The translations under genes and the position numbers were made by a program. DNA of 45,107 nt from an uncultured Prochlorococcus sp. (GTDB taxonomy: Bacteria; Cyanobacteriota; Cyanobacteriia; PCC-6307; Cyanobiaceae), in NCBI GenBank assembly GCA_902565305.1, contig CACFEJ010000010.1:1-45107 (forward strand). Direction: 5' to 3'. Position 1 is the first letter of the stretch. Each line of letters begins with the position of its first letter. This document shows positions 1-45,107 of the stretch, piece by piece. The notes below the pieces were generated by a model. The model did no database searches. It was not told the DNA's origin and saw only the letters and a program-made list of their open reading frames with translations.

Positions 1-2082
1 GCTTTTTTATCTTCAGGTTTTTTCAATATTTCATCAATTCAAGCGGGAGGTTCAAAAAATAAAACAAATCCTAAAAATATTAGTTTCCCATATGGAATTG
101 GATTAAGTTCACAACCTTTTTTTGATGATTTAGAAAAGAATTATGAAAAGTGGAAAAATAATCCGATAGCTCCAGGTACTGGTAAAAGTCCAAAAGAAAC
201 AATATTAAATTTTTACTCTTTGATGTCATTAGCTGGCGACATTGAAAATAATATTTATCACTATGGAAAGAAAAAACCTGGAATTTTTTGGGATAAAGAA
301 ACAAAAAAGAAAATAAAAAAGGGAGAAACATACTTTATTAAAGCAGCGCATACTTTAGATGGATCATCCTTCGCAAAAAGCGTCAGAGAACATCTTTCAG
401 ATGAGGCGGCTGTTGAATTAAAGCATATATTTGACTATATTTTTAATTCATCAAAAAAAGAGATAATTCTGCCTAACTATGAGGATTTAAATGCACTCAA
501 TGAATATGAACAAAAAGAATGGAAATTACCTAATTCAAAAATATCTCTAATAAGATCTGATGGCAAAGATGGTTTTGTTTCAGGACAATATTATTTTTCG
601 GATTACACAGTAAGAAATATTAGATATGCGTTTAAAAAGATAGAGTATGAAGCTGAATCGTTACCAAAAAATAAATATACTACTCCACACTTTTATTTGG
701 ATTTTATACATACGCCAGGTCTTTTAGTTCCACCTAAATGGTATGCATCTTTACCTGATAAAGTTCATGAAATTTTTGAAATTGAAATCATTGGAAATCA
801 AACAATATTTCAAATATTTTTCGCTTTTATAACCGTACTTTTATATTCAATTATCGTAATTAAAATTTCTAATGCTATAAAGAAATTAAATATCTCTGTA
901 AAGTCAGATTATTTAAGAATCTACTACGCTTTTATACCAATTCCCTTAACAAAGATATCAGAACTTTTCATAGATAAATTTCTTAATTTCACTGGAAATA
1001 CCTTAATCTTTTTTACATTTATATTTGAAATTCTTTTTTTCTTTTCTTTGGCTATCTTTACAATTTTCTTATTTGAATTTATAGGCAACAATTTTTTCAA
1101 CAAATTACAAAAGGTTTCTTCAACAAGATCTGGGAATAAATATATTGATCTTCTTAGATTAAAAACTTTTGTTAGACCAATTTGCAGGGCATCATCAACA
1201 GTGATATGTACTATTTTGATTTATAATTTACTTCTTTCTTTAGGAGTTCCGACAAATGCAGTTTTAGCATTATCTGCTGTACCTGGTTTGGCTATAGGTT
1301 TAGGTGCTTCTAAATTGCTTGGAAATTTAATATCTGGTTTAGCAATGCAAGCTGATCAACATTTGAATGTTGGTAATTTTTGTAGAGTTGGTGATACTTT
1401 AGGTTATGTAAAGAGAGTAGGTTTAAGATCTATAGATATAGAGGCATTTGAAGGGTGTGTAACTATTCCTAATGCTTTCGCAGAAGGAACAAATGTTATT
1501 AACTACACTTCATTGGAAGGGGATTTAATTAAGCAAAGTTTAAATCTCAAAATAGATATTGATAATTCTTTTTCTCCATGGCAAAAAAAAGAACTTATAA
1601 GGTTTTGTCAAAAATTTTTGAATGAAGATAAATGTTACTCAAATCCCATAGTTTCAATAGAAAAAGAGGGAGCAAAAACTACGTTAGTAATTTATGCTCT
1701 TATCTTGAACAAAGATTGGAAGGAATATTTAGAATTAAGAGATAAACTATCTTTAAAAACAAGTGAGGTAATTGGTCAAGTTTCACTTTCTAGATTTGTT
1801 GTTGGAGTTTCATACGATACTACTTCAAAACAACTATCTGAAATTCCAGAATTAATAAAAGAAATTGTTAATGAAATTGATGATTTAGAATATGATGGTT
1901 GTAAATTTTCACAAATAAATCAATTTAGTTATGACTTTGTTGTTTGTATAGTTGGAGAATTAGGGACATATTCCAATTTCTTGAAAGCTTACGATAAATT
2001 AAATAAATCATTGATTGCAAAATTTGCTGAGAAAAATATTAAAATTCCATTTCCAACTACAACATTTGATCAAAAAAATTAA
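1..2082 (+). CDS. MscS-family mechanosensitive channel (5' end outside window)
   Basis: The reading frame is open from base 1, so the gene starts left of the window. An internal ATG at 220 is not needed as a start, because codons before it read as a plausible export-signal end followed by secreted-type sequence. A roughly 270-residue extracytoplasmic part is followed by several hydrophobic segments (about 800-1110 and 1190-1350). The MscS pore signature follows, with the Gly/Ala-rich 'AIGLGASKLLGNLISGL' near 1291-1341 and a beta-domain ('VGNFCRVGD', 'IPNAFAEGTNVINYT'). MscS proteins release solutes on hypo-osmotic shock. The long N-terminal domain makes this a large variant. It is convergent with the channel gene at 2132-2785. 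The MscS core is certain; the role of the N-terminal domain is not. Confidence 0.88.
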   Translation, partial: AFLSSGFFNISSIQAGGSKNKTNPKNISFPYGIGLSSQPFFDDLEKNYEKWKNNPIAPGTGKSPKETILNFYSLMSLAGDIENNIYHYGKKKPGIFWDKETKKKIKKGETYFIKAAHTLDGSSFAKSVREHLSDEAAVELKHIFDYIFNSSKKEIILPNYEDLNALNEYEQKEWKLPNSKISLIRSDGKDGFVSGQYYFSDYTVRNIRYAFKKIEYEAESLPKNKYTTPHFYLDFIHTPGLLVPPKWYASLPDKVHEIFEIEIIGNQTIFQIFFAFITVLLYSIIVIKISNAIKKLNISVKSDYLRIYYAFIPIPLTKISELFIDKFLNFTGNTLIFFTFIFEILFFFSLAIFTIFLFEFIGNNFFNKLQKVSSTRSGNKYIDLLRLKTFVRPICRASSTVICTILIYNLLLSLGVPTNAVLALSAVPGLAIGLGASKLLGNLISGLAMQADQHLNVGNFCRVGDTLGYVKRVGLRSIDIEAFEGCVTIPNAFAEGTNVINYTSLEGDLIKQSLNLKIDIDNSFSPWQKKELIRFCQKFLNEDKCYSNPIVSIEKEGAKTTLVIYALILNKDWKEYLELRDKLSLKTSEVIGQVSLSRFVVGVSYDTTSKQLSEIPELIKEIVNEIDDLEYDGCKFSQINQFSYDFVVCIVGELGTYSNFLKAYDKLNKSLIAKFAEKNIKIPFPTTTFDQKN

Positions 2083-2131
2083 ATTGATTAATTAATGATT
2101 AAATATTAACTTAATTAAATTATATAAAATT

Positions 2132-2785
2132 TTAGTTTTCTAAAAACTTTTCTGGTACAAAATAAAAAACAATCCTAACAAATAAAACAGCTGCAAATTG
2201 AGAAAAAATTTGCGGGATCATCAAAATTGGCCCGTTTTTAACTGATAACCCAATTGAGATAGCAGGATTTAAAATGCCGCTTCCAAAAAATTCAGCCAAT
2301 ACTATGAAAATCGAAATTCCTGCACCAATAACTATTCCTGTCAAAGGTTGAGAGATTGGGCAAAGTTTCCCTTCTCTCGCCCAACTAGAGATTAAAATCA
2401 AAAGGAAGGAAGTAAAAATAAATTCTGTCAATAATGTTGAATTGATATTAATCGATTTTTCAATATTAATTTCTTTCAATAATATTGAACTATATCTAAA
2501 TCCCAAAACAACTATTGAGGATCCTAATATTTGTGAGAATATATATGTTGTTAATTCAAATTTTGACATTAAATTTTTTGAAAATAAATAACAGGTCACG
2601 GCTGGATTAAAGTGAGCTCCGCTTATCCTTCCGAAGCAATGAATTAAGGTTGTAACGGTCATTCCTATTAACAAAGACTTACTTAAAAGAGAATTGGCAA
2701 TATTATTCGATGCTAGAGCCATGGCAGTTATTGTTGCAGTTCCCAACGCTTCACAAAAAGATTTTATTAATAAGGAACCTCTCAT
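2132..2785 (-). CDS. MIP-family channel (aquaporin/glycerol facilitator type)
   Basis: About 217 residues with six hydrophobic segments and both half-helix motifs of the MIP family: 'SGAHFNPAVT' in the first half and 'GSGILNPAIS' in the second. The family conducts water, glycerol or small neutral solutes across the cytoplasmic membrane. ATG at 2785 is preferred over an in-frame TTG at 2794. It lies convergent with MscS and upstream of nothing else on its strand, so both osmotic-stress membrane proteins sit side by side. Substrate cannot be fixed from the motifs. MIP channels for arsenite or glycerol also exist, but the ars genes in this window are 18 kb away. Confidence 0.85.
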   Translation of the reverse strand: MRGSLLIKSFCEALGTATITAMALASNNIANSLLSKSLLIGMTVTTLIHCFGRISGAHFNPAVTCYLFSKNLMSKFELTTYIFSQILGSSIVVLGFRYSSILLKEINIEKSININSTLLTEFIFTSFLLILISSWAREGKLCPISQPLTGIVIGAGISIFIVLAEFFGSGILNPAISIGLSVKNGPILMIPQIFSQFAAVLFVRIVFYFVPEKFLEN

Positions 2786-2872
2786 ATAATTCAAAAAAAT
2801 AATTTATATCCTAAACAAACTTTAATTACTATTGCACTTAATATTAAATTTACAAATAAACAAAATATAATT

Positions 2873-5143
2873 TTAATCTAGAGTAAATTTGCCACTTCTG
2901 GCTAAGGATTCCTCTGCTACAGAAAAGTGAGGGTCCTTATCTTCTAAAAAGGGGTTATAAGAATAATGACTTTCCAGATATTTGGATCTAATAATTGCAT
3001 CATCCAGTTCCTTGGAAGAATCAATCGATTTATTATAAATTTGAGTGGTGCATTGATCTGTTTCAAGATAAAGTTTCAATTCATCTTTTAGTGTTGATAA
3101 CTTTATAGCATTTCTAATTATTCCATAAATTTTCGAAATGGTTTCCGTACTAATAGAAAAAATATCAAGTAATTTTGCTCGCTCTAATTCCGAATCAAGA
3201 CTTGGCCAATATCTAGAAGTATAATAGGAAGTCTTATCTAAATGAAACCATTCTTCAGATCTCGCAATTGATGATGAAACAGTATTGTGAAGTTTCCATA
3301 AGAATAAACTTAGAGATTGACCATTATTTATTGAGGAAATCTTTTTTTCAATATTAATATCAAAATTAAATTCTTTTTTGGTTCCTAATAATAAATATTC
3401 AATGGGATACATAGCAACTTCTTTATTCTTTACAACAAACTTATTTAAATGATATCTACAGTAAGGACAAGGATACATAGTTGCTAAAGACTTGAAGAAT
3501 CTCTTAAATTTCTCCACTGAATCATGCTCATGATTTTTTTCTTGGTTTTTGATTATTTCAGCTGAGGTATGAAGAAGTTTCCAAGTAGGCGGGCCGATAA
3601 AATACGGAAAACTTAGTCTCATTTGACTTTTTTCTATATCGTCTCTACCTAAATCAACATCAATAAATGCCACATATTGAGAAAGATATCCTGATTCACG
3701 TCCAAATTCAAAACGCTCTCTTCTTTTTTGTACTCCATTTAAATAATGACGTGAAATAGCCCATGCTTGCTTAATTAAAATCTTTTTATCTCTACTTAGA
3801 GTTGGGAAATACTCTTTAAGATCTCTAGCATAATTGTCAAACTCTTTTTTCTGATTTACGTTATTAAACCAGTTATCAAGTTCTTGGTCAGAAATTTTTT
3901 CCCACTTTCTAAGGTCATCTTTATTTGTAATTGAGGAAGCCTTTAATAATAATGGCATGAATTCTTGATACCAATATGAGGTAGGTATTATTGATCCTTC
4001 ATAAAAGGTGTTATCTGCGTCATAAATGACTCTTTGCCAGGAATTTATAAAAAGCCCCTTATTTGAGAAAGATGCAGAAATAGTTTTTGAATCTGCAAAT
4101 TCCAAGTTTAGTTCTAGATGTCTTAATCTATTAAGTTCATGAAATTCTAAATCTTTAATATTAATATTTTCAGTATCATGACCATGTAAAGAAGCACTTA
4201 AAATAAGCTCAATTAAAACCGAAAAAAGTTGATGATGGTTTTCAAGTTCATCAAGTTCCTTCTCTAAATTCTTTTCTGCAAATAGCATTTCATCTGATTT
4301 TTCGATCATATGCCAATTTTCCATTCTATATTGAAGTTCTGCTTCTAACTTAATGACTGAATTTACTAAATCATCAAAAACAGAATATACTTCTTTTTTT
4401 ACAATTCCCAAAGACAAATAGTATTCAACAAAAGATTTAACAAATAGAACAAATTCTTTAATTGAATAAGGTAAATCATAAGCTCTTAAATGTGTTTCAC
4501 AATTAGCAGAAAAACTTTCTCTAAAGCTACGATAAGCAGCTCCTTGTAATAACCTAAAAAAACCAATTTGTAATTGAAGAGTAGAGGTTCCTCCCGAAGT
4601 TGCAAATTCATTCAGATTCTTTTTTAATTCTTTAGAAGTCTTTTCAACTTTTATTGAATTCTTAATAACATTTTTATGAATAGCCTTATACGACTTAGGA
4701 TGAGAATTATAATCTTTCGGCAAAAAATTTACGAAATTACTTTCAGTTATCTCTTCTGACCCATCTTGAGTAAGTTCAAGTAATAATTTGTCTATTGATT
4801 TTTCATTAATTTCCATTAATTTTAAAATATTTTTCAATCTTTCAGATTTTACTTTCTTTGAATTTTCAGTATCAATTAATTCAAAAGCAAGTTTCGCTTT
4901 CGTTTCAGAAGATCCGCAAAGTATATAAAAAAGAACTTTGATTTTATTTTTCGTAAGTGTTTCGAATTCTAGTTTGTAACTATTGAAAGTTGCCAATAAA
5001 GACTCTACTGAAAAATTGATGCGATTTTTGCTCAAGCAATAATGGATATTTTTAACAAGCTCATCATTTGATAAATTTTCTGTATTACTAGTTTTGAAGA
5101 AATCATCAGTTAATTTTGAGAGTTCTTTTGAGGTTAAATTCAT
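2873..5143 (-). CDS. Large protein with Erv/ALR-type sulfhydryl oxidase domain and EF-hand-like N-terminus
   Basis: The 756-residue protein has no signal peptide. Residues about 513-625 carry the Erv1/ALR layout: 'GPPTWKLLHTSAE' (517-529), the redox 'PCPYCRYHLNKF' with Cys559/Cys562, and 'LFLWKLHNTV' (613-622), matching the family's W-x-LH, CPYCRxH and W/F-x-LHN blocks. That family uses FAD to pass electrons from thiols to O2, making disulfides. The distal shuttle Cys pair seen in many Erv proteins is absent. Residues about 85-140 contain two degenerate EF-hand-like loops ('ELIDTENSKKVKSERL', 'LTQDGSEEITESNFVNFL') spaced 34 residues apart. The middle 200-480 is helical and unrecognised. The gene sits just outside the tRNA-Pro element. 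The Erv/ALR call is good; the EF-hand call is tentative. Confidence 0.65.
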   Translation of the reverse strand: MNLTSKELSKLTDDFFKTSNTENLSNDELVKNIHYCLSKNRINFSVESLLATFNSYKLEFETLTKNKIKVLFYILCGSSETKAKLAFELIDTENSKKVKSERLKNILKLMEINEKSIDKLLLELTQDGSEEITESNFVNFLPKDYNSHPKSYKAIHKNVIKNSIKVEKTSKELKKNLNEFATSGGTSTLQLQIGFFRLLQGAAYRSFRESFSANCETHLRAYDLPYSIKEFVLFVKSFVEYYLSLGIVKKEVYSVFDDLVNSVIKLEAELQYRMENWHMIEKSDEMLFAEKNLEKELDELENHHQLFSVLIELILSASLHGHDTENINIKDLEFHELNRLRHLELNLEFADSKTISASFSNKGLFINSWQRVIYDADNTFYEGSIIPTSYWYQEFMPLLLKASSITNKDDLRKWEKISDQELDNWFNNVNQKKEFDNYARDLKEYFPTLSRDKKILIKQAWAISRHYLNGVQKRRERFEFGRESGYLSQYVAFIDVDLGRDDIEKSQMRLSFPYFIGPPTWKLLHTSAEIIKNQEKNHEHDSVEKFKRFFKSLATMYPCPYCRYHLNKFVVKNKEVAMYPIEYLLLGTKKEFNFDINIEKKISSINNGQSLSLFLWKLHNTVSSSIARSEEWFHLDKTSYYTSRYWPSLDSELERAKLLDIFSISTETISKIYGIIRNAIKLSTLKDELKLYLETDQCTTQIYNKSIDSSKELDDAIIRSKYLESHYSYNPFLEDKDPHFSVAEESLARSGKFTLD

Positions 5144-5232
5144 TTTAAATTTAATTTTCTAGTGTTAAATAATTATAGATTTTTAGCTCTAAGAATAGAA
5201 AATATATCGTTAATAAACACAATCCAGCCAAC

Positions 5233-5285
5233 TTCCGTGGATTTTTATTGCTATTTCGACATAATCCACGGAAAATTCCACGGAT
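5233..5285. repeat. Inverted/direct repeats of TCCACGGA
   Basis: TTCCGTGGATT (5233-5243) is the exact reverse complement of AATCCACGGAA (5263-5273). A further TTCCACGGAT lies at 5276-5285, so TCCACGGA is also directly repeated 12 bp apart. They lie between the Erv-like gene and the 3' end of tRNA-Pro. GC content is higher than the surroundings. No U-tract follows, so this looks more like a protein-binding or recombination site than a terminator. Confidence 0.5.
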
Positions 5286-5332
5286 ACAATGAGACTGATT
5301 TTTGGTATTGCTGAGATCGACGGCTATGACTA

Positions 5333-5406
5333 TCGGGGCGACAGGATTCGAACCTGCGACCTAGTGCTCCCAAAGCACCCGCGCTACCAAGCTGCGCCAC
5401 GCCCCG
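5333..5406 (-). tRNA. tRNA-Pro (anticodon UGG)
   Basis: Read on the minus strand it folds as a cloverleaf. The acceptor stem is CGGGGCG (5406-5400) with CGCCCCG (5340-5334) and discriminator A. The anticodon loop is CTTTGGGAG with anticodon TGG, and the T-arm holds GGTTCGAATCC. No CCA is encoded. Its 5' half is the integration target of the adjacent element: bases 5368-5408 recur exactly at 24544-24584. The tRNA itself is intact because the element carries a matching 5' half. Confidence 0.97.
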
Positions 5407-5408
5407 CT
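5368..5408. repeat. attL: tRNA-side copy of 41-bp attachment repeat
   Basis: This covers the tRNA-Pro sequence from the anticodon loop to the 5' end plus two flanking bases. It is identical to 24544-24584 over all 41 positions and similar to 27401-27441 (32 of 41). Confidence 0.88.
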
Positions 5409-5415
5409 AAACATC

Positions 5416-5445
5416 ATTCTAATCTATGGCAGGGATGTTAGTAAA
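5416..5445 (-). promoter_or_regulatory. Candidate promoter of tRNA-Pro, inside the element
   Basis: On the minus strand TTTACT (5445-5440) and TAGAAT (5421-5416) are 18 bp apart, about 10 bp before the tRNA 5' end. If real, the tRNA is now driven by sequence brought in by the element. The displaced flank beyond 24584 has a comparable TATTAT box. Confidence 0.3.
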
Positions 5446-5576
5446 CATAGTCACAAAAAGAATTTTTTTAGTAATAACAAGCGTTTTACTTACTTATATT
5501 ATAATAGTGTCAATGGATTTAGTGCAATATCCAGTCAACCTTTGTTATAACCCGAAGACACTCTGTGGTTGCATTT

Positions 5577-5616
5577 TGCGTACAAATTGCGTACATTGTG
5601 CGTATATGTACGCAAA
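5577..5616. repeat. TTGCGTACA repeat cluster before the integrase (candidate arm-type sites)
   Basis: TTGCGTACA occurs at 5577-5585 and 5588-5596, a variant GTGCGTATA follows at 5598-5606, and the inverted TGTACGCAA lies at 5607-5615. The same TTGCGTAYA unit occurs twice at 24461-24480 at the other end of the element. The cluster ends 4 bp before the ATG at 5620, so it also covers the integrase promoter or leader and could serve autoregulation. Confidence 0.6.
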
Positions 5617-5619
5617 TTA

Positions 5620-6957
5620 ATGCCCAAACTTAAAAATAATGAAGCATGGGTAAATGGTTTTAAGATGGCCATTAGGTCTTCTACTGCAAAGGGTTGGACT
5701 GTTAGAGAACATAGAGGACTTGCAAGATTAGAGGTAAGAACTGGTGAAGGAATGAGATCTGCACAACTAATGAAAAATAATATTCCTTTTTCTTACTCTG
5801 CCCAAGACATGGGAGATATTATTACGCGGGTTAGGAATATCTATGTAGAGATGGCTAATAATGGCGGTGATTTTGATTCAGCTGTTTCTGTATGTGCGGG
5901 ATTAGCTCCTAAATTAACTTATTCTCATGATTGGGTTCGTGCTAAAGAAGATTTTGAAAAATATAAAAAAGAGATGGGAACTGGTATTAAAGATATAACT
6001 TGGACTAAAGAGTATGAACCTGTCATTGATTATGCAGTTAACTTATTAAAAACCAAAGATGCTCCAATAAATGCAGATAAATTATTAGAAATTTGTGCAA
6101 AAAATGGAATTGAAAAAGTTACTGACTTTATGGCAAGAAATAATATTGCACCAAAACCATTAACTTATGAACTTGGTGGTAGAGCTAGAGAACAAAGAGT
6201 GAGAAATCTTGCTTCTTTTTTAAAATATTGCGTTACTAAGAAAACTTATCCTAATCAATGGCTTCCACCAGATGACTTAAGAGAATACATTGGAAGACCA
6301 TCTGTAAAAGCTAAAAAAGCTAAAAATAAAAAAGCATCAATAGAAGATCAAGAGTTTATTAATTTAATAAATTCTCTACCAACAGAAACAGGGCAACCGC
6401 ATCACATAATCGCTGCTAAAAAATGGGTTAATGCAATGAAGCTTTGTGCTGTTTTTGGTTTACGACCTATTGAGTTAAGACACTTGATTTATAAAAAGAG
6501 AAAAGATGAACTTTGGTGTATGTATGAAAAAAGATCGGGTCAGGGCGTAACAAAACCAAGAATATTAGAACCTCTTTATTTAGTTGATAATGATGGCAAT
6601 GTTCATTATGAAGAAGTAGTCAGATTGTACAAAGCGGGTCTATTAGAACTTCCCTATCAATGTATGCCAGATTGCAAAACTGTTGAGGGTGTTGGTGATC
6701 AGATGGGTAAATGGTTAAAACAGAAAGCGGGTTGGATTTCTCTTAAAGCATTAATGGCTAAAAGAGGTGAAAGTCTTGGTTGTTATAGCTTTAGACATTC
6801 TTATTCATTACGAGGTCATCAATTAGGAATTGATGCGGGAAGTGTTGCTGATGCAATGGGGCATACATTAAGAACACATCTTGAATCATATTATTACGCT
6901 AAAACTACAACTACTAAAAAAGCATTTATAAAAGCTAGAGAACTTCAAGCGGTTTAA
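5620..6957 (+). CDS. Tyrosine recombinase / integrase of the tRNA-Pro element
   Basis: 445 residues from ATG 5620. An upstream in-frame TTG at 5569 is rejected because it would translate through the TTGCGTACA repeats. The C-terminal catalytic domain has 'FGLRPIELRHL' (first Arg near 282), 'CYSFRHSYSLRGH' (second Arg near 392), 'AMGHTLRTHLESYYYA' (His near 415) and the Tyr nucleophile in the YYY run at 424-426. The first His of the usual H-x-x-R box is a Tyr (YSFR), as in some phage-type integrases. The N-terminal 240 residues are helical and would bind core and arm DNA. Placed next to tRNA-Pro and reading inward, it should catalyse insertion and excision at the 41-bp repeat. Confidence 0.9.
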   Translation: MPKLKNNEAWVNGFKMAIRSSTAKGWTVREHRGLARLEVRTGEGMRSAQLMKNNIPFSYSAQDMGDIITRVRNIYVEMANNGGDFDSAVSVCAGLAPKLTYSHDWVRAKEDFEKYKKEMGTGIKDITWTKEYEPVIDYAVNLLKTKDAPINADKLLEICAKNGIEKVTDFMARNNIAPKPLTYELGGRAREQRVRNLASFLKYCVTKKTYPNQWLPPDDLREYIGRPSVKAKKAKNKKASIEDQEFINLINSLPTETGQPHHIIAAKKWVNAMKLCAVFGLRPIELRHLIYKKRKDELWCMYEKRSGQGVTKPRILEPLYLVDNDGNVHYEEVVRLYKAGLLELPYQCMPDCKTVEGVGDQMGKWLKQKAGWISLKALMAKRGESLGCYSFRHSYSLRGHQLGIDAGSVADAMGHTLRTHLESYYYAKTTTTKKAFIKARELQAV

Positions 6958-6963
6958 TTATTT

Positions 6964-6988
6964 ACAGTCGATCTAAAATAAGAGGCAA
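6964..6988. repeat. 25-bp direct repeat, copy 1 (after the integrase)
   Basis: It begins ACAGTCGATCTAAAATAAG and is identical to 8239-8263. It starts 6 bp after the integrase stop. The two copies border a three-gene cassette (cupredoxin, PDZ protein, small membrane protein). It is not palindromic and has no U-tract. Confidence 0.8.
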
Positions 6989-7035
6989 TTAGCTTCTTTT
7001 TTTTTTTAATATGTTTATATAAATTCCTTAAGTTT

Positions 7036-7440
7036 ATGCGTTCACTTTTACTATTGCCTTTGCTTTTAGGTTTTTCATTTCCAGCGAATGCAAAGTCAGA
7101 AACTTATTATATTGATGTTTCAGCAGAAAGTATAGAAAACTATATTCTTAGTGGTAAAGATAAAAATGGATCTGTAACTGGGAATGATCCTACAGTTACT
7201 GTTAATAAAGGAGATACTATTGTTTTTAATGTTGATGCGTTTAGTCATCCGTTTTATATAAAGACTGAATTTTCCCGTGGAGGCGGTGATCAAGTAACGG
7301 CAGGGACATTATCAGGTACCCCTGGAACTCAAGATGGAAAACTATCATGGAACACAACGGGTGTATCAGCTGGGAAATACTATTATGTTTGTTCTCCTCA
7401 TGCACCTTTTGGGATGGGAGGCTCAATTATTGTTGAATAA
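7036..7440 (+). CDS. Secreted cupredoxin (plastocyanin-like copper protein)
   Basis: 134 residues with a clear signal peptide ('MRSLLLLPLLLGFSFPANA'). The copper site fits plastocyanin-type cupredoxins: His in 'AFSHPFYIKT', then Cys, His and Met in 'YYVCSPHAPFGMGG'. It would be a periplasmic or lumenal one-electron carrier. It differs clearly from standard photosynthetic plastocyanin in the loop before the Cys, so it need not serve photosystem I. It is first of three tightly spaced genes (4 bp to the PDZ gene) lying between two 25-bp direct repeats, right behind the integrase. The redox partner is unknown. A second electron carrier, the cytochrome c6-like protein at 10771, is in the same element. 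Confidence 0.82.
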   Translation: MRSLLLLPLLLGFSFPANAKSETYYIDVSAESIENYILSGKDKNGSVTGNDPTVTVNKGDTIVFNVDAFSHPFYIKTEFSRGGGDQVTAGTLSGTPGTQDGKLSWNTTGVSAGKYYYVCSPHAPFGMGGSIIVE

Positions 7441-7444
7441 ATAA

Positions 7445-8014
7445 ATGAAACGCTTACTACTCCCATTACTAGCTGCCCTCGCTTTACCAACTGCTGTTAA
7501 TGCTGAAATATCTGATGAATTACATAAAAAATGTTTAGAAGCACGAGATTATGCAGGATGTGTGAAAACTAATAAAAAACTATCTCATAAAAAAGATAAG
7601 GAAATATCAGGGATTGGAATAAGGCTTTTTCTCAATAGTGACACTGCTGAATTAACTATTCAATCTGTAATAAATGATTCACCTGCTGCTTCAGCTGACA
7701 TTAAACCAAATGATTTAATCATAAAAATAGATGGCAAATCAACTAAAGGAATGGGTATAAATGAAGCTGTTTCTCTCATAAAAGGACCAAAAGATAAGCC
7801 AATTAAATTAGTTTTATCAAGAATTAATGAGGCAGGTAAAAAGGAAAAAATAAATGTTCGATTAGTAAGAGATACTTTTAAAGTCTCAACAAAAGACTAT
7901 TTATATGAAGGTGATTTAAGGAGGCAATTAGAGTTTTTCTTCCCAGAAAATATAAAACAGATTTTTCCAGAAAATGATTCCTCGTCAAAGCTCAAAAAAG
8001 GAACTTCAATTTAA
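7445..8014 (+). CDS. Secreted PDZ-domain protein
   Basis: 189 residues: a signal peptide ('MKRLLLPLLAALALPTAVNA'), a short Cys-containing stretch with Cys29 and Cys39 ('KKCLEARDYAGCVK') that could form a disulfide, then a PDZ domain at about 52-140 ('GIGIRLF', 'SPAASADIKPNDLIIKIDG', 'EAVSLIKGP'). No protease domain is attached, unlike DegP or CtpA, so it probably acts as a peptide-binding adaptor. It is 4 bp after the cupredoxin and 8 bp before the next gene, so the three are probably co-transcribed. Function beyond peptide binding is unknown. Confidence 0.8.
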   Translation: MKRLLLPLLAALALPTAVNAEISDELHKKCLEARDYAGCVKTNKKLSHKKDKEISGIGIRLFLNSDTAELTIQSVINDSPAASADIKPNDLIIKIDGKSTKGMGINEAVSLIKGPKDKPIKLVLSRINEAGKKEKINVRLVRDTFKVSTKDYLYEGDLRRQLEFFFPENIKQIFPENDSSSKLKKGTSI

Positions 8015-8022
8015 ATTTCTGA

Positions 8023-8235
8023 ATGAAACGCATTCTCTTAGCTGAGCTTTTGTTAGTTTTAATTACCATAATTTTTGTTTCTCTAAACCCAATATCAAGA
8101 ATTTATATTGCTGATTATTTAGAAAAGATATCCACATTTTTATTTAGAACAGTAGGTGATGAAGATTTAAATGAGTGGTATGAAAAAAGACATAACAATG
8201 AATTACTCGAGGAATTAGGAGGAGCTGCTTATTGA
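8023..8235 (+). CDS. Small single-span membrane protein, unknown function
   Basis: 70 residues with one N-terminal hydrophobic segment ('ILLAELLLVLITIIFVSL') and a charged tail ('DEDLNEWYEKRHNNELLEEL'). It starts ATGAAACGC like its upstream neighbours and is the third gene of the cassette. The 25-bp repeat begins 3 bp after its stop. No family recognised. Confidence 0.6.
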   Translation: MKRILLAELLLVLITIIFVSLNPISRIYIADYLEKISTFLFRTVGDEDLNEWYEKRHNNELLEELGGAAY

Positions 8236-8238
8236 TTG

Positions 8239-8263
8239 ACAGTCGATCTAAAATAAGAGGCAA
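8239..8263. repeat. 25-bp direct repeat, copy 2 (after the cassette)
   Basis: Exact second copy of 6964-6988, starting 3 bp after the stop of the small membrane protein gene. The spacing between the copies is 1275 bp. Confidence 0.8.
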
Positions 8264-8405
8264 ATAACTTATTTATTAACGGTTAGGTCTATTAATACTG
8301 AATCTCACCTACCAAGGGTTATTGTAAATAAAGTAGTATCTTGTGTTGGTCTTTTATCGCTGGTCCTTGCTAACTATTCGAAAATATTACTTTTCTTTCA
8401 TATAA

Positions 8406-8648
8406 TTAACCACCTGTACAAAAACGAACCGAATCAGCGGTTGGTGAACCAGTAGCTTTAATTTCTTCAACACATTCATTAAAAAACTTTGATTCTTTTT
8501 TTAATGAGCAAAAGCTTAGTGCAATAGCTACTAATGCAACAGCTGATACAACTTTTGAACCTAATTGAATAACTCCATAAGCGAGCATTACTTTATTCTT
8601 TATAAAATCTTTTTTAGTATCTTTTTTAGTATCTTTTTTTGCAGCCAT
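8406..8648 (-). CDS. Small membrane protein with Lys/Asp repeat N-terminus
   Basis: 80 residues. The N-terminus repeats K-K-D-T three times ('AAKKDTKKDTKKDF') and is followed by one hydrophobic span ('VVSAVALVAIALSFCSL') and a tail with three Cys in all ('CSL', 'NECVEE', 'RFCTGG'). It looks like a single-pass protein with a highly charged cytoplasmic start. The repeat is also visible in the DNA (cttttttagtat repeats near 8610-8637). It is divergent from the Pho-box promoter at 8699-8728 and might respond to it. No family recognised. Confidence 0.6.
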   Translation of the reverse strand: MAAKKDTKKDTKKDFIKNKVMLAYGVIQLGSKVVSAVALVAIALSFCSLKKESKFFNECVEEIKATGSPTADSVRFCTGG

Positions 8649-8698
8649 TTTTTAATCCAAAAATATTAATAAATCTAGATTAATATTTAAATAATTTC

Positions 8699-8728
8699 CT
8701 TAACCCTTACTTAACAAAGTCTTAATTA
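8699..8728 (+). promoter_or_regulatory. Triple Pho box
   Basis: Three 8-bp units, CTTAACCC, CTTAACAA and CTTAATTA, start at 8699, 8710 and 8721, exactly 11 bp apart. They match the cyanobacterial PhoB/SphR box (CTTAACCT-type units with 3-bp spacers). A -10-like TATAAAT follows near 8743-8749, and the ATG of the DUF3764-like gene is at 8767. Confidence 0.6.
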
Positions 8729-8766
8729 CATTCAATCTAGAATATAAATCTATTAGCCTCTTTTTT

Positions 8767-9054
8767 ATGCCCAGCTTAGTAACCTCCATTTTTACATTCA
8801 AAATTTAAAGTACTTTCGAAGAATGGGCAGCAATATTTGATAGTGCAGAAGCTGATAAAAGACATTCTGAATTTCTTATTAAGCCACTATTTAGAGGTGT
8901 AAGCAAAAAAGATCCTCAAAAAGTTATTGTTATTCATCAGGCTCCAGAAGGTAATGTTCAAAAGTTTGTTGAAGCTAATGGTGATTGGATGGCAACGCAT
9001 AGAGTCGATCTTTCAACAATGGAAGAATCTTCTTGGACTTATGCAGAATCATAG
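8767..9054 (+). pseudogene. DUF3764-like small protein interrupted by an in-frame stop
   Basis: The frame from ATG 8767 reads 'MPSLVTSIFTFKI', then TAA at 8806-8808, then continues 'STFEEWAAIFDSAEADKRHS' to a stop at 9052-9054, 95 codons in all. The sequence on both sides of the TAA reads as one continuous cyanobacterial DUF3764-type protein, so the stop replaced a sense codon. No ATG close after the TAA offers a replacement start. The family is small, cytoplasmic and of unknown function. Directly upstream is the best Pho box in the window, so this was presumably a phosphate-starvation gene. Recent decay, a sequencing error or stop readthrough are all possible. Confidence 0.65.
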
Positions 9055-9075
9055 AAAACTTATTGAGATTAAGAA

Positions 9076-9318
9076 ATGAAACGTGGAATTTTCTATATCC
9101 CTTTGATTATTTTCATTTGCGGTTGTTCCAAGACTTCAATGACAGATTCGATCTCAATTTCAGAAACCCAAAGGCAGAGAGAAGTTTGTCTAGATTGGTA
9201 TGGCTACAGAATTGATACCAAGAAGGCAATTAACGATTTAAATCTTAAAATCGAAACCGAGTCAGAATTGATGGCTTATTGCGATTTCTTTAAGAATGTA
9301 GCTGATACAAAAAAATAA
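9076..9318 (+). CDS. Small lipoprotein, unknown function
   Basis: 80 residues starting 'MKRGIFYIPLIIFICGCSK', a lipoprotein signal with lipobox I-C-G-C and acylated Cys17. Two further Cys occur in the mature part ('EVCLDWYGY', 'MAYCDFF'), which may form a disulfide. An overlapping frame at 9033-9215 is rejected because it has no signal and mixed composition. It follows the broken DUF3764-like gene by 21 bp and could share the Pho-box transcript. Confidence 0.65.
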   Translation: MKRGIFYIPLIIFICGCSKTSMTDSISISETQRQREVCLDWYGYRIDTKKAINDLNLKIETESELMAYCDFFKNVADTKK

Positions 9319-9343
9319 AGATTCAATATCTACAATTATTTAG

Positions 9344-9580
9344 TTATTTAATTTCTAACTTCTCCGCCTTGCTCAATATTTGATTCTTTAAAAAAACAAG
9401 CGCATCTAATTTTTCTTCTTTTTCTTCAATATTTACAAATTTCATTTCTGCAATTTCAATAATTGCTTTATTAACATTTTTAAGCTGTTTCTTAATAATT
9501 CTTTTTGGTTTTTTAATTGATTCCATTGGAATTATCATTTTCTTTATATCCTTTATTTTCTGAAAATGCAAGTCTCTCAT
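9344..9580 (-). CDS. Small lysine-rich helical protein, unknown
   Basis: 78 residues, strongly basic N-terminal half ('KKPKRIIKKQLKNVNKA') and an acidic helical C-terminal half ('NIEEKEEKLDALVFLKNQ') with heptad-like hydrophobic spacing, suggesting a short coiled coil. No signal peptide or membrane span. It stands alone on the minus strand. No family recognised; similar small genes are common in Prochlorococcus variable regions. Confidence 0.5.
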   Translation of the reverse strand: MRDLHFQKIKDIKKMIIPMESIKKPKRIIKKQLKNVNKAIIEIAEMKFVNIEEKEEKLDALVFLKNQILSKAEKLEIK

Positions 9581-9765
9581 TCAAAAAATCTTCTAATTAT
9601 TTAATTTGTAATTTGTTTTTATAGTTTTTATTATTGAATCTTGTGGTTCTTCACTTCGGAAACAATTAAAAATCAAGTAGTTTTTAAGATCTAATCACCC
9701 AGGAAAATGTTTTTTATTGAGTGTAGGTAAAAAATCTTAAAAAGTAGTTCTTAAGTGAAAGGATT

Positions 9766-10038
9766 TCAAATAGAAATTTTATCTATAGGTAAAATTTCTT
9801 TGACCATGATTGTGTCTGGATAGACTTCATTCTCTAATGTTTTGTATAGTCTCCTTGATTGAGGTGATTTTAGGGAGTTATTGTAATTCTCAATAAATTC
9901 TGAATCATTTAAGAAAATTTTTTCTTTATTCTCAAAGCTTCCTTTATAAAAATTTCTTGAAAATTCTGTGCCGATTTTTTTTTGGTTATTCCTTTGTGAA
10001 GATAAGTTTTTTAAAGACATTTCAATATTTTTATACAT
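9766..10038 (-). CDS. Small soluble protein, unknown
   Basis: 90 residues, polar, no signal peptide ('MYKNIEMSLKNLSSQRNNQ'). The middle is rich in Asn/Glu/Lys, and the C-terminus 'YPDTIMVKEILPIDKISI' looks like a beta-rich ending. The ATG at 10038 has no clear Shine-Dalgarno sequence. No family recognised. It is flanked on both sides by more than 130 bp without genes. Confidence 0.5.
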   Translation of the reverse strand: MYKNIEMSLKNLSSQRNNQKKIGTEFSRNFYKGSFENKEKIFLNDSEFIENYNNSLKSPQSRRLYKTLENEVYPDTIMVKEILPIDKISI

Positions 10039-10189
10039 TAAAAATTTAGGTTTCTTGGATTAAGTAATGATTAATTAAAAAATAAATTTTTTTTAAATGG
10101 CTTAAATTTCTAAAATAGATATTTGTTGTTATCTCTTAGCTTAATCAAAATTTAAATATGATTTAACAATAGGGATTTAGAAAATATGT

Positions 10190-10342
10190 ATGGATAAAAA
10201 ACAACTTGTTAACTTCATCACTCTTTCGATTCTTCAAACTAAAAGAGTTGAAGATAGATTATTTAGAAAGGAAATCCAAAACTATCTTATTAAATTAAAT
10301 AAAAGTCAATTAGAAGAAATTATTAGTGAATTTATCATTTAA
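10190..10342 (+). CDS. 50-residue protein, unknown
   Basis: ATG at 10190, stop at 10340-10342. The product 'MDKKQLVNFITLSILQTKRV' continues as one amphipathic helical stretch ending 'LEEIISEFII'. It lies 6 bp before the lipoprotein gene at 10349, so the two are likely co-transcribed. Upstream, CTTAA/TTTAA units at 10140, 10151 and 10162 fall on an 11-bp lattice, a weak Pho-box-like pattern. No family recognised. Confidence 0.5.
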   Translation: MDKKQLVNFITLSILQTKRVEDRLFRKEIQNYLIKLNKSQLEEIISEFII

Positions 10343-10348
10343 AAAATC

Positions 10349-10750
10349 ATGAAAAAGCTATTAGTTTTATTTATCCTTATTATTACTTCTTGCAGTACAA
10401 AAGATGAATTATCCATTACCCAAGATGATTTATCCATTACAAAAGATGAAATTTCGATTAAGAAAGATAAATCATCCATTACTGATGAAAAAAAATTGTT
10501 TTATGTAACTAAAGAAACTGCTGTTCGTCTTTGTGGAGGTAAATCCAGAATAATTGAAAGTGAAAATGAAGAAATCATCAAAATAGAAGTCAAAGATTTT
10601 TCAAGTGCTGAAAAAGAAAAATTTGTTCAATTTACTCTCGTTGAGACAGATAGAAAAGGTGGGAAATATAGAATTGTTAATTGTTATCCAAATAAAGATC
10701 CGAAAAAATCGGTAATTAAAACAATCAAGACTAATTACAAGTTAAATTAG
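10349..10750 (+). CDS. Lipoprotein with tandem S-I-T-x-D repeats
   Basis: 133 residues. The lipoprotein signal 'MKKLLVLFILIITSCS' places the acylated Cys at 15. Residues 19-47 repeat a 7-residue unit four times (variants of D-E-L-S-I-T-K: 'DELSITQ', 'DDLSITK', 'DEISIKK', 'DKSSITD'). This is probably a flexible linker from membrane to a C-terminal domain of about 80 residues with two Cys ('RLCGGK', 'IVNCYP'). It would be anchored to the outer or plasma membrane facing the periplasm. No family recognised for the globular part. The tandem repeat is liable to copy-number change by slippage. Confidence 0.65.
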   Translation: MKKLLVLFILIITSCSTKDELSITQDDLSITKDEISIKKDKSSITDEKKLFYVTKETAVRLCGGKSRIIESENEEIIKIEVKDFSSAEKEKFVQFTLVETDRKGGKYRIVNCYPNKDPKKSVIKTIKTNYKLN

Positions 10751-10770
10751 TCTTAGGTCAACTAGATCAA

Positions 10771-11124
10771 ATGAAAATATTTAAATATCTACTTGTAATT
10801 CCTGTAATAACTTTAATAATTATTTTTCAAACCTCTTTGCAAAATAGATATCTAATGGCTTCTGAAATTAGAGATGGAGAAACAATTTTTAGAAATGTTT
10901 GTGCAGGCTGCCATGTAAGAGGTGGATCAGTCGTTCTTAAAGGATCTAAATCACTAAAACTTTCCGACCTTGAAAAAAGAGGAATAGCAGATGTAAATTC
11001 AATAACAATAATTGCTAATGATGGGATTGGTTTTATGAAAGGTTATAAAAATAAATTGAAGGATGGAGAGGATAAGGTTCTTGCACAATGGATTATTCAA
11101 AATGCAGAAAAGGGTTGGGAGTAA
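10771..11124 (+). CDS. Cytochrome c6-like class I c-type cytochrome
   Basis: 117 residues: a hydrophobic signal or anchor (residues 7-23), then a class I cytochrome c with heme motif 'CAGCH', 'GGSVVLKGSKSLKLSDLEKRG' and a distal Met in 'GIGFMKGY', ending 'AEKGWE' as cytochromes c6 do. Soluble c6 carries electrons from cytochrome b6f to photosystem I. This copy is divergent and belongs with the c6-like paralogues whose partner is uncertain. The next gene (LptA/OstA-like) starts directly after its stop, so the two are translationally coupled. Carriage on the element beside a cupredoxin is notable. Confidence 0.82.
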   Translation: MKIFKYLLVIPVITLIIIFQTSLQNRYLMASEIRDGETIFRNVCAGCHVRGGSVVLKGSKSLKLSDLEKRGIADVNSITIIANDGIGFMKGYKNKLKDGEDKVLAQWIIQNAEKGWE

Positions 11125-11493
11125 ATGAAAAGCTTATTTTTTGCATCTTTTTTATTTTTATTAGCTGAATATTCTTTTGCTGAGGAATTAACTAATTACA
11201 CAATTACATCTGATTCTCAAATAAATACTTTAGAAGGTGATTTAGAGGCTAAGGGGAATGTAGTTATTAAGAGTAATAGTGGTAATTTTGAGGCTTATTC
11301 TGACAAGCTTTCTTTTGACAAGGATAATAAATCTTTAAAACTTATTGGTAATGTTTATGTTAAAAATATAGAGTCTGAGGGAATTGCAATTGAAGAAACA
11401 TCTGGAGATGAGCTGACTATATTTACTGATAAAGGACTTTTTGAATTCAAATCTCAAAATAAAAACAGAGTAAAAACAAAAATTAAACTCTAA
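11125..11493 (+). CDS. Secreted OstA/LptA-like protein
   Basis: 122 residues with signal peptide ('MKSLFFASFLFLLAEYSFA') followed by a repetitive beta pattern typical of the OstA/LptA/LptC fold ('LEGDLEAKGNVVIKS', 'GNFEAYSDKLSFD', 'KLIGNVYVKNIESEG'). LptA-type proteins bridge the periplasm and carry lipopolysaccharide to the outer membrane. At this length it is a single short domain, so a partial or accessory bridge is possible. Its start abuts the stop of the cytochrome gene with no gap. Confidence is good for the fold, low for an actual role in LPS transport. Confidence 0.65.
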   Translation: MKSLFFASFLFLLAEYSFAEELTNYTITSDSQINTLEGDLEAKGNVVIKSNSGNFEAYSDKLSFDKDNKSLKLIGNVYVKNIESEGIAIEETSGDELTIFTDKGLFEFKSQNKNRVKTKIKL

Positions 11494-11616
11494 ATAAAGT
11501 CTTGCTTTTGAACTAAAAATATTTGTACTTTCTTATTTAAAGGAAATTTTTAAATGATATTTAAAGCTGCTTTAAACTAAATAATCTATAAAGAAAGAGT
11601 AGAAATAATTTTTATT

Positions 11617-11784
11617 ATGCATCCAAGCAAAGTAGTCAAAGATCCAAAAATCAACGATACTTATTACGATCCAGATGTTGATAAGCTTTATCAATATGTA
11701 AAAATTGGTGACTTTCCGCCAGAATGGGTAGTAACAAATATAGATGAAGATGACGATTATTATTACGCTTCGATGGGATATTAG
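11617..11784 (+). CDS. 55-residue acidic protein, unknown
   Basis: ATG at 11617, stop at 11782-11784. The product begins 'MHPSKVVKDPKINDTYYDPD' and ends 'DEDDDYYYASMGY'. It has no signal peptide or membrane span and is rich in Asp and Tyr. Codon use matches the neighbours and the frame is uninterrupted, so it is probably real. No family recognised. Confidence 0.5.
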   Translation: MHPSKVVKDPKINDTYYDPDVDKLYQYVKIGDFPPEWVVTNIDEDDDYYYASMGY

Positions 11785-11814
11785 TTTTTATATCTATTAT
11801 TAAATTCAATAAAT

Positions 11815-11856
11815 TTGTCTCTTTAAAATTTTGTGTGAGGAATATTAAAGAGACAA
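11815..11856. ncRNA. Perfect 12-bp hairpin with a porin-leader sequence in its loop (candidate sRNA or leader)
   Basis: TTGTCTCTTTAA (11815-11826) pairs exactly with TTAAAGAGACAA (11845-11856). The 18-nt loop includes TGTGTGAGGAAT, which is also found just before the ATG of the porin at 34432. With flanking bases 16 of 17 positions agree (11827-11843 versus 34412-34428). Transcribed from the minus strand, the loop would be antisense to that ribosome-binding site. No U-tract follows on either strand, so it is not a standard terminator. It could instead be part of the phoB leader. Confidence 0.4.
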
Positions 11857-12000
11857 TCTAAATATAGATAAAAGGGTTTAAGGGAAAATTAAAAAGGAAA
11901 TAAGATTAGATGAAAAAAATAATAATTCAATGTAAATTAATTATGAAATAATTAGATCAAATAATTTTGATTATATAAAATAAAATTGTTGGAACTTTCA

Positions 12001-12729
12001 ATGGCTATTAAAGATCATAAAAGTTTGCAAGACTCAAGAATTCTTCTTGTTGAGGATGATAAGAGTATTAGGCTTACAGTCAGTGAAACCTTAAGCAGCG
12101 AAGGTTTTAAAGTATCAAGTTTCAAAGATGGTTTAAGTGCTTTAGATTTTATTAGTAATGATTCTAAAAATGATGTTGATCTAATAATTCTCGATTTAAT
12201 GTTGCCAGGTCTAAATGGATTAGAGATTTGTAGAAAAATAAGAAATGAAGAAAACTATACACCCATATTAATTTTGAGTGCTAAAGATAATGAATCAGAC
12301 AGGGTTCTTGGTTTAGAGGTTGGTGCAGATGATTATTTAACAAAACCTTTTGGTTTAAATGAATTAATTGCTAGATCAAGAGCCTTAATAAGAAGATCTA
12401 AACGAAATAAGAAATATATAGAAAAATCAAAAACGGTCATTGAGTTTAATCACATAAAAATGTTTTTGGAAGAATGTAGGGTAACTTCTTTTGATAGAGA
12501 AATAACATTATCTCCAAAAGAATTTAAATTATTAGAGTTATTTATGAAAAATCCAAAAAGGGTATGGTCAAGAGATTTGATACTTGAAAAAATTTGGGAA
12601 ATTGACTTTATTGGTGATACTAAAACTGTAGATGTTCATGTTAGGTGGCTCAGAGAGAAATTAGAAGAAGATCCCTCAGCTCCAAAGTTTCTTAAAACTG
12701 TAAGAGGTTTTGGATATAAGTTTGGATGA
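12001..12729 (+). CDS. phoB: PhoB, phosphate-regulon response regulator
   Basis: 242 residues from ATG 12001; an in-frame TTG at 11986 would add five residues. The receiver domain is complete: 'LLVEDD' acidic pocket, phosphoacceptor Asp65 in 'LIILDLMLPG', and Lys in 'YLTKPFG'. The C-terminal winged helix is of OmpR/PhoB type ('LSPKEFKLLELFMKNP', 'VDVHVRWLREKLEEDP', 'TVRGFGYKF'). Its stop overlaps the start of phoR (ATGA), so the pair is translationally coupled. In Prochlorococcus this regulator activates phosphate-starvation genes. The Pho boxes at 8699, 16641, 18085 and 18136 are its likely targets. No Pho box was found in front of phoB itself. Confidence 0.92.
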   Translation: MAIKDHKSLQDSRILLVEDDKSIRLTVSETLSSEGFKVSSFKDGLSALDFISNDSKNDVDLIILDLMLPGLNGLEICRKIRNEENYTPILILSAKDNESDRVLGLEVGADDYLTKPFGLNELIARSRALIRRSKRNKKYIEKSKTVIEFNHIKMFLEECRVTSFDREITLSPKEFKLLELFMKNPKRVWSRDLILEKIWEIDFIGDTKTVDVHVRWLREKLEEDPSAPKFLKTVRGFGYKFG

Positions 12730-13886
12730 GAATGAAAACACTACAAGAAGTATTATTTTTTTTACATCAGAAGTGGAAAATAAAAGTCAAGCATTTTTCT
12801 CAATCAAAAGAAAAAAAATTTGAAGTTGATAAAAATAAGTATAAAAAAACTATTGATTTCCCATTTGATAAAATTCGACCTCAAGAAGTGTTGTCTTGGT
12901 TAGATTATTCATCGCAAGGGTGGATAATCTTATCATCTGATCTAACAATAAAATTTATCAATCAGAAAGCTTTATCTCTTATTAGGGTTATCAAATATCA
13001 AGATGTTATTGGAAAAGCAATTAATGATATTAATGAGCTTGAAGTACTTAGTAATAAAATTCTATATTTAAGAAAAAAAGATTTCCCATTCAACCTTGAT
13101 TTCGCAATTGCGGGAGTACCCATTTCGGTAAATATTGTTAGAGGAAGGAAAAAGAATTATTTAATATTATTGGAAAGTAAATTATCAATTGAATCGATAA
13201 AAAAACGACAAAATCAATTAATTAATGATGTGTCTCATGAACTGAAAACTCCTCTTACATCACTTATCTTAATTGGGGAAAGACTTGAATCAGTAGTATC
13301 AAAGAAGGATAGGTATCTTGTTAAAAGACTTAAGAAAGAGTCAAAAAGATTAAGAAAAATGGCCGAAGAGACTTTAGAGCTTTCTAAGCTGGAAAGTAGC
13401 GAAGATTTTAATAAAAACAAAAAAATATCTATTTCAGATTTGATTATGGAATCTTGGCAAACACTAAAACCGCTTGCAGAAAAAAAGGATATAAAAATAA
13501 ATTTACTTTCTCCAACAAAATATTATATATCTGGGGATATTGAAAATTTAAAAAGAGCATTTATAAATATTTTAGATAACGCTATTCGTTATTCCCCAAC
13601 AAAAGAGGGCATACAAATTGAAATTTTTAAGAGAGCTAGCTCTGTTGTTATAAGAGTTAGAGATAAAGGTATTGGATTAGAAGAAAATGAATCAAATGAC
13701 ATTTTTTCTCGATTTTATCGTGGGGATCCATCAAGGACTAAATTTAAGAAAAGTGGAAGTGGTTTAGGTCTTTCAATTACAAAAAAAATAATTAATAACA
13801 ATAAAGGTTTTATAAAGGCATTTAATCATAAAGATGGTGGAGCGATTATTGAAACTATCTTTCCGTGTCTTAATACAGATTTATAG
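12726..13886 (+). CDS. phoR: PhoR, phosphate-sensing histidine kinase
   Basis: 386 residues. A PAS-like sensor region (about 55-150, 'WIILSSDLTIKFINQKAL') precedes the dimerisation box 'NDVSHELKTPLTSL' with phosphoacceptor His171, then the ATPase domain: N-box 'NILDNAIRYSP', G1 'VRDKGIGLEEN', F/G2 'GSGLGLSITKK'. No transmembrane segment is evident. The N-terminus ('LQEVLFFLHQKW') is at most weakly amphipathic, so the kinase is probably cytoplasmic or peripheral. It overlaps phoB by 4 bp and ends 7 bp from a convergent gene. Known role: phosphorylates PhoB under phosphate limitation. Confidence 0.92.
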   Translation: MRMKTLQEVLFFLHQKWKIKVKHFSQSKEKKFEVDKNKYKKTIDFPFDKIRPQEVLSWLDYSSQGWIILSSDLTIKFINQKALSLIRVIKYQDVIGKAINDINELEVLSNKILYLRKKDFPFNLDFAIAGVPISVNIVRGRKKNYLILLESKLSIESIKKRQNQLINDVSHELKTPLTSLILIGERLESVVSKKDRYLVKRLKKESKRLRKMAEETLELSKLESSEDFNKNKKISISDLIMESWQTLKPLAEKKDIKINLLSPTKYYISGDIENLKRAFINILDNAIRYSPTKEGIQIEIFKRASSVVIRVRDKGIGLEENESNDIFSRFYRGDPSRTKFKKSGSGLGLSITKKIINNNKGFIKAFNHKDGGAIIETIFPCLNTDL

Positions 13887-13893
13887 GGAAAAT

Positions 13894-14220
13894 TTAAAAA
13901 ATATTAGGACATGATTTTTCTGCAATAAATTTTTTTAAATTTAAAACCCCATCTCTCGTAAAAAGAATGCTTCCTTCTTTGGAGTCATCTGCCCAATAAG
14001 AATCTCTTTTACCAATAGCTAGCCAAAGCCTATCAGGTAATGTTGGCATGTACATACTCTCGAAAGCAGAGGTTCCAATGTCATTTTCTTCTTTCATATC
14101 TTTGCATGCTTCAATCATTAGTGTAGGACGATTTAAATAATACCTAACACCCTGCCAATAATATTTTGTTTCAGCTTTGACTGGGGCGATGAAGAATATA
14201 ATAAATAGAATGTATTTCAT
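13894..14220 (-). CDS. Small secreted protein of the pho cluster, unknown
   Basis: 108 residues with signal peptide ('MKYILFIIFFIAPVKA'). The mature part has two Cys ('IEACKDMK', 'EKSCPNIF') likely in a disulfide, and a block 'YMPTLPDRLWLAIGKRDSYW'. It sits convergent to phoR and downstream of the phytase-like gene's terminator, so it needs its own promoter. A small hypothetical gene in this place is typical of high-light pho clusters. No family recognised. Confidence 0.65.
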   Translation of the reverse strand: MKYILFIIFFIAPVKAETKYYWQGVRYYLNRPTLMIEACKDMKEENDIGTSAFESMYMPTLPDRLWLAIGKRDSYWADDSKEGSILFTRDGVLNLKKFIAEKSCPNIF

Positions 14221-14251
14221 GAATGAATTTTATTTAATTATAAGAATTGCC

Positions 14252-14280
14252 AAAAAAAAACCACCTTTTACAAAAGGTGG
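14252..14280 (-). terminator. Rho-independent terminator of the phytase-like gene
   Basis: CCACCTTTT (14261-14269) pairs with AAAAGGTGG (14272-14280) around a 2-base loop. On the minus strand it is followed by a run of T (complement of the A-run 14252-14260). A T-run also follows on the plus strand, so it may work in both directions. Confidence 0.85.
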
Positions 14281-14295
14281 CTTTTTTTAGTTTTA

Positions 14296-16578
14296 CTAGA
14301 TTTTTCCAATATTTAGGAAAAGAGTTTCTCCAGTTGATTTCTTTCCAGTCCCATCATTGTCAGTTGAAATCCATGCTTGACCGTCGTTTGTTATTGCTAA
14401 ACCTTCAACCTTCTCGAGGATAAAACCACCAGTAGATTTCATAACTGGTTTTAGATCAGTAACTAACTCTTTTTCAACTAAAGGATAAAGTCTGGGAGGA
14501 ATATTAGTCTGAAGACCTTCGAAAATAACATCATCTAAATCTACTTTATATATAGCTTTCAATTTTGCTTTCTTTCCATAGAAACTATCTCTTTCGATTA
14601 CATAAAGTGCCCCGTCATGGTAAGTCAATTCTGAAATGCCAACGCCACCTTTTTTGATCCTATCTAATTGATAATTTACGGCCCCCCACTGTTTGGTTTT
14701 TAAATTATAGGAAAGGATCTTAGTAGTATTGAAAGTATCATCACCCCAAGGCTTCTGTTGAGCAATATAAAGAATATCCCCATTCCTTGTTATGCCTTCA
14801 AAACCAGGATTTTTAGCATAATTAAGATATGAAGGTGGTGGAGTTATCTTCTCTAAAATTTCACCATCTGAGCTTACATGGTAGATTGCAGGAGGATGTT
14901 CATCTAGCTTTTTCTTGATTCCTTCAGTAGAAATGTAGAATCCACCATTACCATCAGTAGTAATACCCTCTTGATCCATAAATAATGCAGTCTTACCATC
15001 TAGCTTTATATCTATAGCTCTTTCTAATAGTGCTGGGGAAGATGAAGGATCAATAACGTAAATTCTTGGCTGAGTTTTAAAAGTTCCATCATTTACAGCA
15101 TAAATTTTACCGTCATCACCAGCCACCATTCCACTTATCGCACCCCAAGATACAAATTCAAGGCCATTTTCATTTGTTAAATGTGGGTATGAAGCAGGAG
15201 CATCTTGTAGTTGATAAATAGTCACATGAGAAGATAAACCAGGTTCTTTTTTGTTGTAGTCTTTTTCATTTGCTGAGGCAATTAATCCCCTCTCTGGAAT
15301 TGCGACAAATCCCTCTGGTCCAATGCCTGATGGAAGTAATTGAGTAAGCAAAGGTTGATTTAGTTCTGTGATATCGTAAACAGCTACTATCCCAGCTCGT
15401 TCAGCACCAACAAATAAATAGGGCGTCCCATTAATTTTTGAATATGTAACTGACTCAGGTTCTACTCCCTTTTTACCTGCTCTCCCATCTTGGAAATGAC
15501 CTATTTGTGCAATTGCTCTTTCTAGTCTATTTGCATCTTCATAAACTACTGTTCCATCTTTTTTAAAAATAGTCCAGGATCTTGAACCACCTCTTTTTGC
15601 CTGATTTGGATCAATATGCTTGTAATCGCCTTCATTTGCTGTTGCGAAATGGTCATTATCAATCCAAGTAAGACCATCGGGTTCTCTTCTTACATTTTTT
15701 AGTTTGCTTTTAAATTTATGTGCTCCATCTTTCTTTGTATCCATTCCTGCCATTTGTTTTACAACTCCTGCCGAGAAATGTGATATTACATTTCCATCTT
15801 TATCAATTACTGCAAGATGGTTGTTTTCTTGAAGAGAGACAACTGTTTCACCAAGATCATTAATAGCAACGAATTCTGGTTCGGGATCAAAAGGAGCTAT
15901 TTCGGATAAGCCTGTTAAATCAACTTTTTTAATTGATTTACATTGTATTTTTCCTCTTTTGTTTAACTTCACAAGAGAAACATAACCTGGAGGATTAATT
16001 TGAATGCCATTGTCATCAATTTGAGGGATAAATCCATTTTTATATTCTTCATCCCTCTCATTCTCGATAGCGACAGCTAGAAATGTTCCGTCTGGAGAGA
16101 CAAAAACGCTATCAGGCTGTCCACCTAAATCACATTCTTTTACTGCTTTTCTTGTTTCTAAATTATATTGAACTATTGCTCCTGAAGGATTTGTATAACT
16201 TTCAGATGTATTCGAACCTATATAAGCATTGTTTCCAAGTGCTGCAATTCCAGTTGGTTCTGCCTCAAGTTCAACAACTCCCAATGCTTTAGGTTTTGCA
16301 GGGTCTGAGATATCAACTAAACCTACTACTCCTAGATCGCTATCTGTATACATCAAAGTCTTTCCATCTTCTGAAGCTGTAACAACCTCTGAAGAAGTTT
16401 TGGTTGTAGATTTTGATCCGTCTGGTAAATTGTCACTTACATTAAAAGAAGAAATTCTGTTGAAGTTTTTTTCATTTGCCCAATATTTTGTATTCCAATT
16501 TGCAAATCCGCTACTTGTAGAGGAGGCGAAGATTGCAAGTAATGCTGAAAAACTTGCAGCAACTAATGTTTTTTTCAT
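14296..16578 (-). CDS. Secreted phytase-like esterase / putative alkaline phosphatase of the pho cluster
   Basis: 760 residues with signal peptide ('MKKTLVAASFSALLAIFASSTSSGFA'). The N-terminal half is a beta-propeller of LVIVD/choice-of-anchor-I type ('LVDISDPAKPKALGVVELE', 'GQPDSVFVSPDGTFLAVAIE', 'REPDGLTWIDNDHFATANEGD'). The C-terminal half is of the 'esterase-like activity of phytase' type ('MDQEGITTDGNGGFYISTEG', 'NPGFEGITRNGD', 'EGLAITNDGQAWISTDNDG'). The many Asp/Glu-Gly loops suggest calcium-dependent phosphoester hydrolysis in the periplasm or outside. A Pho box lies 63 bp upstream (16641-16659), and the gene stands between phoBR and the porin, supporting release of phosphate from organic sources. 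Annotation as phoA or phoX would rest on context, as neither classical fold is present. Confidence 0.72.
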   Translation of the reverse strand: MKKTLVAASFSALLAIFASSTSSGFANWNTKYWANEKNFNRISSFNVSDNLPDGSKSTTKTSSEVVTASEDGKTLMYTDSDLGVVGLVDISDPAKPKALGVVELEAEPTGIAALGNNAYIGSNTSESYTNPSGAIVQYNLETRKAVKECDLGGQPDSVFVSPDGTFLAVAIENERDEEYKNGFIPQIDDNGIQINPPGYVSLVKLNKRGKIQCKSIKKVDLTGLSEIAPFDPEPEFVAINDLGETVVSLQENNHLAVIDKDGNVISHFSAGVVKQMAGMDTKKDGAHKFKSKLKNVRREPDGLTWIDNDHFATANEGDYKHIDPNQAKRGGSRSWTIFKKDGTVVYEDANRLERAIAQIGHFQDGRAGKKGVEPESVTYSKINGTPYLFVGAERAGIVAVYDITELNQPLLTQLLPSGIGPEGFVAIPERGLIASANEKDYNKKEPGLSSHVTIYQLQDAPASYPHLTNENGLEFVSWGAISGMVAGDDGKIYAVNDGTFKTQPRIYVIDPSSSPALLERAIDIKLDGKTALFMDQEGITTDGNGGFYISTEGIKKKLDEHPPAIYHVSSDGEILEKITPPPSYLNYAKNPGFEGITRNGDILYIAQQKPWGDDTFNTTKILSYNLKTKQWGAVNYQLDRIKKGGVGISELTYHDGALYVIERDSFYGKKAKLKAIYKVDLDDVIFEGLQTNIPPRLYPLVEKELVTDLKPVMKSTGGFILEKVEGLAITNDGQAWISTDNDGTGKKSTGETLFLNIGKI

Positions 16579-16640
16579 TTAGTGCGTAAGAAAAATACAT
16601 CCCTATGCTCCCTTTAAAAAGTTAAGAAAAAAAAATAGAT

Positions 16641-16659
16641 TTATTAAGAACAATTTAAG
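16641..16659 (-). promoter_or_regulatory. Pho box of the phytase-like gene
   Basis: On the minus strand CTTAAATT and CTTAATAA are separated by 3 bp (GTT). A further CTTAAC at 16626-16621 lies on the same 11-bp lattice, two turns away. It is about 63 bp before the start at 16578. Confidence 0.5.
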
Positions 16660-16682
16660 GTTTATAAAAAGGTAAGCAAAAA

Positions 16683-16711
16683 AAAAGGACCTCTAAATTA
16701 GAGGTCCTTTT
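16683..16711 (-). terminator. Terminator of the SLH porin gene
   Basis: Perfect 14-bp stem: AAAAGGACCTCTAA (16683-16696) and TTAGAGGTCCTTTT (16698-16711) around one base. On the minus strand it runs into T's (the A-run 16677-16686). It sits 17 bp after the porin stop. Confidence 0.9.
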
Positions 16712-16727
16712 AATGAGGTTGATTTCT

Positions 16728-18032
16728 TTAGAACTTGAAACCAATTTCTGCACCGATACCAGTAGTATCATCTCCACCATTGGCTCCTTCAACTATAAAT
16801 GCAAAAGGAGTGAAACTCATACCATCATTAAATTTGTAGGTATAAGAAAGATCATAGGCATATAATTCCTCATCCCCATCAGTTATTGCACCGTTGGTAC
16901 CCATACCTACTGTGATTTCACCAGGGCCAAGATCAGAACTTAGTCCAACTGCAAATTGAGTTGTATCATTTCCTGTATCTGGGTCACCAAATTCGTATCC
17001 ACCACTAATTGTTGGAAAACCATCAGGAGAATAAGAAGCATTTATACCCCAGTAGGTTGCTACATCTACATCAGCGTAAGCGAGAGCAAGACCATAATTG
17101 TCTCCACTATAAGCAACGTTTAGAGCATAGATATCTTCACCTTCTGCTGTGAACATACCTCTAGTTGTTTCTCCATCATCAGCTGAAATACCAAGTCCAA
17201 ATGAAAAACCATTATCTAGATCGTAACCAGCACTAATTGACTGATCACCACCAACAGCAATAGAGTTTCCTGTTCCACAATCACTTAAAGCGTCAACAGT
17301 GTTTCCATAATCACATGCTCCAGTAAACTGCTTACTTGCATCCATTGAATCACCAACAGATATAGACCAACCTCCAGCTGGGAATGTGTAGTTTATGTCA
17401 GAAACTCTAAGTCTATCACTAAAATCTTTACCAAAGTCTGTTACTGCGAGGAAACTGTCTGTGTCAGGTGTATTTCCTGTTTCAATTTCCACGTTTAACT
17501 TGTCTTCACCAGTAAAACTTGTGTTTAGATCGATCTCCCAGAAATATGCAGCCATAACAGCTTCATCGTCTACACCATCAGTACCACCAATCTGGAATTT
17601 AGCTTTTCCTTTCATAGTTGTTGTTTCGGTGAAAGAACCAGCTTCAATGCCGTTAACACGTGCTTCGAGGCCATCAACTCTTCCTTTCATAATTGCCAAC
17701 TCTGAACCAAGCTCTTCACTTAATCTGTCTATTTGGGCTCCGTTCATTAAGCCTTCACCACCTGCAATTAAGTTGTTTAATTCAGCAGCAGCTTCTAAAC
17801 GAGTAACTGATTTACCATTGAATATTGGACTATTTGTTAGACCCTTTAATGAATCGTAAGCCCAATCTCCTGGGAATAGAGTATCTGATTTAAAATCACC
17901 TAAAGATACTAAATTGCTAGAGTTTGTATAATCACTAAGATCTGTTGAATTGATCTCAGCTGCATTTACTGCAAAACCTGACGCCAAAGAAATGATGGCA
18001 GGAGCAGCAATTAATTTTTGAAAAAGTTTCAT
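16728..18032 (-). CDS. SLH-domain outer-membrane porin of the pho cluster (PhoE-like)
   Basis: 434 residues from ATG 18032 ('MKLFQKLIAAPAIISLASGF'). An upstream in-frame start at 18077 would spoil the signal peptide, and the other two porins here also begin MKLF. After the signal come an SLH-type domain ('DWAYDSLKGLTNS', 'SVTRLEAAAELNNL'), a coiled-coil ('MKGRVDGLEARVNGIEAGSF') and a 16- to 18-strand barrel ending in Phe ('IGAEIGFKF'). Cyanobacterial porins use the SLH part to hold the outer membrane to the peptidoglycan layer. Its position between the phytase-like gene and pstS, with an excellent Pho box at 18085-18103, argues for phosphate or organophosphate entry. Confidence 0.88.
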   Translation of the reverse strand: MKLFQKLIAAPAIISLASGFAVNAAEINSTDLSDYTNSSNLVSLGDFKSDTLFPGDWAYDSLKGLTNSPIFNGKSVTRLEAAAELNNLIAGGEGLMNGAQIDRLSEELGSELAIMKGRVDGLEARVNGIEAGSFTETTTMKGKAKFQIGGTDGVDDEAVMAAYFWEIDLNTSFTGEDKLNVEIETGNTPDTDSFLAVTDFGKDFSDRLRVSDINYTFPAGGWSISVGDSMDASKQFTGACDYGNTVDALSDCGTGNSIAVGGDQSISAGYDLDNGFSFGLGISADDGETTRGMFTAEGEDIYALNVAYSGDNYGLALAYADVDVATYWGINASYSPDGFPTISGGYEFGDPDTGNDTTQFAVGLSSDLGPGEITVGMGTNGAITDGDEELYAYDLSYTYKFNDGMSFTPFAFIVEGANGGDDTTGIGAEIGFKF

Positions 18033-18084
18033 AAACCTCAACACGTAAAAATGGATATAAATCCAAATCAATAACAACGAATCA

Positions 18085-18103
18085 AGGTTAAGAAATGAGT
18101 AAG
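18085..18103 (-). promoter_or_regulatory. Pho box of the SLH porin
   Basis: On the minus strand CTTACTCA, 3 bp, then CTTAACCT, the last unit being an exact match to the cyanobacterial consensus unit. A third related unit (TTAACT, near 18116-18110) precedes it. A TTTATAT box lies nearer the start, at about 18053-18059. Confidence 0.6.
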
Positions 18104-18135
18104 AAATAGAGTTAATAAGGAATTTTTAAAGAGAA

Positions 18136-18320
18136 CTTAAACTTCTCTTAAAATAAATAAAAAAAAACTTCTTAAATTTTGATTTTTTTATCAAAAATCC
18201 TAAAAATAAATATTTATTCATCTTCAAATATTTTCAAAACTAAATAAAAAATGTCCAGATAATATTTAGTTTAAATTTGGGTTAAGAACTAATTAATTAA
18301 AGGATAAGCTTTTAGTTAAA
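18136..18320 (+). promoter_or_regulatory. CTTAA/TTAAG repeat clusters before pstS (candidate Pho boxes)
   Basis: CTTAAACT (18136-18143) and CTTAAAAT (18147-18154) have the 8+3+8 layout on the plus strand, and CTTAATT-like CTTAAATT recurs at 18171. Closer to pstS, opposite-orientation units GTTAAG, ATTAAT, GATAAG and AGTTAA start at 18281, 18292, 18303 and 18314, exactly 11 bp apart. A TATATAT box follows near 18346. Which cluster drives pstS cannot be told by eye. The 18033-18373 interval otherwise holds no gene. Confidence 0.45.
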
Positions 18321-18373
18321 GAGTATTTGTGTATGGATTAAGTGCTATATATATGGAGTCTTTTTATTCAATC

Positions 18374-19369
18374 ATGACACCCATGAACATAGCAAAGAAA
18401 GCTTTGGTTTTCACTTCTACAGTAGCCATCGCTGCTGGTACAAGTGTTCCTGGCACAAGCGTTTCTGCTAAAACAAGATTAAGTGGTGCTGGTGCATCAT
18501 TTCCTGCCAAAATTTACACTCGTTGGTTCAAAGATTTAGCCACTTCAGGTGGACCAAGAGTTAATTATCAAGCTGTTGGTTCTGGCTCTGGAAGAAAAGC
18601 TTTTATTGATCAAACTGTTAACTTCGGTGCATCAGATGATCCTATGAAAGATAAAGATATAGCAAAGGTTACCAGAGGTTTAGTTCAAATCCCAATGGTT
18701 GGAGGAACTATTGCTTTCGGTTATAACTATGATTGCGACTTGAAACTTACTCAAGAGCAAGCAGTAAGGGTTGCTATGGGTATGGTTAAAAATTGGAAAG
18801 AATTAGGCTGTAAATCAGGTAAGTTAACTTGGGCACATCGTTCTGATGGATCAGGTACAACTAAAGCTTTTACAAACTCTATGGAAGCATTTTCACCAAC
18901 ATGGACTTTAGGAACTGGTAAATCAGTTAAGTGGCCAGCAGGTGTTGGAGCAAAAGGTAATTCTGGTGTTGCGGGTGTTATTCAAAACACTCCAGGCGCA
19001 ATTGGTTATGTTAACCAGTCTTACATAAAAGGTAATGTCAAAGCTGCTGCACTTCAGAATCTTTCAGGTGAGTTTCTAAAACCATCTGTAGAAGCAGGAG
19101 CTAAGGCCCTTAATGGTATTACTCTAGATGAAAATCTTGCTGGTAAAAATCCTAATCCAACTGCAAAAGGAGCATACCCTATAGCTTCATTAACATGGAT
19201 ACTTGCTTATGAAGAGGGTAATGGTAGAAACACTAAAGCTATCAAACAAGCCTTTAATACATTGTTAAGTGATGAGTATCAAGATAAAGCTCCATCACTT
19301 GGATTTGTTCCCTTAAAAGGAGATATTCTTGAGAAGTCAAGAGCTGCTGTAAAAAGAATCGGTAAATAA
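18374..19369 (+). CDS. pstS: PstS, periplasmic phosphate-binding protein
   Basis: 331 residues from ATG 18374 ('MTPMNIAKKALVFTSTVAIA' signal); ATG 18383 is an alternative, and an upstream start at 18329 is rejected. Phosphate-site motifs are clear: 'SGAGASFPAKIYTRWF', 'YQAVGSGSGRKAFI', 'FGASDDPM', 'RSDGSGTTKAFTN', 'NSGVAGVIQ' and 'GAIGYVNQSY'. It binds phosphate for the PstCAB transporter, whose genes are not in this window, so this is either the sole or a second binding protein acting with a distant transporter. Strong codon bias (many GCT, GGT) and a terminator right after the stop indicate high expression. Confidence 0.95.
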   Translation: MTPMNIAKKALVFTSTVAIAAGTSVPGTSVSAKTRLSGAGASFPAKIYTRWFKDLATSGGPRVNYQAVGSGSGRKAFIDQTVNFGASDDPMKDKDIAKVTRGLVQIPMVGGTIAFGYNYDCDLKLTQEQAVRVAMGMVKNWKELGCKSGKLTWAHRSDGSGTTKAFTNSMEAFSPTWTLGTGKSVKWPAGVGAKGNSGVAGVIQNTPGAIGYVNQSYIKGNVKAAALQNLSGEFLKPSVEAGAKALNGITLDENLAGKNPNPTAKGAYPIASLTWILAYEEGNGRNTKAIKQAFNTLLSDEYQDKAPSLGFVPLKGDILEKSRAAVKRIGK

Positions 19370-19386
19370 ACCGTAAGACAATATTT

Positions 19387-19417
19387 AAAAGGAGGAATTT
19401 ATTTCCTCCTTTTTTTT
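19387..19417 (+). terminator. Terminator of pstS
   Basis: AAAAGGAGGAA (19387-19397) pairs with TTCCTCCTTTT (19403-19413) around a 5-base loop, continuing as a T-run to 19417. The stop of the convergent chrA gene (19416-19418) overlaps the tail. Confidence 0.9.
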
Positions 19418-20642
19418 ATGCAAACAAATATTTTGACAAGCCTAATATTAAAGAAAAAAGAATGAGTATGTATGTTGGAACTATTTTAAAAAAAGATAAT
19501 AGTGTTGAGATTAAAACTATAAAAATAGAGCTAATTAAAAAGAATTTTGATGAAAAACTATCTTCAATCAAATTAAATCCAGAAAAAATAACTGCTCCAG
19601 GAATTGTATTTATCACTCCTTCGATAAAGTAATTAATCGATTTAATACTGTTTTTTATTAAGCCTTTTCCAAAAATAAAAATCAATAAAAAACTTGGTAA
19701 AAAAATTGCAAAAGTTGATATAAATGAATACTTTAAAGCTTCATTTATTCCTCCGACCGAAAACCCTGCTTTGTATCCAATAAAACTTGTAATTAATAAG
19801 ACAGGCCCGGGCGTTATTTGGCTAATCATTATTCCATCTATAAATTCATTATTTGTTAACCATCCTTGCGAGATAACATAATCACTCATAAGAGGAATGA
19901 TTACTAATCCCCCTCCAAAAATAAAAAGTCCCGATTTAAAGAAGAAAAAAAACAGATTAAGGTAATCTACTAAAAACTTTGAGTTTATAGAATCTCTTAA
20001 AAAATTATAGAACTTGGAAATATCCAAAAAGGCTGAGCTAGTTAAAAATGAGGTTGTTGAAAATATAGATAAAGGGATCAAGCTGTAAAAATTATCTTTG
20101 AATTTCTTTAAAAATATATTTATCAATCCTGCAATAGTAAGAATTGTTATGAGTGGAAATTGAATACTATTATATTTGGCAAATATAAGTAGAAATAATA
20201 TTGAGTTAGAGAATAATATTCGATCAAACTTTAATCTTTTTTTTAATAGAACTAAAGAGAATGAAAAAATTATTCCTGCAATAATAGGAGGATTGAAATA
20301 AATTAAATCTGTTAAGAATTTTGATCCTGATCCAATTTGCCAAAAAAAACTAAGAGCTAATACCGAAACGAATCCTGGGATAATGAAACTTATACCCGAT
20401 ATCAATCCACCAAGATATCCATTAATTTTAAGACCTATATATATTGCTAATTGAGTAGATATTGGACCTGGAAGTATTTGACATAATCCAATACCTTTTT
20501 CAAAAGATTGAGTTGAAATCAATTTTTTATTATTTATAAGTTCATCTTCGAATAAGGAAATATGAGCATACGGTCCTCCAAAACTTAAAATACCAATTTT
20601 TAGGAAAATTTTTGCAAGTTCAATTAAGGATATTTTTGCCAT
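19416..20642 (-). CDS. chrA: ChrA-family chromate transporter (long, two-domain)
   Basis: 408 residues with two homologous halves, each starting with the CHR signature: '[17 protein letters not shown]' with '[16 protein letters not shown]' in the first, and '[16 protein letters not shown]' with '[16 protein letters not shown]' in the second. Ten or so membrane spans. Members export chromate in proteobacteria; in marine cyanobacteria the substrate is unproven and may be another oxyanion. It is the last gene of the gap-arsJ-chrA row (30 bp after arsJ), downstream of an ArsR operator, which suggests control with arsenate detoxification. Confidence 0.88.
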
Positions 20643-20672
20643 TTAAATATTCTAATTTCAAAAAATTAGTTT

Positions 20673-21932
20673 TTATGGTGATGATAAGCTTTGTTTGATT
20701 GATGGTAATTTAAGACTCGAAATCCAAGATAATAATATTAGAAGTGATGAAAAATAAAGGCAATATTGAAGACCAATACTCGGATTTCTCCCAATCATAA
20801 ATAGTAAGCCAGATAGTAATGTCCCAACTAGTCTTCCAGCAGCATTTGCCATGTAATAGAAGCCAACATTTAAACTGACTTTTTCATTATCAGAGTAGGC
20901 CAAAATCATATAAGAATGTGTAGAGGAATTCATTGCAAAAACAAATCCAAAAATAGTAAGTCCTAAAATTATTGCTATCGATGGAGAACTTTCTCTCCAT
21001 AATGCGACTCCTATCAAAGATGGTATTACCATTAATACGGCACTCCAAAATTGGATAGCTTTACGATCTGGACTTTCTTTCTGGCCCCACATCTTTCTAA
21101 TTGCTGGAGCTGAAGCCTGAACAATTCCATAACCTATTACCCAGGCCCCAAGAAATAATCCTATTTCCATGTAGTCCCAACCAAATGCCATATCTAGGAA
21201 TACTGGAAGAGCTACAACAAACCAAACATCCCTTGATCCAAATAGAAAGAATCTTGCTGCTGAAAGAATATTTATTGCATTTGATTTTGAAAAAAGATCA
21301 TTAAAAGCTGGTTTGGTTTTCATCTTGCCAATTTCTCCAGGCAAAATTAATGTCAATAAAAAGGCTAAGCAGAGTCCAAAACCCATAATTGCTACAGCAT
21401 TATTGAATCCAAATAACTTATATAAAATTCCACCCAAGAAAAAGCCAACTCCCTTAAGAGCATTTTTAGATCCAGTTAAAATAGCAACCCATTTAAAAAG
21501 TTGTTTTTGGCCAGTATCATTGCCATCATTTGTCTCTGGAACTACTGTCTTAACAGCACTTTTAGCACTCATTTTGTTTAAATCTTTTGCTATCCCACTA
21601 ACTGCTTGAGCAACCATAACGTATGCGACACTAAAAATTACTGGCCAATCTTCCTTAACTGGAATAAGCATAAAAAGAGCAATGATTTGCAGAATAGTCC
21701 CAATCCATAAAGTAAGCCTTAATCCATATCTTGCTCCTATCCAGCCACCATAAAGATTAGTAATTATTCCAAAAAATTCATAAAAAAGGAAAAGTAAAGC
21801 AATTTGTAGAGTTGTGTAACCTAGCTCATGAAAGTGCCCAACAACTAATAATCTTAATGCGCCGTCAGTAAGCGTGAACGCCCAATAGTTTGCTGTTACA
21901 ACACTATATTGTTGAATATTAGATAACTTCAT
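20673..21932 (-). CDS. arsJ: ArsJ, organoarsenical (1-arseno-3-phosphoglycerate) efflux permease
   Basis: 419 residues, MFS fold with 11-12 spans. The start 'QYSVVTANYWAFTLTDGALR' and 'LGYTTLQIALLFLFYEFFGI' are characteristic of ArsJ rather than of sugar or drug MFS carriers. ArsJ exports 1-arseno-3-phosphoglycerate made by a partner GAPDH. The partner gene is immediately upstream with an 11-bp gap, exactly the known two-gene pathway. Together they remove arsenate that enters through phosphate uptake. Confidence 0.92.
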   Translation of the reverse strand: MKLSNIQQYSVVTANYWAFTLTDGALRLLVVGHFHELGYTTLQIALLFLFYEFFGIITNLYGGWIGARYGLRLTLWIGTILQIIALFMLIPVKEDWPVIFSVAYVMVAQAVSGIAKDLNKMSAKSAVKTVVPETNDGNDTGQKQLFKWVAILTGSKNALKGVGFFLGGILYKLFGFNNAVAIMGFGLCLAFLLTLILPGEIGKMKTKPAFNDLFSKSNAINILSAARFFLFGSRDVWFVVALPVFLDMAFGWDYMEIGLFLGAWVIGYGIVQASAPAIRKMWGQKESPDRKAIQFWSAVLMVIPSLIGVALWRESSPSIAIILGLTIFGFVFAMNSSTHSYMILAYSDNEKVSLNVGFYYMANAAGRLVGTLLSGLLFMIGRNPSIGLQYCLYFSSLLILLSWISSLKLPSIKQSLSSP

Positions 21933-21943
21933 AAAGACATAAA

Positions 21944-22966
21944 TTAAATCTCTTTTTTGATTACATATTCAGTAAGATCTGCAAGTCTGCAGCTGTAACC
22001 CCACTCGTTGTCATACCAAGCGTATATCTTTAATAAATTTGAATTAACAACCATCGTTGATAAACTATCAACTATTGAACTTCTAGAGTCATTTACATAA
22101 TCTGCAGAAACTAAAGGTCTTTCTTCGTAGCCAAGAATTCCTTTTAAATAAGTTTCTGAAGCTTCCTTAAGTGCCAAATTTACTTGTTCAGTTGTCACTT
22201 CTTTATTTAATTCAAAAACTGCATCAGTTAAAGAACCATTAAGTAGAGGAACTCTCACTGCATGTCCATTTAATTTTCCTTTTAATTCTGGAAAGATCTC
22301 AGCGATAGCTTTAGCAGATCCAGTGGTAGTCGGTATTAAACTTTGCATACATCCCCTTGCTCTCCTCAAATCACTTTTATAAAAATCTACAGGAACTTGA
22401 GTGTTCGTGACATCGTGAATAGTTGTAATAGCACCGTGTTTAATTGAAAAATTTTCATTAATTACCTTTACTATCGGAGCTAAACAATTTGTAGTGCAGG
22501 ATGCTGCAGTTATTAATTTATGTTTGGAAGGGTCATAAAGACTTTGATTTATACCGTAAACAATATTAAGTGATTCAGCTCCTGCAACAATTCCTTTGAC
22601 TGGACAAGCTACTATCACTCTTTTCATCCCTAGAGAATCAAAATAAGGATTTAGTTTGTCTGCCTTTTTATTCTTTCCTGTACATTCCAAAATAATATCT
22701 ACAGAAGATTTTTCCCAAGGAACATCAAGGTAATTTTTAAAGGATGTGTAGGCTAATTTCTTTCCATCAATTATTATTTCTTCTTCTTTAACTTTTATAT
22801 CTCTCATCCATCTACCATGGACTGAATCGAATTCGAGTAGATGTGCAGCAGCATTCGAATCTCCTGCTATCTCATTTATATGAGTTATTTCTATATCATC
22901 TCTATCCCATAATGCTCTGAAAACTAATCTGCCAATTCTTCCAAAACCATTAATTCCAATTTTCAT
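21944..22966 (-). CDS. gap: ArsJ-associated glyceraldehyde-3-phosphate dehydrogenase
   Basis: 340 residues: NAD-binding '[20 protein letters not shown]', catalytic Cys157 in '[11 protein letters not shown]', '[10 protein letters not shown]', '[20 protein letters not shown]' and '[15 protein letters not shown]'. Differences from housekeeping GAPDH ('ACPVKG' for the usual SAPAK-like block, short N-terminus) fit the arsenic-operon form. It would arsenylate glyceraldehyde-3-phosphate to 1-arseno-3-phosphoglycerate for ArsJ. The gene is first of gap-arsJ-chrA and is divergent from arsR across a double operator. Confidence 0.9.
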
Positions 22967-22991
22967 AACTTTGAAATTTTCTATAATAATT

Positions 22992-23029
22992 ATACATCAA
23001 AATATTTTGATGTATCAAGATGTTTTGAT
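22992..23029. promoter_or_regulatory. Double ArsR operator between gap and arsR
   Basis: A perfect 24-bp palindrome at 22992-23015 contains ATCAA-N6-TTGAT (22996-23011). A second ATCAA-N6-TTGAT lies at 23014-23029, 18 bp further. This is the ArsR/SmtB 12-2-12 style site. It is placed between the divergent starts (22966 and 23084), so it could repress both sides. Confidence 0.82.
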
Positions 23030-23083
23030 TAATGAAATCTTTTTTATTTAAGCTATATTTAAGAGAATTTAATTACTTTAAAA

Positions 23084-23404
23084 TTGTTAAAAGAGAGTAG
23101 CAAATTAAAAAAAGAAAATATATCTAAGTTGATGGTTTCATTTTCTGATCCTTTTAGGCTAGAAATAATTGACCTAATGATGGATGGAGAAGTTTGTGTT
23201 TGCGATATTATGAAATTAACTAATTTATCTCAATCCAGAATTTCATATCACATAAAAATTTTGAAGGAAGCTGGTCTTATCTCAGACAGACAAGAAGGTA
23301 GATGGGTGTATTACAGCCTAAAGAAAGAAGCTCTCTTTTTGATCAAGGAATGGATAACTTCTTTGACAGATTATTCTTCAAATAAAAAACGTTGCTGCGA
23401 ATAA
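23084..23404 (+). CDS. arsR: ArsR-family arsenic-responsive repressor
   Basis: 106 residues from TTG 23084 (ATG 23132 is an alternative but would cut the first helix). Winged-helix ArsR core: 'SDPFRLEIIDLMMDGEVCVCDIMKLTNLSQSRISYHIKIL' spans 21-60, with metalloid-type 'CVCD' (Cys37, Cys39) in the recognition region and a C-terminal Cys pair ('KKRCCE') that may also bind arsenite. It faces gap across the double operator at 22992-23029, so it should repress gap-arsJ-chrA and possibly itself until trivalent arsenic releases it. Confidence 0.9.
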   Translation: MLKESSKLKKENISKLMVSFSDPFRLEIIDLMMDGEVCVCDIMKLTNLSQSRISYHIKILKEAGLISDRQEGRWVYYSLKKEALFLIKEWITSLTDYSSNKKRCCE

Positions 23405-23422
23405 ATTATATTTTAGATTTTA

Positions 23423-23662
23423 TTAATTAACTTCTGATTCCCTGTCATAAGTCATTCCTGATTGTTCCATCCACTCAGCTTTAGTTTTGCAATTTTGTTT
23501 GTGATTAAAGATGTGAAACCCTTCAATAATAATCATTATGGATAAAAGCAAAACAGGAATAAAATATACAGGTGAAGATATTACTTCTTTATATTTGATT
23601 TGAGCTATGAATTCCCTGTATTTAAACATCTCCTTAGTTTCTATTTGATAAATAATATTCAC
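23423..23662 (-). CDS. Small single-span membrane protein, unknown
   Basis: 79 residues from GTG 23662 (ATG 23629 possible, giving 'MFKYREFIAQIK'). One hydrophobic helix ('VYFIPVLLLSIMIIIEGFHIF') and a polar tail with one Cys ('KQNCKTKAEWMEQSGM'). It is convergent with arsR, 18 bp away. No family recognised. Confidence 0.5.
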   Translation of the reverse strand: MNIIYQIETKEMFKYREFIAQIKYKEVISSPVYFIPVLLLSIMIIIEGFHIFNHKQNCKTKAEWMEQSGMTYDRESEVN

Positions 23663-23742
23663 CTATGGTTAAGTAAAGTTAAAGAAAAAATCTTTTTAAA
23701 AAATTTAGTTTAAGGATGTTTACTAAAAAAAATAAAACCTTT

Positions 23743-24321
23743 CTAAATGAACCTTTTGATAATATTATTTTTTCTATGTTGGATATTTGCTCTAATTTTT
23801 TCGGCTAAAGTTGGAAGATTTGGTGGCTCCAGCATTAGATAAACTCTCCCAGATTTTTCTAAATAAACATAGTCTTCTAATACTTCACGGCTAAGCAATC
23901 TATATAAATTTTTGGTTGATTTATAACCTAACTTCTTCAGTTGTGTTAGTTGAGTGTGTTTGTTTAGTTCTGAATTTAGGATTTCAAAACTACAAAAAGA
24001 TAATCCATCACCTGTAGGAATTTTCTTTCTTAAATGACCACCCGCTAATGCTTGAGACTTGGTTGGGATTAATCCATGCCCATATAGTTTCCCTCTAATT
24101 TGGATGTCTATATTAATAGGCAATTTATGAGGAATATTTTTTATTGTTTTTAGAGCTTCGATTTTGTTCTTACCTTTTCTAGTAATAGCTTTAACTAGCT
24201 TTCCTTTGGTGTACATAAGACCAACAGCGCAACCATCTATCTTTGGAGTAACGATTAATCTGGTGTCTGGTAGAAGAGTTTCTAAGAACTCCTCATAGTT
24301 ACCATTGCCCATTGATGGCAA
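23743..24321 (-). CDS. Shortened NAD+-dependent DNA ligase (LigA-like adenylation domain), start unclear
   Basis: From TTG 24321 there are 192 residues. The LigA nucleotidyltransferase pattern is readable: 'KVLPSMGNG' (LigA KVPMLSLDN block), nucleotide-accepting Lys in 'TPKIDGCAVGLMY', 'TIKNIPHKLP' and 'IQIRGKLYG'. The same frame continues upstream to about 24453 with LigA subdomain Ia-like sequence ('YRKGNAKISDQEFDSLVRNL'), but that stretch has no ATG, GTG or TTG, so it uses a rare start or has lost one. OB-fold, zinc finger, HhH and BRCT domains are missing, as is the later 'DGVVIK' motif. It is the last gene inside the far end of the element, reading inward. Active mini-ligase or remnant: undecided. 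Confidence 0.62.
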   Translation of the reverse strand: MPSMGNGNYEEFLETLLPDTRLIVTPKIDGCAVGLMYTKGKLVKAITRKGKNKIEALKTIKNIPHKLPINIDIQIRGKLYGHGLIPTKSQALAGGHLRKKIPTGDGLSFCSFEILNSELNKHTQLTQLKKLGYKSTKNLYRLLSREVLEDYVYLEKSGRVYLMLEPPNLPTLAEKIRANIQHRKNNIIKRFI

Positions 24322-24460
24322 TACTTTATTTTGGTGAAAGTAGGAATTTTTAGGATCAATCCTTTTTAAATTCCTTACTAGAGAATCAAATTCTTGATCT
24401 GATATTTTGGCGTTACCTTTGCGGTAAGAAATATCAAATTCTTTGATAGTTTTGGTTAGA

Positions 24461-24482
24461 TTTGCGTATATTTGCGTACAAG
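24461..24482. repeat. Two TTGCGTAYA units at the distal end of the element (candidate arm-type sites)
   Basis: TTTGCGTATA (24461-24470) is followed directly by TTTGCGTACA (24471-24480). These are the same unit and orientation as the cluster at 5577-5606. They lie 61 bp inside the 41-bp att copy at 24544. Confidence 0.6.
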
Positions 24483-24543
24483 TGTGAATTATGAAAACAC
24501 TTATCCTAGTTACTGCAATGCTTTATGTTCTGAAGGTGGATGT

Positions 24544-24584
24544 TCCCAAAGCACCCGCGCTACCAAGCTGCGCCACGCCCCGCT
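24544..24584. repeat. attR: distal 41-bp copy of the tRNA-Pro 5' half
   Basis: Identical to 5368-5408. It covers only the tRNA from the anticodon loop to the 5' end, so it is not a working tRNA. Sequence beyond it (24585-24672) should be the flank that stood in front of tRNA-Pro before the insertion. A similar flank also follows the degenerate copy at 27401. Confidence 0.88.
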
Positions 24585-24690
24585 CATAAGATCTTAGTTC
24601 ATAATAGTCATCTATAAAAGGTTGATTTCCTAAATTTTTTATAAAAAATCACTTTTGAAGTTAAAAAATTTGTTTTTTAGCAAGAAGTTA

Positions 24691-25029
24691 TTAATTTTCA
24701 AATATTTTTCTATTGTCAAACTCAGGACACATAGAACTCATTACATCATTTATAAGAAATTTATCTGATCTAGATATTGGTTTTTTAAAAGTAGTCTCTA
24801 AATTTTTCTTTATGTCTTCAAGAGAATTTCCATTTATTGCTAGGGCGCATAACAAAGCAGATGTCTCAATATGTTTTATTTCTTTCTTATAAGTTTTTAC
24901 CTCAACCCCAGATATGATGCTTCTTTTTTTTGAAGCAAATATTTCATTAATAAATAAAGTATTAATTAAAAGAAAAAATATGAATATAAATTTTCTTTTA
25001 CTAAAAGTTTTTTCAGTTAATAAATTCAA
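24691..25029 (-). CDS. Small secreted protein, unknown
   Basis: 112 residues from TTG 25029, the only reasonable start, with a signal-type segment 'KFIFIFFLLINTLFINEIFA'. The mature part is helical with two Cys ('SALLCALAINGNS', 'SSMCPEFDN'), probably disulfide-linked. It follows the secreted 318-residue protein gene by 25 bp on the same strand and may be part of that operon. No family recognised. Confidence 0.55.
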   Translation of the reverse strand: MNLLTEKTFSKRKFIFIFFLLINTLFINEIFASKKRSIISGVEVKTYKKEIKHIETSALLCALAINGNSLEDIKKNLETTFKKPISRSDKFLINDVMSSMCPEFDNRKIFEN

Positions 25030-25054
25030 AAAATATAAAAAAATATTTTAGGAT

Positions 25055-26011
25055 TTATTCACTAGTTTCAAAAGAAACGCTGAAAGGACCTGAGTCAAAA
25101 CGTATACCATCTGCAACATCGTCATATATTACTGTTGTCCCATTATCTTCTACTTTAAAAGTAGTCTTTACAGATGTAGTGGATGAAGTAATTTCAACGC
25201 TGTCATCTAATTGCATAATCCCGAGTAATTTTGTTACGCCGCTGCATTCGGTTGCTGAGGAATCATCTGCGACTAAAGTACCAGATGAATCTAATAAATA
25301 AGCACGTATCGTTCCTCCAGTAACACTCTCTTCTGCTGTGGCAGAACATACTGCTTCCCCACTATCTCCAAAAAATGTAGTTAAGGGAGCTGTAGTAGTT
25401 ATGTAACCATCAGAAGCTGTGGGAGTGGTTGATGCTCCAGTAACTGTACCAGCTTCGCTTAAAGTACCGTTAGTGAAGTATGTTGTCTCAGCACTATCTC
25501 CTAAAGGGCCGTATGAAGCTTTTATATCGAAACTATTTTTGATTTCAATATAGGCAAAACTATAGGTACCATCGTCAGGTCTAGAGGAATATGTGTCTGA
25601 AAGATCTACTTCTCCACCTGCTGCAAATGATGCAGCCTCTCCAACTCCATCATCTTTTTCAAAGTTAAATGAACAGGAGGAAGTATCTGGAGCACTACCA
25701 GCAGATGAAGGAGCAGGATTGCTTGTACAAAGTCCCATTTTATAAATAGTTACGCCATATTCTTCTGGGGTTCCGTAACAACTTCCTCCAGTTGTAGCTA
25801 TAAAACTTGTGGCATCTCCAAAATCATTGGGGCTGGTAATTAAACTGGGGTCAGGACATGCCTCTGCGTTTACAGGATTAGAATGGCTAAGTATTGTTAG
25901 GCCTGAGGTTAGAAATAAGACTGTTGATAAAAGTTTCTTTGATTTTAAGTTGAATTTTTTCATTTTTTTGTGGTTTAGGGATTTATAGAAATTTGAAAAT
26001 CTTTTTTTCAC
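25055..26011 (-). CDS. Secreted Ser/Thr-rich surface protein coupled to the barrel gene
   Basis: 318 residues from GTG 26011, whose codon overlaps the TAG stop of the barrel gene and has a good GGAGG six bases upstream. ATG 25963 gives a more ordinary signal peptide ('MKKFNLKSKKLLSTVLFLTS'), so the start is open. The mature part is acidic and rich in Ser/Thr/Gly/Asp, with paired Cys ('EACPDPS', 'GGSCYGT', 'GLCTSNP', 'SSCSFNF', 'EAVCSAT', 'ATECSGV') and beta-rich composition, as in exposed surface proteins. The tight coupling to an inverse-autotransporter barrel suggests it works with that barrel. No family recognised by eye. Confidence 0.62.
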   Translation of the reverse strand: MKKRFSNFYKSLNHKKMKKFNLKSKKLLSTVLFLTSGLTILSHSNPVNAEACPDPSLITSPNDFGDATSFIATTGGSCYGTPEEYGVTIYKMGLCTSNPAPSSAGSAPDTSSCSFNFEKDDGVGEAASFAAGGEVDLSDTYSSRPDDGTYSFAYIEIKNSFDIKASYGPLGDSAETTYFTNGTLSEAGTVTGASTTPTASDGYITTTAPLTTFFGDSGEAVCSATAEESVTGGTIRAYLLDSSGTLVADDSSATECSGVTKLLGIMQLDDSVEITSSTTSVKTTFKVEDNGTTVIYDDVADGIRFDSGPFSVSFETSE

Positions 26012-27132
26012 TAGTTACCTCCAACTTTACTTGTAAAACTTGATCCAGAAGCATATCTTTCAAGTAAGACATTATATTCACGTTTTACTGGCTGAGTCAT
26101 TTGAGTGATCATATTTTTCTTGTAATTTCTTTTGCCAAATGTTACTGGTCTGCCTGTAATATTCATTCTTAAACCAAAGAATGTTTCATCTGTTCCTGGA
26201 AGAGAAGTGTTTACAGTAGTTGATGCAGCAGATATTTCGTTTGATACATAAGCTTCTAATCCCACATGCGGCGTAGCCTGCCAACTAACAGAACCTTCTA
26301 AACCAGAATTGTCTTGTGTATTTTTGTAGTCCCAGTTGAACCCTCTTACAAAGAAAGCTAGTTGTGGATTATTAGGCAATCTATATCCCAATTCCACATC
26401 CCAACCATCAACGACTCTTTCTTTATAAGAAACACCTTTAATAGTTACATCCTTTTCATTAGTAATTGACATATACCAGTTATTTCTAAGCTCAAAATCT
26501 TTCCAGAGATATTCTCCTCCAAGTCCAAGTCTGCTATGAGCATCACTATAATCTGTCATTCTGTAGTCCCAAAAAGCATTGGCACCCAGCATTGAAACAC
26601 CGTTGGGACGATGTCTAATTCCTAAACCTAAATTAGTAGTGGAACCTTCTGCATTAGTTGCAGTTGCTAATCTTGCTTGAGAAAAAGCAAGTGTTTTAAT
26701 ATCACCTTCATCATCTTTAGCTAGCTCTCCTAACTTCATCAAACTATTTAGAGAGAAACTTGTATCAGATTCTGTTCCCCCTCCAATGTTGACAGAGGTC
26801 TGGGCAAAAAATGGGATACTTTGAATCGAACTATTAGCGGTTGAATTTACAAAGTCATATCCGGCATCAGCTAATATTCTTTTACCATCATTAAACATCA
26901 AATCAGTATATTCACTTCCTTCTGCACCATTATTCATTAACGGGACGAATTTGGTGGCATAAATAGACGCATTAATAATATATTTATCTAACTTGTCTTT
27001 TGGCTCGTATCTATCTTGCTTTGTTTCAGACTTAACAAATTCGATTTCTTCAAATTTGTACTCGTTAGCTGAGAGAGGCAAAAAGGAACCCAAAGAAAAT
27101 GCTAATAGTGCAGAAGTCTTGGAAAGGTTCAT
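26011..27132 (-). CDS. Inverse autotransporter (intimin/invasin-type) beta-barrel without passenger
   Basis: 373 residues with signal peptide ('MNLSKTSALLAFSLGSFLPLSA'). The barrel has the intimin-family landmarks: 'NLGLGIRHRPNGVSMLGANA' running into 'FWDYRMTDYSDAHSRLGLGG' and 'EYLWKDFELRNNWYMSIT', 'GYRLPNNPQLAFFVRGFNWDY', and the linker-type end 'KKNMITQMTQPVKREYNVLL'. In intimins that end leads into Ig-like passenger domains. Here the gene stops about 20 residues later. The following gene, overlapping by one base, encodes a separate secreted protein. Inverse autotransporters anchor adhesins in the outer membrane and are unusual in picocyanobacteria. Confidence 0.72.
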   Translation of the reverse strand: MNLSKTSALLAFSLGSFLPLSANEYKFEEIEFVKSETKQDRYEPKDKLDKYIINASIYATKFVPLMNNGAEGSEYTDLMFNDGKRILADAGYDFVNSTANSSIQSIPFFAQTSVNIGGGTESDTSFSLNSLMKLGELAKDDEGDIKTLAFSQARLATATNAEGSTTNLGLGIRHRPNGVSMLGANAFWDYRMTDYSDAHSRLGLGGEYLWKDFELRNNWYMSITNEKDVTIKGVSYKERVVDGWDVELGYRLPNNPQLAFFVRGFNWDYKNTQDNSGLEGSVSWQATPHVGLEAYVSNEISAASTTVNTSLPGTDETFFGLRMNITGRPVTFGKRNYKKNMITQMTQPVKREYNVLLERYASGSSFTSKVGGN

Positions 27133-27686
27133 TATTAAAAAATTTTTTTCATTATTAAGGTTATTTTTAAAAAAGTCGAGCTTTTTTAGACATAACTAAA
27201 CATTCTAAGTAATCTTAACCATTTTTTAGCTCAGAAATATTTACTTTATGTTTAAAGTTATATACAAAATAAACTTTAAAAAAAATTTGATATACAGGTA
27301 CTCGCGCCACTAAAATTTTGTTACTTTTCCTCGCTTTTAGTTTGTAATAAAAGTAAGAAAGTCAGTTATTTCTATTAGTCTCGCTTGTAAAAAGGTATGG
27401 TCCCAAAGCATCATTGTTACCAAACTGCCCCATGCCGCGCTCATAAGACCTTAGTTCATAACAGAAATCTATATAAAGACTATATTTCTAAATTTTTTAT
27501 AAAAAAACACTTTTAATGTTAGAAAATGATTTTTGTTACTGGAAATTTTAGTGTTTTTAATTAATAGTTGCTTTGAAATTAGGTCGAATAGTTTTTAGTT
27601 TTTATTTTTATTTTCCTATGGAAATATCTGATTATTAAATTCTTTATAGGAATTATTATCATTTATAACGTTTTAATATTGAAGGT
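27133..27686. other. Gene-free interval with an att remnant
   Basis: 554 bp without a convincing gene. It holds the degenerate tRNA-Pro fragment at 27401-27441 and its flank to about 27530. A short GC-richer patch ('ggtactcgcgccact', 27298-27312) precedes it. The rest is AT-rich leader of apt. Confidence 0.6.
27401..27441. repeat. Degenerate third copy of the tRNA-Pro att sequence
   Basis: It aligns without gaps to 24544-24584 and 5368-5408, with 9 mismatches in 41. Similarity to the 24585-24672 flank continues to about 27530. The tRNA stems are broken and the 3' half is absent. Confidence 0.75.
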
Positions 27687-28199
27687 ATGAAAAATCTAGA
27701 TAGTTTGATTAGGACATATTATGATTTCCCCAGAAAAGGTATTGCTTTCAAGGACATCCTCGGAATAATTCAAGATACTGAAGTTTTTAGGGAACTTATC
27801 CTTAAAATGTCTTCAAACAAAATAATAAAAAGTTCTGAGGCGATTATCTCAATAGAGGCAAGAGGTTTTATTTTTGGCTCAGCAATTTCTCTTCAAGCAT
27901 CGAAACCAATGATAGTAGCTAGAAAGCCAGGAAAACTTCCCGGAGAACTCTTAGAAGAAAACTATTACCTTGAGTATGGGAAAAGTTCTCTATCAATACA
28001 AAAGGAATCACTTATGAGATTTAGCTCTTATGCAATAGTTGATGATTTGCTTGCGACTGGGGGCACTATTGATTGTGTAGCTAATTTAATAAGAAGAGGT
28101 GGTAAAAAAGTTTGCGGTTCTGTTTCTGTTGTTGAACTTATGGAACTTAATGGAAGATCTCGGTTAAAATTTCCTGTCGAATCAATGATGCAAATCTAG
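27687..28199 (+). CDS. apt: Adenine phosphoribosyltransferase
   Basis: 170 residues, the usual length. 'RTYYDFPRKGIAFKDI' at the N-terminus, 'IEARGFIFGSAIS', the 'ARKPGKLPGE' substrate loop, and the PRPP-binding 'AIVDDLLATGGTI' are all present. It salvages adenine to AMP with PRPP in the cytoplasm. It is the first recognisable core gene after the att remnant, so the chromosomal backbone resumes here. It stands as a single gene. Confidence 0.95.
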   Translation: MKNLDSLIRTYYDFPRKGIAFKDILGIIQDTEVFRELILKMSSNKIIKSSEAIISIEARGFIFGSAISLQASKPMIVARKPGKLPGELLEENYYLEYGKSSLSIQKESLMRFSSYAIVDDLLATGGTIDCVANLIRRGGKKVCGSVSVVELMELNGRSRLKFPVESMMQI

Positions 28200-28249
28200 T
28201 AAAATTATAAGTTAACATTTAGAAATGTGATACTAAGTAAATATTTAGA

Positions 28250-28354
28250 TTAAACTATTCCTAATGAACCTGCTGTGAAACCAACTATTATGAAGAAGGC
28301 AAATTCTGCCAAATCTCTCGGCATCGAATTTAAAAATAAATTTAATTGAGTCAT
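28250..28354 (-). CDS. 34-residue single-span membrane protein
   Basis: It reads 'MTQLNLFLNSMPRDLAEFAF' followed by a hydrophobic, Gly-containing helix ending 'GSLGIV'. ATG at 28354, stop at 28250-28252. The size and layout are like tiny thylakoid subunits, but the sequence matches none I know. It is convergent with apt. Confidence 0.5.
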   Translation of the reverse strand: MTQLNLFLNSMPRDLAEFAFFIIVGFTAGSLGIV

Positions 28355-28540
28355 TTAACCTTGTGCTCCTCAGGTTTCTAAATTTTTTTAAAAATATAAC
28401 TAAGAAATTTTTTTATTGAGGTAAAATCTAATATTTTTTTCTTTTTTCTAAAGATTTCAACATTTAATTCAAAAAAATTTAGTACTTAAAACTTATAAAG
28501 TATATAATTGATATTATAGATAAATAAACATTCTTAATTG

Positions 28541-28711
28541 ATGGAATATAAAAAAAAGTCCTTAGCAAATCTTGATATAAAAAAAGACTATGAAGAGATA
28601 GATTCTCGATTAGCTTCTGGTTGGTACGTTGATGATATTAATATCTCAAAAAAGAAAATTTATAAAACAAATAAAACTCCTTTTAAAATTTCAAAAAAAA
28701 TTGGTTCGTAA
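28541..28711 (+). CDS. 56-residue basic protein, unknown
   Basis: ATG 28541 to TAA 28709-28711. The N-terminus 'MEYKKKSLANLDIKKDYEEI' is followed by 'SRLASGWYVDDINISKKK' and a Lys-rich tail. No signal or membrane span. Composition and uninterrupted frame suggest a real small gene; no family recognised. Confidence 0.45.
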   Translation: MEYKKKSLANLDIKKDYEEIDSRLASGWYVDDINISKKKIYKTNKTPFKISKKIGS

Positions 28712-28826
28712 AGAAAATATTTTTAAAAAATTTCAATAAGATCATAAAATTTTTTTTATGCAAATGTTTAAATAACTGAAATTTAAGACCTTTCTTAGTT
28801 TCCTCCTTACTTTAAATCTTATTAAA

Positions 28827-30995
28827 TTAATATTTAAAATAACTCATCCATTTATCAAGATAATGATTCGAATTTTTAAAATACTTTTGGTAATTTTTCC
28901 ACTTATCAATTGATGATTTATAAAGTGGTTGAACCACTTGCGAAGAAGAGGGAGTATTTATTTTCCCTCTTTCATGTGCAGTATTTCTATAATTTTTTAT
29001 ATTGTCATCCCAACTAACATCTAAGAAATTCAATATTTTTAAAATATGTTTATCAAAATCGTCTACTAAATCTTCGTATTTTGAAGTTACATAATTTATT
29101 TTTAACTTTTCAATATAGTCCAGCCAAAAACTCATAGTCAAATCATAAATTCTAGATGTTGATTCAATACTCCGGAAGTTAGACATAGCATTGTTAGGTT
29201 CGAAAGATTGTTGGAAGCATGATAAAACAGTGTCGTATGGGTTTCTATGCGTAAAAATTATTTTTGAGTTTGGAAATAATAAATTTATAAGAGGTAAGCA
29301 AACAGTTTGAAAAGGAAATTTATCAATCAATATTTTTGCATTTTTATTATCACAATTATTTCGTAAAATTTCCAAGTAGTGATTTCCTAAATAATCTAGA
29401 TCGTTACTTGTTAATTTATGCAGTTTATCAAGAGAACAATTGAATTTTGATTTTATAATTTGTTCGACCGAGTTAATTAATGGTTTTTCCTCTAGAACAT
29501 CAATTTCAGGATGGCTTCTTAAAATTGTGTCAAGCAATGTAGTTCCTGATCTAGGGAATCCTATTAAAAAAACTGGTGAATCTTTAATTATTTTTGGACG
29601 TTTGGTTTTTGCTAAAAAAGCGTCATTATCAATATTTTTTCTATAAGTGTGTATGTAATTTTGAAAAATTTTTGGATTCTTATTCTCATATTTGAGATTA
29701 AGTTGACTTTTCTCGAAACATTTAAAAGCTTCATCAAAATTTTCAACTTTTTCTTCAATAAATGCTCTAAAAGACCAAAAAAGAAGATTTGTAGAATGAT
29801 CGGTGTTTTCTATCCATTCATTAGAAACTTGGTCAATATATTTTTTTGCTTTTGTGAAATCCTTTTCTCTAAATGAGATTCTTGCTCTAAACATCAATAT
29901 CTCATTAACAATATTTTTATTCTCTTTTAAACTTTCGATTTTATTTTTTAATTTGTTTATTTTATTGGTCTTTTCATAAAGTCTAAAAAGATTTCTGTAG
30001 GCATAATTGTAGTTTTTATTGATTTCAATAGCACTAAGAAATAATTCCTCTGCTTCTGATAACTTATCTAGATCTATTTTAATTGACCCTAAATTAACAA
30101 AAGCTAATTCAAATTTTGGATTGTAATTTATTGCTTTTTCAGTATTCTTTTCTGCCTCAAGAAGTTTACCCTGCTTCGATAGAAGGGAACCGAGATTACT
30201 ATACGCAAGAGAAAAATCTGATTTTATCTCAATAGCTTTTCGGTAACATAGCTCTGCTTCAGTGTCCTTTTTTTTGTTGGAGAGAATGTTGCCTAAGTTA
30301 TTTAGTGCCATTGGTGAAGATGAATTTATACTAAGTGCCTTTCTTAAGTATTGCTCTCCTTCATCAAATTTCTCTAATTGATTTAAAACCGTTCCAAGGT
30401 TAATAAGGGCAAAATCATAATTTGGATTAATTTTAAGAGCCTCTTTTAAGAATTTTTCTGCTTGCTCAGGGTTTCCTGAATCTTTTAGGACGCAGGCTAA
30501 ATTGACTAGAGCATTAATATCTTTTGGATTTATTTCTAAACTCTTTTTTAAAAAAAATTCCGCTTTTTGGAGATTATCTTCTCCTACCAGTATTCGGGCC
30601 ATGATGGAATAGGACCTTAAATACTTAGGATTTAATTCAATAGCTTTATTCAAAATATTTTTAGCAGCATCACTTCTTCCTTTGGCAACTAGAACATTAG
30701 CTAAGTTTGGATATGCCTCTAAACAATCAGGGAATTTTTTAATTGATTCATTAAACAGCAATATTGCTTTGTCAAACTGTTTTATTTGAGAATAAATACT
30801 TCCTAAATTATTAAATATCCTAGGATCATCGATTTTTTTTTGAATTAAATGATTGTATATTTCTAACGCTTCTTTAATTTTCCCTTTTGAATGCAATGAT
30901 AATGCATTAGAAATTAAATTATCTTTTTGCAAATTATAAGTTTTTTTTTCTATTAATTTTTTGCTAGTTCTATCGTTGTTCCCAAATCCTTTCAT
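28827..30995 (-). CDS. TPR-repeat sulfotransferase
   Basis: 722 residues. Residues about 28-345 are nine or so TPR repeats with the usual A-x-x-x-Y/F-x-x-A-I-x-x-N-P pattern ('AIELNPKYLRSYSIMARIL', 'ALKINPNYDFALINLGTVL'). A sulfotransferase domain (about 473-715) has the PAPS 5'-phosphosulfate loop 'LIGFPRSGTTLLDTIL' (477-492) and the later 'KIIFTHRNPYDTVLSCF' and 'KYEDLVDD' blocks. The enzyme moves sulfate from PAPS to a carbohydrate or protein; the TPR part probably binds the acceptor. No signal peptide. It is divergent from a porin and related in plan to the enzyme at 32541, which has only weak sequence likeness. Confidence 0.87.
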   Translation of the reverse strand: MKGFGNNDRTSKKLIEKKTYNLQKDNLISNALSLHSKGKIKEALEIYNHLIQKKIDDPRIFNNLGSIYSQIKQFDKAILLFNESIKKFPDCLEAYPNLANVLVAKGRSDAAKNILNKAIELNPKYLRSYSIMARILVGEDNLQKAEFFLKKSLEINPKDINALVNLACVLKDSGNPEQAEKFLKEALKINPNYDFALINLGTVLNQLEKFDEGEQYLRKALSINSSSPMALNNLGNILSNKKKDTEAELCYRKAIEIKSDFSLAYSNLGSLLSKQGKLLEAEKNTEKAINYNPKFELAFVNLGSIKIDLDKLSEAEELFLSAIEINKNYNYAYRNLFRLYEKTNKINKLKNKIESLKENKNIVNEILMFRARISFREKDFTKAKKYIDQVSNEWIENTDHSTNLLFWSFRAFIEEKVENFDEAFKCFEKSQLNLKYENKNPKIFQNYIHTYRKNIDNDAFLAKTKRPKIIKDSPVFLIGFPRSGTTLLDTILRSHPEIDVLEEKPLINSVEQIIKSKFNCSLDKLHKLTSNDLDYLGNHYLEILRNNCDNKNAKILIDKFPFQTVCLPLINLLFPNSKIIFTHRNPYDTVLSCFQQSFEPNNAMSNFRSIESTSRIYDLTMSFWLDYIEKLKINYVTSKYEDLVDDFDKHILKILNFLDVSWDDNIKNYRNTAHERGKINTPSSSQVVQPLYKSSIDKWKNYQKYFKNSNHYLDKWMSYFKY

Positions 30996-31264
30996 GCTTT
31001 TATTTTAAAAATTTAGAAACCGTTTGGTTAAACTTAACTTTGAATTACAAATAATGTTGTTCAAAAACCAATAATTCTTATGAATTTCAACAATAATGAT
31101 TGAAAATTTGTTTTCAGGGACACAAATATTATCGTCACATTCTTCATAAATAGGTTTATTCCTTTCCTATAGCTATCCTTAAATCTCTTTGATATCAATT
31201 GATTTCACATACTGAAGTTAATTCTTTTTAAAAAAGTAATCAAAAATTTAAGCTTTCAGGAAAA

Positions 31265-31303
31265 AAGTATCTGTTGATACTTGAAATAATGATAATTTTT
31301 ACG
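31265..31303 (+). promoter_or_regulatory. Candidate Fur box and adjacent palindrome before a porin
   Basis: AATAATGATAATTTTTACG (31285-31303) agrees with the classical Fur 19-mer at 14 positions, including 11 in a row. Just upstream, AAGTATC/GATACTT form a 7-bp inverted repeat (31265-31282). Both lie 41-79 bp before the porin ATG. AT-rich sequence makes chance matches likely. The rest of 30996-31343 shows nothing. Confidence 0.35.
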
Positions 31304-31343
31304 TTATCTTAAGGTGTCCTTTAAATTTCGTGTGAGGAAATTT

Positions 31344-32402
31344 ATGAAGCTTTTTAAGAGCTTACTCGTAGCTCCTGCAACTCTAGGCCTTTTAGCGCCT
31401 ATGGCTGCATCTGCTAACGAAGTTACAATCAATGATTTTAACGCTGCAGAAGAAATTGCAGTTACAAACAGCCGTGTAGACGGTCTAGAAGCTAGATTCA
31501 ATGATCTTGAAGCTGGTTCATTCTCCGAGACAACTACAGCATCTTTCGGTGTTGATTTTCTTGTTGGTGCTGTAGATGGAGCTTCATCTGAAGCTACAGC
31601 TTTCAGCTACCAAATGGGTATTGGTTTAGAAACTAGTTTTACTGGTGAAGATGCACTTAGCGCAACTATTGACATAGGTAATGGTGCTGGTGCTGCTGCA
31701 AGTTCTGACGGTTTGAACTTTGATTCAACTTCAGATGTTCTAACACTTGACGGTCTTACATATACATTCCCATTAGGTGGAGCAACAGTAATGGTTGGTG
31801 ATAACACTGACATCAGCGCTGTTTACACTGGAGCTTGTGCTTACAATGCATTCACTGACTACATGGGCAACTGTGGTACTGGAAATTCTGTTGGTGTAGG
31901 TGGTAATGGTGCTACTGCAGCAATGTCATACGCATTTGATAGCGGATTCTCACTAGCTGGTGGTGTCTCTTCCACTCCTACTTCACTTTTAACAGAACAA
32001 GGTACTGATACATACGGTGTTGAAGCTGCTTACACTGCAGATTCTTACGGAGTAGCAGTAGCATATTCTGATAACGAATCATCAACTTTCTGGGGTGTCA
32101 ATGGTATGTATGCTTTTGACTTCGCAACAATAAGTGCTGGTTATGAATCTGAAGATCCTGATAGTACTACTAAATCAGGTTTCTTTGTTGGTCTAAGTTT
32201 CCCTGAAGTTGGAGCTGGTTCTTTTGACATAGGTATGGGAACATCAGCTAACTACACAAGTTCTGAAACTGAGTACTACACCTACGAAGCTTCATACTCT
32301 TATCCAATAAATGATGGTATGACAATCACTCCAGGTGTATACATCAAAGAGGGTACAACTGATCAAACAGGTTTCGCAGTTAAAACATCATTTAGTTTCT
32401 AA
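31344..32402 (+). CDS. Porin without SLH domain, copy A
   Basis: 352 residues from ATG 31344, preceded by GTGTGAGGAA, the same leader seen before the porin at 34432. An upstream frame start at 31314 is rejected. After signal 'MKLFKSLLVAPATLGLLAPM' comes only a short coiled-coil ('NSRVDGLEARFNDLEAGSF'), then the barrel, ending in Phe ('FAVKTSFSF'). Compared with the porin at 16728, the SLH anchor is missing. From 31513 to past the terminator the DNA is identical to the second copy. Codon bias is strong (GCT, GGT, ACT), so expression is likely high. Probably a general or ferric-solute pore. Confidence 0.85.
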   Translation: MKLFKSLLVAPATLGLLAPMAASANEVTINDFNAAEEIAVTNSRVDGLEARFNDLEAGSFSETTTASFGVDFLVGAVDGASSEATAFSYQMGIGLETSFTGEDALSATIDIGNGAGAAASSDGLNFDSTSDVLTLDGLTYTFPLGGATVMVGDNTDISAVYTGACAYNAFTDYMGNCGTGNSVGVGGNGATAAMSYAFDSGFSLAGGVSSTPTSLLTEQGTDTYGVEAAYTADSYGVAVAYSDNESSTFWGVNGMYAFDFATISAGYESEDPDSTTKSGFFVGLSFPEVGAGSFDIGMGTSANYTSSETEYYTYEASYSYPINDGMTITPGVYIKEGTTDQTGFAVKTSFSF

Positions 32403-32480
32403 TTAAATTAATTTAATTATTAATTACAACTACACACTTAAAAAGACCTGCCGATAAGGTAGGTCTTTTTTTTCTTGAAA
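31513..32480 (+). repeat. 968-bp perfect direct repeat, copy A
   Basis: Identical to 34640-35607 (constant offset 3127 bp). It covers the porin barrel, the stop, the terminator and a few bases beyond. Sequence upstream and downstream of it is different in the two copies. Confidence 0.92.
32440..32470 (+). terminator. Terminator of porin copy A
   Basis: AAAAAGACCTGCC (32440-32452) pairs with GGTAGGTCTTTTT (32458-32470), with one G-T pair and a 5-base loop, followed by T's. Confidence 0.88.
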
Positions 32481-32540
32481 TTCAGTGAAAGTGAAAAAGA
32501 ATGTATCATTAATGAATGATATTTATTCTTTTGAATTAAA

Positions 32541-34355
32541 ATGAAAGAAAATTCATTAGAAGTTACAAAATATATTCAAATTGCAAGAAAAAACTATAAG
32601 GAAGGGAATATATATCAAGCAAACGAAATTTATAAGAAATTAATCAATCAAAAAATTCACACATATGAATTACTCATTTCATACGGACTATTTAATAAAG
32701 AAATTAATAATCTAAAAATTGCAAAAAACCTATTTATTCTATCTATAAAGAAATATCCCTCAAAAATTAATTCATATATATTACTAGCTGAAATTTTAAG
32801 AAAAGAGAACAATGTCAATGATGCTTTAAGAACATTACATGCAGCAAAAAAAGTAGAAAAACTCAATTCTGAGATTGATTACAATTTATCAATAGCATAC
32901 AAAACTATTAAATTATTTAAAGAAGCAATTTTTTCTATTGATTCTGCTATCAAGCAAAAGCCTGATAATCAAATTTATAAAATTTTGAAAGCTGATATAC
33001 TTATTGATTGTTTTCAGTATGAAAAGGCAAAAGAATTATTGCTTCACTTGAAATTAGAAAAAGATAGTCTCTTTTATTTTCAAAGGGAGATTTTAATCTC
33101 AAAGATATTAATTAATCAAAAAAAATATAAATTAGCTGAAGAAGTCCTTTTAGAACAAAGAAAATTGTTTAGTAATCAGAAAAATTTATATCTTTGTCTT
33201 AGCGATCTTTATTTTAAAAATAAAGAATTAGAAAAAGGAGTTTCAATATTGAAGGAGGGACTTAAAATTTTTCCAAAATTCATTCCCTTGAAGTTTAATT
33301 TAGGAATTATGTATAGAAATTTAGGCTTGATAGAATTATCTATCCAGACTCATATAGAAATTTTATTAGACGATCAATTTAATTCAAATAGTTTTTACGA
33401 GTTATCAACGATGTATGATTTCTCAAATCATAATGAACTCCTAGAAACTCTTCTAAATATTGAGATTGGGAATCTCTCTCAAAAGGAAAAAATATACTTT
33501 GGTTATTCAAAAGCTAATATCTATCATCAAAATAAAGAATATAAAAAAAGTTCTTACTTTCTGAAAATTGCAAACGAGGAAAAATTAATGATCCAAGCAT
33601 CTGATATTAAAAGAAAATTGAGTACTGGAGAATACTATAAAAATTTAAAAATAGGTAAGAATTTAAAAATAGCGGAAGCTAATAGTAATAGATATTTATT
33701 TATTGTTGGCATGCCAAGATGTGGAAGTACATTGCTTGAGAGCATATTAAGTCTTAACTCTGAAGTTAAAGATCTTGGAGAGGTTACTTTTTTAGAAGAA
33801 TCTCTTCAGAAAACTAATGATTTGCTTGAAGTTAGAAATCTATACGCAGAAAAAGTTAAGCTCATCAACTCGGGAAAGAAAATCTTTACAGATAAGAATT
33901 TGTTTAACTTTTTATATTGCCCCGTAATCTACAATTTGTTCCCAAATGCAAGAATCATTCACTGCATAAGAAATCCACTTGATAATATTCTCTCAATTTA
34001 TAGGACTAATTTTTTAAATCAAAGTTTTTCGAGCTCACTAAATGATATTGCTGAATTGTATTTATATCAGATGAAACTTATGCATGAATACAAAAGCAAA
34101 TTCGGATCAATGATATATAGTTACGATCATGATCAGGTAGTTCAAAATCCTGAAGAGACTATTAAAGATTTAATAAATTGGCTTGATTGGGAATGGAGTG
34201 ATAAATATGTTTCGCCTCAAAAAAGTAAAAGAAGTGTATTTACAGCAAGTAGTGCTCAAGTGAGAAAGAAAATTAACTCTCACTCTTCAGGCTATTGGAA
34301 AAATTATGAGGATTTACTCAAACCTATTAGTAACTTATTTCCCTCGTACAGTTAA
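32541..34355 (+). CDS. TPR-repeat sulfotransferase, second type
   Basis: 604 residues. The first 370 are TPR-like helices with more diverged repeats ('ARKNYKEGNIYQANEIYKKL', 'SVDSAIKQKPDNQIYKILKA'-like units). The sulfotransferase domain begins near residue 386 with the PAPS loop 'FIVGMPRCGSTLLESILSL' and continues 'IHCIRNPLDNILSIYRTNF' and 'SYDHDQVVQNPEE'. No signal peptide. It is enclosed between the two 968-bp porin repeats, so recombination between them would delete it. Acceptor unknown; surface polysaccharide or peptide sulfation are options. Confidence 0.85.
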   Translation: MKENSLEVTKYIQIARKNYKEGNIYQANEIYKKLINQKIHTYELLISYGLFNKEINNLKIAKNLFILSIKKYPSKINSYILLAEILRKENNVNDALRTLHAAKKVEKLNSEIDYNLSIAYKTIKLFKEAIFSIDSAIKQKPDNQIYKILKADILIDCFQYEKAKELLLHLKLEKDSLFYFQREILISKILINQKKYKLAEEVLLEQRKLFSNQKNLYLCLSDLYFKNKELEKGVSILKEGLKIFPKFIPLKFNLGIMYRNLGLIELSIQTHIEILLDDQFNSNSFYELSTMYDFSNHNELLETLLNIEIGNLSQKEKIYFGYSKANIYHQNKEYKKSSYFLKIANEEKLMIQASDIKRKLSTGEYYKNLKIGKNLKIAEANSNRYLFIVGMPRCGSTLLESILSLNSEVKDLGEVTFLEESLQKTNDLLEVRNLYAEKVKLINSGKKIFTDKNLFNFLYCPVIYNLFPNARIIHCIRNPLDNILSIYRTNFLNQSFSSSLNDIAELYLYQMKLMHEYKSKFGSMIYSYDHDQVVQNPEETIKDLINWLDWEWSDKYVSPQKSKRSVFTASSAQVRKKINSHSSGYWKNYEDLLKPISNLFPSYS

Positions 34356-34375
34356 ATAAATGGCTTAGTAGCTTT

Positions 34376-34395
34376 TGCAATTTATTTATATTGCA
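34376..34395 (+). promoter_or_regulatory. Inverted repeat in the promoter of porin copy B
   Basis: TGCAAT and ATTGCA are separated by 8 bp, about 37 bp before the porin start. It may be an operator. It differs from the Fur-like site of copy A, so the two porins are likely regulated differently. Confidence 0.3.
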
Positions 34396-34431
34396 TTAAT
34401 ATAAAAAAAATAATTCTGTGTGAGGAATTTT

Positions 34432-35529
34432 ATGAAGCTGTTTCAGCAATTGTTGGTAGCGCCAGCAGCTATTGGTCTTTTATCTCCATTATCTATCAGT
34501 GCTTCCGAAGTTAACCTTGATGCTATTTCTAATTATTCTGAAGATAATTTAGAGATTGATTCAAGTTCATTTAAACAAAAATCTCCTAATAATATCCTAC
34601 TTTCAGGTGGAGAAGGTTTAGTTGAGAGTGATGATTTTACTGGTTCATTCTCCGAGACAACTACAGCATCTTTCGGTGTTGATTTTCTTGTTGGTGCTGT
34701 AGATGGAGCTTCATCTGAAGCTACAGCTTTCAGCTACCAAATGGGTATTGGTTTAGAAACTAGTTTTACTGGTGAAGATGCACTTAGCGCAACTATTGAC
34801 ATAGGTAATGGTGCTGGTGCTGCTGCAAGTTCTGACGGTTTGAACTTTGATTCAACTTCAGATGTTCTAACACTTGACGGTCTTACATATACATTCCCAT
34901 TAGGTGGAGCAACAGTAATGGTTGGTGATAACACTGACATCAGCGCTGTTTACACTGGAGCTTGTGCTTACAATGCATTCACTGACTACATGGGCAACTG
35001 TGGTACTGGAAATTCTGTTGGTGTAGGTGGTAATGGTGCTACTGCAGCAATGTCATACGCATTTGATAGCGGATTCTCACTAGCTGGTGGTGTCTCTTCC
35101 ACTCCTACTTCACTTTTAACAGAACAAGGTACTGATACATACGGTGTTGAAGCTGCTTACACTGCAGATTCTTACGGAGTAGCAGTAGCATATTCTGATA
35201 ACGAATCATCAACTTTCTGGGGTGTCAATGGTATGTATGCTTTTGACTTCGCAACAATAAGTGCTGGTTATGAATCTGAAGATCCTGATAGTACTACTAA
35301 ATCAGGTTTCTTTGTTGGTCTAAGTTTCCCTGAAGTTGGAGCTGGTTCTTTTGACATAGGTATGGGAACATCAGCTAACTACACAAGTTCTGAAACTGAG
35401 TACTACACCTACGAAGCTTCATACTCTTATCCAATAAATGATGGTATGACAATCACTCCAGGTGTATACATCAAAGAGGGTACAACTGATCAAACAGGTT
35501 TCGCAGTTAAAACATCATTTAGTTTCTAA
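34432..35529 (+). CDS. Porin without SLH domain, copy B
   Basis: 365 residues from ATG 34432 after leader TGTGTGAGGAAT. The signal 'MKLFQQLLVAPAAIGLLSPL' resembles that of the pho porin. The following region keeps a scrap of SLH-side sequence ('LLSGGEGLVESDDF', compare 'LIAGGEGLMNG' at 16728) but no full SLH domain and no coiled-coil. The rest (from residue about 70) is identical at the DNA level to copy A. So the N-terminus is its own and the barrel has been homogenised or duplicated. High codon bias. Confidence 0.85.
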   Translation: MKLFQQLLVAPAAIGLLSPLSISASEVNLDAISNYSEDNLEIDSSSFKQKSPNNILLSGGEGLVESDDFTGSFSETTTASFGVDFLVGAVDGASSEATAFSYQMGIGLETSFTGEDALSATIDIGNGAGAAASSDGLNFDSTSDVLTLDGLTYTFPLGGATVMVGDNTDISAVYTGACAYNAFTDYMGNCGTGNSVGVGGNGATAAMSYAFDSGFSLAGGVSSTPTSLLTEQGTDTYGVEAAYTADSYGVAVAYSDNESSTFWGVNGMYAFDFATISAGYESEDPDSTTKSGFFVGLSFPEVGAGSFDIGMGTSANYTSSETEYYTYEASYSYPINDGMTITPGVYIKEGTTDQTGFAVKTSFSF

Positions 35530-35607
35530 TTAAATTAATTTAATTATTAATTACAACTACACACTTAAAAAGACCTGCCGATAAGGTAGGTCTTTTTTTT
35601 CTTGAAA
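34640..35607 (+). repeat. 968-bp perfect direct repeat, copy B
   Basis: Identical to 31513-32480. It begins inside codon sequence 'TGSFSETTT' and ends 20-odd bases after the terminator hairpin. Confidence 0.92.
35567..35597 (+). terminator. Terminator of porin copy B
   Basis: Same hairpin as 32440-32470, within the duplicated segment. Confidence 0.88.
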
Positions 35608-35701
35608 AATTTTTATAGTAATGAAAACTTTTATTATTCTTTATTAAGTGAAATATGACAAACTTTGTTTTGATAAAATTAAACGAATAAATTTTTTATA
35701 A

Positions 35702-35830
35702 ATGACCCCGATATTTAAATGTTTGATTTGCAGAAAAGATATTGAGAGATCAACAAAGACTTTTTGGAGTAAAAAAGGTCATTTATTATGTTCTACATGC
35801 TTGGATAATATTGATAAAAAGAAACTTTAA
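35702..35830 (+). CDS. 42-residue protein with two CxxC motifs
   Basis: ATG 35702 to TAA 35828-35830. 'MTPIFKCLICRKDIERSTKT' and 'HLLCSTCLDNIDKKKL' hold CxxC pairs 25 residues apart, the arrangement of a minimal zinc ribbon. Short and basic, it may bind nucleic acid or another protein. It has its own upstream gap after the porin terminator. No family recognised. Confidence 0.5.
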   Translation: MTPIFKCLICRKDIERSTKTFWSKKGHLLCSTCLDNIDKKKL

Positions 35831-35859
35831 ATTATCATCCTAGAACAATCCTATTAAAA

Positions 35860-35914
35860 AGACTTATAAAGCAACCTTATAAGTCTCTAACCTAATAATA
35901 AGTGGATTATTATT
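35860..35914. ncRNA. Tandem hairpins in a gene-free interval (candidate small RNA)
   Basis: AGACTTATAA/TTATAAGTCT (35860-35886, 7-base loop) is followed by AATAATAA/TTATTATT (35894-35914, 5-base loop). Both are perfect stems. Neither has a clean U-tract, so simple termination of the 35702 gene is possible but not obvious. Confidence 0.3.
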
Positions 35915-36018
35915 ATATCAAAAACCAATTGTGATAAGTTTTAAGTAATTTTTTAAAAATTATCCAAGAATTCTTTGACTTTTGATTATATTTTTGAAAA
36001 ATCTAAAATTCTTAAAAA

Positions 36019-36082
36019 AAATATCCTCAAGTAATTTTAATTAATGCAAAGAGCCTTAATTTATATTAACTCGAGGATGTTT
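36019..36082. ncRNA. Long imperfect hairpin next to hli (candidate structured RNA)
   Basis: The arm 36019-36044 and the arm 36056-36082 pair over about 25 bp, around loop TGCAAAGAGCC. They contain ATCCTC against GAGGAT and several G-U or single mismatches. Compensating wobble pairs are typical of RNA structures. It lies 72 bp beyond the stop of the minus-strand hli gene. Confidence 0.35.
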
Positions 36083-36153
36083 TAATTAGTGATTTTAAAT
36101 TACAGCAACGATTAGATGCTAATAAATTATATTTAAATTCTGTAAGATAGAAT

Positions 36154-36261
36154 TTAAAACCAACCTGGGATAATTTGTCCAGTAGTTACATATGCGCCTA
36201 CTGCTGCAACAAAACCTAACATTGCTGCCCAACCATTAAAACGTTCTGCTTCAGGAGTCAT
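36154..36261 (-). CDS. High-light-inducible protein (Hli/SCP, 35 residues)
   Basis: The product starts 'MTPEAERFNGWAAMLGFVAA' and ends 'TTGQIIPGWF'. The chlorophyll-binding pattern E-x-x-N-G-x-x-A-M is present in one membrane helix, as in the single-helix Hli/SCP relatives of LHC proteins. They bind chlorophyll and protect photosystem assembly under light or nutrient stress. This is among the shortest forms, common in high-light Prochlorococcus and in cyanophages. ATG 36261, stop 36154-36156. Confidence 0.9.
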   Translation of the reverse strand: MTPEAERFNGWAAMLGFVAAVGAYVTTGQIIPGWF

Positions 36262-36707
36262 GATAAAATTTAATAATGTATGTAAATGATTGTAACAGAA
36301 AATATGAAGCTTTGTAAAGTAAATTTTAGTTATTTGGCAAGATTAAATTATTTAGCAGGAATTATGCTTTTTTTGCTCAGAATTGATACAGAAATGTGTT
36401 TATGTAATAGTGTTTTTTATCCCGTAAGCGTTGAAATAATAAATTTCTAGAAGTTCATAATAAATTAATTGAAGTTCTAAATAAATTTAGATAGTTCTTT
36501 CCGCAACTTGATGAGATTTAAAAATTATTTTGTGTTTTGAGGTTCATATTGTTAATTCAAGATTTATCTAACCACGAATTAGCCATAAATTAAACTAAAA
36601 AACATTTATTAATTAAAAGCTTCATGATTAGGAATATAAGTAATGTAAATATAAAATTTGGATCTATTACTTTTCACTTTAATAATGATTGAACTCAATA
36701 AAAAATG
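36262..36707. other. Gene-free interval upstream of hli
   Basis: 446 bp of AT-rich sequence between divergent hli and tRNA-Lys. A 28-codon frame at 36364 ('MLFLLRIDTEMCLC') is too short and featureless to call. The hli promoter must be here, but no clear box stands out. Confidence 0.5.
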
Positions 36708-36780
36708 TGGGTCGCCTGAGATTCGAACTCAGGACCAGCCGGTTAAAAGCCGGATGCTCTACCGCTGAGCTAGCGACCCA
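36708..36780 (-). tRNA. tRNA-Lys (anticodon UUU)
   Basis: 73 nt on the minus strand. The acceptor stem is TGGGTCG with CGACCCA, the anticodon loop CTTTTAA carries TTT, and the T-arm holds GAGTTCGAATCTC. No CCA is encoded. No partial copies were seen nearby, so this tRNA does not appear occupied by an element. Confidence 0.97.
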
Positions 36781-36956
36781 TTTTGTTAAATTGAGTACAT
36801 ATGAAATTATCCCTTTTTAAGGTAAAAAAAACAACTTTTTATCTCAAGTTGAACAATAGAAAAACAATTCTTAACTTATGAAATAAAAAATTAAAATTTC
36901 ACTCTAAATTTACAGTTAAAAGTTAAAATAATTAAATCATTAACAGAATTTCAAAA

Positions 36957-37073
36957 ATGCTCAGAACAATCGTAGTTTTTGCTCCCATCATCGCTGCTTT
37001 AGCTTGGGTGGTCTTCAATATACAAAAACCAGCTAGAGAACAATTCAATAGGGACTTTTTGGGCAAGGATTAA
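36957..37073 (+). CDS. psbY: PsbY, small photosystem II subunit
   Basis: 38 residues: '[20 protein letters not shown]' is one thylakoid-membrane helix, followed by '[14 protein letters not shown]', as in PsbY (hydrophobic helix, then N-I-x-K-P-A). PsbY sits at the edge of photosystem II near cytochrome b559. ATG 36957, stop 37071-37073, 6 bp before the trmFO start, so both may be on one transcript. Confidence 0.85.
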
Positions 37074-37079
37074 TCCAAT

Positions 37080-38492
37080 TTGATTAATAAAGACGTTATA
37101 GTTATAGGAGCTGGTCTTGCAGGATCTGAAGCTGCTTGGCAAATTGCAAATTCTGGCATACCGGTTAAATTAATTGAAATGAGACCTATCAAATCAACTC
37201 CAGCTCACCATACTGGTGAATTTGGAGAATTGGTTTGTAGTAATAGTTTTGGATCTTTAAGTCCCGATAGAGCTGCTGGTTTATTGCAAAAAGAACTTAG
37301 GATTTTTAAATCATTGATAGTTCAAACAGCTGATAAATTTGCTGTTCCAGCTGGAGGTGCTTTAGCGGTTGACAGATCTAAATTTAGTATTGCTTTAACT
37401 GAAGCTTTATCTAATCACCCTTTAATTGAAATTAAGAGATTTGAACAATTGGATCTCCCAAGCAAAGATAATATAACGATCCTCGCAACTGGTCCATTAA
37501 CTTCCGATGAGCTGTCCTACAAAATTCAAGCTTTTACAGGTATAGATGAATGTCATTTTTTTGATGCAGCTAGTCCAATAATTTATGGAGATACTATTGA
37601 TCAAGAGATTGTATTTAAAGCTAGTAGATACGATAAAGGAGATCCGGCATATCTTAATTGCCCCATGCATAAAAATGAATATATCCATTTCAGAAATGAA
37701 TTAATAGAAGGAGAACAAGCTGATTTAAAAAACTTTGATAAAGAATCAGCTAATTTCTTTGAAGCTTGCTTACCAATTGAAGAAATTGCTAGAAGAGGAG
37801 TTGATACAATGAGATACGGACCCTTGAAATCTATCGGATTGTGGAATCCAAAATGGGGAGATTTATTTGATAGGGAAAATAGATTAAAAAAACGTCCTCA
37901 TGCAGTTGTCCAATTAAGGAAAGAAGATTTAGAAGGGAAATTACTAAATATGGTAGGTTTTCAAACTAATCTCAAATGGTCAGAGCAAAAAAGAATATTT
38001 AGGATGATTCCTGGTTTAGAAAAAGCAGAGTTTGTACGTTTTGGAGTAATGCATAGAAATACTTTTTTAGAATCTCCAAAATTACTTTTACCGACATTGC
38101 AATTTATGAAAAGAAAAAATCTTTTTGCAGCGGGTCAAATAACGGGGACAGAAGGTTATGCCGCAGCAGCTGCAGGTGGGTTGCTTGCAGGAATAAATGC
38201 ATCTTTTTTAGCCCAGGGTAAGGAACCAGTAAGTTTTCCTGGGGAATCAATGATTGGTTCTCTAATGAATTTCATTAGTAACAAAAATCAAATATTGTCT
38301 AATCAGAAAAAAAATAAATTCCAACCTATGCCTGCTTCATTTGGTTTGGTTCCAGAACTAACTAAAAGAATAAAAGATAAAAGATTAAGGTACAAAGCCT
38401 ATCAAGAAAGATCTGCAGAAGCATTGAATGACTTTAAAAATAAATTAGATTCTTATTTTGATAAAGACCAATTACTTAGCAAAATTTACTAA
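37080..38492 (+). CDS. trmFO: TrmFO, folate-dependent tRNA (uracil-54) methyltransferase
   Basis: 470 residues from TTG 37080. FAD-binding '[20 protein letters not shown]' at the N-terminus, then the TrmFO-specific '[19 protein letters not shown]', '[16 protein letters not shown]', '[11 protein letters not shown]' and '[18 protein letters not shown]'. It makes ribothymidine at position 54 of tRNAs with methylenetetrahydrofolate and FADH2 in the cytoplasm. Length is typical. It lies between psbY and crtH on the same strand (24 bp to crtH). Confidence 0.95.
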
Positions 38493-38516
38493 GATTAATT
38501 ATCAAAGATCCAAAAA

Positions 38517-40061
38517 ATGGAATTAAATAAGGAAAATTTTGATGCAATTATTATTGGCTCAGGAATAGGAGGGTTAGTAACTGCTTCACAATTGGCTGCG
38601 AAAGGAGCTCAAGTATTAGTTCTTGAAAAATATATTATTCCAGGCGGGAGTGGTGGCTCTTTTAAGAGAAAAGGCTATACCTTTGATGTAGGGGCTTCAA
38701 TGATTTTTGGATTTGGAGAGAAAGGTTATACCAATTTATTAACTCGTGCTTTGAATGATGTAAATGAAAAATGCGAAACTATTCCCGATCCTGTTCAACT
38801 GGAATATCACTTACCACATAATTTTAATATTTCTGTAGATAAAAATTATGAGCAATTTATAAGCAAATTATCAGCTTCTTTCCCTAAGGAAAAAAAAGGT
38901 ATCAAGAAATTCTATGGTACTTGTGCAAGTGTATTTAAATGTTTAGATTCAATGCCTCTTTTATCAATAGAGGATCCTAGTTATCTTTTTAAAGTTTTCT
39001 TTAAATCTCCATTATCCTGTTTAGGCTTAGCTAGATGGTTGCCAGCAAATGCAGGAGATGTTGCGAGAAAGTTTATAAAAGATCCTGAACTTTTAAAATT
39101 TATAGATATCGAATGTTTTTGTTGGTCTGTAATGCCAGCTCTTAAAACTCCTATGATTAATGCGGGAATGGTATTTACAGATAGGCATGCTGGAGGGATA
39201 AATTATCCAAAAGGGGGAGTTGGAACGATAGCTGAGAAGTTTGTTTCTGGTATTGAAAAATTAGGAGGAAAAGTTAGATATAAAGCCAATGTTACTGAAA
39301 TCCTTTTAAAGGATGAGAAAGCGGTAGGAGTTAAGCTCTCAAATGGGGAAGAGATATATTCAAATATTATTGTATCCAACTCCACTAGATGGGATACATT
39401 TGGATTAAAAGATAACACTAAAGGATTAATTTCTAGTAAAAACGTGCCAAAAAGTGAATATAAGTGGTCAGAGACATATAAACCCTCACCTTCTTTTGTT
39501 TCGATTCACCTTGGAGTAGAAAAAAATCTAATATCCGATAATTTTAATTGTCATCATATAATCGTTGAAAATTGGGATGAATTAGAAAGTGAAAAGGGAG
39601 TTATTTTTGTTTCTATACCTACTTTGCTCGATTCGTCTTTAGCTCCAGAAGGAAAACATATCGTGCATGCATTTACTCCTTCATCGATGAATGAATGGCA
39701 AGGCCTATCAAGGAAAGAATATTTGCAAAAGAAAGAAAAATATTTTTCATTTATTGTTGAAAAAATATCAACTATTCTTCCTAATATTGAACAAAATATT
39801 GATCATAAAGAAATTGGTACTCCCAAAACTCATAAAAAGTTTCTTGGAAGATATGAAGGTAGTTATGGGCCAATTCCCAGTAAAAAGTTGCTAGGACTTT
39901 TGCCAATGCCTTTCAATACTACAAAAATTCAAAACCTTTATTGTGTCGGGGATTCATGTTTCCCTGGCCAAGGGCTAAATGCAGTTGCTTTTAGTGGATA
40001 TGCATGCGCTCACAAAATAGGTGCAAAGTTAAACATAAACAGTTTTAAATTGCCCGACTAA
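38517..40061 (+). CDS. crtH: CrtH, carotenoid (prolycopene) isomerase
   Basis: 514 residues. Dinucleotide-binding 'DAIIIGSGIGGLVTASQLAA' (9-28), then 'LEKYIIPGGSGGSFKRKGYT', 'FDVGASMIFGFG' and the C-terminal FAD contact 'LYCVGDSCFPGQGLNAVAFS', all typical of CRTISO/CrtH in the phytoene-desaturase superfamily. It converts poly-cis lycopene precursors to all-trans forms in pigment synthesis at the membrane. A CrtI- or CruI-like desaturase is the alternative, but the length and the 'GGSGGSF' block fit CrtH best. Followed 15 bp later by a membrane protein gene. Confidence 0.88.
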   Translation: MELNKENFDAIIIGSGIGGLVTASQLAAKGAQVLVLEKYIIPGGSGGSFKRKGYTFDVGASMIFGFGEKGYTNLLTRALNDVNEKCETIPDPVQLEYHLPHNFNISVDKNYEQFISKLSASFPKEKKGIKKFYGTCASVFKCLDSMPLLSIEDPSYLFKVFFKSPLSCLGLARWLPANAGDVARKFIKDPELLKFIDIECFCWSVMPALKTPMINAGMVFTDRHAGGINYPKGGVGTIAEKFVSGIEKLGGKVRYKANVTEILLKDEKAVGVKLSNGEEIYSNIIVSNSTRWDTFGLKDNTKGLISSKNVPKSEYKWSETYKPSPSFVSIHLGVEKNLISDNFNCHHIIVENWDELESEKGVIFVSIPTLLDSSLAPEGKHIVHAFTPSSMNEWQGLSRKEYLQKKEKYFSFIVEKISTILPNIEQNIDHKEIGTPKTHKKFLGRYEGSYGPIPSKKLLGLLPMPFNTTKIQNLYCVGDSCFPGQGLNAVAFSGYACAHKIGAKLNINSFKLPD

Positions 40062-40076
40062 AAGGATAATTCTGGA

Positions 40077-40583
40077 ATGATAGAAAAATTTAAAACTCTT
40101 TTTTTTGTGAAAAGTTCGTTAGTTTCTTTATATCTAGCGCTTACAATCCCTTTACCATTTGTAGTAGTTGAAAAATTAAAAATCTTCTCTATCATAATTT
40201 TTGCCTTAGGGCTTTATTTGATAATCAATATCACTAGTGATTATGTAGAAACTTGCAGTAATAAAATCTCATATAAAAGTAGCTTTATTTCTAAATTCTT
40301 AGGGAAAAAAAATTGGGAGATTTCTTGGAAAGATATTAGATTAATCAAATCTTTACCAACCAGTCAGGGTAGTAAAGTTTATTACTTCAATACTTTTCAA
40401 GGTGATAATTTTCTTGTCCCGCAAAGAGTGGAAAACTTTGAAAAATTCTTATTAATTGTTTCCAGTAATACTGGGATTGCTATTAATGAAATATCATACA
40501 TCTCACCCCTATGGACATATAAATTACTGACATTATTATCAGTTTTAATGATTATTGGCGAACTTTTTGCTTTTCTAAATTAA
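40077..40583 (+). CDS. Membrane protein with PH-like middle domain, unknown
   Basis: 168 residues: two N-terminal spans ('SLVSLYLALTIPLPFVVV', 'IFSIIIFALGLYLIINI'), a soluble beta-rich middle ('ISWKDIRLIKSLPTSQGSKV', reminiscent of small bacterial PH domains) and one C-terminal span ('LLTLLSVLMIIGELFAFL'). Its stop interlocks with that of the convergent response regulator gene on the bases TTAA. It lies 15 bp after crtH and may be co-transcribed. No family confirmed. Confidence 0.7.
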   Translation: MIEKFKTLFFVKSSLVSLYLALTIPLPFVVVEKLKIFSIIIFALGLYLIINITSDYVETCSNKISYKSSFISKFLGKKNWEISWKDIRLIKSLPTSQGSKVYYFNTFQGDNFLVPQRVENFEKFLLIVSSNTGIAINEISYISPLWTYKLLTLLSVLMIIGELFAFLN

Positions 40584-41317
40584 ATATTATCAATACTGAA
40601 TCTATAACCTTGTTGTCTAACAGTGGTTATTCCCCCTCCTTCTCCCAATCCAGCCTGTTCTAATTTTCTCCGCAAAGTTAATACTTGTGTATCTACAGAC
40701 CTAGGCCCACCACTGAAGGGCGGCCAGGCCATCCTTAATAGCTCTTGACGACTTCTTACCATCCCAGGTGGCATTAAGAGAGCACAAAGCAGTGCAAACT
40801 CCCTAGGGCTTAATTCTACGGGCTTCTCACTCAGAGTAACTTGTCTTAAAAGAAGATGCACCTCTAAAGGTCCAACCTCAACTTTTTCCTGTAATCCTAT
40901 CCTTCCCCTTTTTAGGAGTGTTCTGCATCGTGCTGCGAGCTCTTCGAGTCCAAAAGGTTTTCTGAGAACATCATCTGCCCCTTCATCTAAAAGATTTACT
41001 AATGCTTCAACACCTGATCTTGCTGTTAGAACAATGACTGCAGACCCCAGTTGTTGGGCTAGTCTCATTGCGGTATTCTGCTCGAGGATTTCTGCACTAA
41101 CTAATAAGTCAGGTGATTGTTCTCTGCATAAGTCAATAGCTTCTGCAGCTGTCCCTACTGCTGCAGCTAAATGGCCATCTTGGCGAAGCCTTTGCACAAG
41201 AACTGTTCTAAGTGTGGGATGAGGTTCAACAACTAGAACTCTTGATGGAGTTTGAGAGCTCGTAGGCAATTGTGAACTGCCAGGAGTTGAAGCTAAGATT
41301 TGCTCAGTTGATTGCAT
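40580..41317 (-). CDS. Atypical OmpR/PhoB-type regulator without phosphoacceptor Asp
   Basis: 245 residues. The receiver-like domain (about 26-135) keeps 'VIVLTARSG', 'LLDEGADDVLRKPFGLEEL' with the conserved Thr and Lys. However, the acidic pocket reads 'VLVVEPHP' instead of V-E/D-D-D, and the phosphorylation site reads 'PDLLVSAEILE', with Ala where Asp is required. The winged-helix DNA-binding domain is intact ('LSPREFALLCALLMPPG', 'SVDTQVLTLRRKLEQAG', 'TTVRQQGYRFS'). So it probably acts without phosphorylation. Codons are clearly more G+C-rich than in adjacent genes. No cognate kinase is nearby. Confidence 0.88.
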   Translation of the reverse strand: MQSTEQILASTPGSSQLPTSSQTPSRVLVVEPHPTLRTVLVQRLRQDGHLAAAVGTAAEAIDLCREQSPDLLVSAEILEQNTAMRLAQQLGSAVIVLTARSGVEALVNLLDEGADDVLRKPFGLEELAARCRTLLKRGRIGLQEKVEVGPLEVHLLLRQVTLSEKPVELSPREFALLCALLMPPGMVRSRQELLRMAWPPFSGGPRSVDTQVLTLRRKLEQAGLGEGGGITTVRQQGYRFSIDNI

Positions 41318-41403
41318 TCTTAATTACTGTTTGGCCAGGCAATTTATGATCGTTCTTAATAAGGTATAACAAATGCAAAATAAAAATCAGAATTTTTCGT
41401 ATT

Positions 41404-41673
41404 ATGACATCATTTGAAAACCCCAAAGCAATTCGTCATTTTCAATCAATTTGCGATAGTTGCCAGGACTTAGTTACTCGTTTTCATACACCATCTGATC
41501 TTAAATTATATAGTGATGGTTATCTCCAAGCATTAAGGAATTGCAGTAGTTTAGAGCAAAAAGATCAAGAGAAATTAGAAAGATTAATTGAAAGATGGAT
41601 TTTAGATCCGTCAAGTTTTATTGATCCAGATGGAGATGGAAATAAAGGTTTTTTTGATAAAAAAAGGATTTAA
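41404..41673 (+). CDS. Small conserved-looking protein, unknown
   Basis: 89 residues, soluble. Starts 'MTSFENPKAIRHFQSICDSC' with a CDSC motif, then 'GYLQALRNCSSLEQKDQEKL' and 'DPSSFIDPDGDGNKGFFDKK'. The D-P-D-G-D-G-N stretch resembles a calcium loop, though only one is present. It is divergent from the atypical regulator (87 bp), which might regulate it. I do not recognise the family with certainty. Confidence 0.65.
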   Translation: MTSFENPKAIRHFQSICDSCQDLVTRFHTPSDLKLYSDGYLQALRNCSSLEQKDQEKLERLIERWILDPSSFIDPDGDGNKGFFDKKRI

Positions 41674-41721
41674 AATATTAATTTTTATTAATCAATACAG
41701 TATTTATACTCACTAATTGTC

Positions 41722-42045
41722 TTAAGACGCTAATTCAATTTCTATTTTTTCTCTAAGAGATCCAGAGTTGTACATCTCAATAAGAATGTCTGATCCACCA
41801 AGAAATTCTCCTTTTAAGTAAACTTGAGGAATTGTTGGCCAATCTGAATATTCTTTTATACCTTCTCTTATAGCAAAATCACTTAAAACATCAAAAGTAC
41901 TAAATTCTACCCCTAAGGAATTTAGTATTTGAACTACATTGTTGGAAAAACCGCATTGAGGCATTAATTTTGTCCCTTTCATGAAAACCATCACTGGGTT
42001 AGAGTCAATCAGTTTTTGTATTTTATCTTTTGTTAGGTTGTCCAT
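41722..42045 (-). CDS. grxD: Monothiol glutaredoxin, Grx4/GrxD type
   Basis: 107 residues with active site '[14 protein letters not shown]' (CGFS), '[14 protein letters not shown]', '[20 protein letters not shown]' with the cis-Pro and glutathione-binding GG-x-D. CGFS glutaredoxins carry [2Fe-2S] clusters bridged with BolA proteins. The BolA gene lies 3 bp upstream on the same strand, so the two partners form one operon. Confidence 0.95.
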
Positions 42046-42048
42046 AAT

Positions 42049-42279
42049 TCAATTTGGAGTTTCTGTTTTTAATGCCAGTGCATGTATGGCCTCTGAAGCT
42101 AATTCTTCTTTCAAAGCAGAATATACTAACTGGTGTTGTTTTACTAATGATAATCCATTGAATTCAGATGCAATTACAGTTACTTGCAAATGATCATTTC
42201 CCTTAAGGTTTTCAACAAAAACCTGGGAACTTGGAATTTTTTTAGTGATTAAATTAATGACTTCTGTATTCGTAATCAT
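42049..42279 (-). CDS. BolA-family protein
   Basis: 76 residues with the BolA core: 'VENLKGNDHLQVTVIASEFN' and 'SLVKQHQLVYSALKEELASE', ending 'IHALALKTETP', including the conserved H-Q/R near the centre and the C-terminal His that bind the shared cluster with CGFS glutaredoxin. Located directly before grxD (3-bp gap). Function: iron-sulfur trafficking or regulation in the cytoplasm. Confidence 0.93.
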   Translation of the reverse strand: MITNTEVINLITKKIPSSQVFVENLKGNDHLQVTVIASEFNGLSLVKQHQLVYSALKEELASEAIHALALKTETPN

Positions 42280-42291
42280 AATAAATTTTAA

Positions 42292-42807
42292 TTAACCTTT
42301 GTATTTTGTCTCAACAAATCCTAGTTGGATCAATCTTTCATAAGCTTCTTTCCCTTCTGGACTATTAGGTGACATTATTCTAATTGTTTCAACAAGTAAA
42401 GGTACTGCTACCTCAGGCTTTTCAGTTTTTATGTACATAGAGGCTAATCTCTTATTTGATTCTGCCAAAATTTGTAATGTTTGCTTACCTTTCCTTTGCA
42501 TTTCATTTGGTATTCTCGCATCAATTCCTTTGAACGATGAATTTAGATCAGAATAAAAAGAAGCAAGCTGCTTTGCTAATTTTCTAGCATCTAAGTAAAA
42601 ATCCTTAGCTTTTTCAAAATCTCCGTTTTTAATATTTTTATCACCTTCTTTTAGAAAATATTCAACGTTTGAGATGGAAAGCTTTTTACTCTCATTTGAG
42701 AGTACTCTGAAGTCTTCTGGATTCTTTATTTCTGCATGAACTTCATTTTTGAAAGGAACATTTCCAAAAAATATAAATAAAATTGGAATTAATTTTAAAA
42801 ATTTCAT
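42292..42807 (-). CDS. Secreted TPR-like protein
   Basis: 171 residues from ATG 42807 (TTG 42819 would add 4). Signal 'MKFLKLIPILFIFFGNVPF', then helical repeats resembling TPRs ('FLKEGDKNIKNGDFEKAKDF', 'NKRLASMYIKTEKPEVAVPL'). It probably acts in the periplasm or thylakoid lumen in protein-protein contacts. It is upstream of bolA-grxD (12 bp) and downstream of plsC (about 44 bp), so all four may be one transcript. No specific role known to me. Confidence 0.72.
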   Translation of the reverse strand: MKFLKLIPILFIFFGNVPFKNEVHAEIKNPEDFRVLSNESKKLSISNVEYFLKEGDKNIKNGDFEKAKDFYLDARKLAKQLASFYSDLNSSFKGIDARIPNEMQRKGKQTLQILAESNKRLASMYIKTEKPEVAVPLLVETIRIMSPNSPEGKEAYERLIQLGFVETKYKG

Positions 42808-42850
42808 TCTCTTTTTCAATTATTAGAATTCATAGTAACTTATTTTAGAT

Positions 42851-43525
42851 TCATCTACCTACATTTTTTAATGCTTTTTCTTCCTCTTGAGTCATTTTTT
42901 CATTTAGAAATTTATTAAAATTCTTGATCGAAAAGTTTGAGGAATCATTTATTGGTATTGGTTTTCCAAAGGATAAACAAAATTCTCCCCTAAAGTTCGG
43001 AGGTATTTTGCTGTAAGCAATTCCAATTGGAATAATAGTAATAGAGGTTGTTTTTTTGGCAGCTAATCTAGCTAATCTATATAGACCTTCTTTGAGAACT
43101 AATTTTTTTCCATATTTATTAATCTTTCCTTCTGGGAAAACGACTAGTTGTTCTCCTTTTTTTATTAGATCAATCGCATATCTTAAAGCTGAGAGAGATG
43201 GCGATAATTGATTTATTGAAAAACATCCAAGTCTTTTTAAAAACCAACCTTGTATTCCTCTCATTTCGGATTTAGTAACCATAAATCTACAATCCTTTTT
43301 TGTTACTCTTCTACCCATTGCCATTGTGAGTATTAAGCCATCCCATCTTGATCTGTGTGTTGGAGCCAAAATGATAGAGGAATTTATGGGAATCGAAAAA
43401 CCATTTTTTAATATTTTCTTTTTTCTAAAAAAGAATCTCAAAACAACGTCCTGAGTAACGAACATTGCAATAAATCCCAATACAGGGTTTATTTCATGCC
43501 AAATATTTAATGAATTCTTCTTCAA
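42851..43525 (-). CDS. plsC: 1-acyl-glycerol-3-phosphate acyltransferase
   Basis: 224 residues from TTG 43525. Acyltransferase motif I is 'APTHRSRWDGLIL' (H-x4-D), motif III is 'LVVFPEGKINKYGK', and motif IV includes 'ITIIPIGIAYSKIPP'. It adds the second acyl chain to make phosphatidic acid at the membrane. The N-terminal 'INPVLGFIAMFVTQDVVLRF' may be a membrane contact. Length is slightly short but usual for picocyanobacteria. Divergent from pdxJ. Confidence 0.92.
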   Translation of the reverse strand: MKKNSLNIWHEINPVLGFIAMFVTQDVVLRFFFRKKKILKNGFSIPINSSIILAPTHRSRWDGLILTMAMGRRVTKKDCRFMVTKSEMRGIQGWFLKRLGCFSINQLSPSLSALRYAIDLIKKGEQLVVFPEGKINKYGKKLVLKEGLYRLARLAAKKTTSITIIPIGIAYSKIPPNFRGEFCLSFGKPIPINDSSNFSIKNFNKFLNEKMTQEEEKALKNVGR

Positions 43526-43625
43526 GTTCTATTTACTATATATTAATAATTTAAGTGTTTGTCTTTTTTTATTAGCTATTATTGGGCGGTTACTAGATTG
43601 TCTAGAAACTAAGATTTTTAAATTT

Positions 43626-44342
43626 ATGGCTACTTTAGGAGTAAACATTGATCATATTGCAAATGTAAGGCAAGCAAGGAAAACTGTCGAGCCTGATCCT
43701 GTGCAATTTGCTTTTTTAGCTGAATTAGGAGGGGCAGATTCCATAACAGTACATTTAAGAGAAGATAGAAGACATATACAAGACAGAGACGTATTCCTTC
43801 TGAAAGAGACTATAAAAACAAAACTCAATTTAGAGATGGCTGCTACAGAAGAAATGTTAGAAATTGCTAAAAAAATACTTCCCGATTATGTAACGATTGT
43901 ACCCGAGAAAAGAGAGGAAATTACTACTGAAGGTGGGTTGGATTTAAAAAGTAATGTGCAATACCTTAAGAAGGCTGTTGGGAATTTAAAAGATTCAAAT
44001 ATAGAAGTAAGTGCATTTATTGATCCATTTGACGAACAGATAAATTATTCCAAAGAAATAGGCTTTGATTTTATAGAATTACATACTGGAAAATATGCTG
44101 AATTATCGGGATCTGAGCAATATAAAGAGCTCCAAAGGATTATAGAGTCTACATATTTAGCAAATGACCTGGGATTAGTTGTTAATGCTGGTCATGGCCT
44201 CAACTACAATAATGTTAAAAAAATTGCATCAATTAACAATATGAACGAGTTGAACATAGGTCATAGTATTGTTGCAAGGGCTTTAGCGATAGGATTAGAA
44301 AAGTCTGTACGTGAAATGAAGTCCCTTATCAAATCAAATTAA
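43626..44342 (+). CDS. pdxJ: PdxJ, pyridoxine 5'-phosphate synthase
   Basis: 238 residues of a TIM barrel with PdxJ hallmarks: 'LGVNIDHIANVRQARKTVEP', 'GADSITVHLREDRRHIQDRD', 'VPEKREEITTEGGLD', 'FIELHTGKYAE' and 'NAGHGLNYNNV'. It condenses deoxyxylulose 5-phosphate with aminoacetone phosphate to make vitamin B6. Start ATG 43626. It is 9 bp before ycf54, an arrangement that suggests co-transcription. Confidence 0.96.
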   Translation: MATLGVNIDHIANVRQARKTVEPDPVQFAFLAELGGADSITVHLREDRRHIQDRDVFLLKETIKTKLNLEMAATEEMLEIAKKILPDYVTIVPEKREEITTEGGLDLKSNVQYLKKAVGNLKDSNIEVSAFIDPFDEQINYSKEIGFDFIELHTGKYAELSGSEQYKELQRIIESTYLANDLGLVVNAGHGLNYNNVKKIASINNMNELNIGHSIVARALAIGLEKSVREMKSLIKSN

Positions 44343-44351
44343 ATTTCAAAA

Positions 44352-44669
44352 ATGACAACATATTTTTTCGTTGCTGCAAGTGAAAAGTTTTTAACTGTTG
44401 AAGAACCACTTGATGAAATTTTGAAAGAGAGGATGAGGAACTATAAAGAAAATAAAAAAGAAATAGATTTTTGGCTCTTAAAAAATCCATCTTTTTTACA
44501 AACCACCCAATTTGCTGATCTAAAAGCAAAAATTCCATCTACCCCAGCAGTGGTTTTATCGACTGATAAAAAATTTATAACTTTCTTAAAGCTTCGTTTA
44601 GAGTTTGTTGCTGTGGGGGAATTCGAATGTCCTAATGCAGAAATAATTGATCCATTTAAAGTTGAGTAA
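44352..44669 (+). CDS. ycf54: Ycf54-like Mg-protoporphyrin ester cyclase accessory protein
   Basis: 105 residues matching the Ycf54/DUF2488 layout: 'MTTYFFVAASEKFLTVEEPL', 'RMRNYKENKKEIDFWLLKNP', 'PAVVLSTDKKFITFLKLRLE' and 'FVAVGEFECPNAE'. Ycf54 supports the oxygen-dependent cyclase that forms ring E of chlorophyll. Full length for the family. It lies directly after pdxJ and 17 bp before recC. Confidence 0.88.
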   Translation: MTTYFFVAASEKFLTVEEPLDEILKERMRNYKENKKEIDFWLLKNPSFLQTTQFADLKAKIPSTPAVVLSTDKKFITFLKLRLEFVAVGEFECPNAEIIDPFKVE

Positions 44670-44686
44670 TATAACCATCTAGTAAA

Positions 44687-45107
44687 TTGCTCAATCTTTA
44701 TAAGTCAAATAAAATTGAAGTAATTAGTGATCTGTTAGCAGAGGAATTAAAAATATGTCCTCCGCCTATGAATGAGAAATTAGAAATAGTTGTCCCCTAT
44801 TACTTTTTGGGGAATTGGTTACGTGAACAAATAACTATAAAAAACAAAATAAGTGCTCTTTATGAGTTAAAGACAATATCAACGTATACCGAATCTTTAT
44901 TGACAAATTTTTTCCCTGCAATTGATATGAGCGCATGGAATTTTGAGTCAATTAAATGGGGCATTATTGATTCCTTGGAAGAATTAAATAGCTTTAAAGA
45001 ATCATTTCCGCTTAGAAATTGGATTTATAAATATTTGGATAATAAAAAGACAATTGATGGAGACATATATAATCTGACAAAAAAAATCACGAATAATTTT
45101 ATTGATT
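44687..45107 (+). CDS. recC: RecC-like exonuclease V gamma chain (3' end outside window)
   Basis: The frame opens after TAA 44672 with TTG 44687 ('LLNLYKSNKIEVISDLLAEE', first residue read as Met) and is open to the window end, 140 codons. The start resembles RecC (Y-x-S-N-x-x-x-x-L followed by 'IVVPYYFLGNWLREQI', the family's 'I-L-V-x-x-x-G-x-x-x-W-L' block). RecBCD repairs double-strand breaks. Only the N-terminus is visible, so the call rests on two blocks and length. Confidence 0.78.
   Translation, partial: MLNLYKSNKIEVISDLLAEELKICPPPMNEKLEIVVPYYFLGNWLREQITIKNKISALYELKTISTYTESLLTNFFPAIDMSAWNFESIKWGIIDSLEELNSFKESFPLRNWIYKYLDNKKTIDGDIYNLTKKITNNFID

Follow-up and report, generated by a model that had tools for sequence, protein, structure and literature searches.

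Paired repeats at both ends of a tRNA-Pro element of Prochlorococcus as putative arm-type sites of its integrase

The tRNA-Pro element and its ends

The window (the whole stretch of 45,107 nucleotides that was analysed) contains a 19-kb element anchored at a tRNA-Pro gene, with pairs of the unit TTGCGTAYA at both of its ends (Table 1). The att core corresponds to the 5′ half of this tRNA, anticodon included, and therefore its distal copy is a displaced 5′ half of the gene. An initial annotation, made from the letters of the window, had reported repeats in the same orientation at both ends and a 41-bp core. Both claims held, the first with small coordinate corrections (pairs at 24462/24472 and 5576/5587, all on the forward strand), the second with a core of exactly 41 bp. 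The gaps between core and repeats, given there as 61 and 168 bp, are 63 and 167 bp. Of the further variants claimed at 5577-5615, GTGCGTATA at 5598 is not kept in relatives. When the element ends are joined, P arm, core, P′ arm and integrase follow each other in this order. This layout is shown by the sequence.

Table 1. Features of the tRNA-Pro element and of its surroundings in the window.
Feature	Position	Strand	Basis or remark
Arm cluster of the adjacent element, across the tRNA	5234-5284	+	TCCGTGGA at 5234-5241; TCCACGGA at 5265-5272 and 5277-5284
tRNA-Pro (TGG), anchor	5333-5406	-	ARAGORN
att core, integrase end, 41 bp	5368-5408	+	Exact match to 24544-24584
P′ arm repeat 1, TTGCGTACA	5576-5584	+	Motif search, relatives compared
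P′ arm repeat 2, TTGCGTACA, 11 bp from repeat 1	5587-5595	+	Motif search, relatives compared
P′ arm inverted copy, exact TTGCGTAYA, directly before integrase ATG	5607-5615	-	Exact in 15/16 loci, window included
Tyrosine integrase, ATG start (MPKLKNN...)	5620-6957	+	ORF also open from TTG 5569
Integrase N-terminal domain, residues 1-85; helix, three strands, helix predicted	5620-5874	+	Residues 26-50 track the unit best
Decayed NAD-dependent DNA ligase adenylation-domain gene	23743-24460	-	
P arm repeat 1, TTGCGTATA	24462-24470	+	Motif search, relatives compared
P arm repeat 2, TTGCGTACA, 10 bp from repeat 1	24472-24480	+	Motif search, relatives compared
att core, distal end, displaced 5′ half of tRNA-Pro	24544-24584	+	Exact match to 5368-5408

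Exact TTGCGTAYA occurs 6 times in the window for 0.30 expected, a number that none of 100 shuffles reached. Once one mismatch was allowed, the window gave 16 matches, which is unremarkable for an expectation of 11.4; at least as many were obtained in 11 of 100 shuffles. One of the exact copies, at 30200-30208 on the reverse strand, corrects the earlier statement that the unit was not noticed elsewhere in the window. At the scale of the genome (1.16 Mb) the motif was found at 8 places, against 12 for a reversed-pattern control, so that a single motif means little; the motif alone was dropped as evidence for this reason. A single TTGCGTAYA is thus not rare genome-wide, and the notable observation is the clustering: five of the eight genomic copies sit at the two element ends and the motif clusters nowhere else, so that a unit common genome-wide, an outcome which would have refuted the annotation, was not met. 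Also, a tandem of 9-mers with a spacing of 10-12 bp was present in only 4 of 265 tiles of 170 bp, two of which are the element ends.

The description of integrase and ligase as divergent around an attP proved half right. Six relatives examined for this gene have a ligase ORF of 240 aa that starts with an ATG within the P arm repeats, and in relatives the arms overlap both start codons. The window ligase has no such ATG, which reads ATA, nor any in-frame ATG, GTG or TTG before 24321, and its C-terminal part differs from that of the relatives as after a frameshift. Judging from sequence alone, this ligase is unlikely to work, because its ATG is lost and its frame is shifted. In locus L087 the ligase is decayed and the TTTGCGTACATTTGCGTACA pair intact; therefore the arms are not there for the ligase alone.

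The cargo of the element (11986-22966) comprises a response regulator, a histidine kinase, phytase-like and PBP-like genes, a chromate transporter, an MFS transporter and GAPDH. This set might resemble phosphate/arsenate genes, a tentative impression to which ArsJ-GAPDH pairs are the background. On the 3′ side of the tRNA, the cluster at 5234-5284 with its TCCACGGA units belongs to a class shared with integrases such as those of L042, L147 and L159; the tRNA of the window is thus flanked by two elements with different units. A degenerate third tRNA-Pro 5′ half was also observed at 27419. It is devoid of TTGCGTAYA, is followed by sequence resembling that past the distal core, and is probably an older element end.

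Units of relatives, tandem arrays and viral contigs

Twelve named records and three more genomes contain close relatives, with an integrase identity of 94-99%; together with the window they constitute 16 loci. The direct pair before the integrase was present in 16/16 loci (window included), and the only locus without an exact inverted copy was L007. A distal core could be located for six loci (window, L006, L069, L075, L077, L079), all of them with the pair, and in the six aligned loci the distance from pair to half core at the distal end was exactly 100 bp (window: 90 and 100 bp). In L068 the distal pair is present and the contig stops short of a core; the remaining loci had no distal core within the stretch examined. 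Seven further 5′-half core copies near or beyond distal ends lacked TTGCGTAYA. The second outcome that would have refuted the annotation, namely absence near the ends of elements with similar integrases, was not met, as the cluster is present at such ends. Nevertheless, conservation of the pair among close relatives is weak evidence on its own, because these ends are nearly identical.

When integrases 36-50% identical were inspected, nearly each one had a different unit, repeated in tandem at 11 or 12 bp directly ahead of the integrase start. These elements are arranged in tandem arrays. Of 265 genomes of the genus, 224 contain the 31-base core formed by the tRNA-Pro 3′ half, in up to 14 copies (one mismatch tolerated, intact tRNA genes counted too). 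In most of the other elements the displaced piece beside the integrase is the tRNA 3′ half, unlike the window type, to which L043 and L044 are similar. From 31 genomes, 840,037 bases were cut into 139 core-to-core elements. These comprise a subset of the core-bearing loci together with loci picked by integrase, and are not a random sample.

Both arms were detected in 88 of these 139 elements, and 76 of the 88 share one unit (a common 7-mer) at both ends. Permutation of the distal arms (300 permutations) gave a mean of 9.4 matches and a maximum of 18. The result was maintained after removal of near-duplicates (70/82, permutation maximum 18). In a control, the two arms on either side of a single core, which come from neighbouring elements, matched in only 3 of 65 cases. 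The equality of the two ends is thus shown by sequence. Twelve of the 88 elements clearly mismatch, with different units at their ends. At least one arm remained undetected in the 51 others, where the unit was recovered at the other end in 13 of 30 one-arm tests. A full-length integrase is present in 16 elements. The automatic test gave a match for 5 of these; 3 others share an 8-mer, 1 of the TCCACGGA class matches by eye, and 3 fail. The other 4 belong to the window type, for which this test does not score the distal end.

An automatic search found a direct pair for 66 of 97 integrases with a tRNA-Pro core, or 75 of 106 including nine near-identical ones of the window type. Of the 31 misses, 18 carry at least one TCCACGGA-like 8-mer (loose test, one mismatch). 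Seven integrases have an exact inverted TCCACGG pair, other inverted pairs were seen by eye among the misses (L092, L143, L145, L154, L157, L176-L178), and the direct pair of L057 is located outside the scanned stretch. The direct repeats at att are spaced by 10-12 bp, approximately one helical turn.

Viral contigs of IMG/VR were also considered. A single-protein search of these contigs for related loci gave no match, and the alignment-based search gave 20 loci, in which 16 cores with the tRNA 3′ half were inspected. Twelve of the 16 have an equal unit on both sides (L201-L204, L207-L212, L214, L215), with 7 distinct units, TAGATTAC being shared by five contigs. In L198, L206 and L213 the units differ across the core, as expected of an array, and no clear pair was found beside the core of L216. 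The twelve equal-sided cores present the layout that the initial annotation had predicted by end joining, as an unintegrated attP would. No match was obtained in the phages collection for the query P0001 or for the integrase of L208. As a separate observation made by eye, a coding sequence like the end of a sigma factor gene adjoins the P arm, left of the core, in L207 and L212.

These data bear on a first alternative, that the repeats arose by chance and were kept merely by recent common descent. In its favor, the integrases of relatives are 94-99% identical with nearly identical ends, and a single motif is common in the genome. Against it stand the end-to-end matching over many unrelated units and the 12/16 viral cores, and this explanation can be all but discarded.

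The unit and the integrase N-terminal domain

In an alignment of 30 members of the integrase family, R305, K327 and R415 are invariant, and H438 and Y447 nearly invariant. A nearly invariant Tyr (Y412) takes the place of the His with which the HxxR motif normally begins. PF00589 matches 20 of the 30 members, the window's own protein not being among them; phrog_1 integrase does match the window protein, and the whole integrase model aligns structurally to XerH, lambda Int and Tn1549 Int. For the N-terminal domain (pLDDT 84.9), AlphaFold2 predicted residues 26-49 as three strands between two helices. This domain had no Pfam arm-binding match, and a fold search gave no clear PDB match.

The similarity of units was compared with that of integrases for 66 proteins, leaving out L040, nine near-identical ones and those without a detected pair. 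The correlation was strongest for residues 1-70 (rho 0.49), ahead of the core-binding part (0.46) and the catalytic part (0.40). With the catalytic part controlled for, the N-terminus kept a partial correlation of 0.33, a value that none of 500 Mantel permutations reached; the opposite control left 0.11. In windows of 25 residues, the partial correlation peaked at residues 26-50 (0.25), followed by 1-25 (0.13) and 126-150 (0.10); the remaining windows ranged from -0.10 to 0.07, one not being computable.

Pairs of integrases gave the same picture. At a catalytic identity of at least 0.75, the 9-mer was equal in 20 of 23 pairs whose residues 1-50 are at least 0.7 identical, and in 2 of 18 pairs when this identity is 0.5 or less; in these two exceptions (L038 and L138, each compared with L030) the units really differ by one base. 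Below 0.6 catalytic identity, at least 8 of 9 bases were shared by all 8 pairs with N-terminal identity of at least 0.6, and by 92 of 1709 pairs at 0.4 or less. The pairs in these comparisons are not independent, and L153, compared with L142 and L114, shows a change of unit despite 78% identity in residues 1-50. In L035 and L037/L041 the remainder of the integrase is 98-99% identical, yet the unit follows residues 1-50. Between L035 and L037 the catalytic part is 99% identical and the N-terminus 28-42%, with units TTTGTCCGC and TTTGACGGA. Conversely, the window and L044, from another genus, have TTTGCGTACA and much of the N-terminus in common, with a catalytic identity of just 0.48. A link between unit and N-terminal domain is thus shown by sequence, the unit following residues 1-50 and not the catalytic domain. 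For binding of the arm sites by the integrase, this covariation is only indirect evidence.

The phage-like attP with P and P′ arms proposed by the initial annotation is supported by three tests beyond this single element: the arrangement recurs in other tRNA-Pro elements, whose units differ from one element to another but agree between the two ends of an element in 76/88; an equal unit flanks the core at 12/16 cores of IMG/VR contigs, with 7 distinct units; and the unit changes or stays along with the N-terminal part of the integrase.

As a second alternative, an Xis-like recombination directionality factor might bind the repeats; such factors typically recognise direct repeats spaced by one helical turn at att, and can repress the integrase promoter. 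The spacing of 10-12 bp and the proximity to the core and to the integrase start are in agreement with this reading, and such direct-repeat sites one turn apart are described for phage 186 Apl and others (PMC7498355). Against it stand the equal pairs on both arms and a unit that follows integrase residues 1-50 even in L035 and L037/L041, almost identical elsewhere, and we consider it highly improbable.

We therefore favor the interpretation of the repeats as lambda-like arm-type sites of the element's own integrase, with the unit serving as an address, including in cassettes devoid of integrase. This is very likely, although binding, the role of the sheet and movement in trans are inferred and no binding data are available. 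In the proposed mechanism, the circular element would carry the tRNA-Pro core between a P arm on the ligase side and a P′ arm on the integrase side, each arm with a pair of one 9-bp unit about one helical turn apart. The unit would be read by the integrase N-terminal domain, probably through its putative three-stranded sheet (residues 26-49), and the C-terminal domains would act on the core in the anticodon region. As each integrase lineage would have its own unit, the latter could serve as an address. Elements without integrase would keep this address at both ends and would probably be moved in trans by an integrase with a matching N-terminal domain.

Elements without integrase and comparison with known systems

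No match of at least 60 aa to the 113 integrases used was found in 122 of the 139 core-to-core elements, which have att cores at both ends. Such is the case for 70 of the 76 end-matched elements, with lengths of 651-8173 bp. The absence of integrase was judged against these 113 integrases only, and not against other recombinase families. Integrase-less cassettes with the TTTGAGGGA unit were found, for example, in G016. Family 57 (3269-3270 bp; genomes G002, G004 and G007) is 0.99-1.00 identical just inside both cores, with an identity of 0.39-0.48 outside the cores wherever comparable; its four ORFs of at least 60 aa include no integrase recognisable by eye. Similarly, family 120 presents identities of 1.00 and 0.98 inside and 0.37 and 0.34 outside, and families 67, 81 and 85 are 0.74-0.98 identical inside, with unrelated surroundings (0.16-0.45). 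Unlike the other families, family 103 has one outside flank, the right one, 0.73 identical. Discrete core-to-core units in different genomes are thus shown by sequence, and this identity amid unrelated neighbours indicates that the elements moved as units.

Integrase-less elements also bear on a third alternative, in which a regulator of integrase and ligase would use the repeats as operators. This reading is favored by the overlap of the P arm with the ligase ATG in relatives, and by the inverted copy that precedes the integrase ATG. However, equal end units occur in the 70 elements without detected integrase and beside other genes (family 57 for example), and in L087 the pair is intact next to a decayed ligase. 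We give this alternative very little credence. Autoregulation by the arm-bound integrase cannot be ruled out, and it would agree with the arm-site reading.

Across genomes, the 8-mer unit of 51 of the 70 integrase-less matched elements recurs beside one or more of 80 integrases. An integrase-bearing element with a matching unit in the same genome was found for just 2 of the 70, one of which differs at the last base of the unit. Therefore movement in trans by a matching integrase, which we regard as likely, stays an inference drawn from sequences, the movement being untested. A bolder reading, for which we see as many reasons to hesitate as to adhere, views the tRNA-Pro locus of Prochlorococcus as a system of addressed cassettes: short variable repeats at the two ends of each cassette, within its bounding tRNA cores, would specify which integrase can move it, most sampled cassettes, being without integrase, would depend on an integrase from another element or phage, and integrases would gain addresses by N-terminal exchange. 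If so, elements of tandem arrays would escape competition with the recombinase of their neighbours despite one common core.

The nearest precedent is the attP of Cluster K mycobacteriophages, in which two pairs of 11-bp repeats flank a tRNA-like core and arm-site differences were attributed to positions 17 and 19 of the integrase N-terminus (PMC3203893). Paired arm repeats around a tRNA-like core are thus common to both systems. In Cluster K, P3/P4 have the opposite orientation to P1/P2, and the comparison covered few phages, whereas the Prochlorococcus elements represent one family at one tRNA, with many units, natural N-terminal exchanges and units persisting without integrase.

Tycheposons, of the same genus, are likewise tRNA-anchored cargo elements with a tyrosine recombinase (PMC10872708, PMC11389934). 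The window element presents these features, the definition of tycheposons being here partly general background. The original description of tycheposons reportedly names seven anchor tRNAs. The tycheposon sections of these two papers describe no arm repeats and no unit common to both ends. CIMEs (PMC5704250) similarly lack integration genes, keep att sites and occur in tandem at one target gene; in contrast, the Prochlorococcus elements keep their own arm units, unlike those of their neighbours, which predicts mobilisation by a matching integrase and not by any co-located one. The ssrA islands of Dehalococcoides (PMC3146451) also form long tandem series in which a repeated gene end delimits each island and several islands lack an integration module, but they involve a serine recombinase, and variable arm repeats are not mentioned in the relevant sections. 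Integron CALIN arrays (PMC11389934) likewise consist of integrase-less cassettes thought to be mobilised in trans. It is generally known that attC sites are recognised as folded single strands, whereas addressing in the Prochlorococcus elements would rely on a duplex repeat unit.

Arm-type sites themselves are of a known kind. What may be new is that they serve as a variable address, found on integrase-less cassettes as well and probably used there in trans. No report of arm repeats in Prochlorococcus elements was found in the open-access literature searched; the original tycheposon description and most subscription journals were outside its scope, and novelty thus remains unsettled. The sequence rule delimits elements within tandem tRNA arrays and predicts which integrase pairs with which element, in a very abundant ocean genus. 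Also, thanks to the natural exchanges of the N-terminus, the specificity with which arm sites are recognised can be tested directly. If matching integrases do move integrase-less cassettes in trans, these repeats would constitute an address system for gene flow in streamlined genomes.

Two minor observations concern the content of individual elements. The cargo of family 57, examined by eye in L106 (2895-6170), consists of two metallophosphoesterase-like ORFs, a GTP-binding CobW-like ORF and a HesB-like ORF. In L031, L032, L034, L035 and L037, a second pair, TTGCGTAGTNTTGCGT, with a 10-bp spacing, lies between the core and the arm upstream of the integrase. This pair is similar across elements with differing arm units, and could be a candidate site for a directionality factor or a host factor.
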